A DNA stretch of 37,526 nucleotides from a virus. Positions 1 through 37,526 of this stretch are shown one piece after another. The stretch's first letter is position 1. Each line of letters opens with the position of its first letter. The stretch is from IMG/VR virus record IMGVR_UViG_3300045286_000091, positions 1-37,526 of that record; one strand, 5' to 3'. Below the pieces are notes generated by a model. The model was given only the letters and a program-made list of their open reading frames with translations, did not search any database and was not told the DNA's origin. The position numbers and the translations under genes are program-made.

Positions 1-3000
1 GGCCCCGCCGCGCATCGACAGGTGCACCAGGAACTCCGCGACCTCCATGACGTGCCACGGCCGGTAATCGGTCTGGGAGTTCAACCGGAATCCGGCCGCC
101 TCGGTCGCGCGACGGAAGAGATCGTCCGACAACCTGAGGACCTGGTTCGTGTAGGTCGCCCAGCCCTTGATCGTCGTCGCCATCGAGGCGACCTGCGCCG
201 ATCCCCGGATCTTGTCCGCGAGCTCCGCTTCGAGATCGCTCTTCGGCTCCACGACGCCCTTGATCAGCCCCAGCAGGCGCACGGGGTCCATCTTCGGAAG
301 CTTCTTCGCGTTGGCTCGCACGAACGATCCGAGCGATCCGTCCCAGGACATGAACCGAGAGCCGACTCCGGAAGGACGAATCCACGGATCGCCGACCCCC
401 GCTTTCCTCGGGGTGTAGCCCATGACGCGCCGGAGGTTCTCCTCGGTGGCCTGGCCCTTCTTCTGGAGTGCCTGGATCTCCGACACGATCGCCGCGTTAC
501 GCGTCACGGCATCGTCGAAGGCGTCCCGGGCGCTCTGGCCGTAGCAGTACCAGCACGCCGGGGCGACCCCGAGCTCCTTCATCATCCGGCCGATAAGATG
601 TCGCTCCTCGGTCTTGAAGACGCGGGAGAGCCGGCGCTCGAGCTCGATGATCGTCGCGACGTACTGATCCTGCCTCGGGCACGCGGTCGTGATGTCGAAC
701 GTCAGGTTGAACAGCGGGTCGAGGTTCTCGCGAAGGGGACTCCCGGGGCCCTCGAGCGGCACGCCCTGGAAGTCGCCAAAGATCATCGCGGTCATCTCCA
801 TGCCGCGGATGAAGGACTCGAGGTCCGACTCCGAGAATCGCTTCCTGACCTCCGGATTCGCCTTCAGCTTCTCGACCCAGGCCTGCCAGTCGCGGGTCTG
901 CGAAAGCCCTTCGCCGGTCGCCGGTCCCCCGGGCAGGGTGCCGTCGTCGGTGCCCGGGAGGCCCTCGTCGCGCAGGCGCTCCCCGGCGTCCCGGTTCTCG
1001 GCCTGGACCTCGGAGGCCCCCTTGAGGACCTTCCGGAAGCCCATGAGCTCCCAGTACTCGACGTCCCCGGGATCGAGCGCGTCGACGTACACGGTGCGGC
1101 CGTGGCGGTCCTGGGCGCGGTAGGCCTGCGCCAGCTTGTCGGAGCCCCGCTCGATCCGGAACGCCTCGGCGGCCGCGGCGACGGACCCCGGGCCGACCGG
1201 GGCGACGCGATCCCACCTCAGGAAGTCCTCGGTGCCGTCGTAGCTCGACTGGCGCGTCCTGACGGCCCGGGCTACCTGGTCCTCGGTGATCTCGGGCCAG
1301 AGCTCCGACGGGCTCGCCTTGCGGCCGTCAGGGAGCTGCACGTAGTACCGGGAGGGGTTCCCGGAGATGTCGGACTTCTGATACAGGTCCGGGGAGTCGA
1401 CGAAGTCGTGGACCTCCTGGCCCGTGACCGGGTGGTACCCGACGACCTTGCGCTCCTGGCCGGCGACCTCGAGCGCGTCGACCGCGCGTCCCAGGATGCC
1501 GGCCCTCTGGTCCTCGGTCAGGGCCGCGCCGGCCTCGTAGGGGACCGGCATGCCGGGCTTCAGGGCGTCCGAGGGTACCGGGTCCACCCCGGTGTCGCGG
1601 AGCTCCTGTGGGGCAAGCCCGGGCGCAGGCGGGGTACCCGTGGCGGCATCCCAGCCCTGCCGGAAGAGGTCCATCTGGGTTTCGGAGATCCCGGAGGCCT
1701 TCGAGAGCCCCGAGGAGTCGACGGCGCCCACGGAGACCTTGTACCGGTTGTAGATGTCGATCGCGGTCATCGGGACGCCGTTCCGGGTCATCCGGTCGGC
1801 GAGCCGGGTCATGATCGCCTGCATGACCATAGCCGAGTGTTCTGCCTCGACCGGGTCGCCGGTGACCATGGCCCGGGACCGCCAGTCCTCGAACACGGCC
1901 AGGCTGGGCCCGGTCAGGTCGGCCGGGGACGACTTGCGGGCCTCCTCGACGGCGGCCTGCGTCTCGTTCCCGATCGCCTCGAAGGGGTCCATGGACTCCC
2001 GTAACGTAGGTCCCCCGGGCTCTGTTGCCACGTCCTGGACGAGGGCCGCGTGCGCCTCGGTCGGGGCGATCTTGGCGGTCCACTTCTCGATCGGGATCGC
2101 GAGCTCCGCGCCGAGCCGGGTCGCCTCGTCGTAGGCTTCGGTGTCCCCGAGGACCTCCCGGGCGGCCTCGCGCGGGTCGACGTTCTGCTCCTGGAAGTGC
2201 CGGTTCCAGCTCTCGAGCTTGGCGAAGAGCGTCGGGGGGGCGCCCGACTTCTTCGCGAGCTCCGACGCGACTTCCTCGACAGCGTCCGGGGAACGAACGA
2301 CCGACTTAGATTCCTTCATCACCTCCGCGAGCTGGTTCATCGCCAGGACGTTGCGGCGTGCCCGCTGGACGTTCCGGTAGTTCCCGAGGACGTTCTGCCC
2401 CATCCCGAGCACGGAGAGCAGCCACATGCCCTCGAGCGCCCCCGTGAACTCCCCCCAGGCCTCGGAAGGGAGCTTCGACCACTGGGTCTCCCCTCCCCCC
2501 TTCCAGATCGAAAGCTCCCGCCCGGTCGACGTCACGAGCTGCTGCGCGGCCTCGGTGCCCGTCTCCCACGCGAGCGACTTCGCCCCCTCGAGCGCCTCCC
2601 GACCCAGCCCGAGGCCGTACTTCTTGAGCGCCTCCTTCGCCGGCGTCCTGAGGGTTTCCTTCCCGAGCTTGCGGAAGTACGGGACGTAGAGCTTGAGCCA
2701 GGCGAGTCCGGGCATCATCTCGAGACCGGCGTTGATCAGGCCGACGACGTTCGAGGCGACGGCGGCGGTCTTGGGATCTTCCCCGCCCCCGCGGCGCTTC
2801 TGCTCCTTGAGCATCTCGAGGTAAGCGGCGCCGTTCTCGATCTGGTAGGTGTCGAGCGCGAGACCCGTGATGTAGCCGGTCTGGAAAGCCGTCGCGGCCG
2901 AGATCGGGATCCCGAGGAGGGACAGGCCGCCGGTCGGCACCGCGGCTGCGGCCTCGGCGCCGGCGACGGCGGCGGCGGCCGCGCCGCCGTACTTGAGGCC

Positions 3001-3780
3001 CCGTAGGGTGCCCCCGACCATGTTGGGCAGGAGCTCCGCGAGAGCGCCCGCGGACCGACCCAAGACGCGAAGCGACCGGGCGTCCTCGCCGTAGTCCCAG
3101 GGGACGAGGTCCTTCGCGAGCTCCCGGACGCGCGGTAAGTCGTCGAGCTTCTGCCCCTCCGCGGCGGCGGCCGCCCCGACCTGAGCCTCCTCGCGTTGCG
3201 CCATCCCGCGCTGGAACCGGCGTTGGATCGCGCCAGGGTGCCAGTCCCAGGAGCCGAGGCGGTCGTCGTACTCCCAGGAGCCGATCCACCAGGCGATCCC
3301 TTCGAGGCTGGCGACGTCGTCCGCCACGAGCGCGTGCCGGATCGGGTTCGCGAGCCAGTCGGCGAGGACGGGGTGGTCGCGGGTGATGCGGTTCCAGTCG
3401 ACCCCCTTCGTGCGCGCGAGCTGGCGCGCCTTCGGGAGATCCGAGGCGACGGCGTTAGGTGGGATGCCGGTGATGTACGACAGGCGGCCGACCTCGGCCG
3501 CGGTCTCCGGGTCTTCCTCGAGGTTTGCGTTGTACCACTCGAGGAACTTCGCCCGGGTGTCCTTGAAGACCTCGTCCTCCTGGTCGGCGTCCGCGAACGC
3601 CTTGTCGTAGTCCGAGCTCGAGAACTCCGGGCTCTTCGTGACGCCGGCGTCCTGGGCGTTCTGGTCGAGGGTGACGGTCGGTCCCTGGGGAGCGTCGGCC
3701 GCGGAAGGGTTCTCCCGAGCCTTCGGATCGGGCTCGAAGAGGCGGTCGTAGTCCTCGGCCGTGTACGTGGTCTCGGCCAT
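1..3780 (-). CDS. Giant gp16-like internal virion/ejection protein, N-terminal part (runs off left edge)
   Basis: I translated the minus frame by hand; it is open from an ATG at 3780 to base 1 (1260 codons) without a stop. The ATG directly follows the TAG of the gp15-like gene and has a GGGGAG ribosome site. The N-terminus is acidic and polar. A long Ala/Gly-rich hydrophobic stretch lies at about residues 250-305. A cysteine pattern is seen at Cys1034, Cys1076 and Cys1079 (CWYC). By position after gp13-, gp14- and gp15-like genes it corresponds to T7 gp16, which is ejected into the host at infection. I see no clear transglycosylase motif. The rest of the protein is probably the partial gene at the right edge of the window. 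The role comes from gene order and size, not a decisive motif. Confidence 0.8.
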   Translation of the reverse strand, partial: MAETTYTAEDYDRLFEPDPKARENPSAADAPQGPTVTLDQNAQDAGVTKSPEFSSSDYDKAFADADQEDEVFKDTRAKFLEWYNANLEEDPETAAEVGRLSYITGIPPNAVASDLPKARQLARTKGVDWNRITRDHPVLADWLANPIRHALVADDVASLEGIAWWIGSWEYDDRLGSWDWHPGAIQRRFQRGMAQREEAQVGAAAAAEGQKLDDLPRVRELAKDLVPWDYGEDARSLRVLGRSAGALAELLPNMVGGTLRGLKYGGAAAAAVAGAEAAAAVPTGGLSLLGIPISAATAFQTGYITGLALDTYQIENGAAYLEMLKEQKRRGGGEDPKTAAVASNVVGLINAGLEMMPGLAWLKLYVPYFRKLGKETLRTPAKEALKKYGLGLGREALEGAKSLAWETGTEAAQQLVTSTGRELSIWKGGGETQWSKLPSEAWGEFTGALEGMWLLSVLGMGQNVLGNYRNVQRARRNVLAMNQLAEVMKESKSVVRSPDAVEEVASELAKKSGAPPTLFAKLESWNRHFQEQNVDPREAAREVLGDTEAYDEATRLGAELAIPIEKWTAKIAPTEAHAALVQDVATEPGGPTLRESMDPFEAIGNETQAAVEEARKSSPADLTGPSLAVFEDWRSRAMVTGDPVEAEHSAMVMQAIMTRLADRMTRNGVPMTAIDIYNRYKVSVGAVDSSGLSKASGISETQMDLFRQGWDAATGTPPAPGLAPQELRDTGVDPVPSDALKPGMPVPYEAGAALTEDQRAGILGRAVDALEVAGQERKVVGYHPVTGQEVHDFVDSPDLYQKSDISGNPSRYYVQLPDGRKASPSELWPEITEDQVARAVRTRQSSYDGTEDFLRWDRVAPVGPGSVAAAAEAFRIERGSDKLAQAYRAQDRHGRTVYVDALDPGDVEYWELMGFRKVLKGASEVQAENRDAGERLRDEGLPGTDDGTLPGGPATGEGLSQTRDWQAWVEKLKANPEVRKRFSESDLESFIRGMEMTAMIFGDFQGVPLEGPGSPLRENLDPLFNLTFDITTACPRQDQYVATIIELERRLSRVFKTEERHLIGRMMKELGVAPACWYCYGQSARDAFDDAVTRNAAIVSEIQALQKKGQATEENLRRVMGYTPRKAGVGDPWIRPSGVGSRFMSWDGSLGSFVRANAKKLPKMDPVRLLGLIKGVVEPKSDLEAELADKIRGSAQVASMATTIKGWATYTNQVLRLSDDLFRRATEAAGFRLNSQTDYRPWHVMEVAEFLVHLSMRGGA

Positions 3781-5667
3781 CTACTCCCCTTCGGGCGCCG
3801 TCTCCGGCGAGGGCTCGATCGAGGGCTTCGGAGCCCCCGTGGTGTTGTCCATCGCGTCCTTGAAGTCGGCGGTCTCGGAGTAGAGCCCGGGTAGGCCCGG
3901 GACTTCCGCGCTCGCGTTGTACAGGAGCTGCAGGTACTTCTTCTGCACCTCGGCTTCGGTGACCTTCCGGCCGGCGTTGCGGATCCGGAGCTCGATCTCG
4001 GCGCGGTCCTTCTTCGGCACGACGAGAGCCTGGCCGGGCTCGTACTCGTAGAGCTTGGCATCGGGGTCCCAGAACTTGAGCCCGGTCCCCTGAACCTCGA
4101 TGTCGAAGAACGCCTTCGTGGCGATCTTGCGGACCTCGTCCGCGGGGATCGCCTTGCCGGCGTTCTCGGGCTTCTCCGTCCACTCCTGGATGCGCTGGTA
4201 GACCCAGTTCTGCACCTTGGAGAACTTCTTCGCCTGCTGCAGGGTCATCTTCTTGCCGGGGGCCGGGATGACCCCGTTCTGCAGGCTGACGTCCTTGATG
4301 ATCAGGTCGGTCCTCACCGCGAGGTTGCGCTTCGTGGCGCCGGCGACGAGGTTCGCGGCGTCACGCTTCAGAGCCGCGGCCTTCAGCTGCTGCGTCGCGG
4401 TCATCGACGGGTAGTAGCGGTTCAGATCGATCGTCGCGAGCTCCTGCGGCTTCTCCTGGTAGAGCTGCATCAGATCGATCAGCGACGCGGTCCCGGTGAC
4501 CTCGAGCTTGTCCTTGATCTCTCGCGAGGCGCGATCGGTCTCGGCCTGGCGTTCCGCGTGGTAGTTGTGGTCGACCTGCTCCAGCTTCTCGAGGTAGTCG
4601 ATCCCTCGGTAGTTCGACTTCAGGCGGCCCTTGAGGCCTGGACTGACCGCGGCGAGGTTGTAGCCGCCGTCTCGCCACTGGTTGTACGCGATCTGGAAGT
4701 CGGCCTCGCCCGCCGTCCGGTCCTGCGTCTGCTGGTCGTTGATCATCCGGTCGATCCGGATCTTCGTGGCGTCGCGGACCTTGACGGCTTCCGGGGTGTC
4801 GTAGGGCATCTTGTCCCAGAGCGCCCGCATGACGCTGGGATCCTCGAACCCGGTCTTGCGGATCCGCTGGGCTTCCTGCTCCGCGAGGGTATCGGTCCAG
4901 ATCGGATCCGACTGGTTCCGGTACTTCTCGTAGGTCTGGGTCGGCATGAGGTGCTTGTTCTTCTCGAGGTACTGACGCATGCCGGCGGCATCGGAGTCGC
5001 GCTGGAACCCCTGGAGGCGCGCCTCGTGCGCGGCGTCCGCGGACTTCTGCATCGCGTCGTCGAGCGCCTCCGGGGTCCAGCCCTCGATCTTCGAGCGATT
5101 GATCAGGTGGCCCAAGAGGTTCGTCATGAGGATGCCGGCCGAGACGTCGTTCGCGTAGATCTCGGGTTGCGTCATCTGCCGGAACGTCTCGTTCCAGGCG
5201 TGATCGAACTTCGCCTTCGAGACTTCCTCGATCGCCTTCCCCTCGTGTCCCGCGATCGTCTCGAGCTGCGAGAGCCTCAGGCGGTTGATCCGGGCGTCGA
5301 ACGCCTGCTGAAGCGCCGGCTGCTTCAGGGACTCCCGGACGTTCTTGTACAGGGCGTCGAGGTTCTGCTCGACGCCGGCGCGGCCCTGGAGCGCCGCCTC
5401 CCCGGTCTTCCTGAGGTACGGATCCTTCCCGGTCGACAGGATGTCGGTCGAGCCGGCGAGGTACTGCCCCTCGGCTGCGGCCATCTGAGCGGCCTCGGCC
5501 TGCTGCCGGTGCTCTCCGACGGCGCGCAGGATCGATCCGACGGTCTGGAGCGCGTTCGAGATGGGGGATAGGTCGGTCGTGTGGTACGGCACGTCCGTCT
5601 GAACGCGCGCGCTGGGGAGCGGCTGCGCCTGAACGCGTTGCTCCAGGGCCTTCGGGATCCGGGCCAT
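3781..5667 (-). CDS. gp15-like internal virion protein
   Basis: A 628-residue, mainly helical, charged protein (start MARIPKALEQ) without membrane segments. It lies between gp14-like genes and the giant gp16-like gene, the place of T7 gp15, a component of the inner core that forms a trans-envelope channel during DNA ejection. The N-terminal 60 residues are Pro/Gln-rich, followed by long helices with many Gln, Glu, Arg and Ala. The C-terminal tail is acidic and Pro-rich. The ATG overlaps nothing but lies one base from the upstream stop. The next gene's ATG abuts this TAG. The assignment rests on order, length and helical character; I recognise no catalytic motif. Confidence 0.7.
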   Translation of the reverse strand: MARIPKALEQRVQAQPLPSARVQTDVPYHTTDLSPISNALQTVGSILRAVGEHRQQAEAAQMAAAEGQYLAGSTDILSTGKDPYLRKTGEAALQGRAGVEQNLDALYKNVRESLKQPALQQAFDARINRLRLSQLETIAGHEGKAIEEVSKAKFDHAWNETFRQMTQPEIYANDVSAGILMTNLLGHLINRSKIEGWTPEALDDAMQKSADAAHEARLQGFQRDSDAAGMRQYLEKNKHLMPTQTYEKYRNQSDPIWTDTLAEQEAQRIRKTGFEDPSVMRALWDKMPYDTPEAVKVRDATKIRIDRMINDQQTQDRTAGEADFQIAYNQWRDGGYNLAAVSPGLKGRLKSNYRGIDYLEKLEQVDHNYHAERQAETDRASREIKDKLEVTGTASLIDLMQLYQEKPQELATIDLNRYYPSMTATQQLKAAALKRDAANLVAGATKRNLAVRTDLIIKDVSLQNGVIPAPGKKMTLQQAKKFSKVQNWVYQRIQEWTEKPENAGKAIPADEVRKIATKAFFDIEVQGTGLKFWDPDAKLYEYEPGQALVVPKKDRAEIELRIRNAGRKVTEAEVQKKYLQLLYNASAEVPGLPGLYSETADFKDAMDNTTGAPKPSIEPSPETAPEGE

Positions 5668-5668
5668 C

Positions 5669-6367
5669 TCACACCCCCACGAAGGATTCCGCGGCGAGGT
5701 TGTCGAACTTTCCCGAGAACATCCCCCTCACGAGCCGGTGCTGCCCAAAGAACGTGGAGGAGGTTCGCTCGTAGGCCTGTCTCGCTTCCTCGACGGACTG
5801 GATCGATTGGATCTGGTAGCCCCAGGCCTGCCGCGCGGCGTTGTTCGCGGCCTGGCGCGTGTCGTACGCGAGGGCCCTTGAGGTCGCGGAGATCTGGCTC
5901 GAGGCGCTGCCGGAGCCGACGTCCGCCCCGGAGCCTCCGTAGGCCGCCCCCTGCTGGCCCTGAACCGCGCCGCCCTGGAGCGAGAGCGCCTGGTTCGTGA
6001 CGTTGCCGACCTGGATGGCGTCCGTGGCCTGCTTCATCGCGAGCCGAGCGTTCGCGAGATGGAGCTTCGTGGACTTGATGTCCGCGGCCATCGCGGAGAT
6101 CGTCGAGAACGCGGCCGAGGTCCAGCTCACCGCCATCCCGGTATACATGATCCCCTGGCCGACGTTCGAGATCGCCTGACCGGCCGACTGGGACGCCGCA
6201 CCGGAGACTCCACCGGTCGCCCCGGTCGCCGACCCGGTACCTCCGGAGCCCATGAACGAGCTCGAGGGCGACGGGGTCGTGAAGTCGGCTCCGAACGATC
6301 CCGCCCCCGCGCTGGCGCCGGCGCCGGCGCCCGCCCCGGCCGCTGCTCCTCCTCCTCCGCTTCCCAT
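5669..6367 (-). CDS. gp14-like internal virion protein, second copy
   Basis: A 232-residue protein that begins with a Gly/Ala/Ser-rich low-complexity segment (residues 1-65). It then has a hydrophobic stretch at about 67-95 and a helical region, with a GADVGSGS turn and a helix with a WGYQIQSIQSVEEARQAYE pattern. The upstream neighbour (6378-6905) has the same architecture: Gly-rich start, hydrophobic helix, GADVSSGS turn, then a helix with QSQISSISEIEQWKSKL. The two are tandem paralogues. The layout is that of T7 gp14, a small membrane-active core protein ejected first. It starts 10 bases after the neighbour's stop. The role is inferred from architecture and order. Confidence 0.65.
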   Translation of the reverse strand: MGSGGGGAAAGAGAGAGASAGAGSFGADFTTPSPSSSFMGSGGTGSATGATGGVSGAASQSAGQAISNVGQGIMYTGMAVSWTSAAFSTISAMAADIKSTKLHLANARLAMKQATDAIQVGNVTNQALSLQGGAVQGQQGAAYGGSGADVGSGSASSQISATSRALAYDTRQAANNAARQAWGYQIQSIQSVEEARQAYERTSSTFFGQHRLVRGMFSGKFDNLAAESFVGV

Positions 6368-6377
6368 CGTCGTGCCC

Positions 6378-6905
6378 TCAGTACTCGAACTTCGCCCCGA
6401 GCGGTATCCCGGTGAAGAACCCGCCGTACAGGTCGGAGTTCGAGATGTTCCAGAAGTTGTTCATCGCGGAGTCGAGCTTCGACTTCCACTGCTCGATCTC
6501 CGAGATCGAGCTGATCTGGGACTGATACGCCTCCTTCGCCGCGTTCTGAACGATCTGCCGGGTGTCCCACTCGTTCAGGAGCGCGGTCGATGCCAGGGTG
6601 CCCAGGTAGGATCCGCTCGAGACGTCGGCACCGCTCGTGGCGTGCGACGCGGCGATCTGGCCCATCTCCTGGGTGTTCGACTCCCGGTTCTGCTCCGCGC
6701 TCGTGAGGCCGGCGCGCATCTGCGACGCGGCCTGCTTCTGGTAGAGCGTCGCGTTGACCAGGTGCTGCGAGGCCGAGAGCTTGTCTGCAGCGACCTGGTT
6801 CCGGGCGTCTTGAACGGTCGAGATCGTCTGGATCGCGCTCCCGACGGCCCCTAAAACCATCCCACCGACGCCCGAGTCGCCTCCGCTGCTACCGCCCGAG
6901 CCCAT
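6378..6905 (-). CDS. gp14-like internal virion protein, first copy
   Basis: A 175-residue protein with a Gly/Ser-rich start, a hydrophobic segment at about residues 12-30 and long amphipathic helices. It shares the GADVSSGS turn and the following helix with the downstream gene at 5669-6367. The ATG at 6905 has a good GGAGG ribosome site and overlaps the end of the gp13-like gene by 17 bases. Its place between gp13- and gp15-like genes fits a T7 gp14-type ejection protein. No enzyme motif is visible. Confidence 0.65.
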   Translation of the reverse strand: MGSGGSSGGDSGVGGMVLGAVGSAIQTISTVQDARNQVAADKLSASQHLVNATLYQKQAASQMRAGLTSAEQNRESNTQEMGQIAASHATSGADVSSGSYLGTLASTALLNEWDTRQIVQNAAKEAYQSQISSISEIEQWKSKLDSAMNNFWNISNSDLYGGFFTGIPLGAKFEY

Positions 6906-7404
6906 CGCGCACCTCCTGCTGCTGCGTGTCGTCCTCGAGGTCCTCGTTGCGGACGACGAGGAAAGCCGTCTCTCCGTCTTTCAGCTCCGCTTCGTCCCAC
7001 AGGACGAACCCGTTGTGCGAGAGCCACCGGATCGTGTCGGACCTGAATTCCGGCACGACCGTAACGAGCCTTCGGTACCGCTTCGCGTAGTCGTCGAGGA
7101 CCTTCCGGTAGGTCTTGAGGAACGCGACCCTATAGACCCTCGAGATCTTCGTGGTCAGGCACCAGGGCCGGTACCAGTCCTCGCCCTTGGGGTTGGCCTC
7201 GCGGTCGCGTCGAATCCCGTACACCGCGATCACGGCCCCTCGGTACAGGAACGCGTGGTACTCGATCGAGTTCAGGATGGACCCCTCGAGAGCTTCCCGA
7301 GGCGTCCAGCCGTCCATGACCCGGATCTCCTTGACGTCCTCCGGAAGCATGTGCTCCGCGGCGTCCTCGATCTGGTCTCGATTCGGCACCACGATCTCGA
7401 ACAT
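6889..7404 (-). CDS. gp13-like protein (GNAT-type fold)
   Basis: A 171-residue protein starting at the ATG at 7404, which overlaps the tail tubular B stop as ATGA. It has the layout of the T7 gp13 family (DUF2833-type), which looks like a GNAT acetyltransferase: a beta strand with AFLYRGAVIAVYGI near residues 49-62, a central helix (FLKTYRKVLDDYAKRY) and the late segment RSDTIRWLSHNGFVLWDEAE near residues 122-141. In T7, gp13 is needed for virion assembly. Catalytic acetyltransferase activity is not implied. Much longer extensions of this frame upstream would lie inside the tail tubular B gene and are out-of-frame readings. Confidence 0.7.
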   Translation of the reverse strand: MFEIVVPNRDQIEDAAEHMLPEDVKEIRVMDGWTPREALEGSILNSIEYHAFLYRGAVIAVYGIRRDREANPKGEDWYRPWCLTTKISRVYRVAFLKTYRKVLDDYAKRYRRLVTVVPEFRSDTIRWLSHNGFVLWDEAELKDGETAFLVVRNEDLEDDTQQQEVRDGLGR

Positions 7405-10007
7405 CACTCCCCGACCTCGAACTCCGGATAGATGCCGCAGATATGGATCGGCAAGGGATCGAGCTGCTCCAGGCGCACCCGGGCGCCGTCGTTCCACGAG
7501 GCATCGATCAGGACCTCGAGGAGCCCGGTGTAGAGCGACAGGTCCTGCAGGATCGGGTACGCGTCCCGTTGCTTCCACTCGTTGGGGGTCCCGTAGTCCG
7601 GCTGCGAGGCGACGAGGCCCCGCGAGTCGGCCACCTCGACCTTGACCCGGGGCACGATCTTGCGCCGGCCGCGGATCGTCTCGGCCTGCACGTCGAGGTT
7701 CAAGGTCTCGAGGGTCGAGCTGAAAGCGAGGCCGACGATCAGGCGATGGGATGGGGGTACGGTCAGGGTGCCGTCGTTCCCGACGGTCAGGGGGCCGATG
7801 ACGTTCCCGTCCCCTAGGCCCGTAACGTCTTCGTTCTTGAGGTGATCGAAGCCGCTCCACACCTTGCGGTGCAGGAGCCATTCGTTCCCGAGCGGGTTCG
7901 TTCGCAGGTAGGTCGTGATCGGCGTCAGGAAGGCGACCCGGAAGCGATCGGGGACCGGGTTCGTGTTGTCGATCTTCTCGTAGACGCGCACCCGGGCGTC
8001 CTCGAAGGCCTCGGTCGTCGGGTTCCAGAGATGGCAGGAGAGCTCGTCGCCGACCTCGGCCTCCCCGAACGTCGTCGTGTCGACCTCGAAGTACCCGGTC
8101 TCGCCCGCGTCCCAGCCGGCGTCGGCGTGGAGCTGCTTGTTCGTGAAGCGGCTCGTGAAGGACGCGGTCAGGTCGAGCGCGGCATCGACGAAGCACGCGT
8201 CCTCGATCGCCGTCCACTTCCTCGAGGCCAGCTTCTCGATGCAGCGGACCCAGGTGTGGTTGAGGTTCCGGTAGACGACGAAGTACGGGACGTCCTCGGC
8301 TCCCTCCGGGATCACCGCGACGCTCTTGAAGAGCCCGGTGCGCTCCGTAAGGCTATCGGGGACGTACAGGCCGGTCTCGTGGCGGTGCCACCCGACGATG
8401 TCGTGCTCGCGGATGTAGGTCATCCCGAGGAGGACCCCGTCCGACCTCACGAACCACACGACGTGGAAGGGCTCGCGCTGGTAGCCGCGATCGACGATCG
8501 TCTGGCCGTCGAACAGGTGCGTCGCGGGGAGCGAGAGCTCCCGGCCGCCGTAGGTGTCGGCCTGGGCGTCGTACAGGAGCTCCCGGACCGCGTTCGCCTT
8601 CTCGGCGATGTAGATGACCCCCTGATGGATCCCGAGAGGTTGGAGCTTCGAGCAGCCGGTGTATGACTGCGTCTTGATGTCGATCGCGGACGGCGTGATC
8701 GGGTAGTCGCCTCCGGAGCTCACCTGATATTCGGCCCCGCTCGTGAACACGAGCAGGCTCCTGCCCGAGAAGATCCCGCGGATCTCGTTCATCATCGAGG
8801 CCGCGATCGTGAACGTGACGGCGTCGTCGTCGTTCGCGGGGTACGCGGCATCGAAGTTTCGAGGGAGGCCTGTCTTCGACATCCTGACGGTCAGGGGCTC
8901 GTCCGGCCTGCCGGCGAAGACGAGGCGCTGCTCGTGGTAGGTAACGGCCCGCGGGTACTGGCCCGCCTGGCTTCCGAAAGGAACGATCCCGGTCGGAGGG
9001 GAATCGAGGAACGCAGGGACCGGGTTGTCGTCGACGAACTCCACGGTATCGGGAAGCGGGGAGGCGTTGGTGAAGTTCTGGGTTGAGCCGACGTAACCGA
9101 ACACGCCGTTCTGGCCGCGGTACACGTTGTAGTAGTCGACTTCGGTGTCCTCGAGGTAGACGGGCGGGAATTCGGATTCCAGCCTTGCAACTTTCCTCCA
9201 GGTGAGCGTCAGAGGTCGATCGATGTAGATCGGGGCGTTGATGTTGGCACCCGTCGCGGGATATTGAACGGGGAGCGACTCCTCGACGGGCGGCGTCTTC
9301 CCGACCGCGGTCACCTTGTATTGCCACTTCTTCGCAGGGTGCGCGGCGTTCGGAGTGCCGTGAGATTCCGAAAAGAAAGAGGCGAGGGGAGGCAGCGGGA
9401 GCCGATCCTGACTGAACGCCACGAGGCGCCAGTCGAGCTCCGCGTAGCGCCTGAGCTCCTGGGGCCGGTAGTTCTGGTGGACGAACGTCAGGATGTCGAG
9501 GTTCTGGATGTAGTGGAGATCGAAGAGATCGGCCTCGAGGAAGGGCGTCGGGACCTCGTAATGCGTCTGGGCGACCCAGTACGCGCCCGAGGTCTCCGGG
9601 TCGTGGTTCGTGCCGGCCTGGATCGCGTAGTACGCGACCGCCGGAGTGCCTTTCTTGACGAAGTTTCCGACGACGTACGCGGTGCCGGAGCTCCAGGAGG
9701 AGAGGTTCGCGGTGATCACCTCGAGCGGCGCGCCGTCCTTCCAGATCCTGAGGTATTCCGGGCCGAGCTCCAGGAGGTACGCGGTCGTCTCCGAGAAGAT
9801 GAACGGGACGAGGCGAACCGACTTGTTCGATTGCTTCGTGTAGCCGCAAAAGAGGGTTCCGGGGCGGTTCATGGCACCGCCGTGCTTCCCAGTGATCAGG
9901 TTGCGGCAGGTGCGAACCGACGATTTGTATCGGTCGAGGTCGAACCTCGAGTAGAGCGTCGAGGCGATCTCGCCAGCGATGAACGAAAGGATCCGCTCCC
10001 TCGGCAT
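7404..10007 (-). CDS. Tail tubular protein B-like / stabilisation protein
   Basis: An 867-residue, beta-rich protein that follows the tail tubular A-like gene. The segment VRLVPFIFSETTAYLLELGPEYLRIWKDG (residues about 64-92) is typical of the large podoviral tail-tube or nozzle proteins, as are later segments such as QRLVFAGRPDEP and the YQREPFHVVWFVRSDGVLLGMTY region. The ATG at 10007 overlaps the upstream TGA (TGATG) and has GAGG five bases away. A GTG three bases earlier is the only other close option and lies too near the ribosome site. It should form the lower tail tube to which fibres attach. Confidence in the family is good, less so in the exact T7 gp12 equivalence. Confidence 0.82.
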   Translation of the reverse strand: MPRERILSFIAGEIASTLYSRFDLDRYKSSVRTCRNLITGKHGGAMNRPGTLFCGYTKQSNKSVRLVPFIFSETTAYLLELGPEYLRIWKDGAPLEVITANLSSWSSGTAYVVGNFVKKGTPAVAYYAIQAGTNHDPETSGAYWVAQTHYEVPTPFLEADLFDLHYIQNLDILTFVHQNYRPQELRRYAELDWRLVAFSQDRLPLPPLASFFSESHGTPNAAHPAKKWQYKVTAVGKTPPVEESLPVQYPATGANINAPIYIDRPLTLTWRKVARLESEFPPVYLEDTEVDYYNVYRGQNGVFGYVGSTQNFTNASPLPDTVEFVDDNPVPAFLDSPPTGIVPFGSQAGQYPRAVTYHEQRLVFAGRPDEPLTVRMSKTGLPRNFDAAYPANDDDAVTFTIAASMMNEIRGIFSGRSLLVFTSGAEYQVSSGGDYPITPSAIDIKTQSYTGCSKLQPLGIHQGVIYIAEKANAVRELLYDAQADTYGGRELSLPATHLFDGQTIVDRGYQREPFHVVWFVRSDGVLLGMTYIREHDIVGWHRHETGLYVPDSLTERTGLFKSVAVIPEGAEDVPYFVVYRNLNHTWVRCIEKLASRKWTAIEDACFVDAALDLTASFTSRFTNKQLHADAGWDAGETGYFEVDTTTFGEAEVGDELSCHLWNPTTEAFEDARVRVYEKIDNTNPVPDRFRVAFLTPITTYLRTNPLGNEWLLHRKVWSGFDHLKNEDVTGLGDGNVIGPLTVGNDGTLTVPPSHRLIVGLAFSSTLETLNLDVQAETIRGRRKIVPRVKVEVADSRGLVASQPDYGTPNEWKQRDAYPILQDLSLYTGLLEVLIDASWNDGARVRLEQLDPLPIHICGIYPEFEVGE

Positions 10008-10606
10008 CACGACCTCGCAGCGATCGCGGAGGGATCGGGATCGGGATCCTCCTGTCCCTCCTCACGGACGGCCTGCGCGGCCCTCGAGTACGCGAGCTCA
10101 AAGAGCTGCGCGTTCTGCGTCAGGAACTCCCGCTTGACCGTCAGGGGCATCGAGAGCTCCATCGCGAGCAGGAACTCGAGCGCCTTCGCGAACGGCACGG
10201 GAAACTTCGTCGCCTCGGTGACCCGGTAGGTGTACACGAGCGAGGCCGGGTTCAGGTCGGAGTAGATCACCCGGGTGCCGTCTTCGAGCGTCTCGACGGC
10301 GAACGGGATCCGCTGATCGAACCGGGGCGTGCGCGATCCCGTCGAGATGTAGCGGGCGACGAGGCAGTCGGCCGGGTACGCGTACGCGTAGGTCCACTCG
10401 TCGGGGATCGTGGCGTTCGCGATCTCGGCGAGGGTGACGCGCTTCGTCGCGAACGGCCAGGGAAACATCGACAGGAGCTGGTCGCGGGTGTTCGCGTAGA
10501 ACAGGTTGCACGCCCGGGCTTCCTTCGAGGCTTCGGTCAGGGAGGCGATCCCGCCAAAGATCCCGAGCTTCGCCAGGGCGCCGTTGCAGATCGAGATGGC
10601 GTCCAT
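10007..10606 (-). CDS. Tail tubular protein A-like / head-to-tail adaptor
   Basis: A 199-residue protein with the family's usual start: a CNGALAKLG motif near residues 7-15, then an A-x-x-C-N-L-F-Y-x-x-x-R-D-x-L-L helix and a PWPFATKRVTLA segment near residues 49-60. The C-terminal half is helical, with an acidic tail. Proteins of this kind form the ring between the portal and the tail nozzle, and the next gene downstream is the nozzle-like protein. The ATG at 10606 follows a strong hairpin that separates this gene from the head module. A GGGGGA ribosome site lies upstream. Confidence 0.85.
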   Translation of the reverse strand: MDAISICNGALAKLGIFGGIASLTEASKEARACNLFYANTRDQLLSMFPWPFATKRVTLAEIANATIPDEWTYAYAYPADCLVARYISTGSRTPRFDQRIPFAVETLEDGTRVIYSDLNPASLVYTYRVTEATKFPVPFAKALEFLLAMELSMPLTVKREFLTQNAQLFELAYSRAAQAVREEGQEDPDPDPSAIAARS

Positions 10607-10625
10607 CGAATCCCCCGATCGCGAG

Positions 10626-10656
10626 GGGGCCCGGGGCTTTCAGGCTCCCGGGCCCC
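10626..10656 (-). terminator. Strong GC hairpin between head and tail modules
   Basis: A perfect 10-bp stem GGGGCCCGGG (10626-10635) with CCCGGGCCCC (10647-10656) and an 11-base loop. It sits between the stop at 10663 and the tail tubular A start at 10606. No T-tract follows on the minus strand, so it may attenuate transcription or protect mRNA rather than fully terminate. Confidence 0.5.
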
Positions 10657-10662
10657 TCGAGG

Positions 10663-10926
10663 TTACGTGGTCTTCTTCTTCGGGCCCCGCCGCATGTACT
10701 CCTGGACCGTCTGGGCCGAGGGCGGACGCTGGGCTTCCGCCATCTCCGAGATCGCGATCGGAGCGAACGGTTTCGGCGGGGGTTCCGGATCGGGTTTCGA
10801 CGCGTCCGACGCCGGCCACGGCTCGAACGACTTGAAGGGCTTCTCGTCGGCCTCGAGCTCGAGGGGGTCCCCGGGATTGAGGAACCTCCCCTTCCAGTAC
10901 GTGGGCACCGTGACCTTGTAGCGCAT
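10663..10926 (-). CDS. Small virion-module protein, unknown
   Basis: An 87-residue protein starting MRYKVTVPTYWKG at the ATG at 10926, chosen because GGAGG lies five bases upstream; longer forms would overlap the cement gene. The N-terminal 30 residues look beta-stranded, with a LNPGDPLELE turn. The middle is Pro-rich, and the C-terminus is basic (RRGPKKKTT). It lies between the cement-like gene and the tail adaptor and ends just before a strong hairpin, so it belongs to the head module. I do not recognise a family. Confidence 0.7.
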   Translation of the reverse strand: MRYKVTVPTYWKGRFLNPGDPLELEADEKPFKSFEPWPASDASKPDPEPPPKPFAPIAISEMAEAQRPPSAQTVQEYMRRGPKKKTT

Positions 10927-10940
10927 GACGTCCTCCGGGA

Positions 10941-11423
10941 TCAGTAGGCGGTGCCGCGGTGCTCGTACTCGACGCCGAGCCCACCGGACACGGTGCCGCC
11001 GGTCGTCGCCGCGACGGCGACCACCGCGGCCCACCGGATGTACCGCTCCGTCACCGCGCCCGGGGCGAGCGGGGGCGGCGAGAGCTTCTTGCCGGCCGCG
11101 AAGGCGGCGTTGTTAAACGCGGTCGCCCCGGTCGACCAGAGCACGGTCGGGGTCGAAAACGCGCTCGTGTCGTCCATCTGGAGCTGGAAGTCGACCGTGG
11201 CCGAGCCGCCGCTCGTCATCGCGGTGATGATCTGGAACCACGGGTAGATCACGGCGCCCTGGCCGGCGTCGATCTGGCCCGAGATCTGCCCGAGGGTCGC
11301 GGATCCGCGGGGCGGAACGACCTCGGCCGCGCCGCCCCAGAGATCGATGATCTCGCCGGAGGTGGTTCCGGTCGAGACGTTCATGGACTTCTCGTCCATG
11401 GAGGTCAGAAGAGCATCCTGCAT
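10941..11423 (-). CDS. Bbp16-like capsid cement protein
   Basis: A 160-residue, beta-rich protein directly downstream of the major capsid gene. The pattern is that of the Bbp16 family of capsid-decorating proteins: an early DLWGGAAEVVPPRG segment, a central ATVDFQLQMDDTSAFSTPTVLW strand pair and a C-terminal RYIRWAAVVAVAATTGGTVSGGLGV strand pair. Such proteins stabilise the expanded capsid from outside. The ATG at 11423 has AAGGAG eight bases upstream and follows a hairpin that lies after the capsid stop. The family call is from pattern memory and position. Confidence 0.7.
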   Translation of the reverse strand: MQDALLTSMDEKSMNVSTGTTSGEIIDLWGGAAEVVPPRGSATLGQISGQIDAGQGAVIYPWFQIITAMTSGGSATVDFQLQMDDTSAFSTPTVLWSTGATAFNNAAFAAGKKLSPPPLAPGAVTERYIRWAAVVAVAATTGGTVSGGLGVEYEHRGTAY

Positions 11424-11452
11424 GATCAGTCTCCTTCTTGAGCTGCAATCAG

Positions 11453-11477
11453 CCGACCCGTGCGCGCACGGGATCGG
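11453..11477 (-). terminator. Hairpin after the major capsid gene
   Basis: The 16-base perfect palindrome CCCGTGCGCGCACGGG (11457-11472) is extended by four more pairs, CCGA with TCGG, around one bulged base. It starts one base after the capsid stop. A weak T-containing stretch follows. It fits a partial terminator that sets capsid expression above that of downstream genes, or a 3' stabiliser of the capsid mRNA. Confidence 0.55.
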
Positions 11478-12473
11478 TTAGCTGATGATCGTCTCCGAGA
11501 CGGTGAGGGCGTCGCACTGCTTGATCGGGATGCCCTTGAACGTCGGGACCAGGACCCCGTTGCCAAAGTCGTGGTAGTTGAGGGTGTTCTTGACCTTCTC
11601 CTGCATGCCGAACTCGAGGGCCTCGAGCACGGCCGCGTTGGCGTAGAACGCCATCCGGCCCTTGTTCTTGGTCGGGAGGCGGTAGTACGCGGAGGTCATC
11701 GCGTCGACGAGCTTGGTGTTGTTCGCCGGGGTCGCCATCTGCGAGATGTCGATGTTGCAGATGCGGACGACGTAACGCCAGTCGCGGATGCACAGGCCGA
11801 GCTTCCAGGTCCACTTCGTGACCCAGGCGGTGTGCAGGTTGCCGGAGGTGTCGCGGACGACCTGTTCGCCGAGGTCCTTCGACTGCAGGCCGGCCATGGT
11901 GCCCTTCGGGAAGATGAGGTGACAAGTGTCCGGCGCCCAGCAGATGAGCCACATCGAGGCCTGCTCGTCGGCCTCGGTGTATCCCGGCTTGATGATGTTG
12001 ATGCTGTTCTGGGTGTTGCCGCTGATCGCGTCGTACCGGGGCGAGAATCCCGTGAACTTCTCGGGCGCGGTCTCGGTGTTGGCGTAGAAGAGCGCCGAGG
12101 CCGCCTCGTTGTTCATCTTCGAGACGAACGCGGCGTCCTCCGACGCCCGGAACGCGGGACCGCCGTTCAGCTCGACGAGCTCCGTGTCGATCTCCGAGTA
12201 GCCTTCCATGAGGCCGCAGATCTCGTCGACCTGGAGGGTGTGGGACTTCGAGGGCGGCACGCCCTCGTTGATGCGACGCCAGCCGATGGTCGGGAGGCCG
12301 GACCGGATCGTGGTGCGGTGACCGGTCGGGAGGTTCCCTTCGATCGCGGTCGCGTCGCCCAGGACCGCGTTCTCCTGCGTCAGGAGCTCGACGACCTGCG
12401 CCATGGATCCGTCGGGATCCTGGCGCTTGACGAAGTCGAGCAGGGTCGGGTTCAGGATGGACAGAACAGCCAT
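11478..12473 (-). CDS. Major capsid protein (Bbp17-like)
   Basis: A 331-residue protein following the scaffold gene. Segments typical of this podoviral coat family are the start with LNPTLLDFVKR, an ATAIEGNLPTGHRTTIRSGLP segment near residues 41-61, TLQVDEICGLMEGYSEID near 79-96, and the C-terminal IPIKQCDALTVSETII. The middle carries a STRNLHTAWVTKWTWKLGL-like beta region. It would form the icosahedral shell with the HK97-type fold, assembled on the scaffold and decorated by the Bbp16-like protein. The ATG at 12473 has GGAGAG upstream, 12 bases after the scaffold stop. Confidence 0.9.
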   Translation of the reverse strand: MAVLSILNPTLLDFVKRQDPDGSMAQVVELLTQENAVLGDATAIEGNLPTGHRTTIRSGLPTIGWRRINEGVPPSKSHTLQVDEICGLMEGYSEIDTELVELNGGPAFRASEDAAFVSKMNNEAASALFYANTETAPEKFTGFSPRYDAISGNTQNSINIIKPGYTEADEQASMWLICWAPDTCHLIFPKGTMAGLQSKDLGEQVVRDTSGNLHTAWVTKWTWKLGLCIRDWRYVVRICNIDISQMATPANNTKLVDAMTSAYYRLPTKNKGRMAFYANAAVLEALEFGMQEKVKNTLNYHDFGNGVLVPTFKGIPIKQCDALTVSETIIS

Positions 12474-12485
12474 GTCGGCTCTCCG

Positions 12486-13196
12486 TTACCCCTCGTCCTT
12501 GTACATCGAGGGGTACATGACCCGGAGGCGCTCCTCATCGGACATCGGTCGATTCGCCGGCGAGGCGCCGGGACTCTTCGTATCTTCCGAGACACGCGCT
12601 CCCAAGCGCGCGAGGAATCGGAGCATCCCCGGATGGTTTCCGAGGCGGCCCGCTTTCAGGAAGGACCAGAGCTCCCGGTCCCCGTACTTGCGGACGAGTT
12701 CGTTGGCAATTTGGCGCGAATGATCCCAGCGTTCGCCGCCGATCTCGGGATCCTTGCGCGCCTCGTGGTACCAGCGGTCCGCGATCTCCGCGGCTCGCTT
12801 CTCGGCGGCTTCTCGGACGCGTTCCTGGTTCTCGACGTAGGCCTTCACGAGGGTGTCCATGCCCTTCTGCGAGAGCCCGACGCGGTTCGCGATCTCCGCG
12901 ACCTGGTCGAGCATCGCATCGTCGGGTGTCCACCCGTCCGGGAGGTCGATGTTGTACGACTCCGGAGCGCCGAGGTACTCGTTGCCTTCCGGCTTTCCCT
13001 GGTCGCCTTCGGAACCGTCCTTGTCGCCTTCCTCTTGAAGCTCGTCGAAGACGCCCTTGCCGGCGTCATCGGGACTGATGGGTTCTTCCTGCGGAGCGCC
13101 AGGTTGAGGCGTGTCGGCAGGAGCCGCCGGCGGGGTCCCCTGGGGGGTCGCCGCGGGCGGGGTGTTACTCGTCGGGGTCGGGTTCATCTCGCTCAT
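12486..13196 (-). CDS. Capsid scaffolding protein
   Basis: A 236-residue acidic protein placed just before the coat gene. Residues 1-80 are low-complexity, rich in Pro, Thr, Gly and acidic residues. Residues about 90-175 are strongly helical (for example KGMDTLVKAYVENQERVREAAEKRAAEI). The C-terminus ends in a SDEERLRVMYPSMYKDEG segment of the kind seen in podoviral scaffolds that dock on the coat protein. It starts 32 bases inside the end of the Bbp19-like gene. Scaffolds act inside the procapsid and leave before DNA packaging. Confidence 0.82.
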   Translation of the reverse strand: MSEMNPTPTSNTPPAATPQGTPPAAPADTPQPGAPQEEPISPDDAGKGVFDELQEEGDKDGSEGDQGKPEGNEYLGAPESYNIDLPDGWTPDDAMLDQVAEIANRVGLSQKGMDTLVKAYVENQERVREAAEKRAAEIADRWYHEARKDPEIGGERWDHSRQIANELVRKYGDRELWSFLKAGRLGNHPGMLRFLARLGARVSEDTKSPGASPANRPMSDEERLRVMYPSMYKDEG

Positions 13197-13461
13197 ACGG
13201 AACCTCCGGAGCTCGAGCGTCCTCGAGATCCTTGAAGATGGTCACGGCGAGCGAACGGCGACCCGCGTAGTAGTCGCGTTCAGCGGGCTCGCGAGACCAG
13301 ACGTCCTCGAACATCGCCCCGGCCTCGAGCCACCGATTCGTGACGCGCACGAACGCGGGATCCCGGAGGAGGGCTCTCAAGTCGAGGAGCGCGGCCGCCT
13401 CGAGGCGTCGCGCGCGCTCCCGCTGCTGTTGCGCTCGTCCTTCGTCGTCGGTGCGCGCCAT
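13165..13461 (-). CDS. Bbp19-like phage protein
   Basis: A 98-residue helical protein. The core LLRDPAFVRVTNRWLEAGAMFEDVW, followed by YYAGRRSLAVTIFKDLE, matches the pattern I know for the Bbp19-like family, in which an aromatic residue plus AGRR precedes a last helix. These small proteins lie in the head region of BPP-1-like podoviruses; their role is not established. The ATG at 13461 abuts the upstream TAG. The gene's end overlaps the scaffold start by 32 bases, which suggests coupled translation. Confidence 0.65.
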   Translation of the reverse strand: MARTDDEGRAQQQRERARRLEAAALLDLRALLRDPAFVRVTNRWLEAGAMFEDVWSREPAERDYYAGRRSLAVTIFKDLEDARAPEVPYERDEPDPDE

Positions 13462-13638
13462 CTAGCCGTGCCTCTTGAACCACTCGACTTGACGAAGACG
13501 TTTCACGGCTTCGCCCTTCGAGCTGTAGGAGCCGAGGCTCTTGTGCTCGCCGGCGTTGGGGCCCGACGTCTTGACGTGCTTCGAGACGACCTTCCACTTC
13601 TTGCCGCTCTTGACGATCATCGGTGGCTCATGCGCCAT
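13462..13638 (-). CDS. Small basic protein, unknown
   Basis: A 58-residue, lysine-rich protein (VKSGKKWKVVSKHVKTSG...) ending KRLRQVEWFKRHG. The pattern resembles short beta-hairpin plus helix proteins that occur near phage head genes, such as 'K-S-G-K-K-W-V-V-...-H-R-S-L-G-S-Y-...-K-A-E-A-x-K-R-L-R-Q-V'. I chose the ATG at 13638 because GGAAG lies seven bases upstream. An ATG at 13620 would give the ATGA overlap common in this genome and remains possible. Function unknown. Confidence 0.65.
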   Translation of the reverse strand: MAHEPPMIVKSGKKWKVVSKHVKTSGPNAGEHKSLGSYSSKGEAVKRLRQVEWFKRHG

Positions 13639-13880
13639 CGGCGCTCTTCCGCTTTCGTGTGCGATTCGGAGGCCGCGATCGCTTGGGCCTGCTTCGGATT
13701 CGTGACCTTGTTGCCCGATCCGCCCGACCTGAGCGTCCCCCTGTGGAACTCCTCCATCACCGCGGATCCTCGCCACTTCATCGGGATCTGACGCCGAGCT
13801 TCGGCCCCGGCTCCCGGGGCGTCCGGGTGCTTCATGGCCTTCGCGACCCACTTCTTCTTCGCAGCTTGGTTCTTCGTCAT
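13617..13880 (-). CDS. DUF6496-like small protein
   Basis: An 87-residue basic protein. The second half reads like the DUF6496 pattern: an EEFHRGTLRSGGSGNKVTNPKQAQAIAASE stretch (residues about 43-72), meaning a short helix, a Ser/Gly turn, then KQA-x-AIA-x-SE. The N-terminus is Lys-rich. Such genes are frequent beside phage structural genes and have no proven role. It starts four bases after the portal stop; its end overlaps the next gene by 22 bases. Confidence 0.7.
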   Translation of the reverse strand: MTKNQAAKKKWVAKAMKHPDAPGAGAEARRQIPMKWRGSAVMEEFHRGTLRSGGSGNKVTNPKQAQAIAASESHTKAEERRWRMSHR

Positions 13881-13884
13881 GGGA

Positions 13885-15630
13885 TCACCCGAGCCCGGGG
13901 CTCATGCGCTGGAGGATGTTGCCGAGGGCGGTCTCGCCCTGGTCGTCTTCCGGGATCTCCGAAAGATCCTTCATCGCCCCGGTCATCTGTTTCGCGGCCG
14001 GAGCGGCCTGCATCATCGCGGCCTGCTGCTGCATCTTGGCGCGCGCCTGCCTCAGGATCATCGTGGCTTGCGTGGGACGCACGAGCGACGGGGCGATCCC
14101 GACCCGCTCCGCGTAGTCGTCGATCGCCGCATCAACATCGAACTTGTCCCGAGCTTGGGGATCGAGCGTCTGGGCCACGTTCCCGATGTAGGCCGTCGCG
14201 CGCTCGATGTTCGCGATACCGACGAGCTTCTGCGCGGTGGCGAGGATCGACTCGAACACTACCTTGTACTCCTCCCCCTCGAGCACCGGGGGCGCCGGAG
14301 GGATGTCCCCTCTCCGGTAGAGCACGAAGAAGAACCGATCGATCAGGGGTCGCAGGAGCTCGTCGTCGAGCCGCTGGAGCTGGGGTCCGAGCTGCAGAAC
14401 CTTCTCCTCGTGGAGCTCCGCGATCTCGGTGGCCGTCCGCGGCTGCCTCAGGTCGGAGTAGAGCAGCGTCGTAAAGAGGTCCGCGTAGAACGCCTGGTTG
14501 ATCCGCTTCGTGTACTCCGCGATCTCTTCGCGGAGGAGTGCCGCGCGGGTGTCGATCTGGACCGCCGGACGGATCTGCTCCGCGGCGCCGACGTCGCCCT
14601 TCGCGACGTAGGTCGTATCGCCGGCGAGGAGCTTCAGGCCGGTTCGCTGCATCGACGCCGGCGCGATCATCGGCGGCGTGACGATCTTGTCCATCACCTG
14701 CGCCTTGCGGCGCTCGTAGTACTGGAGGCTCTTGATGTCCGGCAGGGCCTCCATCGCCGGCGACGTGCCGTAAACGTCCGACCCGGTGATATCCCACCGC
14801 GGGACCATGTAGGGGTTCTCCTGGTAGCCCCCGACGGCGAGGTAGGTATCGCGGGTGTCCGTCGCGATCTCGAGCCAGTAGGAGGCCCAGGGCATGTTCT
14901 CGCGATCGTCCTTCTCGGGATCGCGTTCCGTGCGGGGCTCGACGACGTGCAGGACGTCGATTGGGATGTCGTAGTCCCCGCGGTCGTACTTGTCACGGAC
15001 GCCGGTCGAGACCGCGCGGTAGCCGAATCGCCGCACGAGCTGGAACACCGTGAGCTGCGTCTCGTGGTAGACGGTGTTGACCCGCCCGAGCTCGTCCGCC
15101 GCGACCCAGTACTCGCCGACCGGGATCACCCAGGATCTTACGATCGTGGCCGGGTGCGCCTCGGTGTAGAGCGGGGAGATCCCGTAGACCGCGAGGTCAC
15201 CGTAGAGCGACGCGAGGGAGTTGTAGACGTTCGACTTGTGCAGGGCCGTCCGGATCCGGTCCTCCACGATGTACAGCCACTGTTTGACCTCGGGGAGGTC
15301 GGTGAGGGCCGGATCCGGCACGGTGAGGCGAAACCAGGGCCTCGAGGGGCTCGTCAACCCCGCCTGGAGCCCGGAGCGAAGGGACCTAAGCGCGAGCGTC
15401 GCGGCGCCGTTGTAGATCTTGTCGTTCCGCTTCGTGCCGCGGTTCCGCCAGGTCTTCCCCTCGAGCCTGAGGCGCCTGGGCAGGATGTAGTCGCCGAGCT
15501 CCCGGTAGTGGGACTCCCAGCTCGATCGGTCCTGCTTCAGCGCGGACCACCGCTTCATGAGGCGGTCTCTCGAGGGGATCGCGGCGATCTTTCGGAAGGC
15601 GTTGCTCTCGCCTCGCTCCAGGGCGGCCAT
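13885..15630 (-). CDS. Portal / head-to-tail connector protein
   Basis: A 581-residue protein of the podoviral head-tail connector family. The N-terminal signature is clear: RWSALKQDRSSWESHYRELGDYILPRR at residues 27-53, then IYNGAATLALRSLRSGLQAGLTSPSRPWFRL at 72-102. Later segments cover the clip and stem, and the C-terminal region (residues about 500-540) is helical and Gln/Ala-rich. Twelve copies form the ring through which DNA is packaged and released. It lies downstream of the terminase genes, as usual. The ATG at 15630 is four bases after the upstream stop. Confidence 0.92.
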   Translation of the reverse strand: MAALERGESNAFRKIAAIPSRDRLMKRWSALKQDRSSWESHYRELGDYILPRRLRLEGKTWRNRGTKRNDKIYNGAATLALRSLRSGLQAGLTSPSRPWFRLTVPDPALTDLPEVKQWLYIVEDRIRTALHKSNVYNSLASLYGDLAVYGISPLYTEAHPATIVRSWVIPVGEYWVAADELGRVNTVYHETQLTVFQLVRRFGYRAVSTGVRDKYDRGDYDIPIDVLHVVEPRTERDPEKDDRENMPWASYWLEIATDTRDTYLAVGGYQENPYMVPRWDITGSDVYGTSPAMEALPDIKSLQYYERRKAQVMDKIVTPPMIAPASMQRTGLKLLAGDTTYVAKGDVGAAEQIRPAVQIDTRAALLREEIAEYTKRINQAFYADLFTTLLYSDLRQPRTATEIAELHEEKVLQLGPQLQRLDDELLRPLIDRFFFVLYRRGDIPPAPPVLEGEEYKVVFESILATAQKLVGIANIERATAYIGNVAQTLDPQARDKFDVDAAIDDYAERVGIAPSLVRPTQATMILRQARAKMQQQAAMMQAAPAAKQMTGAMKDLSEIPEDDQGETALGNILQRMSPGLG

Positions 15631-15633
15631 GGG

Positions 15634-15876
15634 TCACTTGCTCCCGGTGATGGCGAACGAGGGATTCGACAGATCGCCCCCGAGGGTCTCATCGGTCAGG
15701 CCGCCGGTCTTCGGCTTCGTGAGCCAGCTCTGCGAGACGCCTCGCATCTCGCGGCGCTTCTTCGCCCACATCGAGGCCTCCTGGACGCTCGTGTCCGTGA
15801 CCTCGGTCGACTTGGGTTGCTTCGGGTACGCCCAGAGCGGGACGTAGAGGCTCGAGGAGCTGCCGGCGGATCCCAC
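15634..15876 (-). CDS. Small protein between terminase and portal, unknown
   Basis: An 80-residue protein that begins at a GTG (15876), two bases after the upstream stop; the next in-frame Met would remove almost half of it. It is Ser/Thr-rich with an aromatic N-terminus (LYVPLWAYPKQPKSTEVTD) and a basic middle (MWAKKRREMRG). No family is recognised. The tight spacing on both sides supports a real gene of the packaging and portal operon. Confidence 0.6.
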   Translation of the reverse strand: MGSAGSSSSLYVPLWAYPKQPKSTEVTDTSVQEASMWAKKRREMRGVSQSWLTKPKTGGLTDETLGGDLSNPSFAITGSK

Positions 15877-15878
15877 GG

Positions 15879-16070
15879 TCAGCTCGTGGTCACGCCGGCG
15901 GATCCCATGCCGGCGGCGGTCATCTTCGCGAGCTTCGCGTCGACTGCGGTCTCGGTCTTTTTCTTCTTCTTGACGTCGACCTTCGAGACGGCCTCGGGCG
16001 CGACTCCGGTCGCGGCCTGGTCGTAACGCGAGCCCGTGTAGCTGGCAGCGGAGGCACTAGGTGCGCCCAT
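15879..16070 (-). CDS. Small Ala/Lys-rich protein, unknown
   Basis: A 63-residue low-complexity protein (Ala, Gly, Ser and a run of lysines, DVKKKKKTE). The ATG at 16070 has GGAGG upstream and overlaps the end of the large terminase gene by 14 bases. It may be a small head-associated or DNA-binding protein, judged only by charge and position. No family is recognised. Confidence 0.55.
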   Translation of the reverse strand: MGAPSASAASYTGSRYDQAATGVAPEAVSKVDVKKKKKTETAVDAKLAKMTAAGMGSAGVTTS

Positions 16071-17571
16071 GGTCTCTCTCCTCCCTCGGGTCGTAGTCGT
16101 AATGGCGGGGCTTGGGGACGTCCTCGAGCAGGGTCGATCCGATCGGGTACGTGAACGTGAGTGCGAGCGCGTCCGCGCGATCCGGGCTCTCCTCGCCGCG
16201 CTCCTTCATGTCCTCTTTCGATTCGAGGTAGATCCGCTCGACGGCGTCGTAGTCGTATTCGCGGGCCTCGAGCTGCTTCGCGAGGACGTCGTCGTCGGGG
16301 ATCGCGCCCCCGCCGCGGAGCCACTCGCGCACCGCGACCCACATCTCGGCGTCCTTGCGCTTGAACGCAGGAGCGCAGTTCGTGGAGCCGAAATGGACCT
16401 CGATGGGGTCGTACTCGAGCTGTGCCAGGCGGTCGATGACGCCGGCGCCGATGCCCGTCGCGTCGATAAACATCGCCGAGACCCGCAAGCCTCGGCTCTC
16501 GAGGTCCTGCCGGAACTCGATGATCCGGGAGGCGAGCTGCATGGTGTTCAGGCCGCGGTAGTACTTCCAGGGGATCGAGCGGGCATCGCGCCCCTTCCGG
16601 CAGGCGATGACGCTCTCGTCGTCCCCGTAGCGCGCGACGTCGACGCCGATGACGATCGGGTCGGAGATGAGGCAGCGGGGCGGGACGGTGCGACCGGCGG
16701 CGACCAGATCGGACGGGATCAGCTGCCGGCTCGAGGCCATCGGGAACAGCCCCCGGACCTTGACCCGGACGAAGTCGGAGTCGACGCCGTGATCCTGGAT
16801 CCACTCCTGGTGCAGCCGCTTGTTGGGGAGGCGACAGTCGCGGGCGTCGATCTGGCGGGTGTTCCAGCGATGCCGGCGGGCGCCGAATAGCGCGTGGAAC
16901 CTACCGGAGTTCCGGGTCGGGTTTCCGAGCGCGACGAAGATGGGCTCTCCGTCCGTCAGGCCCCCTTCGGCGGTGTCCCAGATGACGTCGGGGATGCCGG
17001 AGCTCTCGTCGAAGATGTAGAACGGGGTCGAGCTCGCGGCGTGCAGGCCGGCGAAGGCCTCCGGGCGGTTCTCGCGCCAGGTGACGCAGTCGGCGCGCCA
17101 GGTCGCCGGGTGGTCCTTGTGGCGGATCCACAGGTCCCCGGTCGAGGCCTCGAACCAGTGCCCGACGATGCAGAGCTCCTTCCACTTCACGATCGCGGCC
17201 ATGGTCTTGCCGCGGAGCTGCTCGCCGGTGTTGGCGGTGATCATCCCGATGGACCGAGGACGCGTCGACAGGATGAAGAGCACGAGCCAGGCCGACAGGG
17301 CGCTCTTGCCGATGCCGTGGCCCGACGCGACGGCCATGAGGATCGGGTCGACCGGGTCGACGTGGTTGAACTTCCGCTCCCGGATCGCGCGCCCCAGGTC
17401 CTCGAAGAACTGCAGCTGCCACCGGTCGGGGCTCTGGCCCTCGAGGGGCCCGTGGCCCCACCGGAAGGCGTACTGGAGCCACTTCTCGGGCTCCAGGGCG
17501 AGCTTCCCCATGTCGTCGCCGAGGCGGGCGTCGAGGGGATCGGTCAGGGCGCTAGGACCCGAGACCGGCAC
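16057..17571 (-). CDS. terL: Terminase large subunit
   Basis: A 504-residue DNA-packaging motor. The ATPase has a Walker A (GHGIGKS, residues 84-90) and a Walker B (FYIFDE, 184-189). The nuclease has GVDVARYGDDES with Asp311, FIDATGIGAG with Asp370, and SPDRADALALTF with Asp464/467. The TerL type is that of BPP-1/BcepC6B-like podoviruses. I place the start at a GTG (17571), with AGGA three to six bases upstream and a 20-base overlap with the small subunit; an ATG at 17511 is the alternative. The longer reading to 17739 lies inside the small subunit gene and has a shifted-frame composition. It works with the small subunit and portal. Confidence 0.95.
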   Translation of the reverse strand: MPVSGPSALTDPLDARLGDDMGKLALEPEKWLQYAFRWGHGPLEGQSPDRWQLQFFEDLGRAIRERKFNHVDPVDPILMAVASGHGIGKSALSAWLVLFILSTRPRSIGMITANTGEQLRGKTMAAIVKWKELCIVGHWFEASTGDLWIRHKDHPATWRADCVTWRENRPEAFAGLHAASSTPFYIFDESSGIPDVIWDTAEGGLTDGEPIFVALGNPTRNSGRFHALFGARRHRWNTRQIDARDCRLPNKRLHQEWIQDHGVDSDFVRVKVRGLFPMASSRQLIPSDLVAAGRTVPPRCLISDPIVIGVDVARYGDDESVIACRKGRDARSIPWKYYRGLNTMQLASRIIEFRQDLESRGLRVSAMFIDATGIGAGVIDRLAQLEYDPIEVHFGSTNCAPAFKRKDAEMWVAVREWLRGGGAIPDDDVLAKQLEAREYDYDAVERIYLESKEDMKERGEESPDRADALALTFTYPIGSTLLEDVPKPRHYDYDPREERDHGRT

Positions 17572-18115
17572 GTTTCCTGGCCTCCACGATGCGGGCTTCG
17601 AGGTCCTTGTCGACGGAGTGCTCGACGCGATCGACGAAGAGGGCGAGGTGCTTCCCGAGCCAGGCGAGGGCGTCGGTCTTCGACCAGAGGCGAATCTTCG
17701 AGGTTCTGATCTCGACGTCTTGGACCTCCTCGCCTTCACCCTGGCCCTTGCGGGACGTGACCACCTCGAGGCTCTGAAGGCCGGCGGCGGTGGCGTCGTC
17801 GAGCTCCTGGATGGGCTTCAGCTGGCCGTCCGAGGTGAAGAGGCGGCGGGGATCGAAGAAGGCGATGCGCGCGAGCTCCTCGAGCACCGCGCGCTGCGTC
17901 ACGCCGGCTTCCTTCGACCGCTGCTCGATCTGGGCGAGGATCCGCTCGCGGACGGCGGGCTTCTTGAGGAGCTCCGCGGCGGTGCGATCGGCGCGGGTTT
18001 TCGAGTAGCCGGCGCGCCGGGCGGCGGCGGCGCCGTTTAGGTCGATGGGATACTCGTCGCAGAACCGATGCTCTTTCGGCGTGAGCTTCGGCAGAAGCAT
18101 CGGCTGGCCGTGCAT
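17552..18115 (-). CDS. terS: Terminase small subunit
   Basis: A 187-residue protein of the Terminase_2 type: LTPKEHRFCDEYPIDLNGAAAARRAGYS (residues about 11-38) is the standard DNA-binding helix-turn-helix start, followed by A-x-x-LLKKPAVRERI and the FFDPRRLFTSDGQLKPIQELDD segment. It recognises phage DNA and starts packaging with TerL, whose gene it overlaps by 20 bases. The start at 18115 (MHGQPM) is preferred over in-frame positions further upstream, which would read through a GC hairpin. A GGAAGGG lies upstream. It is the first gene of the structural operon, about 120 bases after the promoter at 18240-18267. Confidence 0.92.
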   Translation of the reverse strand: MHGQPMLLPKLTPKEHRFCDEYPIDLNGAAAARRAGYSKTRADRTAAELLKKPAVRERILAQIEQRSKEAGVTQRAVLEELARIAFFDPRRLFTSDGQLKPIQELDDATAAGLQSLEVVTSRKGQGEGEEVQDVEIRTSKIRLWSKTDALAWLGKHLALFVDRVEHSVDKDLEARIVEARKRAGLGS

Positions 18116-18174
18116 GGTCAGCCCTTCCGGCCGCCTTTTCCCTTGCACTTTTTCGCCACGTCGACCTCCATTCG

Positions 18175-18215
18175 GGGGCCCCGAGGTGGGGGGGTGAACC
18201 GCCCCTCGAGGCCCC
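18175..18215 (-). promoter_or_regulatory. Leader inverted repeat upstream of terS
   Basis: Arms GGGGCCCCGAGG (18175-18186) and CCTCGAGGCCCC (18204-18215) pair over 12 positions with one mismatch. The repeat lies in the transcribed leader between promoter and terS. It could be an attenuator or part of the packaging recognition site, which is often near terS; the sequence does not decide. Confidence 0.35.
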
Positions 18216-18239
18216 AAGAGACTCCAAGCGACTGAGAAC

Positions 18240-18267
18240 AGGATAGATCCAATTTTTTGGAGGTCAA
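18240..18267 (-). promoter_or_regulatory. Sigma-70-like promoter for the terminase/structural operon
   Basis: On the minus strand, -35 TTGACC (18267-18262) is followed by a 16-base spacer with an A-tract and -10 TATCCT (18245-18240). Transcription would start near 18233 and run into terS. It lies downstream of a hairpin terminator and in locally AT-rich sequence. Function not tested. Confidence 0.5.
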
Positions 18268-18438
18268 GCGGAAAATAGAATGGGCCGACAGGCTAAATAT
18301 TCAGGTGGGTTGTCAAGACAGCAATATCTGGATTACGTGCCCCGAAACGGTTCCTTCGGAGCTCGCTTCGGAGGTCTTCGGGGGTGGGACACCCACAGCG
18401 TGCCGCTGAGGGTGCTTAGGTTAAGGTTCTGTAAGATT

Positions 18439-18463
18439 GGGGGGCCGCTGGGAACGGCCCCCC
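18439..18463 (-). terminator. Hairpin terminator of the early operon
   Basis: A perfect 9-bp stem, GGGGGGCCG (18439-18447) with CGGCCCCCC (18455-18463), and a 7-base loop. On the minus strand it follows the last early gene and precedes AATCTTACAG, a weak T-containing tail. Its place between the early operon and the terminase promoter supports termination. Confidence 0.6.
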
Positions 18464-18558
18464 TGGTTGGCCCGGGGACTGCCTCGAGGCCATAGGGCGA
18501 CGCTACACGGGGTACGGGGAGGGACGTCGCCCGAGGCCACGTTTTCCCACGGGCAGTG

Positions 18559-18642
18559 TCATTTCACCGGCTTGTACTTCCAGGCGATGTATCCGGCGGC
18601 GGCGAGGATGACGATCGCGACGGCCCATCCGAGGTACTGCAT
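18559..18642 (-). CDS. 27-residue single-pass membrane peptide
   Basis: Starts MQYLGWAVAI with one hydrophobic helix (residues about 4-20) and ends with a basic YIAWKYKPVK tail. The ATG at 18642 has an ideal AAAGGAGG ribosome site four bases away. It lies wholly in another frame over the 3' end of the 109-residue gene at 18564-18893, whose last 25 residues (Ser/Pro-rich) look like the out-of-frame reading. It could be a small lysis regulator or a host-membrane effector. The coding call rests on the ribosome site and the clean helix. Confidence 0.6.
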   Translation of the reverse strand: MQYLGWAVAIVILAAAGYIAWKYKPVK

Positions 18643-18893
18643 GCGTCCTCCTTTGCGTCGGGATCCACAGGTCCCGGGATTAGGATAACGTCTTCTTCGT
18701 CGATTCGATCCAAAACCTCCTCGAACTCGTGCTCGCGGAAACATGGGTTCATCCGGTCCCTCGCCTCGTTGGCGCCTCGCATGATGAGAGCGATCGCGAG
18801 GTACTGGAGGTGTTGGTCGATGTCCGTGAGAATCCGCAACAGAGGCTGAAGATCGACTTGGTTTCCGTCCCATCGGGCGAAGTTCTGGCTCAT
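18564..18893 (-). CDS. Unknown early protein
   Basis: A 109-residue protein starting MSQNFARWDGNQ at the ATG at 18893 (TGATG overlap with the methyltransferase). Its ribosome site is part of a 25-bp repeat also found in front of the methyltransferase gene. Residues 1-80 form plausible helices (LQPLLRILTDIDQHLQYLAIALI, then HEFEEVLDRIDEEDVILIP). The last 25 residues are Ser/Pro/Asp low complexity because they overlap the membrane-peptide gene in another frame. No family recognised. Confidence 0.6.
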   Translation of the reverse strand: MSQNFARWDGNQVDLQPLLRILTDIDQHLQYLAIALIMRGANEARDRMNPCFREHEFEEVLDRIDEEDVILIPGPVDPDAKEDACSTSDGPSRSSSSPPPDTSPGSTSR

Positions 18894-18915
18894 CACCGCT
18901 CCCCCTTCTCCGCGT
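18891..18915. repeat. 25-bp direct repeat at gene junction, copy 1
   Basis: Identical to 19406-19430. It covers the last codons of the methyltransferase gene (ending Glu-Lys-Gly-Glu-Arg-stop), the ribosome site and the GTG/ATG start of the next gene. Confidence 0.9.
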
Positions 18916-19408
18916 CTCCGATCCGCATTACCGGCCCGCGCGAGGCATTCGTCATCGCACCGGTACCTGGAAACAGGTCGTCCAGCGTGTCACCATGTTT
19001 CCAGCCCAGAACATCCAGCACCCACCGGCAGAAAGACTCCGGTTTGGCACCGCAGAGCCCTTTCTTCAACGTGACGTTAGCCGAGTGCCAATCTCGCACA
19101 GTTGCCTCATATCGACTACGCTTACGGCCACCGTAGAAGATCACGGGTTCCCAGGCGTAGGCCGGATTGACGTTTGGCTTGAACACCGCAAATGGTTTGA
19201 CCCACGCACCAACCCGGGCGGTTTCAGGGCACGCCAGGTAGATCCACCGCAAGTCTTTAGAGTTACAGCTGAGCGCCCAGCCATCGGGATATTCGCGAAC
19301 GAGTCGACTCACCAGCTCCAAGTGCGCTTCTTTCGAGTCGAACGTGGGATCTCCGTAGTGGAATTTAGCTGAGCCTAAATAAGGTGGATCAGCATAGGCG
19401 AATTGCAT
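18893..19408 (-). CDS. Beta-class DNA methyltransferase (N6-adenine or N4-cytosine)
   Basis: A 171-residue enzyme with the catalytic DPPY at residues 7-10 near the N-terminus. The SAM-binding FPGTG (146-150) is near the C-terminus, preceded by an AKPESFCRWVLDVLG helix. The order catalytic motif, target region, SAM motif is that of beta-class amino-methyltransferases. No restriction enzyme lies nearby, so it is an orphan that may protect phage DNA from host restriction or mark it. The ATG at 19408 overlaps the upstream stop as ATGA. The gene is visibly less GC-rich than its neighbours, which suggests later acquisition. At 171 residues it is short but holds both key motifs. Confidence 0.85.
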   Translation of the reverse strand: MQFAYADPPYLGSAKFHYGDPTFDSKEAHLELVSRLVREYPDGWALSCNSKDLRWIYLACPETARVGAWVKPFAVFKPNVNPAYAWEPVIFYGGRKRSRYEATVRDWHSANVTLKKGLCGAKPESFCRWVLDVLGWKHGDTLDDLFPGTGAMTNASRGPVMRIGDAEKGER

Positions 19409-19430
19409 CACCGCTCCCCCTTCTCCGCGT
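19406..19430. repeat. 25-bp direct repeat at gene junction, copy 2
   Basis: Identical to 18891-18915. It covers the end of the Cys-rich gene (again Glu-Lys-Gly-Glu-Arg-stop), the ribosome site and the methyltransferase start. The two copies bracket the methyltransferase gene exactly. Confidence 0.9.
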
Positions 19431-19710
19431 TGCAGCCGCATCGACACCCGACTCGCGGGGCGGCGAGGCAGCTGGGAGCATGACGTATCGGCCTCTCGTA
19501 CTTGGGCGTGCGTTTGATGCACACTTGGCATTCCCACGTCTCGTCGCCGCCGTCCCTCATGCAGATGTCACCGAGCGCCCCGTGCAGCTTCTCGGCCTCG
19601 GCGGTCAGGCGGTCGAACTCAGCCAGGATGCGATCGCGTTCGTTAAGAGCACCCATGCCTGCGCCATGTTGTACAACGTCAAGGGCAAGGGTTAGATCGT
19701 CGCGTGTCAC
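19408..19710 (-). CDS. Cys-rich small protein, possible zinc binding
   Basis: A 100-residue protein starting at a GTG (19710) that overlaps the upstream stop as GTGA. The N-terminal half is a helical, charged segment (LNERDRILAEFDRLTAEAEKLHGAL). The C-terminal half has CQVC, then a CLAAPRVGCRCGC cluster, with one His between, consistent with one or two metal sites. It ends GCNAEKGER, like the methyltransferase downstream, because both ends lie in the same 25-bp repeat. Function unknown; a recruitment or nucleic-acid binding role is possible. Confidence 0.65.
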   Translation of the reverse strand: MTRDDLTLALDVVQHGAGMGALNERDRILAEFDRLTAEAEKLHGALGDICMRDGGDETWECQVCIKRTPKYERPIRHAPSCLAAPRVGCRCGCNAEKGER

Positions 19711-20069
19711 TTCCCACCCCCGACATTCGGCCTCAGCGCCGCGACGACGCGACACCAGCATTCCTTTTCGTCTTCGCTGATCCACAAGTGCTCGCGCTCC
19801 GTTGGAATGGGCGTCAGCAGGAATCGAGCGCGATACGCCGCCTTCGCTGCCTCCTCTACGCTGGCGAACTTGGGCAGCTTGTCGAGCCGCGCCCGCAGTT
19901 CGTCGCGCTCGGTCTCGGCCGCATCCCGCGCATCCGCGATGGCGTGAACGTCCTTCGCGCTGGCGAAAAACGTATCGTTGACGCGCCCGCGAAACATCGT
20001 GGCCTCGAAGTACGACTGCAGCTCCTTCTCGGCCGCTTCGAGGCGCTTCCGGAGTTCCGATGGTTTCAT
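19707..20069 (-). CDS. Coiled-coil protein, unknown
   Basis: A 120-residue protein. Residues 1-25 and 45-75 are charged helices likely to form coiled coils (SELRKRLEAAEKELQSYFEA; DARDAAETERDELRARLDKL). The C-terminal part has WCRVVAALRPNVGGGK. The ATG at 20069 has GAGGTGA upstream, 12 bases after the preceding stop. It is part of the early operon of small genes; no family recognised. Confidence 0.65.
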   Translation of the reverse strand: MKPSELRKRLEAAEKELQSYFEATMFRGRVNDTFFASAKDVHAIADARDAAETERDELRARLDKLPKFASVEEAAKAAYRARFLLTPIPTEREHLWISEDEKECWCRVVAALRPNVGGGK

Positions 20070-20081
20070 GGGTTCACCTCG

Positions 20082-20363
20082 TCAGTCCCTCACGAACTCG
20101 TCGAGCCTCCGCTCCAGCGTCTTCGAGTCCTGGAGCTTCGCCGGCGCCCTCGACTTGAAGTAGTCCTTCTGCGCGTCGCGCACGCCTCGCACGAGCGAGC
20201 GCAGCTGCACGTACTCCTCGAGGAGCAGCGCGGCCTCGAGGATCAGGTCGCGCTGCTCGTGGGTCAGGAGAGGTTCTTTCGTTCCGGGCCGGGTCCAGCT
20301 CTTTTCGAGCGTGGTCGAAACGGCCTCCCGGAGCTCGAACACGACCGCGATCGGATCCCTCAT
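20082..20363 (-). CDS. Helical early protein, unknown
   Basis: A 93-residue, nearly all-helical protein (IAVVFELREAVSTTLEK; LTHEQRDLILEAALLLEEYVQLRSLVRGVRDAQKDYF), ending DEFVRD. Its ATG overlaps the upstream stop as ATGA. No motif points to a function. Confidence 0.65.
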   Translation of the reverse strand: MRDPIAVVFELREAVSTTLEKSWTRPGTKEPLLTHEQRDLILEAALLLEEYVQLRSLVRGVRDAQKDYFKSRAPAKLQDSKTLERRLDEFVRD

Positions 20364-20650
20364 GGAGTGCCCTTCTTCTCTTCTTCGGCGGACACCATCC
20401 TGTACCCGAACGCCTCGGGACCCTTGTTCCCGAGGACGATCTCGTGCGTGATCGCGCTCTTGTACAAGTCCAATCCCATCTTCATCGCGAGGGTGGGATC
20501 GATGACGGTCACGAGCATCTCCTTTCCCATCTGAAGGCCCAAGACGATTCCGGGCCCCGCGAACCCCACGAGGACGTCCGACTCCTGCAGCCGGTACCCT
20601 TCGACCGAGAGCTTCTCGCCTAACTCACCCAGATTCAGTTTGTCGCTCAT
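20360..20650 (-). CDS. Tandem paralogue B, unknown
   Basis: A 96-residue protein starting MSDKLNLGELG at 20650, with GGAGG seven bases upstream and an ATGA overlap with the gene before it. The segment VLVGFAGPGIVLGLQMGKEMLVTVIDPTLAMKMGLDLYKSA aligns without difficulty to the neighbour at 20647-20916 (IVGMDDHGVVLAFKMQDGTVALKNMPSVIAIELALKILQCG): strand, G-[IV]-VL, strand, then a helix. Both end in acidic tails. They arose by duplication. No known family is recognised; the mixed alpha/beta size fits a small binding domain. Confidence 0.7.
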   Translation of the reverse strand: MSDKLNLGELGEKLSVEGYRLQESDVLVGFAGPGIVLGLQMGKEMLVTVIDPTLAMKMGLDLYKSAITHEIVLGNKGPEAFGYRMVSAEEEKKGTP

Positions 20651-20916
20651 GATTCTTCCTCCTCTGTGATTTCCTTGTAGCCCTGGAGCGTGAACCCTAG
20701 TTCCTTGAGGCCCTTCCCCTTGACCACCACATCGAACGTCAGCCCACACTGAAGGATCTTCAGCGCGAGTTCGATCGCGATTACCGAGGGCATGTTCTTC
20801 AGCGCGACGGTTCCGTCCTGCATCTTGAACGCCAGGACGACACCGTGGTCGTCCATCCCGACGATGGTGTGTTCCCCGATGGTGGAGTGATGCTGAAAGC
20901 TCTGGATCTCGCTCAT
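20647..20916 (-). CDS. Tandem paralogue A, unknown
   Basis: An 89-residue protein starting MSEIQSFQHHS at 20916, with an ATGA overlap with the Tad1-like gene. It is a paralogue of the next gene (20360-20650), sharing the G-x-V-L strand pair, a conserved helix and an acidic C-terminus (EITEEEES). It is co-transcribed with the Tad1-like gene and may share an early anti-host role, but this is context only. Confidence 0.7.
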   Translation of the reverse strand: MSEIQSFQHHSTIGEHTIVGMDDHGVVLAFKMQDGTVALKNMPSVIAIELALKILQCGLTFDVVVKGKGLKELGFTLQGYKEITEEEES

Positions 20917-21500
20917 CGCTCGTACTTCCCGAGGACGCCGCGGCTCGCCCGCTCGCGCGCTCTCAAGCGCAGGTAGTCCCGCGCCATGATCAGAGCCTCG
21001 AGCGCGTCGGCGTTCTGTCGGCACGCGTACTGCCCGGCCTGGAACCCCTCGAGGCGATCGATCAGGATCTCGAGGAGGACCGCCTCCGTGATCCCGGGTG
21101 TCGATCCGGGTTCGTTCCGGGGGCCCTTCTGGAAGACCGCCAGGGCCACCGTGTGGATCGAGACGCGCCCCTCCCTGCCGTCGACGCGGATGCGCGCCTC
21201 GTAGGCGTGCGCGGCGCCCCCGGGCCCGATCTCGTCGGACACGAGATCGATCGAGTCGTTCAGGCCGAACCCATCGTGATGGCCGACGAGGCGCCGGCAG
21301 GGCGCGACCCAGGGGATCAGCTCGATCTGACCGCCGGCCTGGAGCTTGGGCCCCGGGAGTTCGTTGCCGGTGAGCTGCGCGATCTCCTCGAGGGCTGCGC
21401 TCTTGAGCTTCTCGAGGATCGCGTCGTTGGCCTTCACGGCGTCGGGGTGAGCGGTGATCGTGGGATCCGTTTCGTTCTGGTTCTCGTTTTCGCCTGGCAT
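20913..21500 (-). CDS. Tad1/Acb2-family-like protein (candidate anti-defence signal sponge)
   Basis: A 195-residue protein. Residues 98-195 follow the pattern I recall for the Acb2/Tad1 phage family: a strand segment, VFQKGPRNEPG (122-132), ITEAVLLEILIDRLEGFQAG (137-156), C160, N163, then two helices ending RASRGVLG (184-191). Phe153, Asn163, Arg180 and Arg184 have the spacing (10, 17, 21) of ligand-binding residues Phe82, Asn92, Arg109 and Arg113 of Tad1, as I remember them. Tad1 and Acb2 sequester cyclic signals made by Thoeris and CBASS. The N-terminal 55 residues are acidic and less conserved. The ATG at 21500 has AGGAGA upstream. It lies in the early operon, apt for anti-defence. Ligand and activity are unproven. 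Confidence 0.7.
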   Translation of the reverse strand: MPGENENQNETDPTITAHPDAVKANDAILEKLKSAALEEIAQLTGNELPGPKLQAGGQIELIPWVAPCRRLVGHHDGFGLNDSIDLVSDEIGPGGAAHAYEARIRVDGREGRVSIHTVALAVFQKGPRNEPGSTPGITEAVLLEILIDRLEGFQAGQYACRQNADALEALIMARDYLRLRARERASRGVLGKYER

Positions 21501-21546
21501 GGAGTCTCCTGTGGTCGCGCGGGCTCGCGCGCCGAAAGATCGAACC

Positions 21547-22293
21547 CTACCTGTTTCCTCGGTTTTTCCGAGGTTTTCCCGTAGTAACCTCTACCTGGGA
21601 GCTGACTCGTGCACCCGCGCGCGCATGTCTCCCCCTTTCAGTTCTGTTCAGTTCAGTTGTCGGCGCGACTTTCGCCTGGGTCCCCTGACGCCTGTGGAAA
21701 TCTTCGACCTCCTTCTCTAAGTGATACTTCTCGTGGAACTTACCTACGATCACAGGATCGTTCACCAGCGAGATTTCCACAGCCGCAGCACGACGTAAAG
21801 GCGAAAGTAACTGCGGTGACGTGAAACCGACCTCGAGGCGGTACTTGCCCCTCACGAAGACGTATCCTGAGGCCTCGTTCCAGTCGATAAGTCCTTTTCC
21901 ATCAGGCTTTTTGAAGGATACGAGGGAGTGCCAGAGGGACCCCGAATACATTTCTATCCAGGGGCCTCTCGCTCTCACGAACTCATCGGGAGTTCTATCG
22001 AGGGGCCTCTCGAATTCATGCCAACAATTCAAACTACGAATGGCCGAAAGGTGACAAGCGACCTGTTGCCTATGGTCCCGTTCTCTTACCGCCTTGTAGC
22101 GGGCCTTCGACTCGTGGAGGTGCGGTACGAATCGGTGAGGGATCTGCCGAGGTCCGCACGCGAACACTCCCGAGACCCCACAGTGGGGGTTCGTGAACAA
22201 CCAGACGTAAAGCGCGAGCTGATGCAGGGACAGTTCATCGACGCAGGGGTCATCCCAAAGCGACGGCATGATCTTGTGGTATCGTGCCCTCAC
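21547..22293 (-). CDS. Replication-initiator-like protein (phage O / replisome-organiser type)
   Basis: A 248-residue protein starting at a GTG (22293) with GGAGG five bases upstream and a GTGA overlap. Residues 1-48 (RYHKIMPSLWDDPCVDELSLHQLALYVWLFTNPHCGVSGVFACGPRQI) are the winged-helix start typical of phage replisome organisers. A second aromatic-rich segment follows at 95-150. The C-terminus (from about 205) is basic and disordered, with Thr, Arg and Lys, fit for DNA. It is less GC-rich than its neighbours. Such proteins bind iterons in or near their own gene and load the host helicase. A 20-bp repeat pair lies inside this gene (21952-22012). No helicase-loading domain is clearly visible. 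Confidence 0.6.
   Translation of the reverse strand: MRARYHKIMPSLWDDPCVDELSLHQLALYVWLFTNPHCGVSGVFACGPRQIPHRFVPHLHESKARYKAVRERDHRQQVACHLSAIRSLNCWHEFERPLDRTPDEFVRARGPWIEMYSGSLWHSLVSFKKPDGKGLIDWNEASGYVFVRGKYRLEVGFTSPQLLSPLRRAAAVEISLVNDPVIVGKFHEKYHLEKEVEDFHRRQGTQAKVAPTTELNRTERGRHARAGARVSSQVEVTTGKPRKNRGNR
21952..22012. repeat. Two-copy iteron-like direct repeat inside the initiator gene
   Basis: A 20-base unit, TTCTATC-[C or G]-AGGGGCCTCTCG, occurs at 21952-21971 and 21993-22012, period 41, with one mismatch. As 41 is not a multiple of three, the copies are translated in different frames, so protein similarity cannot explain them. Origin iterons are one explanation. Confidence 0.75.
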
Positions 22294-22460
22294 CGCTTCC
22301 TCCGCTTCGAGTGGAGTTCGATAAAGACCCGGCCCCGCGCCACGACACGCAGGGCCGGTCTGTTCGCCGGAGCCTTACCGCAAACCTCGCCGTCGGGCCG
22401 CCGGCAGATCCGATCGAGCCGGACCTGCTGACACCCCGGGCAGAGCCAGGGCTTCCTCAC
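22290..22460 (-). CDS. 56-residue zinc-ribbon-like protein
   Basis: Found by reading the sequence between the two neighbours. GTG at 22460 overlaps the upstream stop (GTGA), and its own TGA overlaps the next GTG (GTGA). The sequence VRKPWLCPGCQQV... has Cys7, Cys10, Cys19 and Cys27 (C-x2-C-x8-C-x7-C), then a strand segment (ALRVVARGRVFIEL) and a basic end, HSKRRKR. A single metal site is likely. It lies directly before the initiator-like gene, so a nucleic-acid binding partner role is possible. The double 4-base overlap and the cysteine spacing are the evidence. Confidence 0.7.
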   Translation of the reverse strand: MRKPWLCPGCQQVRLDRICRRPDGEVCGKAPANRPALRVVARGRVFIELHSKRRKR

Positions 22461-23008
22461 CGCGGCTTACGCCGCTGCAAGACCCTCTTCAACCAGGGAA
22501 TCTTCTGTGGACGCGCCGGTGCCGCCAGGCTGCGTTGCGGCAGCTTCAGGGGTGCGGAGGTATAGCAGGGGACCTCGCGGCCCGCCTCGAGGCAGACGTA
22601 GCACGCAGCGCGGTATCGAAACGACGGCTCAGGTGGGATCGGACCGCACCGCGGGGTGAAGCCGTCGTAGCACGCCCTCACGGTGTACTCGTAGAGCTGC
22701 CCCTCGACCGGGAACGGGACGTCCCGGGCGAAGGGCCACGCGTTCAGGTGCGCCGGCTCGCCGGGGATCCCTGCCTCCTCGTCGCCCCCGATGTAGGGGG
22801 CCGGGATCACCCCGACCCGGGCCCACTCCCCCCCGGGCACGCGGCGGTAGATCTCGTACTCGCCGGCGAACCCGGGGAGGGGGTCCCAGGTCATCACCTC
22901 GGAGCAGGCCCCCTGAAGCTCTTGACGGGCCTCGGAGCATCGAGGCCCGCCAAGATCCGCAGGGAAGTACCCCGCGACGCACGCGAGGGCGAGGATCAGA
23001 TGTCCCAT
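22457..23008 (-). CDS. Exported protein with fibronectin-III-like domain
   Basis: A 183-residue protein starting MGHLILALACVAGYFPADLGG at 23008, chosen because it gives a short signal peptide; upstream in-frame codons lie inside the previous gene. Residues about 38-128 look like a fibronectin-III-type fold: MTWDPLPGFAGEYEIYRRVPGGEWARVG, then LYEYTVRACYDGF. Seven or more cysteines suggest disulfides outside the cytoplasm. The C-terminus is basic (PWLKRVLQRRKPR). A Cys near the signal end could be a lipid anchor, but no clear lipobox is seen. It overlaps the previous gene by 13 bases. Two exported proteins in an early operon suggest cell-surface modification such as superinfection exclusion, by inference only. 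Confidence 0.65.
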   Translation of the reverse strand: MGHLILALACVAGYFPADLGGPRCSEARQELQGACSEVMTWDPLPGFAGEYEIYRRVPGGEWARVGVIPAPYIGGDEEAGIPGEPAHLNAWPFARDVPFPVEGQLYEYTVRACYDGFTPRCGPIPPEPSFRYRAACYVCLEAGREVPCYTSAPLKLPQRSLAAPARPQKIPWLKRVLQRRKPR

Positions 23009-23430
23009 GACGTGTTCGTGGAGAGGCCGTACATGGTCCGGCAAGCGTTGCGCTGGGCGTTGGCCTGGCTGGGCGACGTGGTTCCTCGGTTCTGGAGATC
23101 CTCGGCGCAGCTCAAGCAGTCGTGGAGCGCCTGCTGGTAGGGCTTCCCGTTCGTGAACTCCCGCTCGACGCACCAGCTGGGCTTCTGGCAGACCGCATCG
23201 ATCGTGATCGGGATCAGGACGTAGTAGCCGTCGCCGGGCGCCTCCATCCGCACGAGCGGGTCGACGCCGTCCGGCGAGTCCTGGATCCCATCGGGCACGA
23301 TGACGAGGATCGGGTCACCGGTCGGAGCCAAGTGGACCGGGCTCCGCGAGGTTTCCCCAGCTACCGCCATCGACGAGACGAGCATCAGGATCGTTCCCAG
23401 GATCATGAGTCTTCGCTTTCCGTCTTTCAT
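22996..23430 (-). CDS. Exported Cys-containing protein, unknown
   Basis: A 144-residue protein with a clear signal peptide (MKDGKRRLMILGTILMLVSSMAVAG, cleavage near residue 25). The mature part begins with a Pro/Asp-rich strand region (DPILVIVPDGIQDS; YYVLIPITID). It then has a helical Cys-rich part (CQKPSWC, CLSC, C) that may form disulfides in the periplasm. The ATG at 23430 has AGGAGG five bases upstream. It is the first gene of the minus-strand early operon, facing the plus-strand cassette. No known family is recognised. Confidence 0.75.
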   Translation of the reverse strand: MKDGKRRLMILGTILMLVSSMAVAGETSRSPVHLAPTGDPILVIVPDGIQDSPDGVDPLVRMEAPGDGYYVLIPITIDAVCQKPSWCVEREFTNGKPYQQALHDCLSCAEDLQNRGTTSPSQANAQRNACRTMYGLSTNTSWDI

Positions 23431-23603
23431 CGCTTCCTCCTGCCGCGGGACCCGCGGCGACCGCCCTTCGGCTCCTGAGCCTCAGGGACAATTCGGACCG
23501 TTGCTGTCGAGTGAGTTCTTCCATGGGGACAAGGTACGCCGGGCCACGGAAATCGTCCAGGGAATTTATGGTCACGCCGTGGAATTGACCGTATGATTAC
23601 GTC
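23431..23603. other. Divergent intergenic region
   Basis: It separates the minus-strand early operon from the plus-strand cassette, so promoters for both are expected here. I see GGTCA (23570-23574) and TGACC (23586-23590 and again 23605-23609) as possible operator half-sites, and a -10-like TATGAT (23592-23597). No convincing minus-strand promoter was found by eye. A GTG-started minus frame from 23575 enters the exported-protein gene and is not supported. Confidence 0.5.
23592..23597 (+). promoter_or_regulatory. -10-like element before a possibly leaderless gene
   Basis: TATGAT matches the sigma-70 -10 at five of six positions, but no good -35 is seen. A start six to seven bases downstream would coincide with the GTG at 23604, which has no ribosome site, so a leaderless transcript is possible. 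Confidence 0.3.
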
Positions 23604-23900
23604 GTGACCTACCGGATGTACCACGAGGCGTTGCGCCTGCTCTACCGCCGAGGCGACGGTCCGAGGCGACTTCTGATCGCCTTGCTCACGCAGCGGAGGG
23701 ATTGCCCGAGGTGTCACAACCCGGTCTCCGCGTGGCATTGTACGCCGCCGGAGCTCGACGGGGCCGACGTCGAGGCGATGTTCGCCTACTTCGACCGGGA
23801 TGTCTGGCCGGCATGGCGGTGTTGCTCCTGCAACATCGCTCTCGATCTCGCGATCGGAGGTGATCGACTGTGGGACTGGAGAATCTCTTCAATCCCGTGA
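23604..23900 (+). CDS. Small zinc-binding-like protein
   Basis: A 98-residue protein (MTYRMYHEALRLLYRRGDG...). It has CPRC at residues about 34-37, an intervening HC, and RCCSC at about 72-76, two cysteine knuckles likely to bind one zinc. The N-terminal part is a basic helix. The start is a GTG at 23604 (an ATG lies at 23616); neither has a ribosome site. Its end overlaps the next gene by 31 bases. It is the first gene of the plus-strand cassette. Function unknown; a DNA or protein binding role is possible. Confidence 0.55.
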   Translation: MTYRMYHEALRLLYRRGDGPRRLLIALLTQRRDCPRCHNPVSAWHCTPPELDGADVEAMFAYFDRDVWPAWRCCSCNIALDLAIGGDRLWDWRISSIP

Positions 23901-24076
23901 CGTGGGACGTCAGGGTCCGCGTGACGATTCGAGGCCGCGCGAAGACGCATCGCTGGATCGTCCCCGCGGCCGACGCGCGATCTGCAAGAACGAAGATTCT
24001 TCGGCGCTTTCGGGATCTCTTTCCCGGTGACGTGAAAATCGAGATCCGTAGCGTCCTGCCGAGGTGTCTGCCATGA
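23870..24076 (+). CDS. Small beta-alpha-beta protein, paralogue 1
   Basis: A 68-residue protein starting at a GTG (23870) with GGAGG eight bases upstream. The layout is two strands (VRVRVTIRGR; THRWIVPA), a helix beginning DARSARTKILRRFRDLF, and a last strand VKIEIRSV. The gene at 24622-24861 has the same layout and a similar helix/strand pair (DVDGARRHARRLAKKMYPSAKVRVLKV), so the two look like distant paralogues. It ends in an ATGA overlap with the ribbon-helix-helix gene. Highly basic; function unknown. Confidence 0.6.
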   Translation: MGLENLFNPVTWDVRVRVTIRGRAKTHRWIVPAADARSARTKILRRFRDLFPGDVKIEIRSVLPRCLP

Positions 24077-24255
24077 CGACCGTGAGGGTTGAGGTCGTCC
24101 TGCCGCGCGAGCTCTACCTCGAGCTCACGAAGCGCGCGAAGGCGAAGGGCATGACGGTCGGTCAGTTTCTACGGAACGCCGCGGCCACCGAGCTCAGGCT
24201 CCCGCGCTCGTCCTTCCAGCTTCGCCCCGGACGCCCCCCCAAGCCTGCCGCCTGA
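24073..24255 (+). CDS. Ribbon-helix-helix DNA-binding protein
   Basis: A 60-residue protein. It has the ribbon-helix-helix pattern: a strand (VRVEVVLPREL), helix one (YLELTKRAKAK), a G-M-T turn and helix two (VGQFLRNAAATELR), followed by a basic Pro-rich tail. The ATG at 24073 overlaps the preceding stop as ATGA; a GTG nine bases earlier is possible. Such proteins bind as dimers to short inverted repeats, and a perfect 9-bp inverted repeat around a promoter starts 12 bases after its stop (24267-24304). It is a natural candidate regulator of the cassette. Confidence 0.7.
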   Translation: MTTVRVEVVLPRELYLELTKRAKAKGMTVGQFLRNAAATELRLPRSSFQLRPGRPPKPAA

Positions 24256-24263
24256 ATCTCTCC

Positions 24264-24292
24264 TTGCCTCCACCGGAAATTGCCCGTATATT
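24264..24292 (+). promoter_or_regulatory. Sigma-70-like promoter inside the plus-strand cassette
   Basis: -35 TTGCCT (24264-24269), 17-base spacer, -10 TATATT (24287-24292). The predicted start near 24299 is 15 bases before the ATG at 24314. It is enclosed by the inverted repeat at 24267-24304. Confidence 0.55.
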
Positions 24293-24304
24293 TTTCGGTG
24301 GAGG
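24267..24304. repeat. Perfect 9-bp inverted repeat around promoter and ribosome site
   Basis: CCTCCACCG (24267-24275) and CGGTGGAGG (24296-24304), 20 bases apart. The left arm lies on the -35, the -10 lies in the spacer, and the right arm holds the GGAGG ribosome site of the gene at 24314. It may be an operator, or an RNA hairpin that masks the ribosome site in read-through transcripts. Confidence 0.8.
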
Positions 24305-24313
24305 TAAGAGACC

Positions 24314-24622
24314 ATGAGCGACATCGAGATCGGTTCCGTCTACGCCGTCAAGCGCCGCGGGAAGTTCTACGCGGTGCGGATGGAGCGCGCCCCCGTGAGA
24401 TTCCCCCAAACCTGGTGGTCCGGCGTCAACGTCGTGACCGGCAAGAGCGTCTACGACATCCGCGACTACGAGATCGGGGCAAAGCTCACGGATCCAACGA
24501 TCGATATCCTCGTGCTCGAGTTCCGGAAACTGCAGGCGCGCCGCAAGTCGACCGCCCGGAATTCCCGCAACTTCCGCGCGGCCCTCGAGCTCTCGCGGAT
24601 CCATGGGGAGCTGGAGTTCTGA
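24314..24622 (+). CDS. Unknown early protein
   Basis: A 102-residue protein starting MSDIEIGSVYAVKRRGKFYAVRMER. The N-terminal strands look like a small beta barrel (IGSVYAVKRRGKFYAVRM; GVNVVTGKSVYDIRDYEIG), followed by a basic C-terminal helix region (FRKLQARRKSTARNSRNFRAALELSRIHG). The fold could bind nucleic acid, but no family is recognised. The GGAGG ribosome site is in the right arm of an inverted repeat. The stop overlaps the next start as TGATG. Confidence 0.65.
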   Translation: MSDIEIGSVYAVKRRGKFYAVRMERAPVRFPQTWWSGVNVVTGKSVYDIRDYEIGAKLTDPTIDILVLEFRKLQARRKSTARNSRNFRAALELSRIHGELEF

Positions 24623-24861
24623 TGCCGACCCGCGTTGAGCTCTACCGGGCCACGGTCCGCATCCGTCTCGCCTCGAAGATCGTCCCGGATGTCGGGGAGT
24701 TCCGGCTGGTGTTCCGGGAGCTCGAGGATCGCGACGTCGACGGTGCCCGCCGGCACGCTCGACGTCTCGCGAAGAAGATGTACCCGTCCGCTAAAGTGCG
24801 CGTCCTCAAGGTCACCCACGACCTCGTCGGTACGCGCCGTCGTCTCAAGGAGAACGCATGA
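24622..24861 (+). CDS. Small beta-alpha-beta protein, paralogue 2
   Basis: A 79-residue basic protein (MPTRVELYRATVRIRLASK...). Strands TVRIRLAS and EFRLVFRE, a helix DVDGARRHARRLAKKMY and strand AKVRVLKV repeat the layout of the gene at 23870-24076. It overlaps the upstream stop by one base and the next start by four. Function unknown. Confidence 0.6.
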   Translation: MPTRVELYRATVRIRLASKIVPDVGEFRLVFRELEDRDVDGARRHARRLAKKMYPSAKVRVLKVTHDLVGTRRRLKENA

Positions 24862-25139
24862 TGGAAGACTTCGTCCCCTACTACACCGACGCGCAGAAGG
24901 ACCGCCTGCTTCGCGTCGCGATCGCGATGCGCTCGTGCGCTCGCGCGGCGATGCTCTGGCACGACGAGCTCGAGCGCGGCCGCGGCGGCACGCGCGATCT
25001 GACCCGGATCCGCTTCTACCGGGAACAGCTGTTCGAGGCCGTTCGCGAGTACAAGCTTGCCGTGACGCTCCTGCACCCCGAGGACATCGCGGAGCGGCTC
25101 CCCGAGGTGCCCCTGGTCCCCGGCGACGACCGGAGGTGA
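24858..25139 (+). CDS. Helical early protein, unknown
   Basis: A 93-residue, mostly helical protein (TDAQKDRLLRVAIAMRSCARAAMLWHDELERG; LTRIRFYREQLFEAVREYKLAVTLL) with an acidic C-terminus. The ATG at 24858 has AAGGAG upstream and an ATGA overlap; a second ATG follows at once. No family recognised. Confidence 0.65.
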   Translation: MMEDFVPYYTDAQKDRLLRVAIAMRSCARAAMLWHDELERGRGGTRDLTRIRFYREQLFEAVREYKLAVTLLHPEDIAERLPEVPLVPGDDRR

Positions 25140-25141
25140 CC

Positions 25142-25456
25142 ATGAGCGTAAAGACCCGATCCCGGATCCATCGACACGCGCACCGCGACCCGTTCTGGCG
25201 CCTATACGACTCGATCTCGAAAGTCGAGGCCTTGTTCGCCGCCTATGCGCTCGCCAGGTCTCACATGAAGCACGTCTGCCCGAAAGTCGAGGAAGTCCCC
25301 GAGGACGTCATCGTCACGATCATCGTCGAGATCGCGAACACCCGCCGGCGGGGTCTTCACGCAGCGGGCCGCACGAAGAACTTCCGACCGGTTCCCGAGT
25401 GGGTCGTTTACGGCGCCCCGGCTGAGGCGCCGCTTCCCGAAACCTCTGCATCCTGA
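25142..25456 (+). CDS. Last gene of the plus-strand cassette, unknown
   Basis: A 104-residue protein starting MSVKTRSRIHRHAHRDPFWRLYD at 25142, with GGAGGTGA directly upstream. The N-terminus is rich in His and Arg. The centre is helical (ISKVEALFAAYALARSHMKHV), followed by a strand-rich acidic part (VEEVPEDVIVTIIVEIA). It starts two bases after the preceding stop and is followed by a strong hairpin. Longer in-frame readings upstream cross real genes and are not credible. Confidence 0.65.
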   Translation: MSVKTRSRIHRHAHRDPFWRLYDSISKVEALFAAYALARSHMKHVCPKVEEVPEDVIVTIIVEIANTRRRGLHAAGRTKNFRPVPEWVVYGAPAEAPLPETSAS

Positions 25457-25470
25457 CATCCCGCCCAAGC

Positions 25471-25502
25471 TTCCGGCCTCGGGTTGCCGCCCGGGGCCGG
25501 AA
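25471..25502. terminator. Bidirectional hairpin terminator between convergent genes
   Basis: TTCCGGCC (25471-25478) pairs with GGCCGGAA (25495-25502), and CGGG (25480-25483) with CCCG (25490-25493), joined by a T-G wobble: a 13-bp stem with a 6-base loop. It lies 15 bases past the plus-strand stop and 15 bases before the minus-strand stop at 25518. The A and T at its ends give short tracts in both directions. Confidence 0.75.
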
Positions 25503-25517
25503 CGATCCCCCCAGAAT

Positions 25518-25766
25518 CTACTCCCGGATCGCCCGCTGCCACTGCTTCCGCTTGTCGATGTAAACCTTCGACTCGTGGGCAACCCCTTCCGGCCGCTTCG
25601 TCTCGGTCGACGCGGTCGGACCCATCGCGGTGTTCTTGGGGGCCGTCTGGGCCTCCATGAGCTTCTGCTTCTTCTTCCTGGCCTCGTCCGAGATCGACCA
25701 GTTCCGGCGACCCTGGGTGCCGCTCGAGAGCAGCCCCATGACCTCTTCGTACGTGTCCCCGGCCAT
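25518..25766 (-). CDS. Small basic protein, unknown
   Basis: An 82-residue, Lys/Arg/Thr-rich protein (MAGDTYEEVMGLLSSGTQGRRNW...) with a helical, highly charged middle (DEARKKKQKLMEAQTA) and a C-terminal helix (VYIDKRKQWQRAIRE). The ATG at 25766 has an excellent GGAGGT ribosome site six bases away. It is the last gene of the fibre/lysis operon before the hairpin. No family recognised. Confidence 0.65.
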   Translation of the reverse strand: MAGDTYEEVMGLLSSGTQGRRNWSISDEARKKKQKLMEAQTAPKNTAMGPTASTETKRPEGVAHESKVYIDKRKQWQRAIRE

Positions 25767-25770
25767 CCCC

Positions 25771-26553
25771 TTACCTCCCCGGCCTCCAGACGAGGCCGCC
25801 GTGAGCTCGCCAGCTGGCGGGATCCCCGCCGAGCTGCGGTGAATAGTCTGCCATGACGTACCAGCCCAGGTGACGTTTCACGCGGGCCACCCCGACCTCG
25901 AGCCCCGGCCTCGCCTCGGAGCCGATCGACGCACCGACGAGCACCTCGAGCGACCAAGTCGGCGGAAGGATCGAAGGCGACACGGTCGCCTCGTGCTCCA
26001 CGCCAAACAGGGGTCCCCGGGTGTAGAGGACCCCACCGCGGGGGCCCTGGAGGCGCGCGGTGCAGGCCGCCCGCGTGAAGACCCGCTGCCCGATGGTCCA
26101 GACGTCCGTCGTGGCGTCGCACGCCAGATCGCCGGCGGCCGGCCAGGGCGGGAGCTCGTGGACGTTCTCGACGGTCGCCGGAGGGGGTTCCACATGGAAC
26201 GCGTCAGGCTGCCCCGGGACGCGTCCATTCGAGCCGGACGGGCCGGAGGCCTCGGGAGCCCCCGCCGTCGCCCCAGGGGCCCCGCCGGCGCTGCGCCGCC
26301 GGTCGATCTCGAAGTCGTTGCGAGTGGTGATGGTGGCGACCGGGGTAGCGCCGGCTGGGGTGCCCTCGATCCTGGGTTTCCCGACCTGGGCCTCGGCGGC
26401 GCCCTGGCCGAGGAGTTCCACGGCGGCGCGCTCCTCGAGGGCCTCCCTCCGGGCCGCCTGACCGCCGGCTGCACGGCCGGCCACGTAGGAGCCCGCTACG
26501 GCTACGAGGCCGGCAGCTCCCGCGATCCCGACGACCCGGAGGGAGACGTTCAT
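25771..26553 (-). CDS. Membrane-anchored protein with beta-rich C-terminus
   Basis: A 260-residue protein. Residues 1-27 (MNVSLRVVGIAGAAGLVAVAGSYVAG) are a signal anchor or membrane helix. A charged helix follows to about 60, then a Pro/Gly/Ser-rich linker (85-135) and a strand-rich domain with two Cys (residues about 148-260) ending in alternating strands (LEVLVGASIGSEARPGLEVGVARVKRHLGWYVMADYSPQLGG). Anchored periplasmic proteins of this form near lysis genes can act as spanin-like factors, but length and linker do not match a standard i-spanin. GGAG lies upstream of the ATG at 26553. Confidence 0.6.
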   Translation of the reverse strand: MNVSLRVVGIAGAAGLVAVAGSYVAGRAAGGQAARREALEERAAVELLGQGAAEAQVGKPRIEGTPAGATPVATITTRNDFEIDRRRSAGGAPGATAGAPEASGPSGSNGRVPGQPDAFHVEPPPATVENVHELPPWPAAGDLACDATTDVWTIGQRVFTRAACTARLQGPRGGVLYTRGPLFGVEHEATVSPSILPPTWSLEVLVGASIGSEARPGLEVGVARVKRHLGWYVMADYSPQLGGDPASWRAHGGLVWRPGR

Positions 26554-26557
26554 CGGC

Positions 26558-26824
26558 TCACTCCTGGGGCTTGATGCCCTGGGCGCGGAGCTTCCCCATG
26601 ATCACGTCGGGGATCTCGGCCTCCGTGAGCCACACGGCCGGGAGGCGGTACTCCGGCCCGAACTTGTCGTTCTCGTCGAGCGTCAGGGCGTAGGCGTAGA
26701 CCTCGACCCCCTTGAGCCGGTACTTCTTGCCGGCCAGCGGGTTCTCCTGCTGGCCCGGGACGGGCCGAGCGGGTCGTGGCGCGGGGGCCTTCGGCGGGCG
26801 GCTCTTCGAGGCGTGTTTCGACAT
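26558..26824 (-). CDS. Small protein, unknown
   Basis: An 88-residue protein starting MSKHASKSRPPKAP at 26824, where TAGGAG lies upstream; longer readings lack one. The N-terminal 30 residues are basic and Pro/Ala-rich, and the rest looks like a small alpha/beta domain (KKYRLKGVEVYAYALTLDENDKFGPEYRLPAVWLTEAEIPDVIMGKLRAQG). Not recognised. It lies ten bases after the methyltransferase-like gene, in the same operon. Confidence 0.6.
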   Translation of the reverse strand: MSKHASKSRPPKAPAPRPARPVPGQQENPLAGKKYRLKGVEVYAYALTLDENDKFGPEYRLPAVWLTEAEIPDVIMGKLRAQGIKPQE

Positions 26825-26834
26825 GCGGGCTCTC

Positions 26835-27332
26835 CTACGGGACGCGGACGCGTCCGGATTGGTCGACGACGACACCCCCGGGGGTTCTCACGTACTGGAA
26901 CACCTCGAGGGGGGCCTCGTCGTCGATGTCATACACGATCACGTCGTACCGGCGGGCCCGGAAGGACTCGACGGGCCGGCCGGACTCGTACTGGATCGTC
27001 TCCTCCCAGGGGCCGAATCGCCAGGTCCAGGCTCGCTTGAACATCGGGTGCCGGACCTCTAGGTCGTGCGCGAGCTCCACCTCGAGCTCGTACACGTCGA
27101 ATCGCCTCCAGGACCCCAAGCTCAGGATCCTAGGGAGGCACGCGAAGCCCCCGCCGATCACCGCCAGGTCACCCAAAGGTGAGCTCGTCTCCCTCCAGGT
27201 GAGCCAGGACGCGAGCCCGGCCGCCTGCTCCGCGGCGCGTCGCCAGGTGAAGTCGTTCTCCCGGGCGATGCAGACGTCTCCACGGAAGGCTGCGAGGCCG
27301 TCCTGGGTCTCGATGATGCGGAGGGGCTCCAC
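26835..27332 (-). CDS. Methyltransferase-like (Rossmann) protein
   Basis: A 165-residue protein. A compact SAM-dependent methyltransferase pattern is visible: LAVIGGGFACLPRIL (57-70, glycine-rich motif after strand 1), FDVYELE (78-84, strand 2 with acidic residue), YDVIVYDIDDEAP (129-141, strand 4 with Asp), and TPGGVVVDQSG (150-160, strand 5). The arrangement recalls spermidine-synthase-like folds, but the protein ends early and lacks a clear catalytic motif. The start is a GTG at 27332, one base after the upstream stop; no strong ribosome site. Substrate unknown. The fold call is inference. Confidence 0.5.
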   Translation of the reverse strand: MEPLRIIETQDGLAAFRGDVCIARENDFTWRRAAEQAAGLASWLTWRETSSPLGDLAVIGGGFACLPRILSLGSWRRFDVYELEVELAHDLEVRHPMFKRAWTWRFGPWEETIQYESGRPVESFRARRYDVIVYDIDDEAPLEVFQYVRTPGGVVVDQSGRVRVP

Positions 27333-27333
27333 G

Positions 27334-27606
27334 TCAGGGTCTCAGCTGCTCGAGCTCCTCGTTCTGGTTCTGGAGCTGGGTGATCTCGAACTGGAGCTGG
27401 GTGATCCTCGCGTTGTTCGCGGCGATCTGTCCGTCGATGTCGATGAACGTTTCGACGACGTTCGAGATGACCGAGAGCGCCGGGTTGAACCAGTCCCAGG
27501 TGTGCGTCTTCTCGATCTTGTAGACCTTCGCGACGGGGGGATCTCCCTCGTATCGGGTCTCGTACTCGACCGTGATGGTTTTCGGTTTCGCTCCGGTGGC
27601 GGCCAT
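27334..27606 (-). CDS. Small coiled-coil protein after the fibre gene
   Basis: A 90-residue protein. The ATG at 27606 (MAATGAKPKTITVEYETRYEG) has GGAGG four bases away, better than the start that overlaps the fibre stop at 27621. An N-terminal strand region is followed by a clear heptad coiled coil (IAANNARITQLQFEITQLQNQNEELEQL) at the C-terminus. Such trimeric coils occur in fibre accessory or chaperone proteins; this is an inference from position and repeats. Confidence 0.65.
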   Translation of the reverse strand: MAATGAKPKTITVEYETRYEGDPPVAKVYKIEKTHTWDWFNPALSVISNVVETFIDIDGQIAANNARITQLQFEITQLQNQNEELEQLRP

Positions 27607-27620
27607 GCTTCCTCCCGTCA

Positions 27621-30600
27621 TCACGCGGCGATGCGGACCGCGGTCAGGTTGGCGTGCTCGACGACGACGGCATTCGTCGCCGTGTGGTTCGTGACGCAGA
27701 GCTTCAACAGATCGTTGACCGCCAGGGCCACGACGGCCGTGCCGGAGATCGAATAGGGCTTGTTCGCGGTCGGGACCTGCGTGTGGTTCGTGGAGTTCGT
27801 CTGGCGAGTCGAGTTGACCATCACCGCGCCGGCGACCTCCTGGTTAGCGTTGCCGACGTTCACCGACATCGACCAGTGAACCATGTACTTGCCGGCGGTG
27901 AGGCACTTGAGTTCCTTCGAGTTCTGGGCCGTCATACCGTTCGATCCGCCGTCCGAGAGCGAGCCTCCTACTTCGTAGTAGGTGCCGGCGGACGAGATCG
28001 TCACGCTCTGCGAGATCTCGTCGCCGTAGAGGCTGCCGTAGGTCAGGAGGGGACCGGAGATGAGGCCGACGGTCCCGAGCCCCACGAGCGCGTCCCCGGT
28101 CGGCTGGGCCGCCGGCGCCGTGTTGTAGAAGCCGAGGTTCGTGGACTGGACCTTGAAGTTCGTCGCCCCGATGTCGATCGTCGCCGCGGCGCTGGAGCCG
28201 ATCCAAGCGTTCGTGTCGCGGATCGCGATCGCCTTGTACGCCGCCGTGGCATTCGCGAGGAAGATCCCATAGTTCGTAGAGCCGCGGGTCTGCTCCTCGA
28301 TGTAGAGCCCGTTGAGCGTTGTGACCGCGTGCCCGCTCGACATCGAGGGCCAGTTCTCGATATAGCCGCCGTAGCCGCTCGTGACCGTGCCCGCGTTCTT
28401 CGTCGTGGCGGGAGCGGTCACGCGCCACCCGCCCCATTCCGCATACGTCTTGCCGGAGTTGGCGACCGCAGCGTCGTTGGCCCGGAACATCGCGCCCACG
28501 AGCCCGGTCGGGGTCGAGCCTGCTCCGACAGTGCCTTGACCAGCGCCGAATGTGCCACCAATGACGTACCCGGTCGGCTGGCCGCCCGAGGCTCCCACGG
28601 TCTTGAAGAGTCCACCCGCGATAGTGTTCGCTTTGCCGAGGATGGTTGTGCCTGTTGACGTCGTACTTGACGGGGAGAATGAGATCCCGAGCGCCTGGGA
28701 GATCGCCCCGATGACGCCGATGTAGTAGCCGGTTGCGCTCCCCGAGGCCGATCCGCCAAACAGCCACGAACCGTCGGAATAGACCTTGACGGCCGAGGTC
28801 CCTGCGGAGTTCTGAATCTCGAAGAGTTGGCGATCCGTTCCCGCGGTCAGGGCCACGCTGGGCTTGATAAGAACCGAGACCGCGTTCGCAGCGTCGGCGA
28901 CGCTCGAGTCGATTAGACCGGAGGTCCCGAGGCTGATCCCGGCGTTGTGCACGTCCTTCGCGCTGAACGTGTGCGCTTGGGTCCAGGTCGGGGTGATCGC
29001 CTGGGAGAGCGCCGGAGCGGCATCGGAACGCATATACGTGGTCGCGCTGCCGTTCGTCGCCGAGAGGCCGATCGTGGCCGACGGGTTCGCGGAGTTCGCG
29101 GTCAGCATGATCGTGCCGCTCGCGTCCGGGAACGTGTAGTCGCGGTTTCCACTCAGGTTGTAGATCACGAACCGTCCGGAATAGCCGCTCAGGTTCGTGT
29201 CGATCAGGTACAGGTTGCCTTCGCGCGAGAGCTCCATGAGGGTGTAATCGATCGAGGAGCGCGTGATCGTCCAACGGGTGTGCGCGCCGTAGTTTCCCTG
29301 AGGCGGAGGCGAAGGGTTGTAGGCGCCGTCCGCGTACACCTTGTGGAACTCGAACCCCGGCTCCCCGAACGTCGCGTACGACCTGGAATGCAGGGCGAGC
29401 TGACTCGTCGAGGTCCCGAGGTCGGTGTTTCGGAGCGAGTAGCCGGAGGATCCGAAACCATCGACCGTGATGCCACCCGAGACCCAGACGCTTGCGTCAG
29501 CCGTCCCGGTCGCCGGCGTGATCTCGAGGAGCGAGTTGTCCAATTCGTCGACGACCGAAAGGATCGCCGCAGTTTGACTGTTGATCCCCTTCAGGGTCAG
29601 CGTCGTTTCGGTGGTCGACTGGGTGACGAGAGTTTGTGGCCAGGTGATCGTGTTGCCGCCGATGTCCTTGTAGACGGGATCGCCATTACCATCGAAGTCG
29701 GAGAGCAGGAGAAGCTGCCCGTGGTTCGTCAGGAAAGCGATCTCGATGTCGGCGTAGGTCGGGGATTCCGTCGGGCGATGCGACCACCAGGAGGTGTGCC
29801 TCGTGTAGTCCGCGTACCACCCGGAACCCACCGCCGCGTTGCGAACGTCGGGATTCGTGAATTGCCCCGTGTTGGGGTAGTAGGTCCGGGTGAAGTTGAA
29901 CGCCGCGTAGGACCGATCGGCCGCGCTCGAGAAGTTCATCGCCGCGTTGCCGGCGCCTAAGGGAGCCCCGTTCGTATCGGTGTTCCACAGGTGCGCGTGA
30001 CCGTGCGTGTACGTGGGCTTCACCGATCCGGTCGTGATCGCGACCGGAACCTCCGGTCCCTCGGTGTTCGCGTTCGCGCCGCTGAAGATGACGCCCTGAT
30101 CGAACTGCTGGCCGATCGTCCACTGATTCTTGTGCCCGAGGTTCAGGTCGGCGTTGTACGAGGGCGAGGATCCCGTGACCGTCAGGGTGCCGCCCGTCGA
30201 GGTCAGGCTGATCGAGGAGAGCTTCGAGTTGAACGTGCTCCAGTCGGCCGAGGACAGGTAGCCGCTTTGCCCGGAGCTCGCCTGCTGCACCCGGATCGTC
30301 GCCCCGCTCCCGATCACGGCTCCGGTCCCGCCCGAGATCGTCAGGACGCTCGAGGTGACCTCGGACAGGTTGCCGGTGGTCAGGGTCGGCTGGATTCCCG
30401 CCTGAGAGAGCGTGTTCCACTCCGGAGCGGCGCTCACGGTGCCGGTCCCGGTCTGCGTCAGGATCTTCTTCGTCGCGTCGGTGTTGCCGTCGAGCGTCGT
30501 CCAGGTCGACGGGGACCCAGGCCCGCCGTAGATCAGCTTGCCGAGGACCGAGGCCTGGGACGTTGTGTCGCCGTGCGAGCTGCCGTTCAAAAGGTTGTGC

Positions 30601-32831
30601 GCGCTGGGCGCCCAGCTCGAGGGCGCCCCGTGAACGTGATCGATCCGAGCGGCCGTCTCGGCCGTGCCGGCGGCCGCCGAGGCCCCCGCGGAGATCGTGC
30701 CCGGGGTCGTCGCGTCGAAGAGCGCCTTGTAACCGGGTTCCGTGTCACCGTTCGCTGCGCCGAGGTAGTTCCTAAAGGTCGCGGCCGGCGCGTTGATCGC
30801 GAGGCGGGTCCACAGGGGCGTCGATCCCTGCGCGCTGATCAGGTCGCCGCGCGCGAGCGCCGGCGTGGTCGCCGCCTGGGTGTTGTTGTGCACGGACCCG
30901 TCGAGGAAGTTGTGGGCACCGGGAGCCGCCCCTGAGGTCGCCGTGATCGTGATCGATCCGGCCGCGTTCGAGATCGAGATCCCGGTCCCCTGCGTCAGCG
31001 TCGCGAGCGTGAACCCGGACCCGTTCCCGATCAGGAGCTGCCCGTTCGAGGCGCTCGAGGCGTTGACCCCGGTCCCCCCGCCCGAAACCCCGAGGATCCC
31101 CGTGGTATCGGTCGCGAGATCGATCGCATTGCGGGTGATCTGCTGGCCTGACAGGGTGATGTAGTCGAGCGAGCCCGCGAGCGTGACGGGCGCGTGGGGC
31201 TCGACAAGCGTCGGGGTGGTCCCCTGCCACGCGTACAGGTACCCGTCCTTGTCGACGTAGGTCCTCAGGGTCGAGTTGCCCGTAATGGTCTTCCGCCACT
31301 CCGTGGCGTTCGCGGTCTGGGTCTCGAGGAGGTCGACCCTTACGGGGAGATCTCCGGCGACCGAGGAGCCGACGTTGAGCTGCGCGAGCGGGGCGTCGGC
31401 GACGGTACGGCCGATCCCGACGCGCTCCGTCTCGGTCGCGGCAAACCAGAGCTCTGCCTTCGTCGTGTCGTAGATGTGGATCGCTTCGCGACCCGTGGGC
31501 GCCTGGTACCCGACGTAGTTGTACTTGGTCTTGAGGTACGTTAGGACGGTTTCGATCTGACTCGAATTTAGAGGGGTCAGGAAGACGATGACCTCGGCGT
31601 ACCAGTGGGATCCGTAGACGTACGTGTCGGGTGTCTGCGACTCGTTGAAGTTGAAGAACTGGGCCATGTACGAGTACGCCGAGACCTGTGCATCCGTGAC
31701 AGTTTCCGTGAGGTGATACGGAACATCGTCCATGAAATGGTCGATCGTGCTCGACCACGGCCGGAACTGCCAGTAGTGGATCTTCCAGTTCTGAACGCCG
31801 GGCATCGCGGTGTTGGAAAGCTTCTTGTAGCCGAAATGCGTTCCGTAATTTCGAGGATAGGCAACGACCTCACTGCTCGAGAGCGTGGTCCCAAGAGAGA
31901 AGAAAGAGCCCACGTTGTAGTTACCCGGGGTGATCTCGAGGTGGACCGTGCCGAATACGGGTAGCGCGCCCGCGCCGGCTGTCGCGGACCCCACGACGAA
32001 GATCGTCGCGTTCTGGATTCCGATCCATCCCCCGGTGATCGAATACCCGCTGCTTCCGATACCGGAGAAGTATCGCCCGGAGTTTGAGCCGGGGATCGCG
32101 GTCGGGTGCCGGTCGCCGTCGTTCGAGTGGGACCAGTAGATCCGCATCCCGCCCTGGGGCCCGAGAATCCCATGCCGCCCGTTCCCCGACTTGTCGTTGA
32201 GGCTCGTGACCTCCTGGCCTTCCGAGTACCCGTCGTAGTACGACTCCTGCGCGTCGTACCAGAGGTCCGGGTGAAGGTCGACGACCGGCTGATCGCTCAC
32301 GATCCCCGCGGAAGGAGCGATCGTGAGCCAGGCGTCCGGATCCGCGTTGATCCCGACGCTTCCGGTCGGGTCGACGACGACGTAGTCGTACGAGTCCGAG
32401 TGGATTCTGAGGAGGTTCGCGGACTGGCTCGAGGCGGCATCGATCGTCAGCGCCGTCCGGGCGGCTGCGACCGCGATCCGGAGCTGGCCGTACTCGTCGA
32501 TCTCGAGAAGGGTCGAGGAGGACTTCGTGACCAGGAATCCCGGCTCCGTGGCCGAGGCGTTGAGGTCGATCGTGATCGCCGTCTTGCCGGCGACCGTCTG
32601 CCAGGTCTTGGCGCCGGTGATCGTCTGATCGGTCCCGGTGGACACGAACCCGGTGTGGTTCGCGTTCGCGTAGTCGAGGTTGTCGAGGATCGCGTGGTCG
32701 TCGGTGCCCGTTCCGGCGCCGCCTGAGACCTCGAGCCACTGGGGCCGCTTCGCGAGCTCCTTGATCGCCTTCGAGCGACGGTTCTCGTCGGGCCCCTGAA
32801 ACGATCTACGAACCGGCCGGTTTACCGGCAT
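27621..32831 (-). CDS. Giant tail fibre with LamG-like and C1q-like domains
   Basis: A 1736-residue protein. The ATG at 32831 has AGGAG seven bases upstream and overlaps the holin-like gene by 26 bases; an earlier in-frame start lies inside that gene. Residues 1-80 have a TDDHAILDNLDYANANHTGF attachment-type segment. Residues about 185-440 look like a concanavalin/laminin-G-type lectin domain (WYDAQES; LNDKSGNGRHG; HWYAEVIVFLTPLNSSQIETVLTYLKTKY). The middle is built from Gly/Thr/Ser-rich shaft repeats (GGGTGVNASSASNGQLLIGNGSG). The last 135 residues resemble a C1q/TNF-like jelly roll (SAGTYYEV...AGKYMVHWSMSV...GTAVVALAVNDLLKLCVTNHT), probably the receptor-binding head. Confidence 0.85.
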   Translation of the reverse strand: MPVNRPVRRSFQGPDENRRSKAIKELAKRPQWLEVSGGAGTGTDDHAILDNLDYANANHTGFVSTGTDQTITGAKTWQTVAGKTAITIDLNASATEPGFLVTKSSSTLLEIDEYGQLRIAVAAARTALTIDAASSQSANLLRIHSDSYDYVVVDPTGSVGINADPDAWLTIAPSAGIVSDQPVVDLHPDLWYDAQESYYDGYSEGQEVTSLNDKSGNGRHGILGPQGGMRIYWSHSNDGDRHPTAIPGSNSGRYFSGIGSSGYSITGGWIGIQNATIFVVGSATAGAGALPVFGTVHLEITPGNYNVGSFFSLGTTLSSSEVVAYPRNYGTHFGYKKLSNTAMPGVQNWKIHYWQFRPWSSTIDHFMDDVPYHLTETVTDAQVSAYSYMAQFFNFNESQTPDTYVYGSHWYAEVIVFLTPLNSSQIETVLTYLKTKYNYVGYQAPTGREAIHIYDTTKAELWFAATETERVGIGRTVADAPLAQLNVGSSVAGDLPVRVDLLETQTANATEWRKTITGNSTLRTYVDKDGYLYAWQGTTPTLVEPHAPVTLAGSLDYITLSGQQITRNAIDLATDTTGILGVSGGGTGVNASSASNGQLLIGNGSGFTLATLTQGTGISISNAAGSITITATSGAAPGAHNFLDGSVHNNTQAATTPALARGDLISAQGSTPLWTRLAINAPAATFRNYLGAANGDTEPGYKALFDATTPGTISAGASAAAGTAETAARIDHVHGAPSSWAPSAHNLLNGSSHGDTTSQASVLGKLIYGGPGSPSTWTTLDGNTDATKKILTQTGTGTVSAAPEWNTLSQAGIQPTLTTGNLSEVTSSVLTISGGTGAVIGSGATIRVQQASSGQSGYLSSADWSTFNSKLSSISLTSTGGTLTVTGSSPSYNADLNLGHKNQWTIGQQFDQGVIFSGANANTEGPEVPVAITTGSVKPTYTHGHAHLWNTDTNGAPLGAGNAAMNFSSAADRSYAAFNFTRTYYPNTGQFTNPDVRNAAVGSGWYADYTRHTSWWSHRPTESPTYADIEIAFLTNHGQLLLLSDFDGNGDPVYKDIGGNTITWPQTLVTQSTTETTLTLKGINSQTAAILSVVDELDNSLLEITPATGTADASVWVSGGITVDGFGSSGYSLRNTDLGTSTSQLALHSRSYATFGEPGFEFHKVYADGAYNPSPPPQGNYGAHTRWTITRSSIDYTLMELSREGNLYLIDTNLSGYSGRFVIYNLSGNRDYTFPDASGTIMLTANSANPSATIGLSATNGSATTYMRSDAAPALSQAITPTWTQAHTFSAKDVHNAGISLGTSGLIDSSVADAANAVSVLIKPSVALTAGTDRQLFEIQNSAGTSAVKVYSDGSWLFGGSASGSATGYYIGVIGAISQALGISFSPSSTTSTGTTILGKANTIAGGLFKTVGASGGQPTGYVIGGTFGAGQGTVGAGSTPTGLVGAMFRANDAAVANSGKTYAEWGGWRVTAPATTKNAGTVTSGYGGYIENWPSMSSGHAVTTLNGLYIEEQTRGSTNYGIFLANATAAYKAIAIRDTNAWIGSSAAATIDIGATNFKVQSTNLGFYNTAPAAQPTGDALVGLGTVGLISGPLLTYGSLYGDEISQSVTISSAGTYYEVGGSLSDGGSNGMTAQNSKELKCLTAGKYMVHWSMSVNVGNANQEVAGAVMVNSTRQTNSTNHTQVPTANKPYSISGTAVVALAVNDLLKLCVTNHTATNAVVVEHANLTAVRIAA

Positions 32832-33045
32832 CCCCGTTCTCCTGCGCCTCGTGAGTCTTGACGTTGCCCCACACGAACGTGCCGTAGATCCCGGTGAGAG
32901 CGGCCCCGATCCCGCCGCACATGACCCCGAGGGCCGTCGGATCGGACCCGGCCGTGATCCCACGCCGGCAGAGATCCCAGGAGACGGCGAGGAAGAGGCA
33001 TCCTACGATCGCGCCCGCGAGCATCTTGCGGTATCCGCGGATCAT
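32806..33045 (-). CDS. Holin-like two-helix membrane protein
   Basis: A 79-residue protein starting MIRGYRKMLAG at 33045 with an ATGA overlap. Two hydrophobic segments (residues about 8-24 and 37-58), a short charged linker (DLCRRG) and a polar, charged C-terminus fit a class II holin that opens the inner membrane to release endolysin. The position two genes after the endolysin supports this. Readings of the frame upstream of 33045 cross the neighbour and have no membrane character. Confidence 0.65.
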   Translation of the reverse strand: MIRGYRKMLAGAIVGCLFLAVSWDLCRRGITAGSDPTALGVMCGGIGAALTGIYGTFVWGNVKTHEAQENGDAGKPAGS

Positions 33046-33440
33046 CGGACTCCTCCCGATCCGCCGTAGTCGCGGCGCATGAGCCTGAGCTCCGCGACGA
33101 TCTCGCGTAGCGCGGAAACCATCGCCTCCCCGTTCGCCCGCTGCTGCGTCTCCATGGTCGCGAGGATCCGGGTCTCCTCGCTCTCGTGGTCCCGTACGGT
33201 CTCGATCAGATGCCCGAACCCATCCATGAGGCGTGTCTGGGATTCCGCGGTCCGATTCTCGATCATCGCAAAACGCTCCAGGATCTTCTCGATCTTCTGA
33301 CCGTCCCACTTGCACGCATGGAACTCATCCCGTCTCGGGTTGATCTTCTTCCACTCGACGATCTTCAAGGCCAGGATCATCGCCGACACGACACCTCCGG
33401 CCACGAGGCCGGGATCGAGAACCAGGGACATCGGCTCCAT
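33042..33440 (-). CDS. Membrane/coiled-coil lysis-cassette protein
   Basis: A 132-residue protein with an N-terminal membrane helix (LVAGGVVSAMILALKIVEW, residues about 12-30) followed by basic residues and a long charged helix (residues 45-125) with heptads. The layout fits an i-spanin-like or holin-accessory protein; the neighbours are an endolysin and a holin-like gene. The ATG at 33440 has GGAGTGA upstream. No overlapping lipoprotein gene for an outer-membrane spanin is seen. Confidence 0.55.
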   Translation of the reverse strand: MEPMSLVLDPGLVAGGVVSAMILALKIVEWKKINPRRDEFHACKWDGQKIEKILERFAMIENRTAESQTRLMDGFGHLIETVRDHESEETRILATMETQQRANGEAMVSALREIVAELRLMRRDYGGSGGVR

Positions 33441-33450
33441 CGCTCACTCC

Positions 33451-33774
33451 TCACGCCCTTCCCTGATACGTGAACGAGTAGTGATTGCCGTCGGGCTTGC
33501 GGAAGTTACCGCCCCATCGGCAGCCTGGATCGAGGGTCTTCCAGAACTCCCCAAACGGTCGGTGAGTCTCCGTGTCCTCGAGGTAGTGGTAGTCCTTGTC
33601 AAAGAGGTTCAGGTCGATCGCGAGACGGATGTAGTGGCAGGAGTTGTACGCGTGCCCCTCCTTGGCCCAGGCGTCGCCGAACGTCGCGTGATAGCCCATG
33701 AGGGCAATCCGCTCGAGCAGCTTCGGAACGAGCGACAGGAAGCGCGTCTGGGCCAGGAGGAGCTCTGAAGGCAT
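33451..33774 (-). CDS. M15-family peptidase endolysin
   Basis: A 107-residue protein with the zinc-peptidase pattern of the M15 family (T5 endolysin/VanY type): H47 in SCHYIRLAIDLNLF, D54 in the same strand, and DGNHYSF with H98 near the C-terminus, preceded by WGGNF. These fit the zinc ligands His, Asp and His. Such endolysins cut peptidoglycan stem peptides (L-Ala-D-Glu or D-Ala-D-Ala type). It lacks a signal peptide and a cell-wall binding domain, typical for phages of Gram-negative hosts, and needs a holin. The ATG at 33774 has only a weak ribosome site. Confidence 0.88.
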   Translation of the reverse strand: MPSELLLAQTRFLSLVPKLLERIALMGYHATFGDAWAKEGHAYNSCHYIRLAIDLNLFDKDYHYLEDTETHRPFGEFWKTLDPGCRWGGNFRKPDGNHYSFTYQGRA

Positions 33775-33781
33775 GGGAGGC

Positions 33782-34300
33782 CTACGCTCCGGTGGTCGCG
33801 AGCGTGACCGCGGAGTAGGTCCCGGCCGCCGCTTGCAGAATGATCTTGAGCGTCGACTCGCCGTCGGGGTCGCGGGTGATGTAGACGAGGCCCGCGTTCG
33901 CCGCGTTGGCAGTCGGGGCGGACCCGGTACCGTAGATCGGGATCTTGCCCTGGGAAGCGATCTGCAGCGCCAGGCGATCGAACGCCTCCTCGATCACGTC
34001 CGCGAAGACAACGCCCTGGTTCTTGAAGTCGACCGGCTGGCCCGGCGTCGTGCGCCTCGAGATCCGGATCGTGTAGTCCTCGGTCAGGTTCTCGCTCAAG
34101 ACCACGGTGGCCTGACCCGAGGGCCCGTCACCGGTGATCGTGTAGTCCTCGCCGAGCGCGAGCGTGCTCTCGTTCAGGCCGCGCTCGTCCCAGACCACGA
34201 CTTCGATCTCGGTCAGATCGTGAAAGGGCATTCCGACGTCGTAGTTCTTGACGCTACCGGTCGCGACGTACTCCGTGCGTGTGGACATCTCTTCGATCAT
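33782..34300 (-). CDS. T7 gp17 N-terminal-domain-like fibre adaptor
   Basis: A 172-residue protein. The N-terminal 115 residues follow the T7 tail-fibre N-domain pattern: TEYVATGSVKNYDVGMPFHDLTEIEVVVWD, then LALGEDYTITG, then YTIRISRRTTPGQPVDFKNQGVVFADVIEEAFDRLALQIASQ. That domain docks fibres on the tail. Here it is a separate gene, with a short beta tail (PDGESTLKIILQAAAGTYSAV) in place of a shaft, so it likely serves as an adaptor for the 1736-residue fibre. The ATG at 34300 has GGAGGA and overlaps the giant gene's stop (ATGA). Confidence 0.85.
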   Translation of the reverse strand: MIEEMSTRTEYVATGSVKNYDVGMPFHDLTEIEVVVWDERGLNESTLALGEDYTITGDGPSGQATVVLSENLTEDYTIRISRRTTPGQPVDFKNQGVVFADVIEEAFDRLALQIASQGKIPIYGTGSAPTANAANAGLVYITRDPDGESTLKIILQAAAGTYSAVTLATTGA

Positions 34301-37300
34301 CGGTTCCTCCTCCGCACGAACAGGACGTCGTGCGCGAATTGCCAGAACGATTCGGGATCCTCTTCACCCGTGAAGACGTCCCACAGGTATTCGCCCGTGA
34401 TCAGCGGTTGCTGCACCGGCAGGCCCGTCGCGTAGCCGACGGCTCGAATCTGCCTCTTGACGTACTGCTTGTCGGCCTCGATGCTCCCGGTGGCGAGCGA
34501 GATGTTGGCCTTGCCGGCATCGACGATCTGCTCCGCGACTTGGGCGATCGGGCCGTACTTGATGTCGCGCGGTGGAAGTCCCGCGATCCAGGTCTCGAGC
34601 GAGTTCGCGATATCGCGGAGGAACGGCACACACAGGAAGGGGAAGAACAGGATCTTCCGGAGCGACCAACCGACCCAACCCTCGCCCCGATCCTCGTCGG
34701 GAGTCCGGCCCGAGAGCAGCTCCGCGAGCACCGCCTGCCCGACCCACAAGAACCACGTCCGAGCGAGCAGGTGCGGGAACTCCCTCGCGAGCCGCCCTTC
34801 GCGCTTCGCCTGGACCGCATCGAATCCGATCGCCCTTCCGCGGTTGTAAACCGAGTTGAAGAACGAGTAGAAGATCGTGAGCCACTTCAGGAACTCCGAG
34901 TTGCGCTGCACGTTGGCGAGGTCCTTAGCCGCCCCCGACCCGAGCCCCAAGCGGACCTTCCGATCCGCCTCGGCGATCGCGAGCTCCTCGGTCATGCCCT
35001 CCTGGTCGAGCGCCTGGTAGTACGCGGCGAGCCAGGTCGGGTACGCGATCGCAGCGTCCGTGATCGCGCACCCGTACATCGCGAAGCGCATCACCTCGTT
35101 GCGGAGCCCGGAGCGTCCTGCGATCCGGTCGATCGCGATCCGGGTATCGCGCTCGTTGCGGGCGAACCGGTACTTCATCATTTTCGACTTCGAGTGCACG
35201 AGCTCGATCGAAGTCTTCATGCCCCCTTCGCGCACGTAGAACCGCGTCATGCCCTTGCGGAGGTAGTTGGCGCCCCCCTTCCCGAGCACCTCGAGTGCGC
35301 TGAAGACGTTCGCGAAGTTCTGGAGCGTGACCGTGGCCTTGAACCCCATCGCCACGATGACGTTGTTGCGCCGGCCCCAGCGGGAGATCCGGATTAGCAT
35401 CTTCTCCGCGTTCGACTGGTCGATGTTCGCGTCGTTCGCGACCCCACGGAGCCATTCGTCGAACTGCTTCGCGTACTGCGGGCCAAAGTACCGGTCCATC
35501 GCGCGCCGAACCTCGGGATCCGAGATGATCTTGTGCGCGGAGAGCACGGCCTCGCGGTGCGTCAGGTCGTGGATCACGCTGCCGAGGTGATTCGTGAGAA
35601 CGCCGAGCGAGAGTGCCAGGGGCTCCGAGAAGTTCTCGACGCGCTTGATGACGTGACCGTGCGGCGTCATCGCTCGCGCGTGGTTGTGCTCGAAGAGCAC
35701 CCCGGTCTCCTCGCCGGCGTTCAGCTGACGCCTCGCGGCCCAGCCGTGCTCTCGATGGTCGTACTTCAGAGGGTAGTAGCCGCCCCGGTACGTCTTCTCG
35801 GTTCCGTCCTTGAACCGGCGCGTGAACCCGACGGCTTCGACCTTGGGAGGGGCGACGCCCGTCAGGCGCTCCTCGAGGGCCGCGACTTTCGGCCAGAGCT
35901 CCTTGTCGAGCAGGTCCCAGATTTCTTGAACGAAGTCCCAATCCGATTGATCGAGCACGGACAGGCACTGCTCGATGACCTCCGGACCCCAGTTAAGCGC
36001 CGGGGTTGGCTTGCCGTCGATCAGGCGCTGCATGTTCTGTTCGTTGCCGGAGTTCAGCGCGACCGCGAGGAACCACTGGTAGGGCATCGACTCCCCGATC
36101 GAGTCGATAAAGAACTCCTTCCCGAACTTCTCGGACCTGACGTCGATCTTCTCGACGATCTCCATCATCTTCGCGGCGAGATCGGTCGCGAGCTGGTCCG
36201 CGGCGTTCTGGGCCGCGTTGAACGGCTCGAAGAAGATCCTCGACCAGGCTCCGTTGATGTTACCGGCGTCGGCGCGACGTACCAGCTCCTCGATCTTCAA
36301 TAGCGCCGCGTCGCCCGACTTGATCGCGTTCAGGGCCCTCTCGAGGGCCTTCGCGGAATCCGGCGACACGGCGAAGAGGCCCTTGTCGGACAGGTTCGCC
36401 TGCAGGCTCGAGATGAGCTCCGTCTTGACCGTCTCGAACGCGCGCTTCGACTTGAGCGTCAGGAGGGAGTTCTTGAGGGACGCGAGGTGGACGACGTTCT
36501 TCAGGTTGTCCCTAAGCTCGTAGAGCTCGTCGGGCGTCATGTCGAGGTAGGACTTCCGGTACGCCTCGTCCATGAGCTTCGGGGAGATGATCGGGTCGAG
36601 CCCCTTCGCCTTCTGCTCCTCGATCCACTCCCTCAGGGTCTGCCGGCGCTCCAGCTGCGAGATCGGCTTCGGCTTGAATTCCGTGCGCTCCAGGAGGTCG
36701 TCGACCTGGTCGAGGTAGTTCTTGCCGGCGAGCCCGAGGGCGCGACGCCGGCGCTCCGTCGTCCAGGAGAAGCAGAACCGGGTGGCGACCCCGGTCTCCT
36801 CCTCGATCTGAACGGAGGTGCGGTAGAGCTGGAAGTTCCAGAGCTGGAGGAGCTTCTCGTCCCAGGCCTTCGCCCACTGCTGTTTCGCAGCCGCTTCGAA
36901 CGCCGCCGCGGCGTGCTTCCGCTCCGCGCGCAAGTACTGATAGGACTTGATCTTGCGAATCGGGGTTCCGAGGAGGTACTTCGAGGCGTCGGCCGCGAGG
37001 CGCTTCCGGTCGATCGACATCGCCTGCCCGGTGCGCTCCGACCGCTTGCCGGCGATCCGCGCCAGGACGCGGAGCTCCCCGAGGAGCTGGGTGCCCCGGG
37101 CGTCATTGTGAGCGGCCTTGACCGCTTCCCGTCGGAGTCGAGCGGCGTCCTCGAAAAGGCCGGGGTACCTGGCCTTCATCCGCTTCGTCACCTCGAGCGA
37201 CTTGGCGCGCTCTAGGGGCGTCGAGTCGATCAGAGACGAGATCAGGTCCTGGCCGTTCTTGAAGCCGAACGCGGCCGCGACGACCTCGGGGTCGAGACCT

Positions 37301-37526
37301 CCCTGCCGCTCGTACACGTACGGCCTCGGGAGCTTCTTGAGGATCTCCTCGCCGTACCGCTCGACCAGGATCGCCCTCGAGAGCTTCGCGGGCTTGCCGC
37401 CGGGGCCCTTCAAGACGTCGGGGACGTCGACGCCGGCGTCGATCGGGGTCAGACGCTGCAGGTAGTACAGGGCGCGCGGGACGGGGTTCTGGCGCAGCTC
37501 GCGGTCGACCACCAGCTCGATGGCCC
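34297..37526 (-). CDS. Giant gp16-like ejection protein, C-terminal part (runs off right edge)
   Basis: The frame is open to the right edge; the first codons in the window read A-I-E-L-V-V-D-R-E-L, so the N-terminus lies outside. About 1075 residues remain. The region with YRGGYYPLKYD, then LTNHLGSVIHDLTHREAV and later FLKWLTIFYSFFNSVYNRGRAIGFDA resembles large podoviral virion/'polyvalent' proteins (LPD38-like end). Hydrophobic segments lie near the C-terminus (FLWVGQAVLAELL; ILFFPFLCVPFL). The gene is followed by the fibre adaptor with an ATGA overlap, as T7 gp16 is followed by gp17. It is probably the second half of the gene at 1-3780. Confidence 0.8.
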   Translation of the reverse strand, partial: AIELVVDRELRQNPVPRALYYLQRLTPIDAGVDVPDVLKGPGGKPAKLSRAILVERYGEEILKKLPRPYVYERQGGLDPEVVAAAFGFKNGQDLISSLIDSTPLERAKSLEVTKRMKARYPGLFEDAARLRREAVKAAHNDARGTQLLGELRVLARIAGKRSERTGQAMSIDRKRLAADASKYLLGTPIRKIKSYQYLRAERKHAAAAFEAAAKQQWAKAWDEKLLQLWNFQLYRTSVQIEEETGVATRFCFSWTTERRRRALGLAGKNYLDQVDDLLERTEFKPKPISQLERRQTLREWIEEQKAKGLDPIISPKLMDEAYRKSYLDMTPDELYELRDNLKNVVHLASLKNSLLTLKSKRAFETVKTELISSLQANLSDKGLFAVSPDSAKALERALNAIKSGDAALLKIEELVRRADAGNINGAWSRIFFEPFNAAQNAADQLATDLAAKMMEIVEKIDVRSEKFGKEFFIDSIGESMPYQWFLAVALNSGNEQNMQRLIDGKPTPALNWGPEVIEQCLSVLDQSDWDFVQEIWDLLDKELWPKVAALEERLTGVAPPKVEAVGFTRRFKDGTEKTYRGGYYPLKYDHREHGWAARRQLNAGEETGVLFEHNHARAMTPHGHVIKRVENFSEPLALSLGVLTNHLGSVIHDLTHREAVLSAHKIISDPEVRRAMDRYFGPQYAKQFDEWLRGVANDANIDQSNAEKMLIRISRWGRRNNVIVAMGFKATVTLQNFANVFSALEVLGKGGANYLRKGMTRFYVREGGMKTSIELVHSKSKMMKYRFARNERDTRIAIDRIAGRSGLRNEVMRFAMYGCAITDAAIAYPTWLAAYYQALDQEGMTEELAIAEADRKVRLGLGSGAAKDLANVQRNSEFLKWLTIFYSFFNSVYNRGRAIGFDAVQAKREGRLAREFPHLLARTWFLWVGQAVLAELLSGRTPDEDRGEGWVGWSLRKILFFPFLCVPFLRDIANSLETWIAGLPPRDIKYGPIAQVAEQIVDAGKANISLATGSIEADKQYVKRQIRAVGYATGLPVQQPLITGEYLWDVFTGEEDPESFWQFAHDVLFVRRRNR

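What the first reader, a model, noticed from the sequence alone, without database searches (positions are those of the whole stretch)
20913..21500. Candidate Tad1/Acb2-like anti-defence sponge
The C-terminal half has the family pattern FQKGP…NE…LL-x-I-x-x-x-RL-x-x-FQ-x-G…C-x-x-N…RGV. Phe153, Asn163, Arg180 and Arg184 have the spacing I recall for Tad1 ligand residues 82, 92, 109 and 113. Proteins of this family bind cyclic ADP-ribose isomers and cyclic oligonucleotides from Thoeris and CBASS. The form here has an acidic 55-residue N-terminal extension and a diverged end (RGVLGKYE).
Basis: partly seen in the sequence, partly recalled or inferred. Interest (0 to 1): 0.72.

Follow-up and report, generated by a model that had tools for sequence, protein, structure and literature searches.

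The report
Phage Tad1 immune-signal sponge, extended
This is a phage gene for a Tad1 protein, a known kind of molecular sponge that soaks up the alarm molecules bacteria use to trigger anti-phage suicide; it is an ordinary family member apart from an unusual 67-residue extra piece at its front end.

Summary
The minus-strand ORF 20913-21500 (195 aa, with an AGGAG ribosome-binding site 5 nt before its ATG) encodes a genuine Tad1. It matches Clostridium botulinum prophage Tad1 (CbTad1) by sequence over residues 86-192 (phmmer E 2e-14; the reversed sequence gives nothing). The AlphaFold model has the Tad1 fold (four strands plus two long helices). The top 20 Foldseek hits are all Tad1 chains, and VIA-align gives Z 13.4 over 124 residues. 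In a tree of 81 rows the gene falls with the CbTad1 branch (99/94). F153, N163, R180 and R184 align with CbTad1 F82, N92, R109 and R113 and are nearly or fully invariant in the family. The end 'RGVLGK' is not decay; it is typical of the CbTad1 branch. It is Tad1, not Acb2, and PF24729 does not score it. The most likely function is sequestering TIR-made cyclic ADP-ribose isomers (Thoeris) and probably CBASS cyclic oligonucleotides. Binding, hexamer formation and the role of the extension are untested. The host is a BPP-1/BcepC6B-like podovirus; sampled terminase relatives show no Tad1 near that gene, so it looks accessory.

The parts
20913..21500 (-). tad1-like gene, 195 aa
21300..21500 (-). 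67-residue N-terminal extension, predicted helix 19-44, no relative found
   Evidence: codon-position GC 0.69/0.40/0.88 like the core; helix 19-44 with pLDDT about 85; no relatives in IMG/VR and only E 0.4 in phages
20916..21299 (-). Tad1 core, residues 68-195: four strands and two long helices
21506..21510 (-). AGGAG ribosome-binding site 5 nt before ATG 21500
   Evidence: read directly
21042..21044 (-). Phe153 codon, equivalent of CbTad1 F82
21012..21014 (-). Asn163 codon, equivalent of CbTad1 N92
20961..20963 (-). Arg180 codon, equivalent of CbTad1 R109
20949..20951 (-). Arg184 codon, equivalent of CbTad1 R113
20647..20916 (-). downstream gene dn1 (89 aa, unknown), ATGA overlap with the tad1 stop
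   Evidence: paralogue of dn2
20360..20650 (-). downstream gene dn2 (96 aa, unknown), ATGA overlap with dn1
20082..20363 (-). downstream gene dn3 (93 aa), ATGA overlap with dn2; PHROG_15937, unknown function
21547..22293 (-). upstream gene, weak DnaD/replisome-organiser match (E 0.03-0.06), 46 bp before tad1

Best explanation
The gene encodes a Tad1 sponge. During infection the protein would assemble, as CbTad1 does, into a hexamer (three dimers). It would bind TIR-made cyclic ADP-ribose isomers (gcADPR, also called 2'/3'cADPR) in pockets built from F153, N163, R180, R184 and the C-terminal tail, and probably bind CBASS cyclic trinucleotides at separate trimer-interface sites. By holding the signals without cutting them it would keep ThsA or CBASS effectors off, and the host cell would not kill itself. 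Shown here: homology, fold, conserved pocket residues and placement with CbTad1. Inferred from the family: oligomer state, ligands and anti-defence effect. The N-terminal 67 residues (flexible acidic start, one helix, loop) are an add-on of unknown role.
For: phmmer E 2e-14 to CbTad1 over residues 86-192 and 7.5e-5 to phiKZ gp184; the reversed control is empty. PHROG_2428 E 4.8e-20. AF2 model with mean pLDDT 82.5 and E70-75 E84-88 E99-107 E113-123 H139-155 H161-186. Foldseek top 20 are all CbTad1 or CmTad1 chains, including complexes with gcADPR and cA3 (best E 3.7e-9, TM 0.81 by target), and the next hit is E 0.2. VIA-align Z 13.4, 2.5 A, 124 of 125 residues of 7uaw. The tree puts the query with L009-L011 (97/93) beside the CbTad1 clade (99/94). 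Key residues are conserved. The gene has a good RBS and coding composition. The family description (four strands plus two helices, hexamer of dimers, gcADPR and CTN binding) is from PMC12043709.
Against: No binding or infection data. Identity to the nearest solved member is only about 34%. The query has a long branch (2.35 changes per column). PF24729 does not reach it. The extension could disturb or cap assembly. The host and its defence systems are unknown.
Confidence: 0.88

Rival explanations
1. It is a Tad1 that has lost gcADPR binding or narrowed to cyclic oligonucleotides only, so it is chiefly an anti-CBASS (or anti-Panoptes/type III signal) sponge.
For: Tad1 homologues differ in ligand range (PMC12043709). 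The query branch is long.
Against: F153, N163, R180 and R184 are all kept, and the query groups with CbTad1, which was solved with gcADPR.
Confidence: 0.07
2. It is a virion-carried Tad1: the N-terminal extension places the sponge in the particle so that it enters the cell with the DNA, as with phiKZ gp184.
For: phiKZ gp184 has a Tad1 domain behind an N-terminal extension of about 110 residues and is injected (PMC10449902, PMC13282480). Lactococcus phage 1706 orf71 is annotated as a structural protein.
Against: No sequence similarity between the two extensions. The gene lies behind a replication-like gene, not among head genes. Nothing else points to packaging.
Confidence: 0.06
3. The Tad1 fold is kept but used for another nucleotide-binding role in phage biology unrelated to defence.
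For: No function was tested. Tad1 relatives sit in very varied gene neighbourhoods.
Against: All characterised members of the branch are anti-defence sponges. The gene is accessory: no Tad1 within about 7 kb of the terminase gene in 77 terminase relatives.
Confidence: 0.05

Closest known systems
CbTad1, Clostridium botulinum prophage Tad1 (PDB 7uav, 7uaw, 8smd, 8kbe, 8kbf)
   Same: Fold, about 34% identity over the core, four pocket residues, FQKG...VLG signature, phylogenetic branch
   Different: No 67-residue N-terminal extension; 125 aa; RNVLGT rather than RGVLGK end
CmTad1 (PDB 8kbb-8kbd, cAAA and cAAG complexes)
   Same: Same fold, 25% identity
   Different: More distant; no comparable extension seen in the solved chain
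phiKZ gp184 (PHIKZ184, Tad1)
   Same: Tad1 domain with an N-terminal extension; R180 and R184 equivalents kept
   Different: Tyr in place of F153; 230 aa; the extension is unrelated in sequence; it is virion-injected
IMG/VR Tad1 proteins L009-L011
   Same: 52% identity; share FQKGPRNE.GSTPG.TEA and RGVLGK
   Different: 119 aa, start at the position of query Cys68, no extension; a different phage context with RecA-like and MazG-like neighbours (names from reading the translations, no profile run)
Acb2
   Same: Two-helix hairpin with cyclic-nucleotide sponge function
   Different: No beta-sheet; not matched in sequence or in fold searches

Membership tests
Tad1 | Significant sequence similarity to characterised Tad1 over the core | tested here: met
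   phmmer E 2e-14; BLASTP to SBSphiJ7 Tad1 E 2e-14 as a single comparison
Tad1 | Four-stranded antiparallel sheet followed by two long helices | tested here: met
   AF2 model; Foldseek and VIA-align to Tad1 chains
Tad1 | Residues equivalent to CbTad1 F82, N92, R109, R113 | tested here: met
   that these four contact the ligand is recalled knowledge, and no held paper confirming it was found
Tad1 | Groups with characterised Tad1 in a tree | tested here: met
   99/94 clade with CbTad1; the query branch is long
Tad1 | Hexamer of three dimers | not testable with these tools
   only single-chain prediction available
Tad1 | Binds gcADPR and cyclic oligonucleotides; blocks Thoeris or CBASS | not testable with these tools
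   needs binding and plating assays
Pfam PF24729 Acb2_Tad1_hairpin model | Match above the curated score of 27 bits | tested here: not met
   no match at E<=10; CbTad1 fragment scores 35 bits. The protein is therefore not filed under this Pfam entry, although it is a Tad1
Acb2 | One short and two long helices, no beta-sheet | tested here: not met
   the model has four strands before the helices

The most novel reading that the evidence does not exclude
A Tad1 with a helical N-terminal add-on that docks the sponge to a partner (virion interior or another phage protein), giving a small podovirus a pre-delivered or localised immune-signal trap, evolved separately from phiKZ gp184.
Probability: 0.07. 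Interest if true: 0.5.

Novelty: new member of a known kind. Interest (0 to 1): 0.27.

Why it matters
It adds a Tad1 in a BPP-1/BcepC6B-like short-tailed phage, in a form that PF24729 misses, so censuses based on that model may undercount the CbTad1-like branch. The N-terminal extension is a concrete, testable oddity.

Tried and rejected
An alternative start that would remove the extension: the only in-frame ATG/GTG/TTG codons are Met1, GTG22 (no ribosome-binding site upstream), GTG87, GTG118, ATG172 and TTG179, and codon 68 is TGC, so the extension stands. Homology of the extension: none in IMG/VR, only E 0.4 in phages to a DNA polymerase I stretch, none with the phiKZ gp184 extension. Long N-termini in other family ORFs (L024, L032, L050, L058 and others): judged to be mis-called upstream starts, because the canonical 'MR.I..H' start lies inside them. 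PADLOC and NCBIfam: no hits. Plasmids: no match. Downstream gene dn1: structure prediction failed (pLDDT 49), so no fold search was made. Acb2 label rejected on fold. Literature confirmation of the four CbTad1 ligand residues: no held paper found.

Full report
Observation. The ORF is at 20913-21500 on the minus strand and encodes 195 residues. AGGAG lies 5 nt before the ATG. Codon-position GC in the first 67 codons (0.69/0.40/0.88) matches the rest of the gene (0.73/0.47/0.91), so the long N-terminus is coding.

Identity. phmmer against PDB sequences finds Clostridium botulinum prophage Tad1 at E 2e-14, CmTad1 at 1.5e-5 and phiKZ gp184 at 7.5e-5. The reversed protein finds nothing. PHROG_2428 matches at 4.8e-20. 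Pfam PF24729, NCBIfam and PADLOC give nothing, although PF24729 does recognise CbTad1.

Fold. An AlphaFold2 model on a 48-sequence alignment of viral relatives (mean pLDDT 82.5) has four strands and two long helices in residues 70-186, plus an extra helix at 19-44. Foldseek's first 20 hits are all Tad1 chains (E 3.7e-9 to 6.7e-5), and the next is E 0.2. VIA-align gives Z 13.4 over 124 residues at 2.5 A for 7uaw, with model residues 67-195 covering the whole known protein. [quoted passage not shown]

Pocket residues. F153, N163, R180 and R184 align with CbTad1 F82, N92, R109 and R113. Across 81 aligned rows F153 is F in 78, N163 is N in 79, and R180 and R184 are R in all 81; Q124, G126 and Q154 are also invariant.

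Relatives and phylogeny. IMG/VR holds over 200 relatives detectable with two short peptide patterns. Many are 118-135 aa and start near where query Cys68 lies. The nearest, L009-L011 (52%), share FQKGPRNE.GSTPG.TEA and RGVLGK. The tree puts them with the query (97/93) beside a clade that holds CbTad1 and the Oscillospiraceae genes L167/L168 (99/94); the members compared have a slightly longer loop and a VLG end. The extension was not found in any other protein searched.

Setting. The record is a virus of 37.5 kb with small and large terminase subunits, T7-like connector, tail tubular and internal virion proteins. Its major capsid protein is 47% identical to Burkholderia phage BcepC6B and 44% to Bordetella BPP-1. 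tad1 lies between a gene with a weak replication-protein match and terminase, and is followed by three small genes that each start on an ATGA overlap with the gene before. The first two of these are paralogues of each other. None of 77 loci around related terminase genes carries Tad1 in the DNA held (up to about 7 kb on each side, less for short contigs), so it looks accessory. Host and host defences are unknown.

Mechanism. Best reading: a sponge that holds TIR-made cyclic ADP-ribose isomers, and probably cyclic oligonucleotides, and so blocks Thoeris and CBASS suicide. Homology, fold, residues and branch are shown; binding, hexamer and effect are inferred. The extension might be inert, might tune assembly, or might deliver the protein in the virion as for injected phiKZ gp184 (PMC10449902, PMC13282480); there is no direct evidence for the last.

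Verdict. It is a new member of a known family with one odd feature, and of modest interest.

Noticed in passing
window 20360-20916 (-): Two small tandem paralogues (dn1, dn2; blastp E 5e-5) directly behind tad1 and coupled by ATGA overlaps, with no relatives in IMG/VR by single-sequence scans. They could be further accessory or anti-defence genes.
   Followed up: partly
window 1-3780 and 34297-37524 (-): Both ends of the record match the same giant PHROG_9880 protein, so the record is cut inside that gene; joining the ends does not keep the frame exactly.
   Followed up: no
window 27621-32963 (-): A 1780-codon ORF with strong coding composition but no Pfam or PHROG match, close behind a T7-like tail-fibre N-terminal gene; possibly a very large receptor-binding protein.
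   Followed up: no
window 5669-6367 and 6378-6905 (-): Two adjacent genes both match PHROG_418 (internal virion protein), a possible duplication.
   Followed up: no
L169:886-1578, L003:3866-4219: Tad1-family proteins are recorded as structural in two unrelated phages: phiKZ gp184, shown to be injected (PMC10449902), and Lactococcus phage 1706 orf71. Virion carriage of Tad1 may be more common than thought.
   Followed up: partly
window 18893-19537 (-): Protein with weak DNA methyltransferase (D12-like) matches.
   Followed up: no
window 24064-24255 (+): Arc-like ribbon-helix-helix repressor candidate in a cluster of small plus-strand ORFs.
   Followed up: no
window 20913-21500 (-), against Pfam PF24729: The Pfam Acb2_Tad1_hairpin model recognises CbTad1 but not this member of the same branch, so it may undercount Tad1.
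   Followed up: partly
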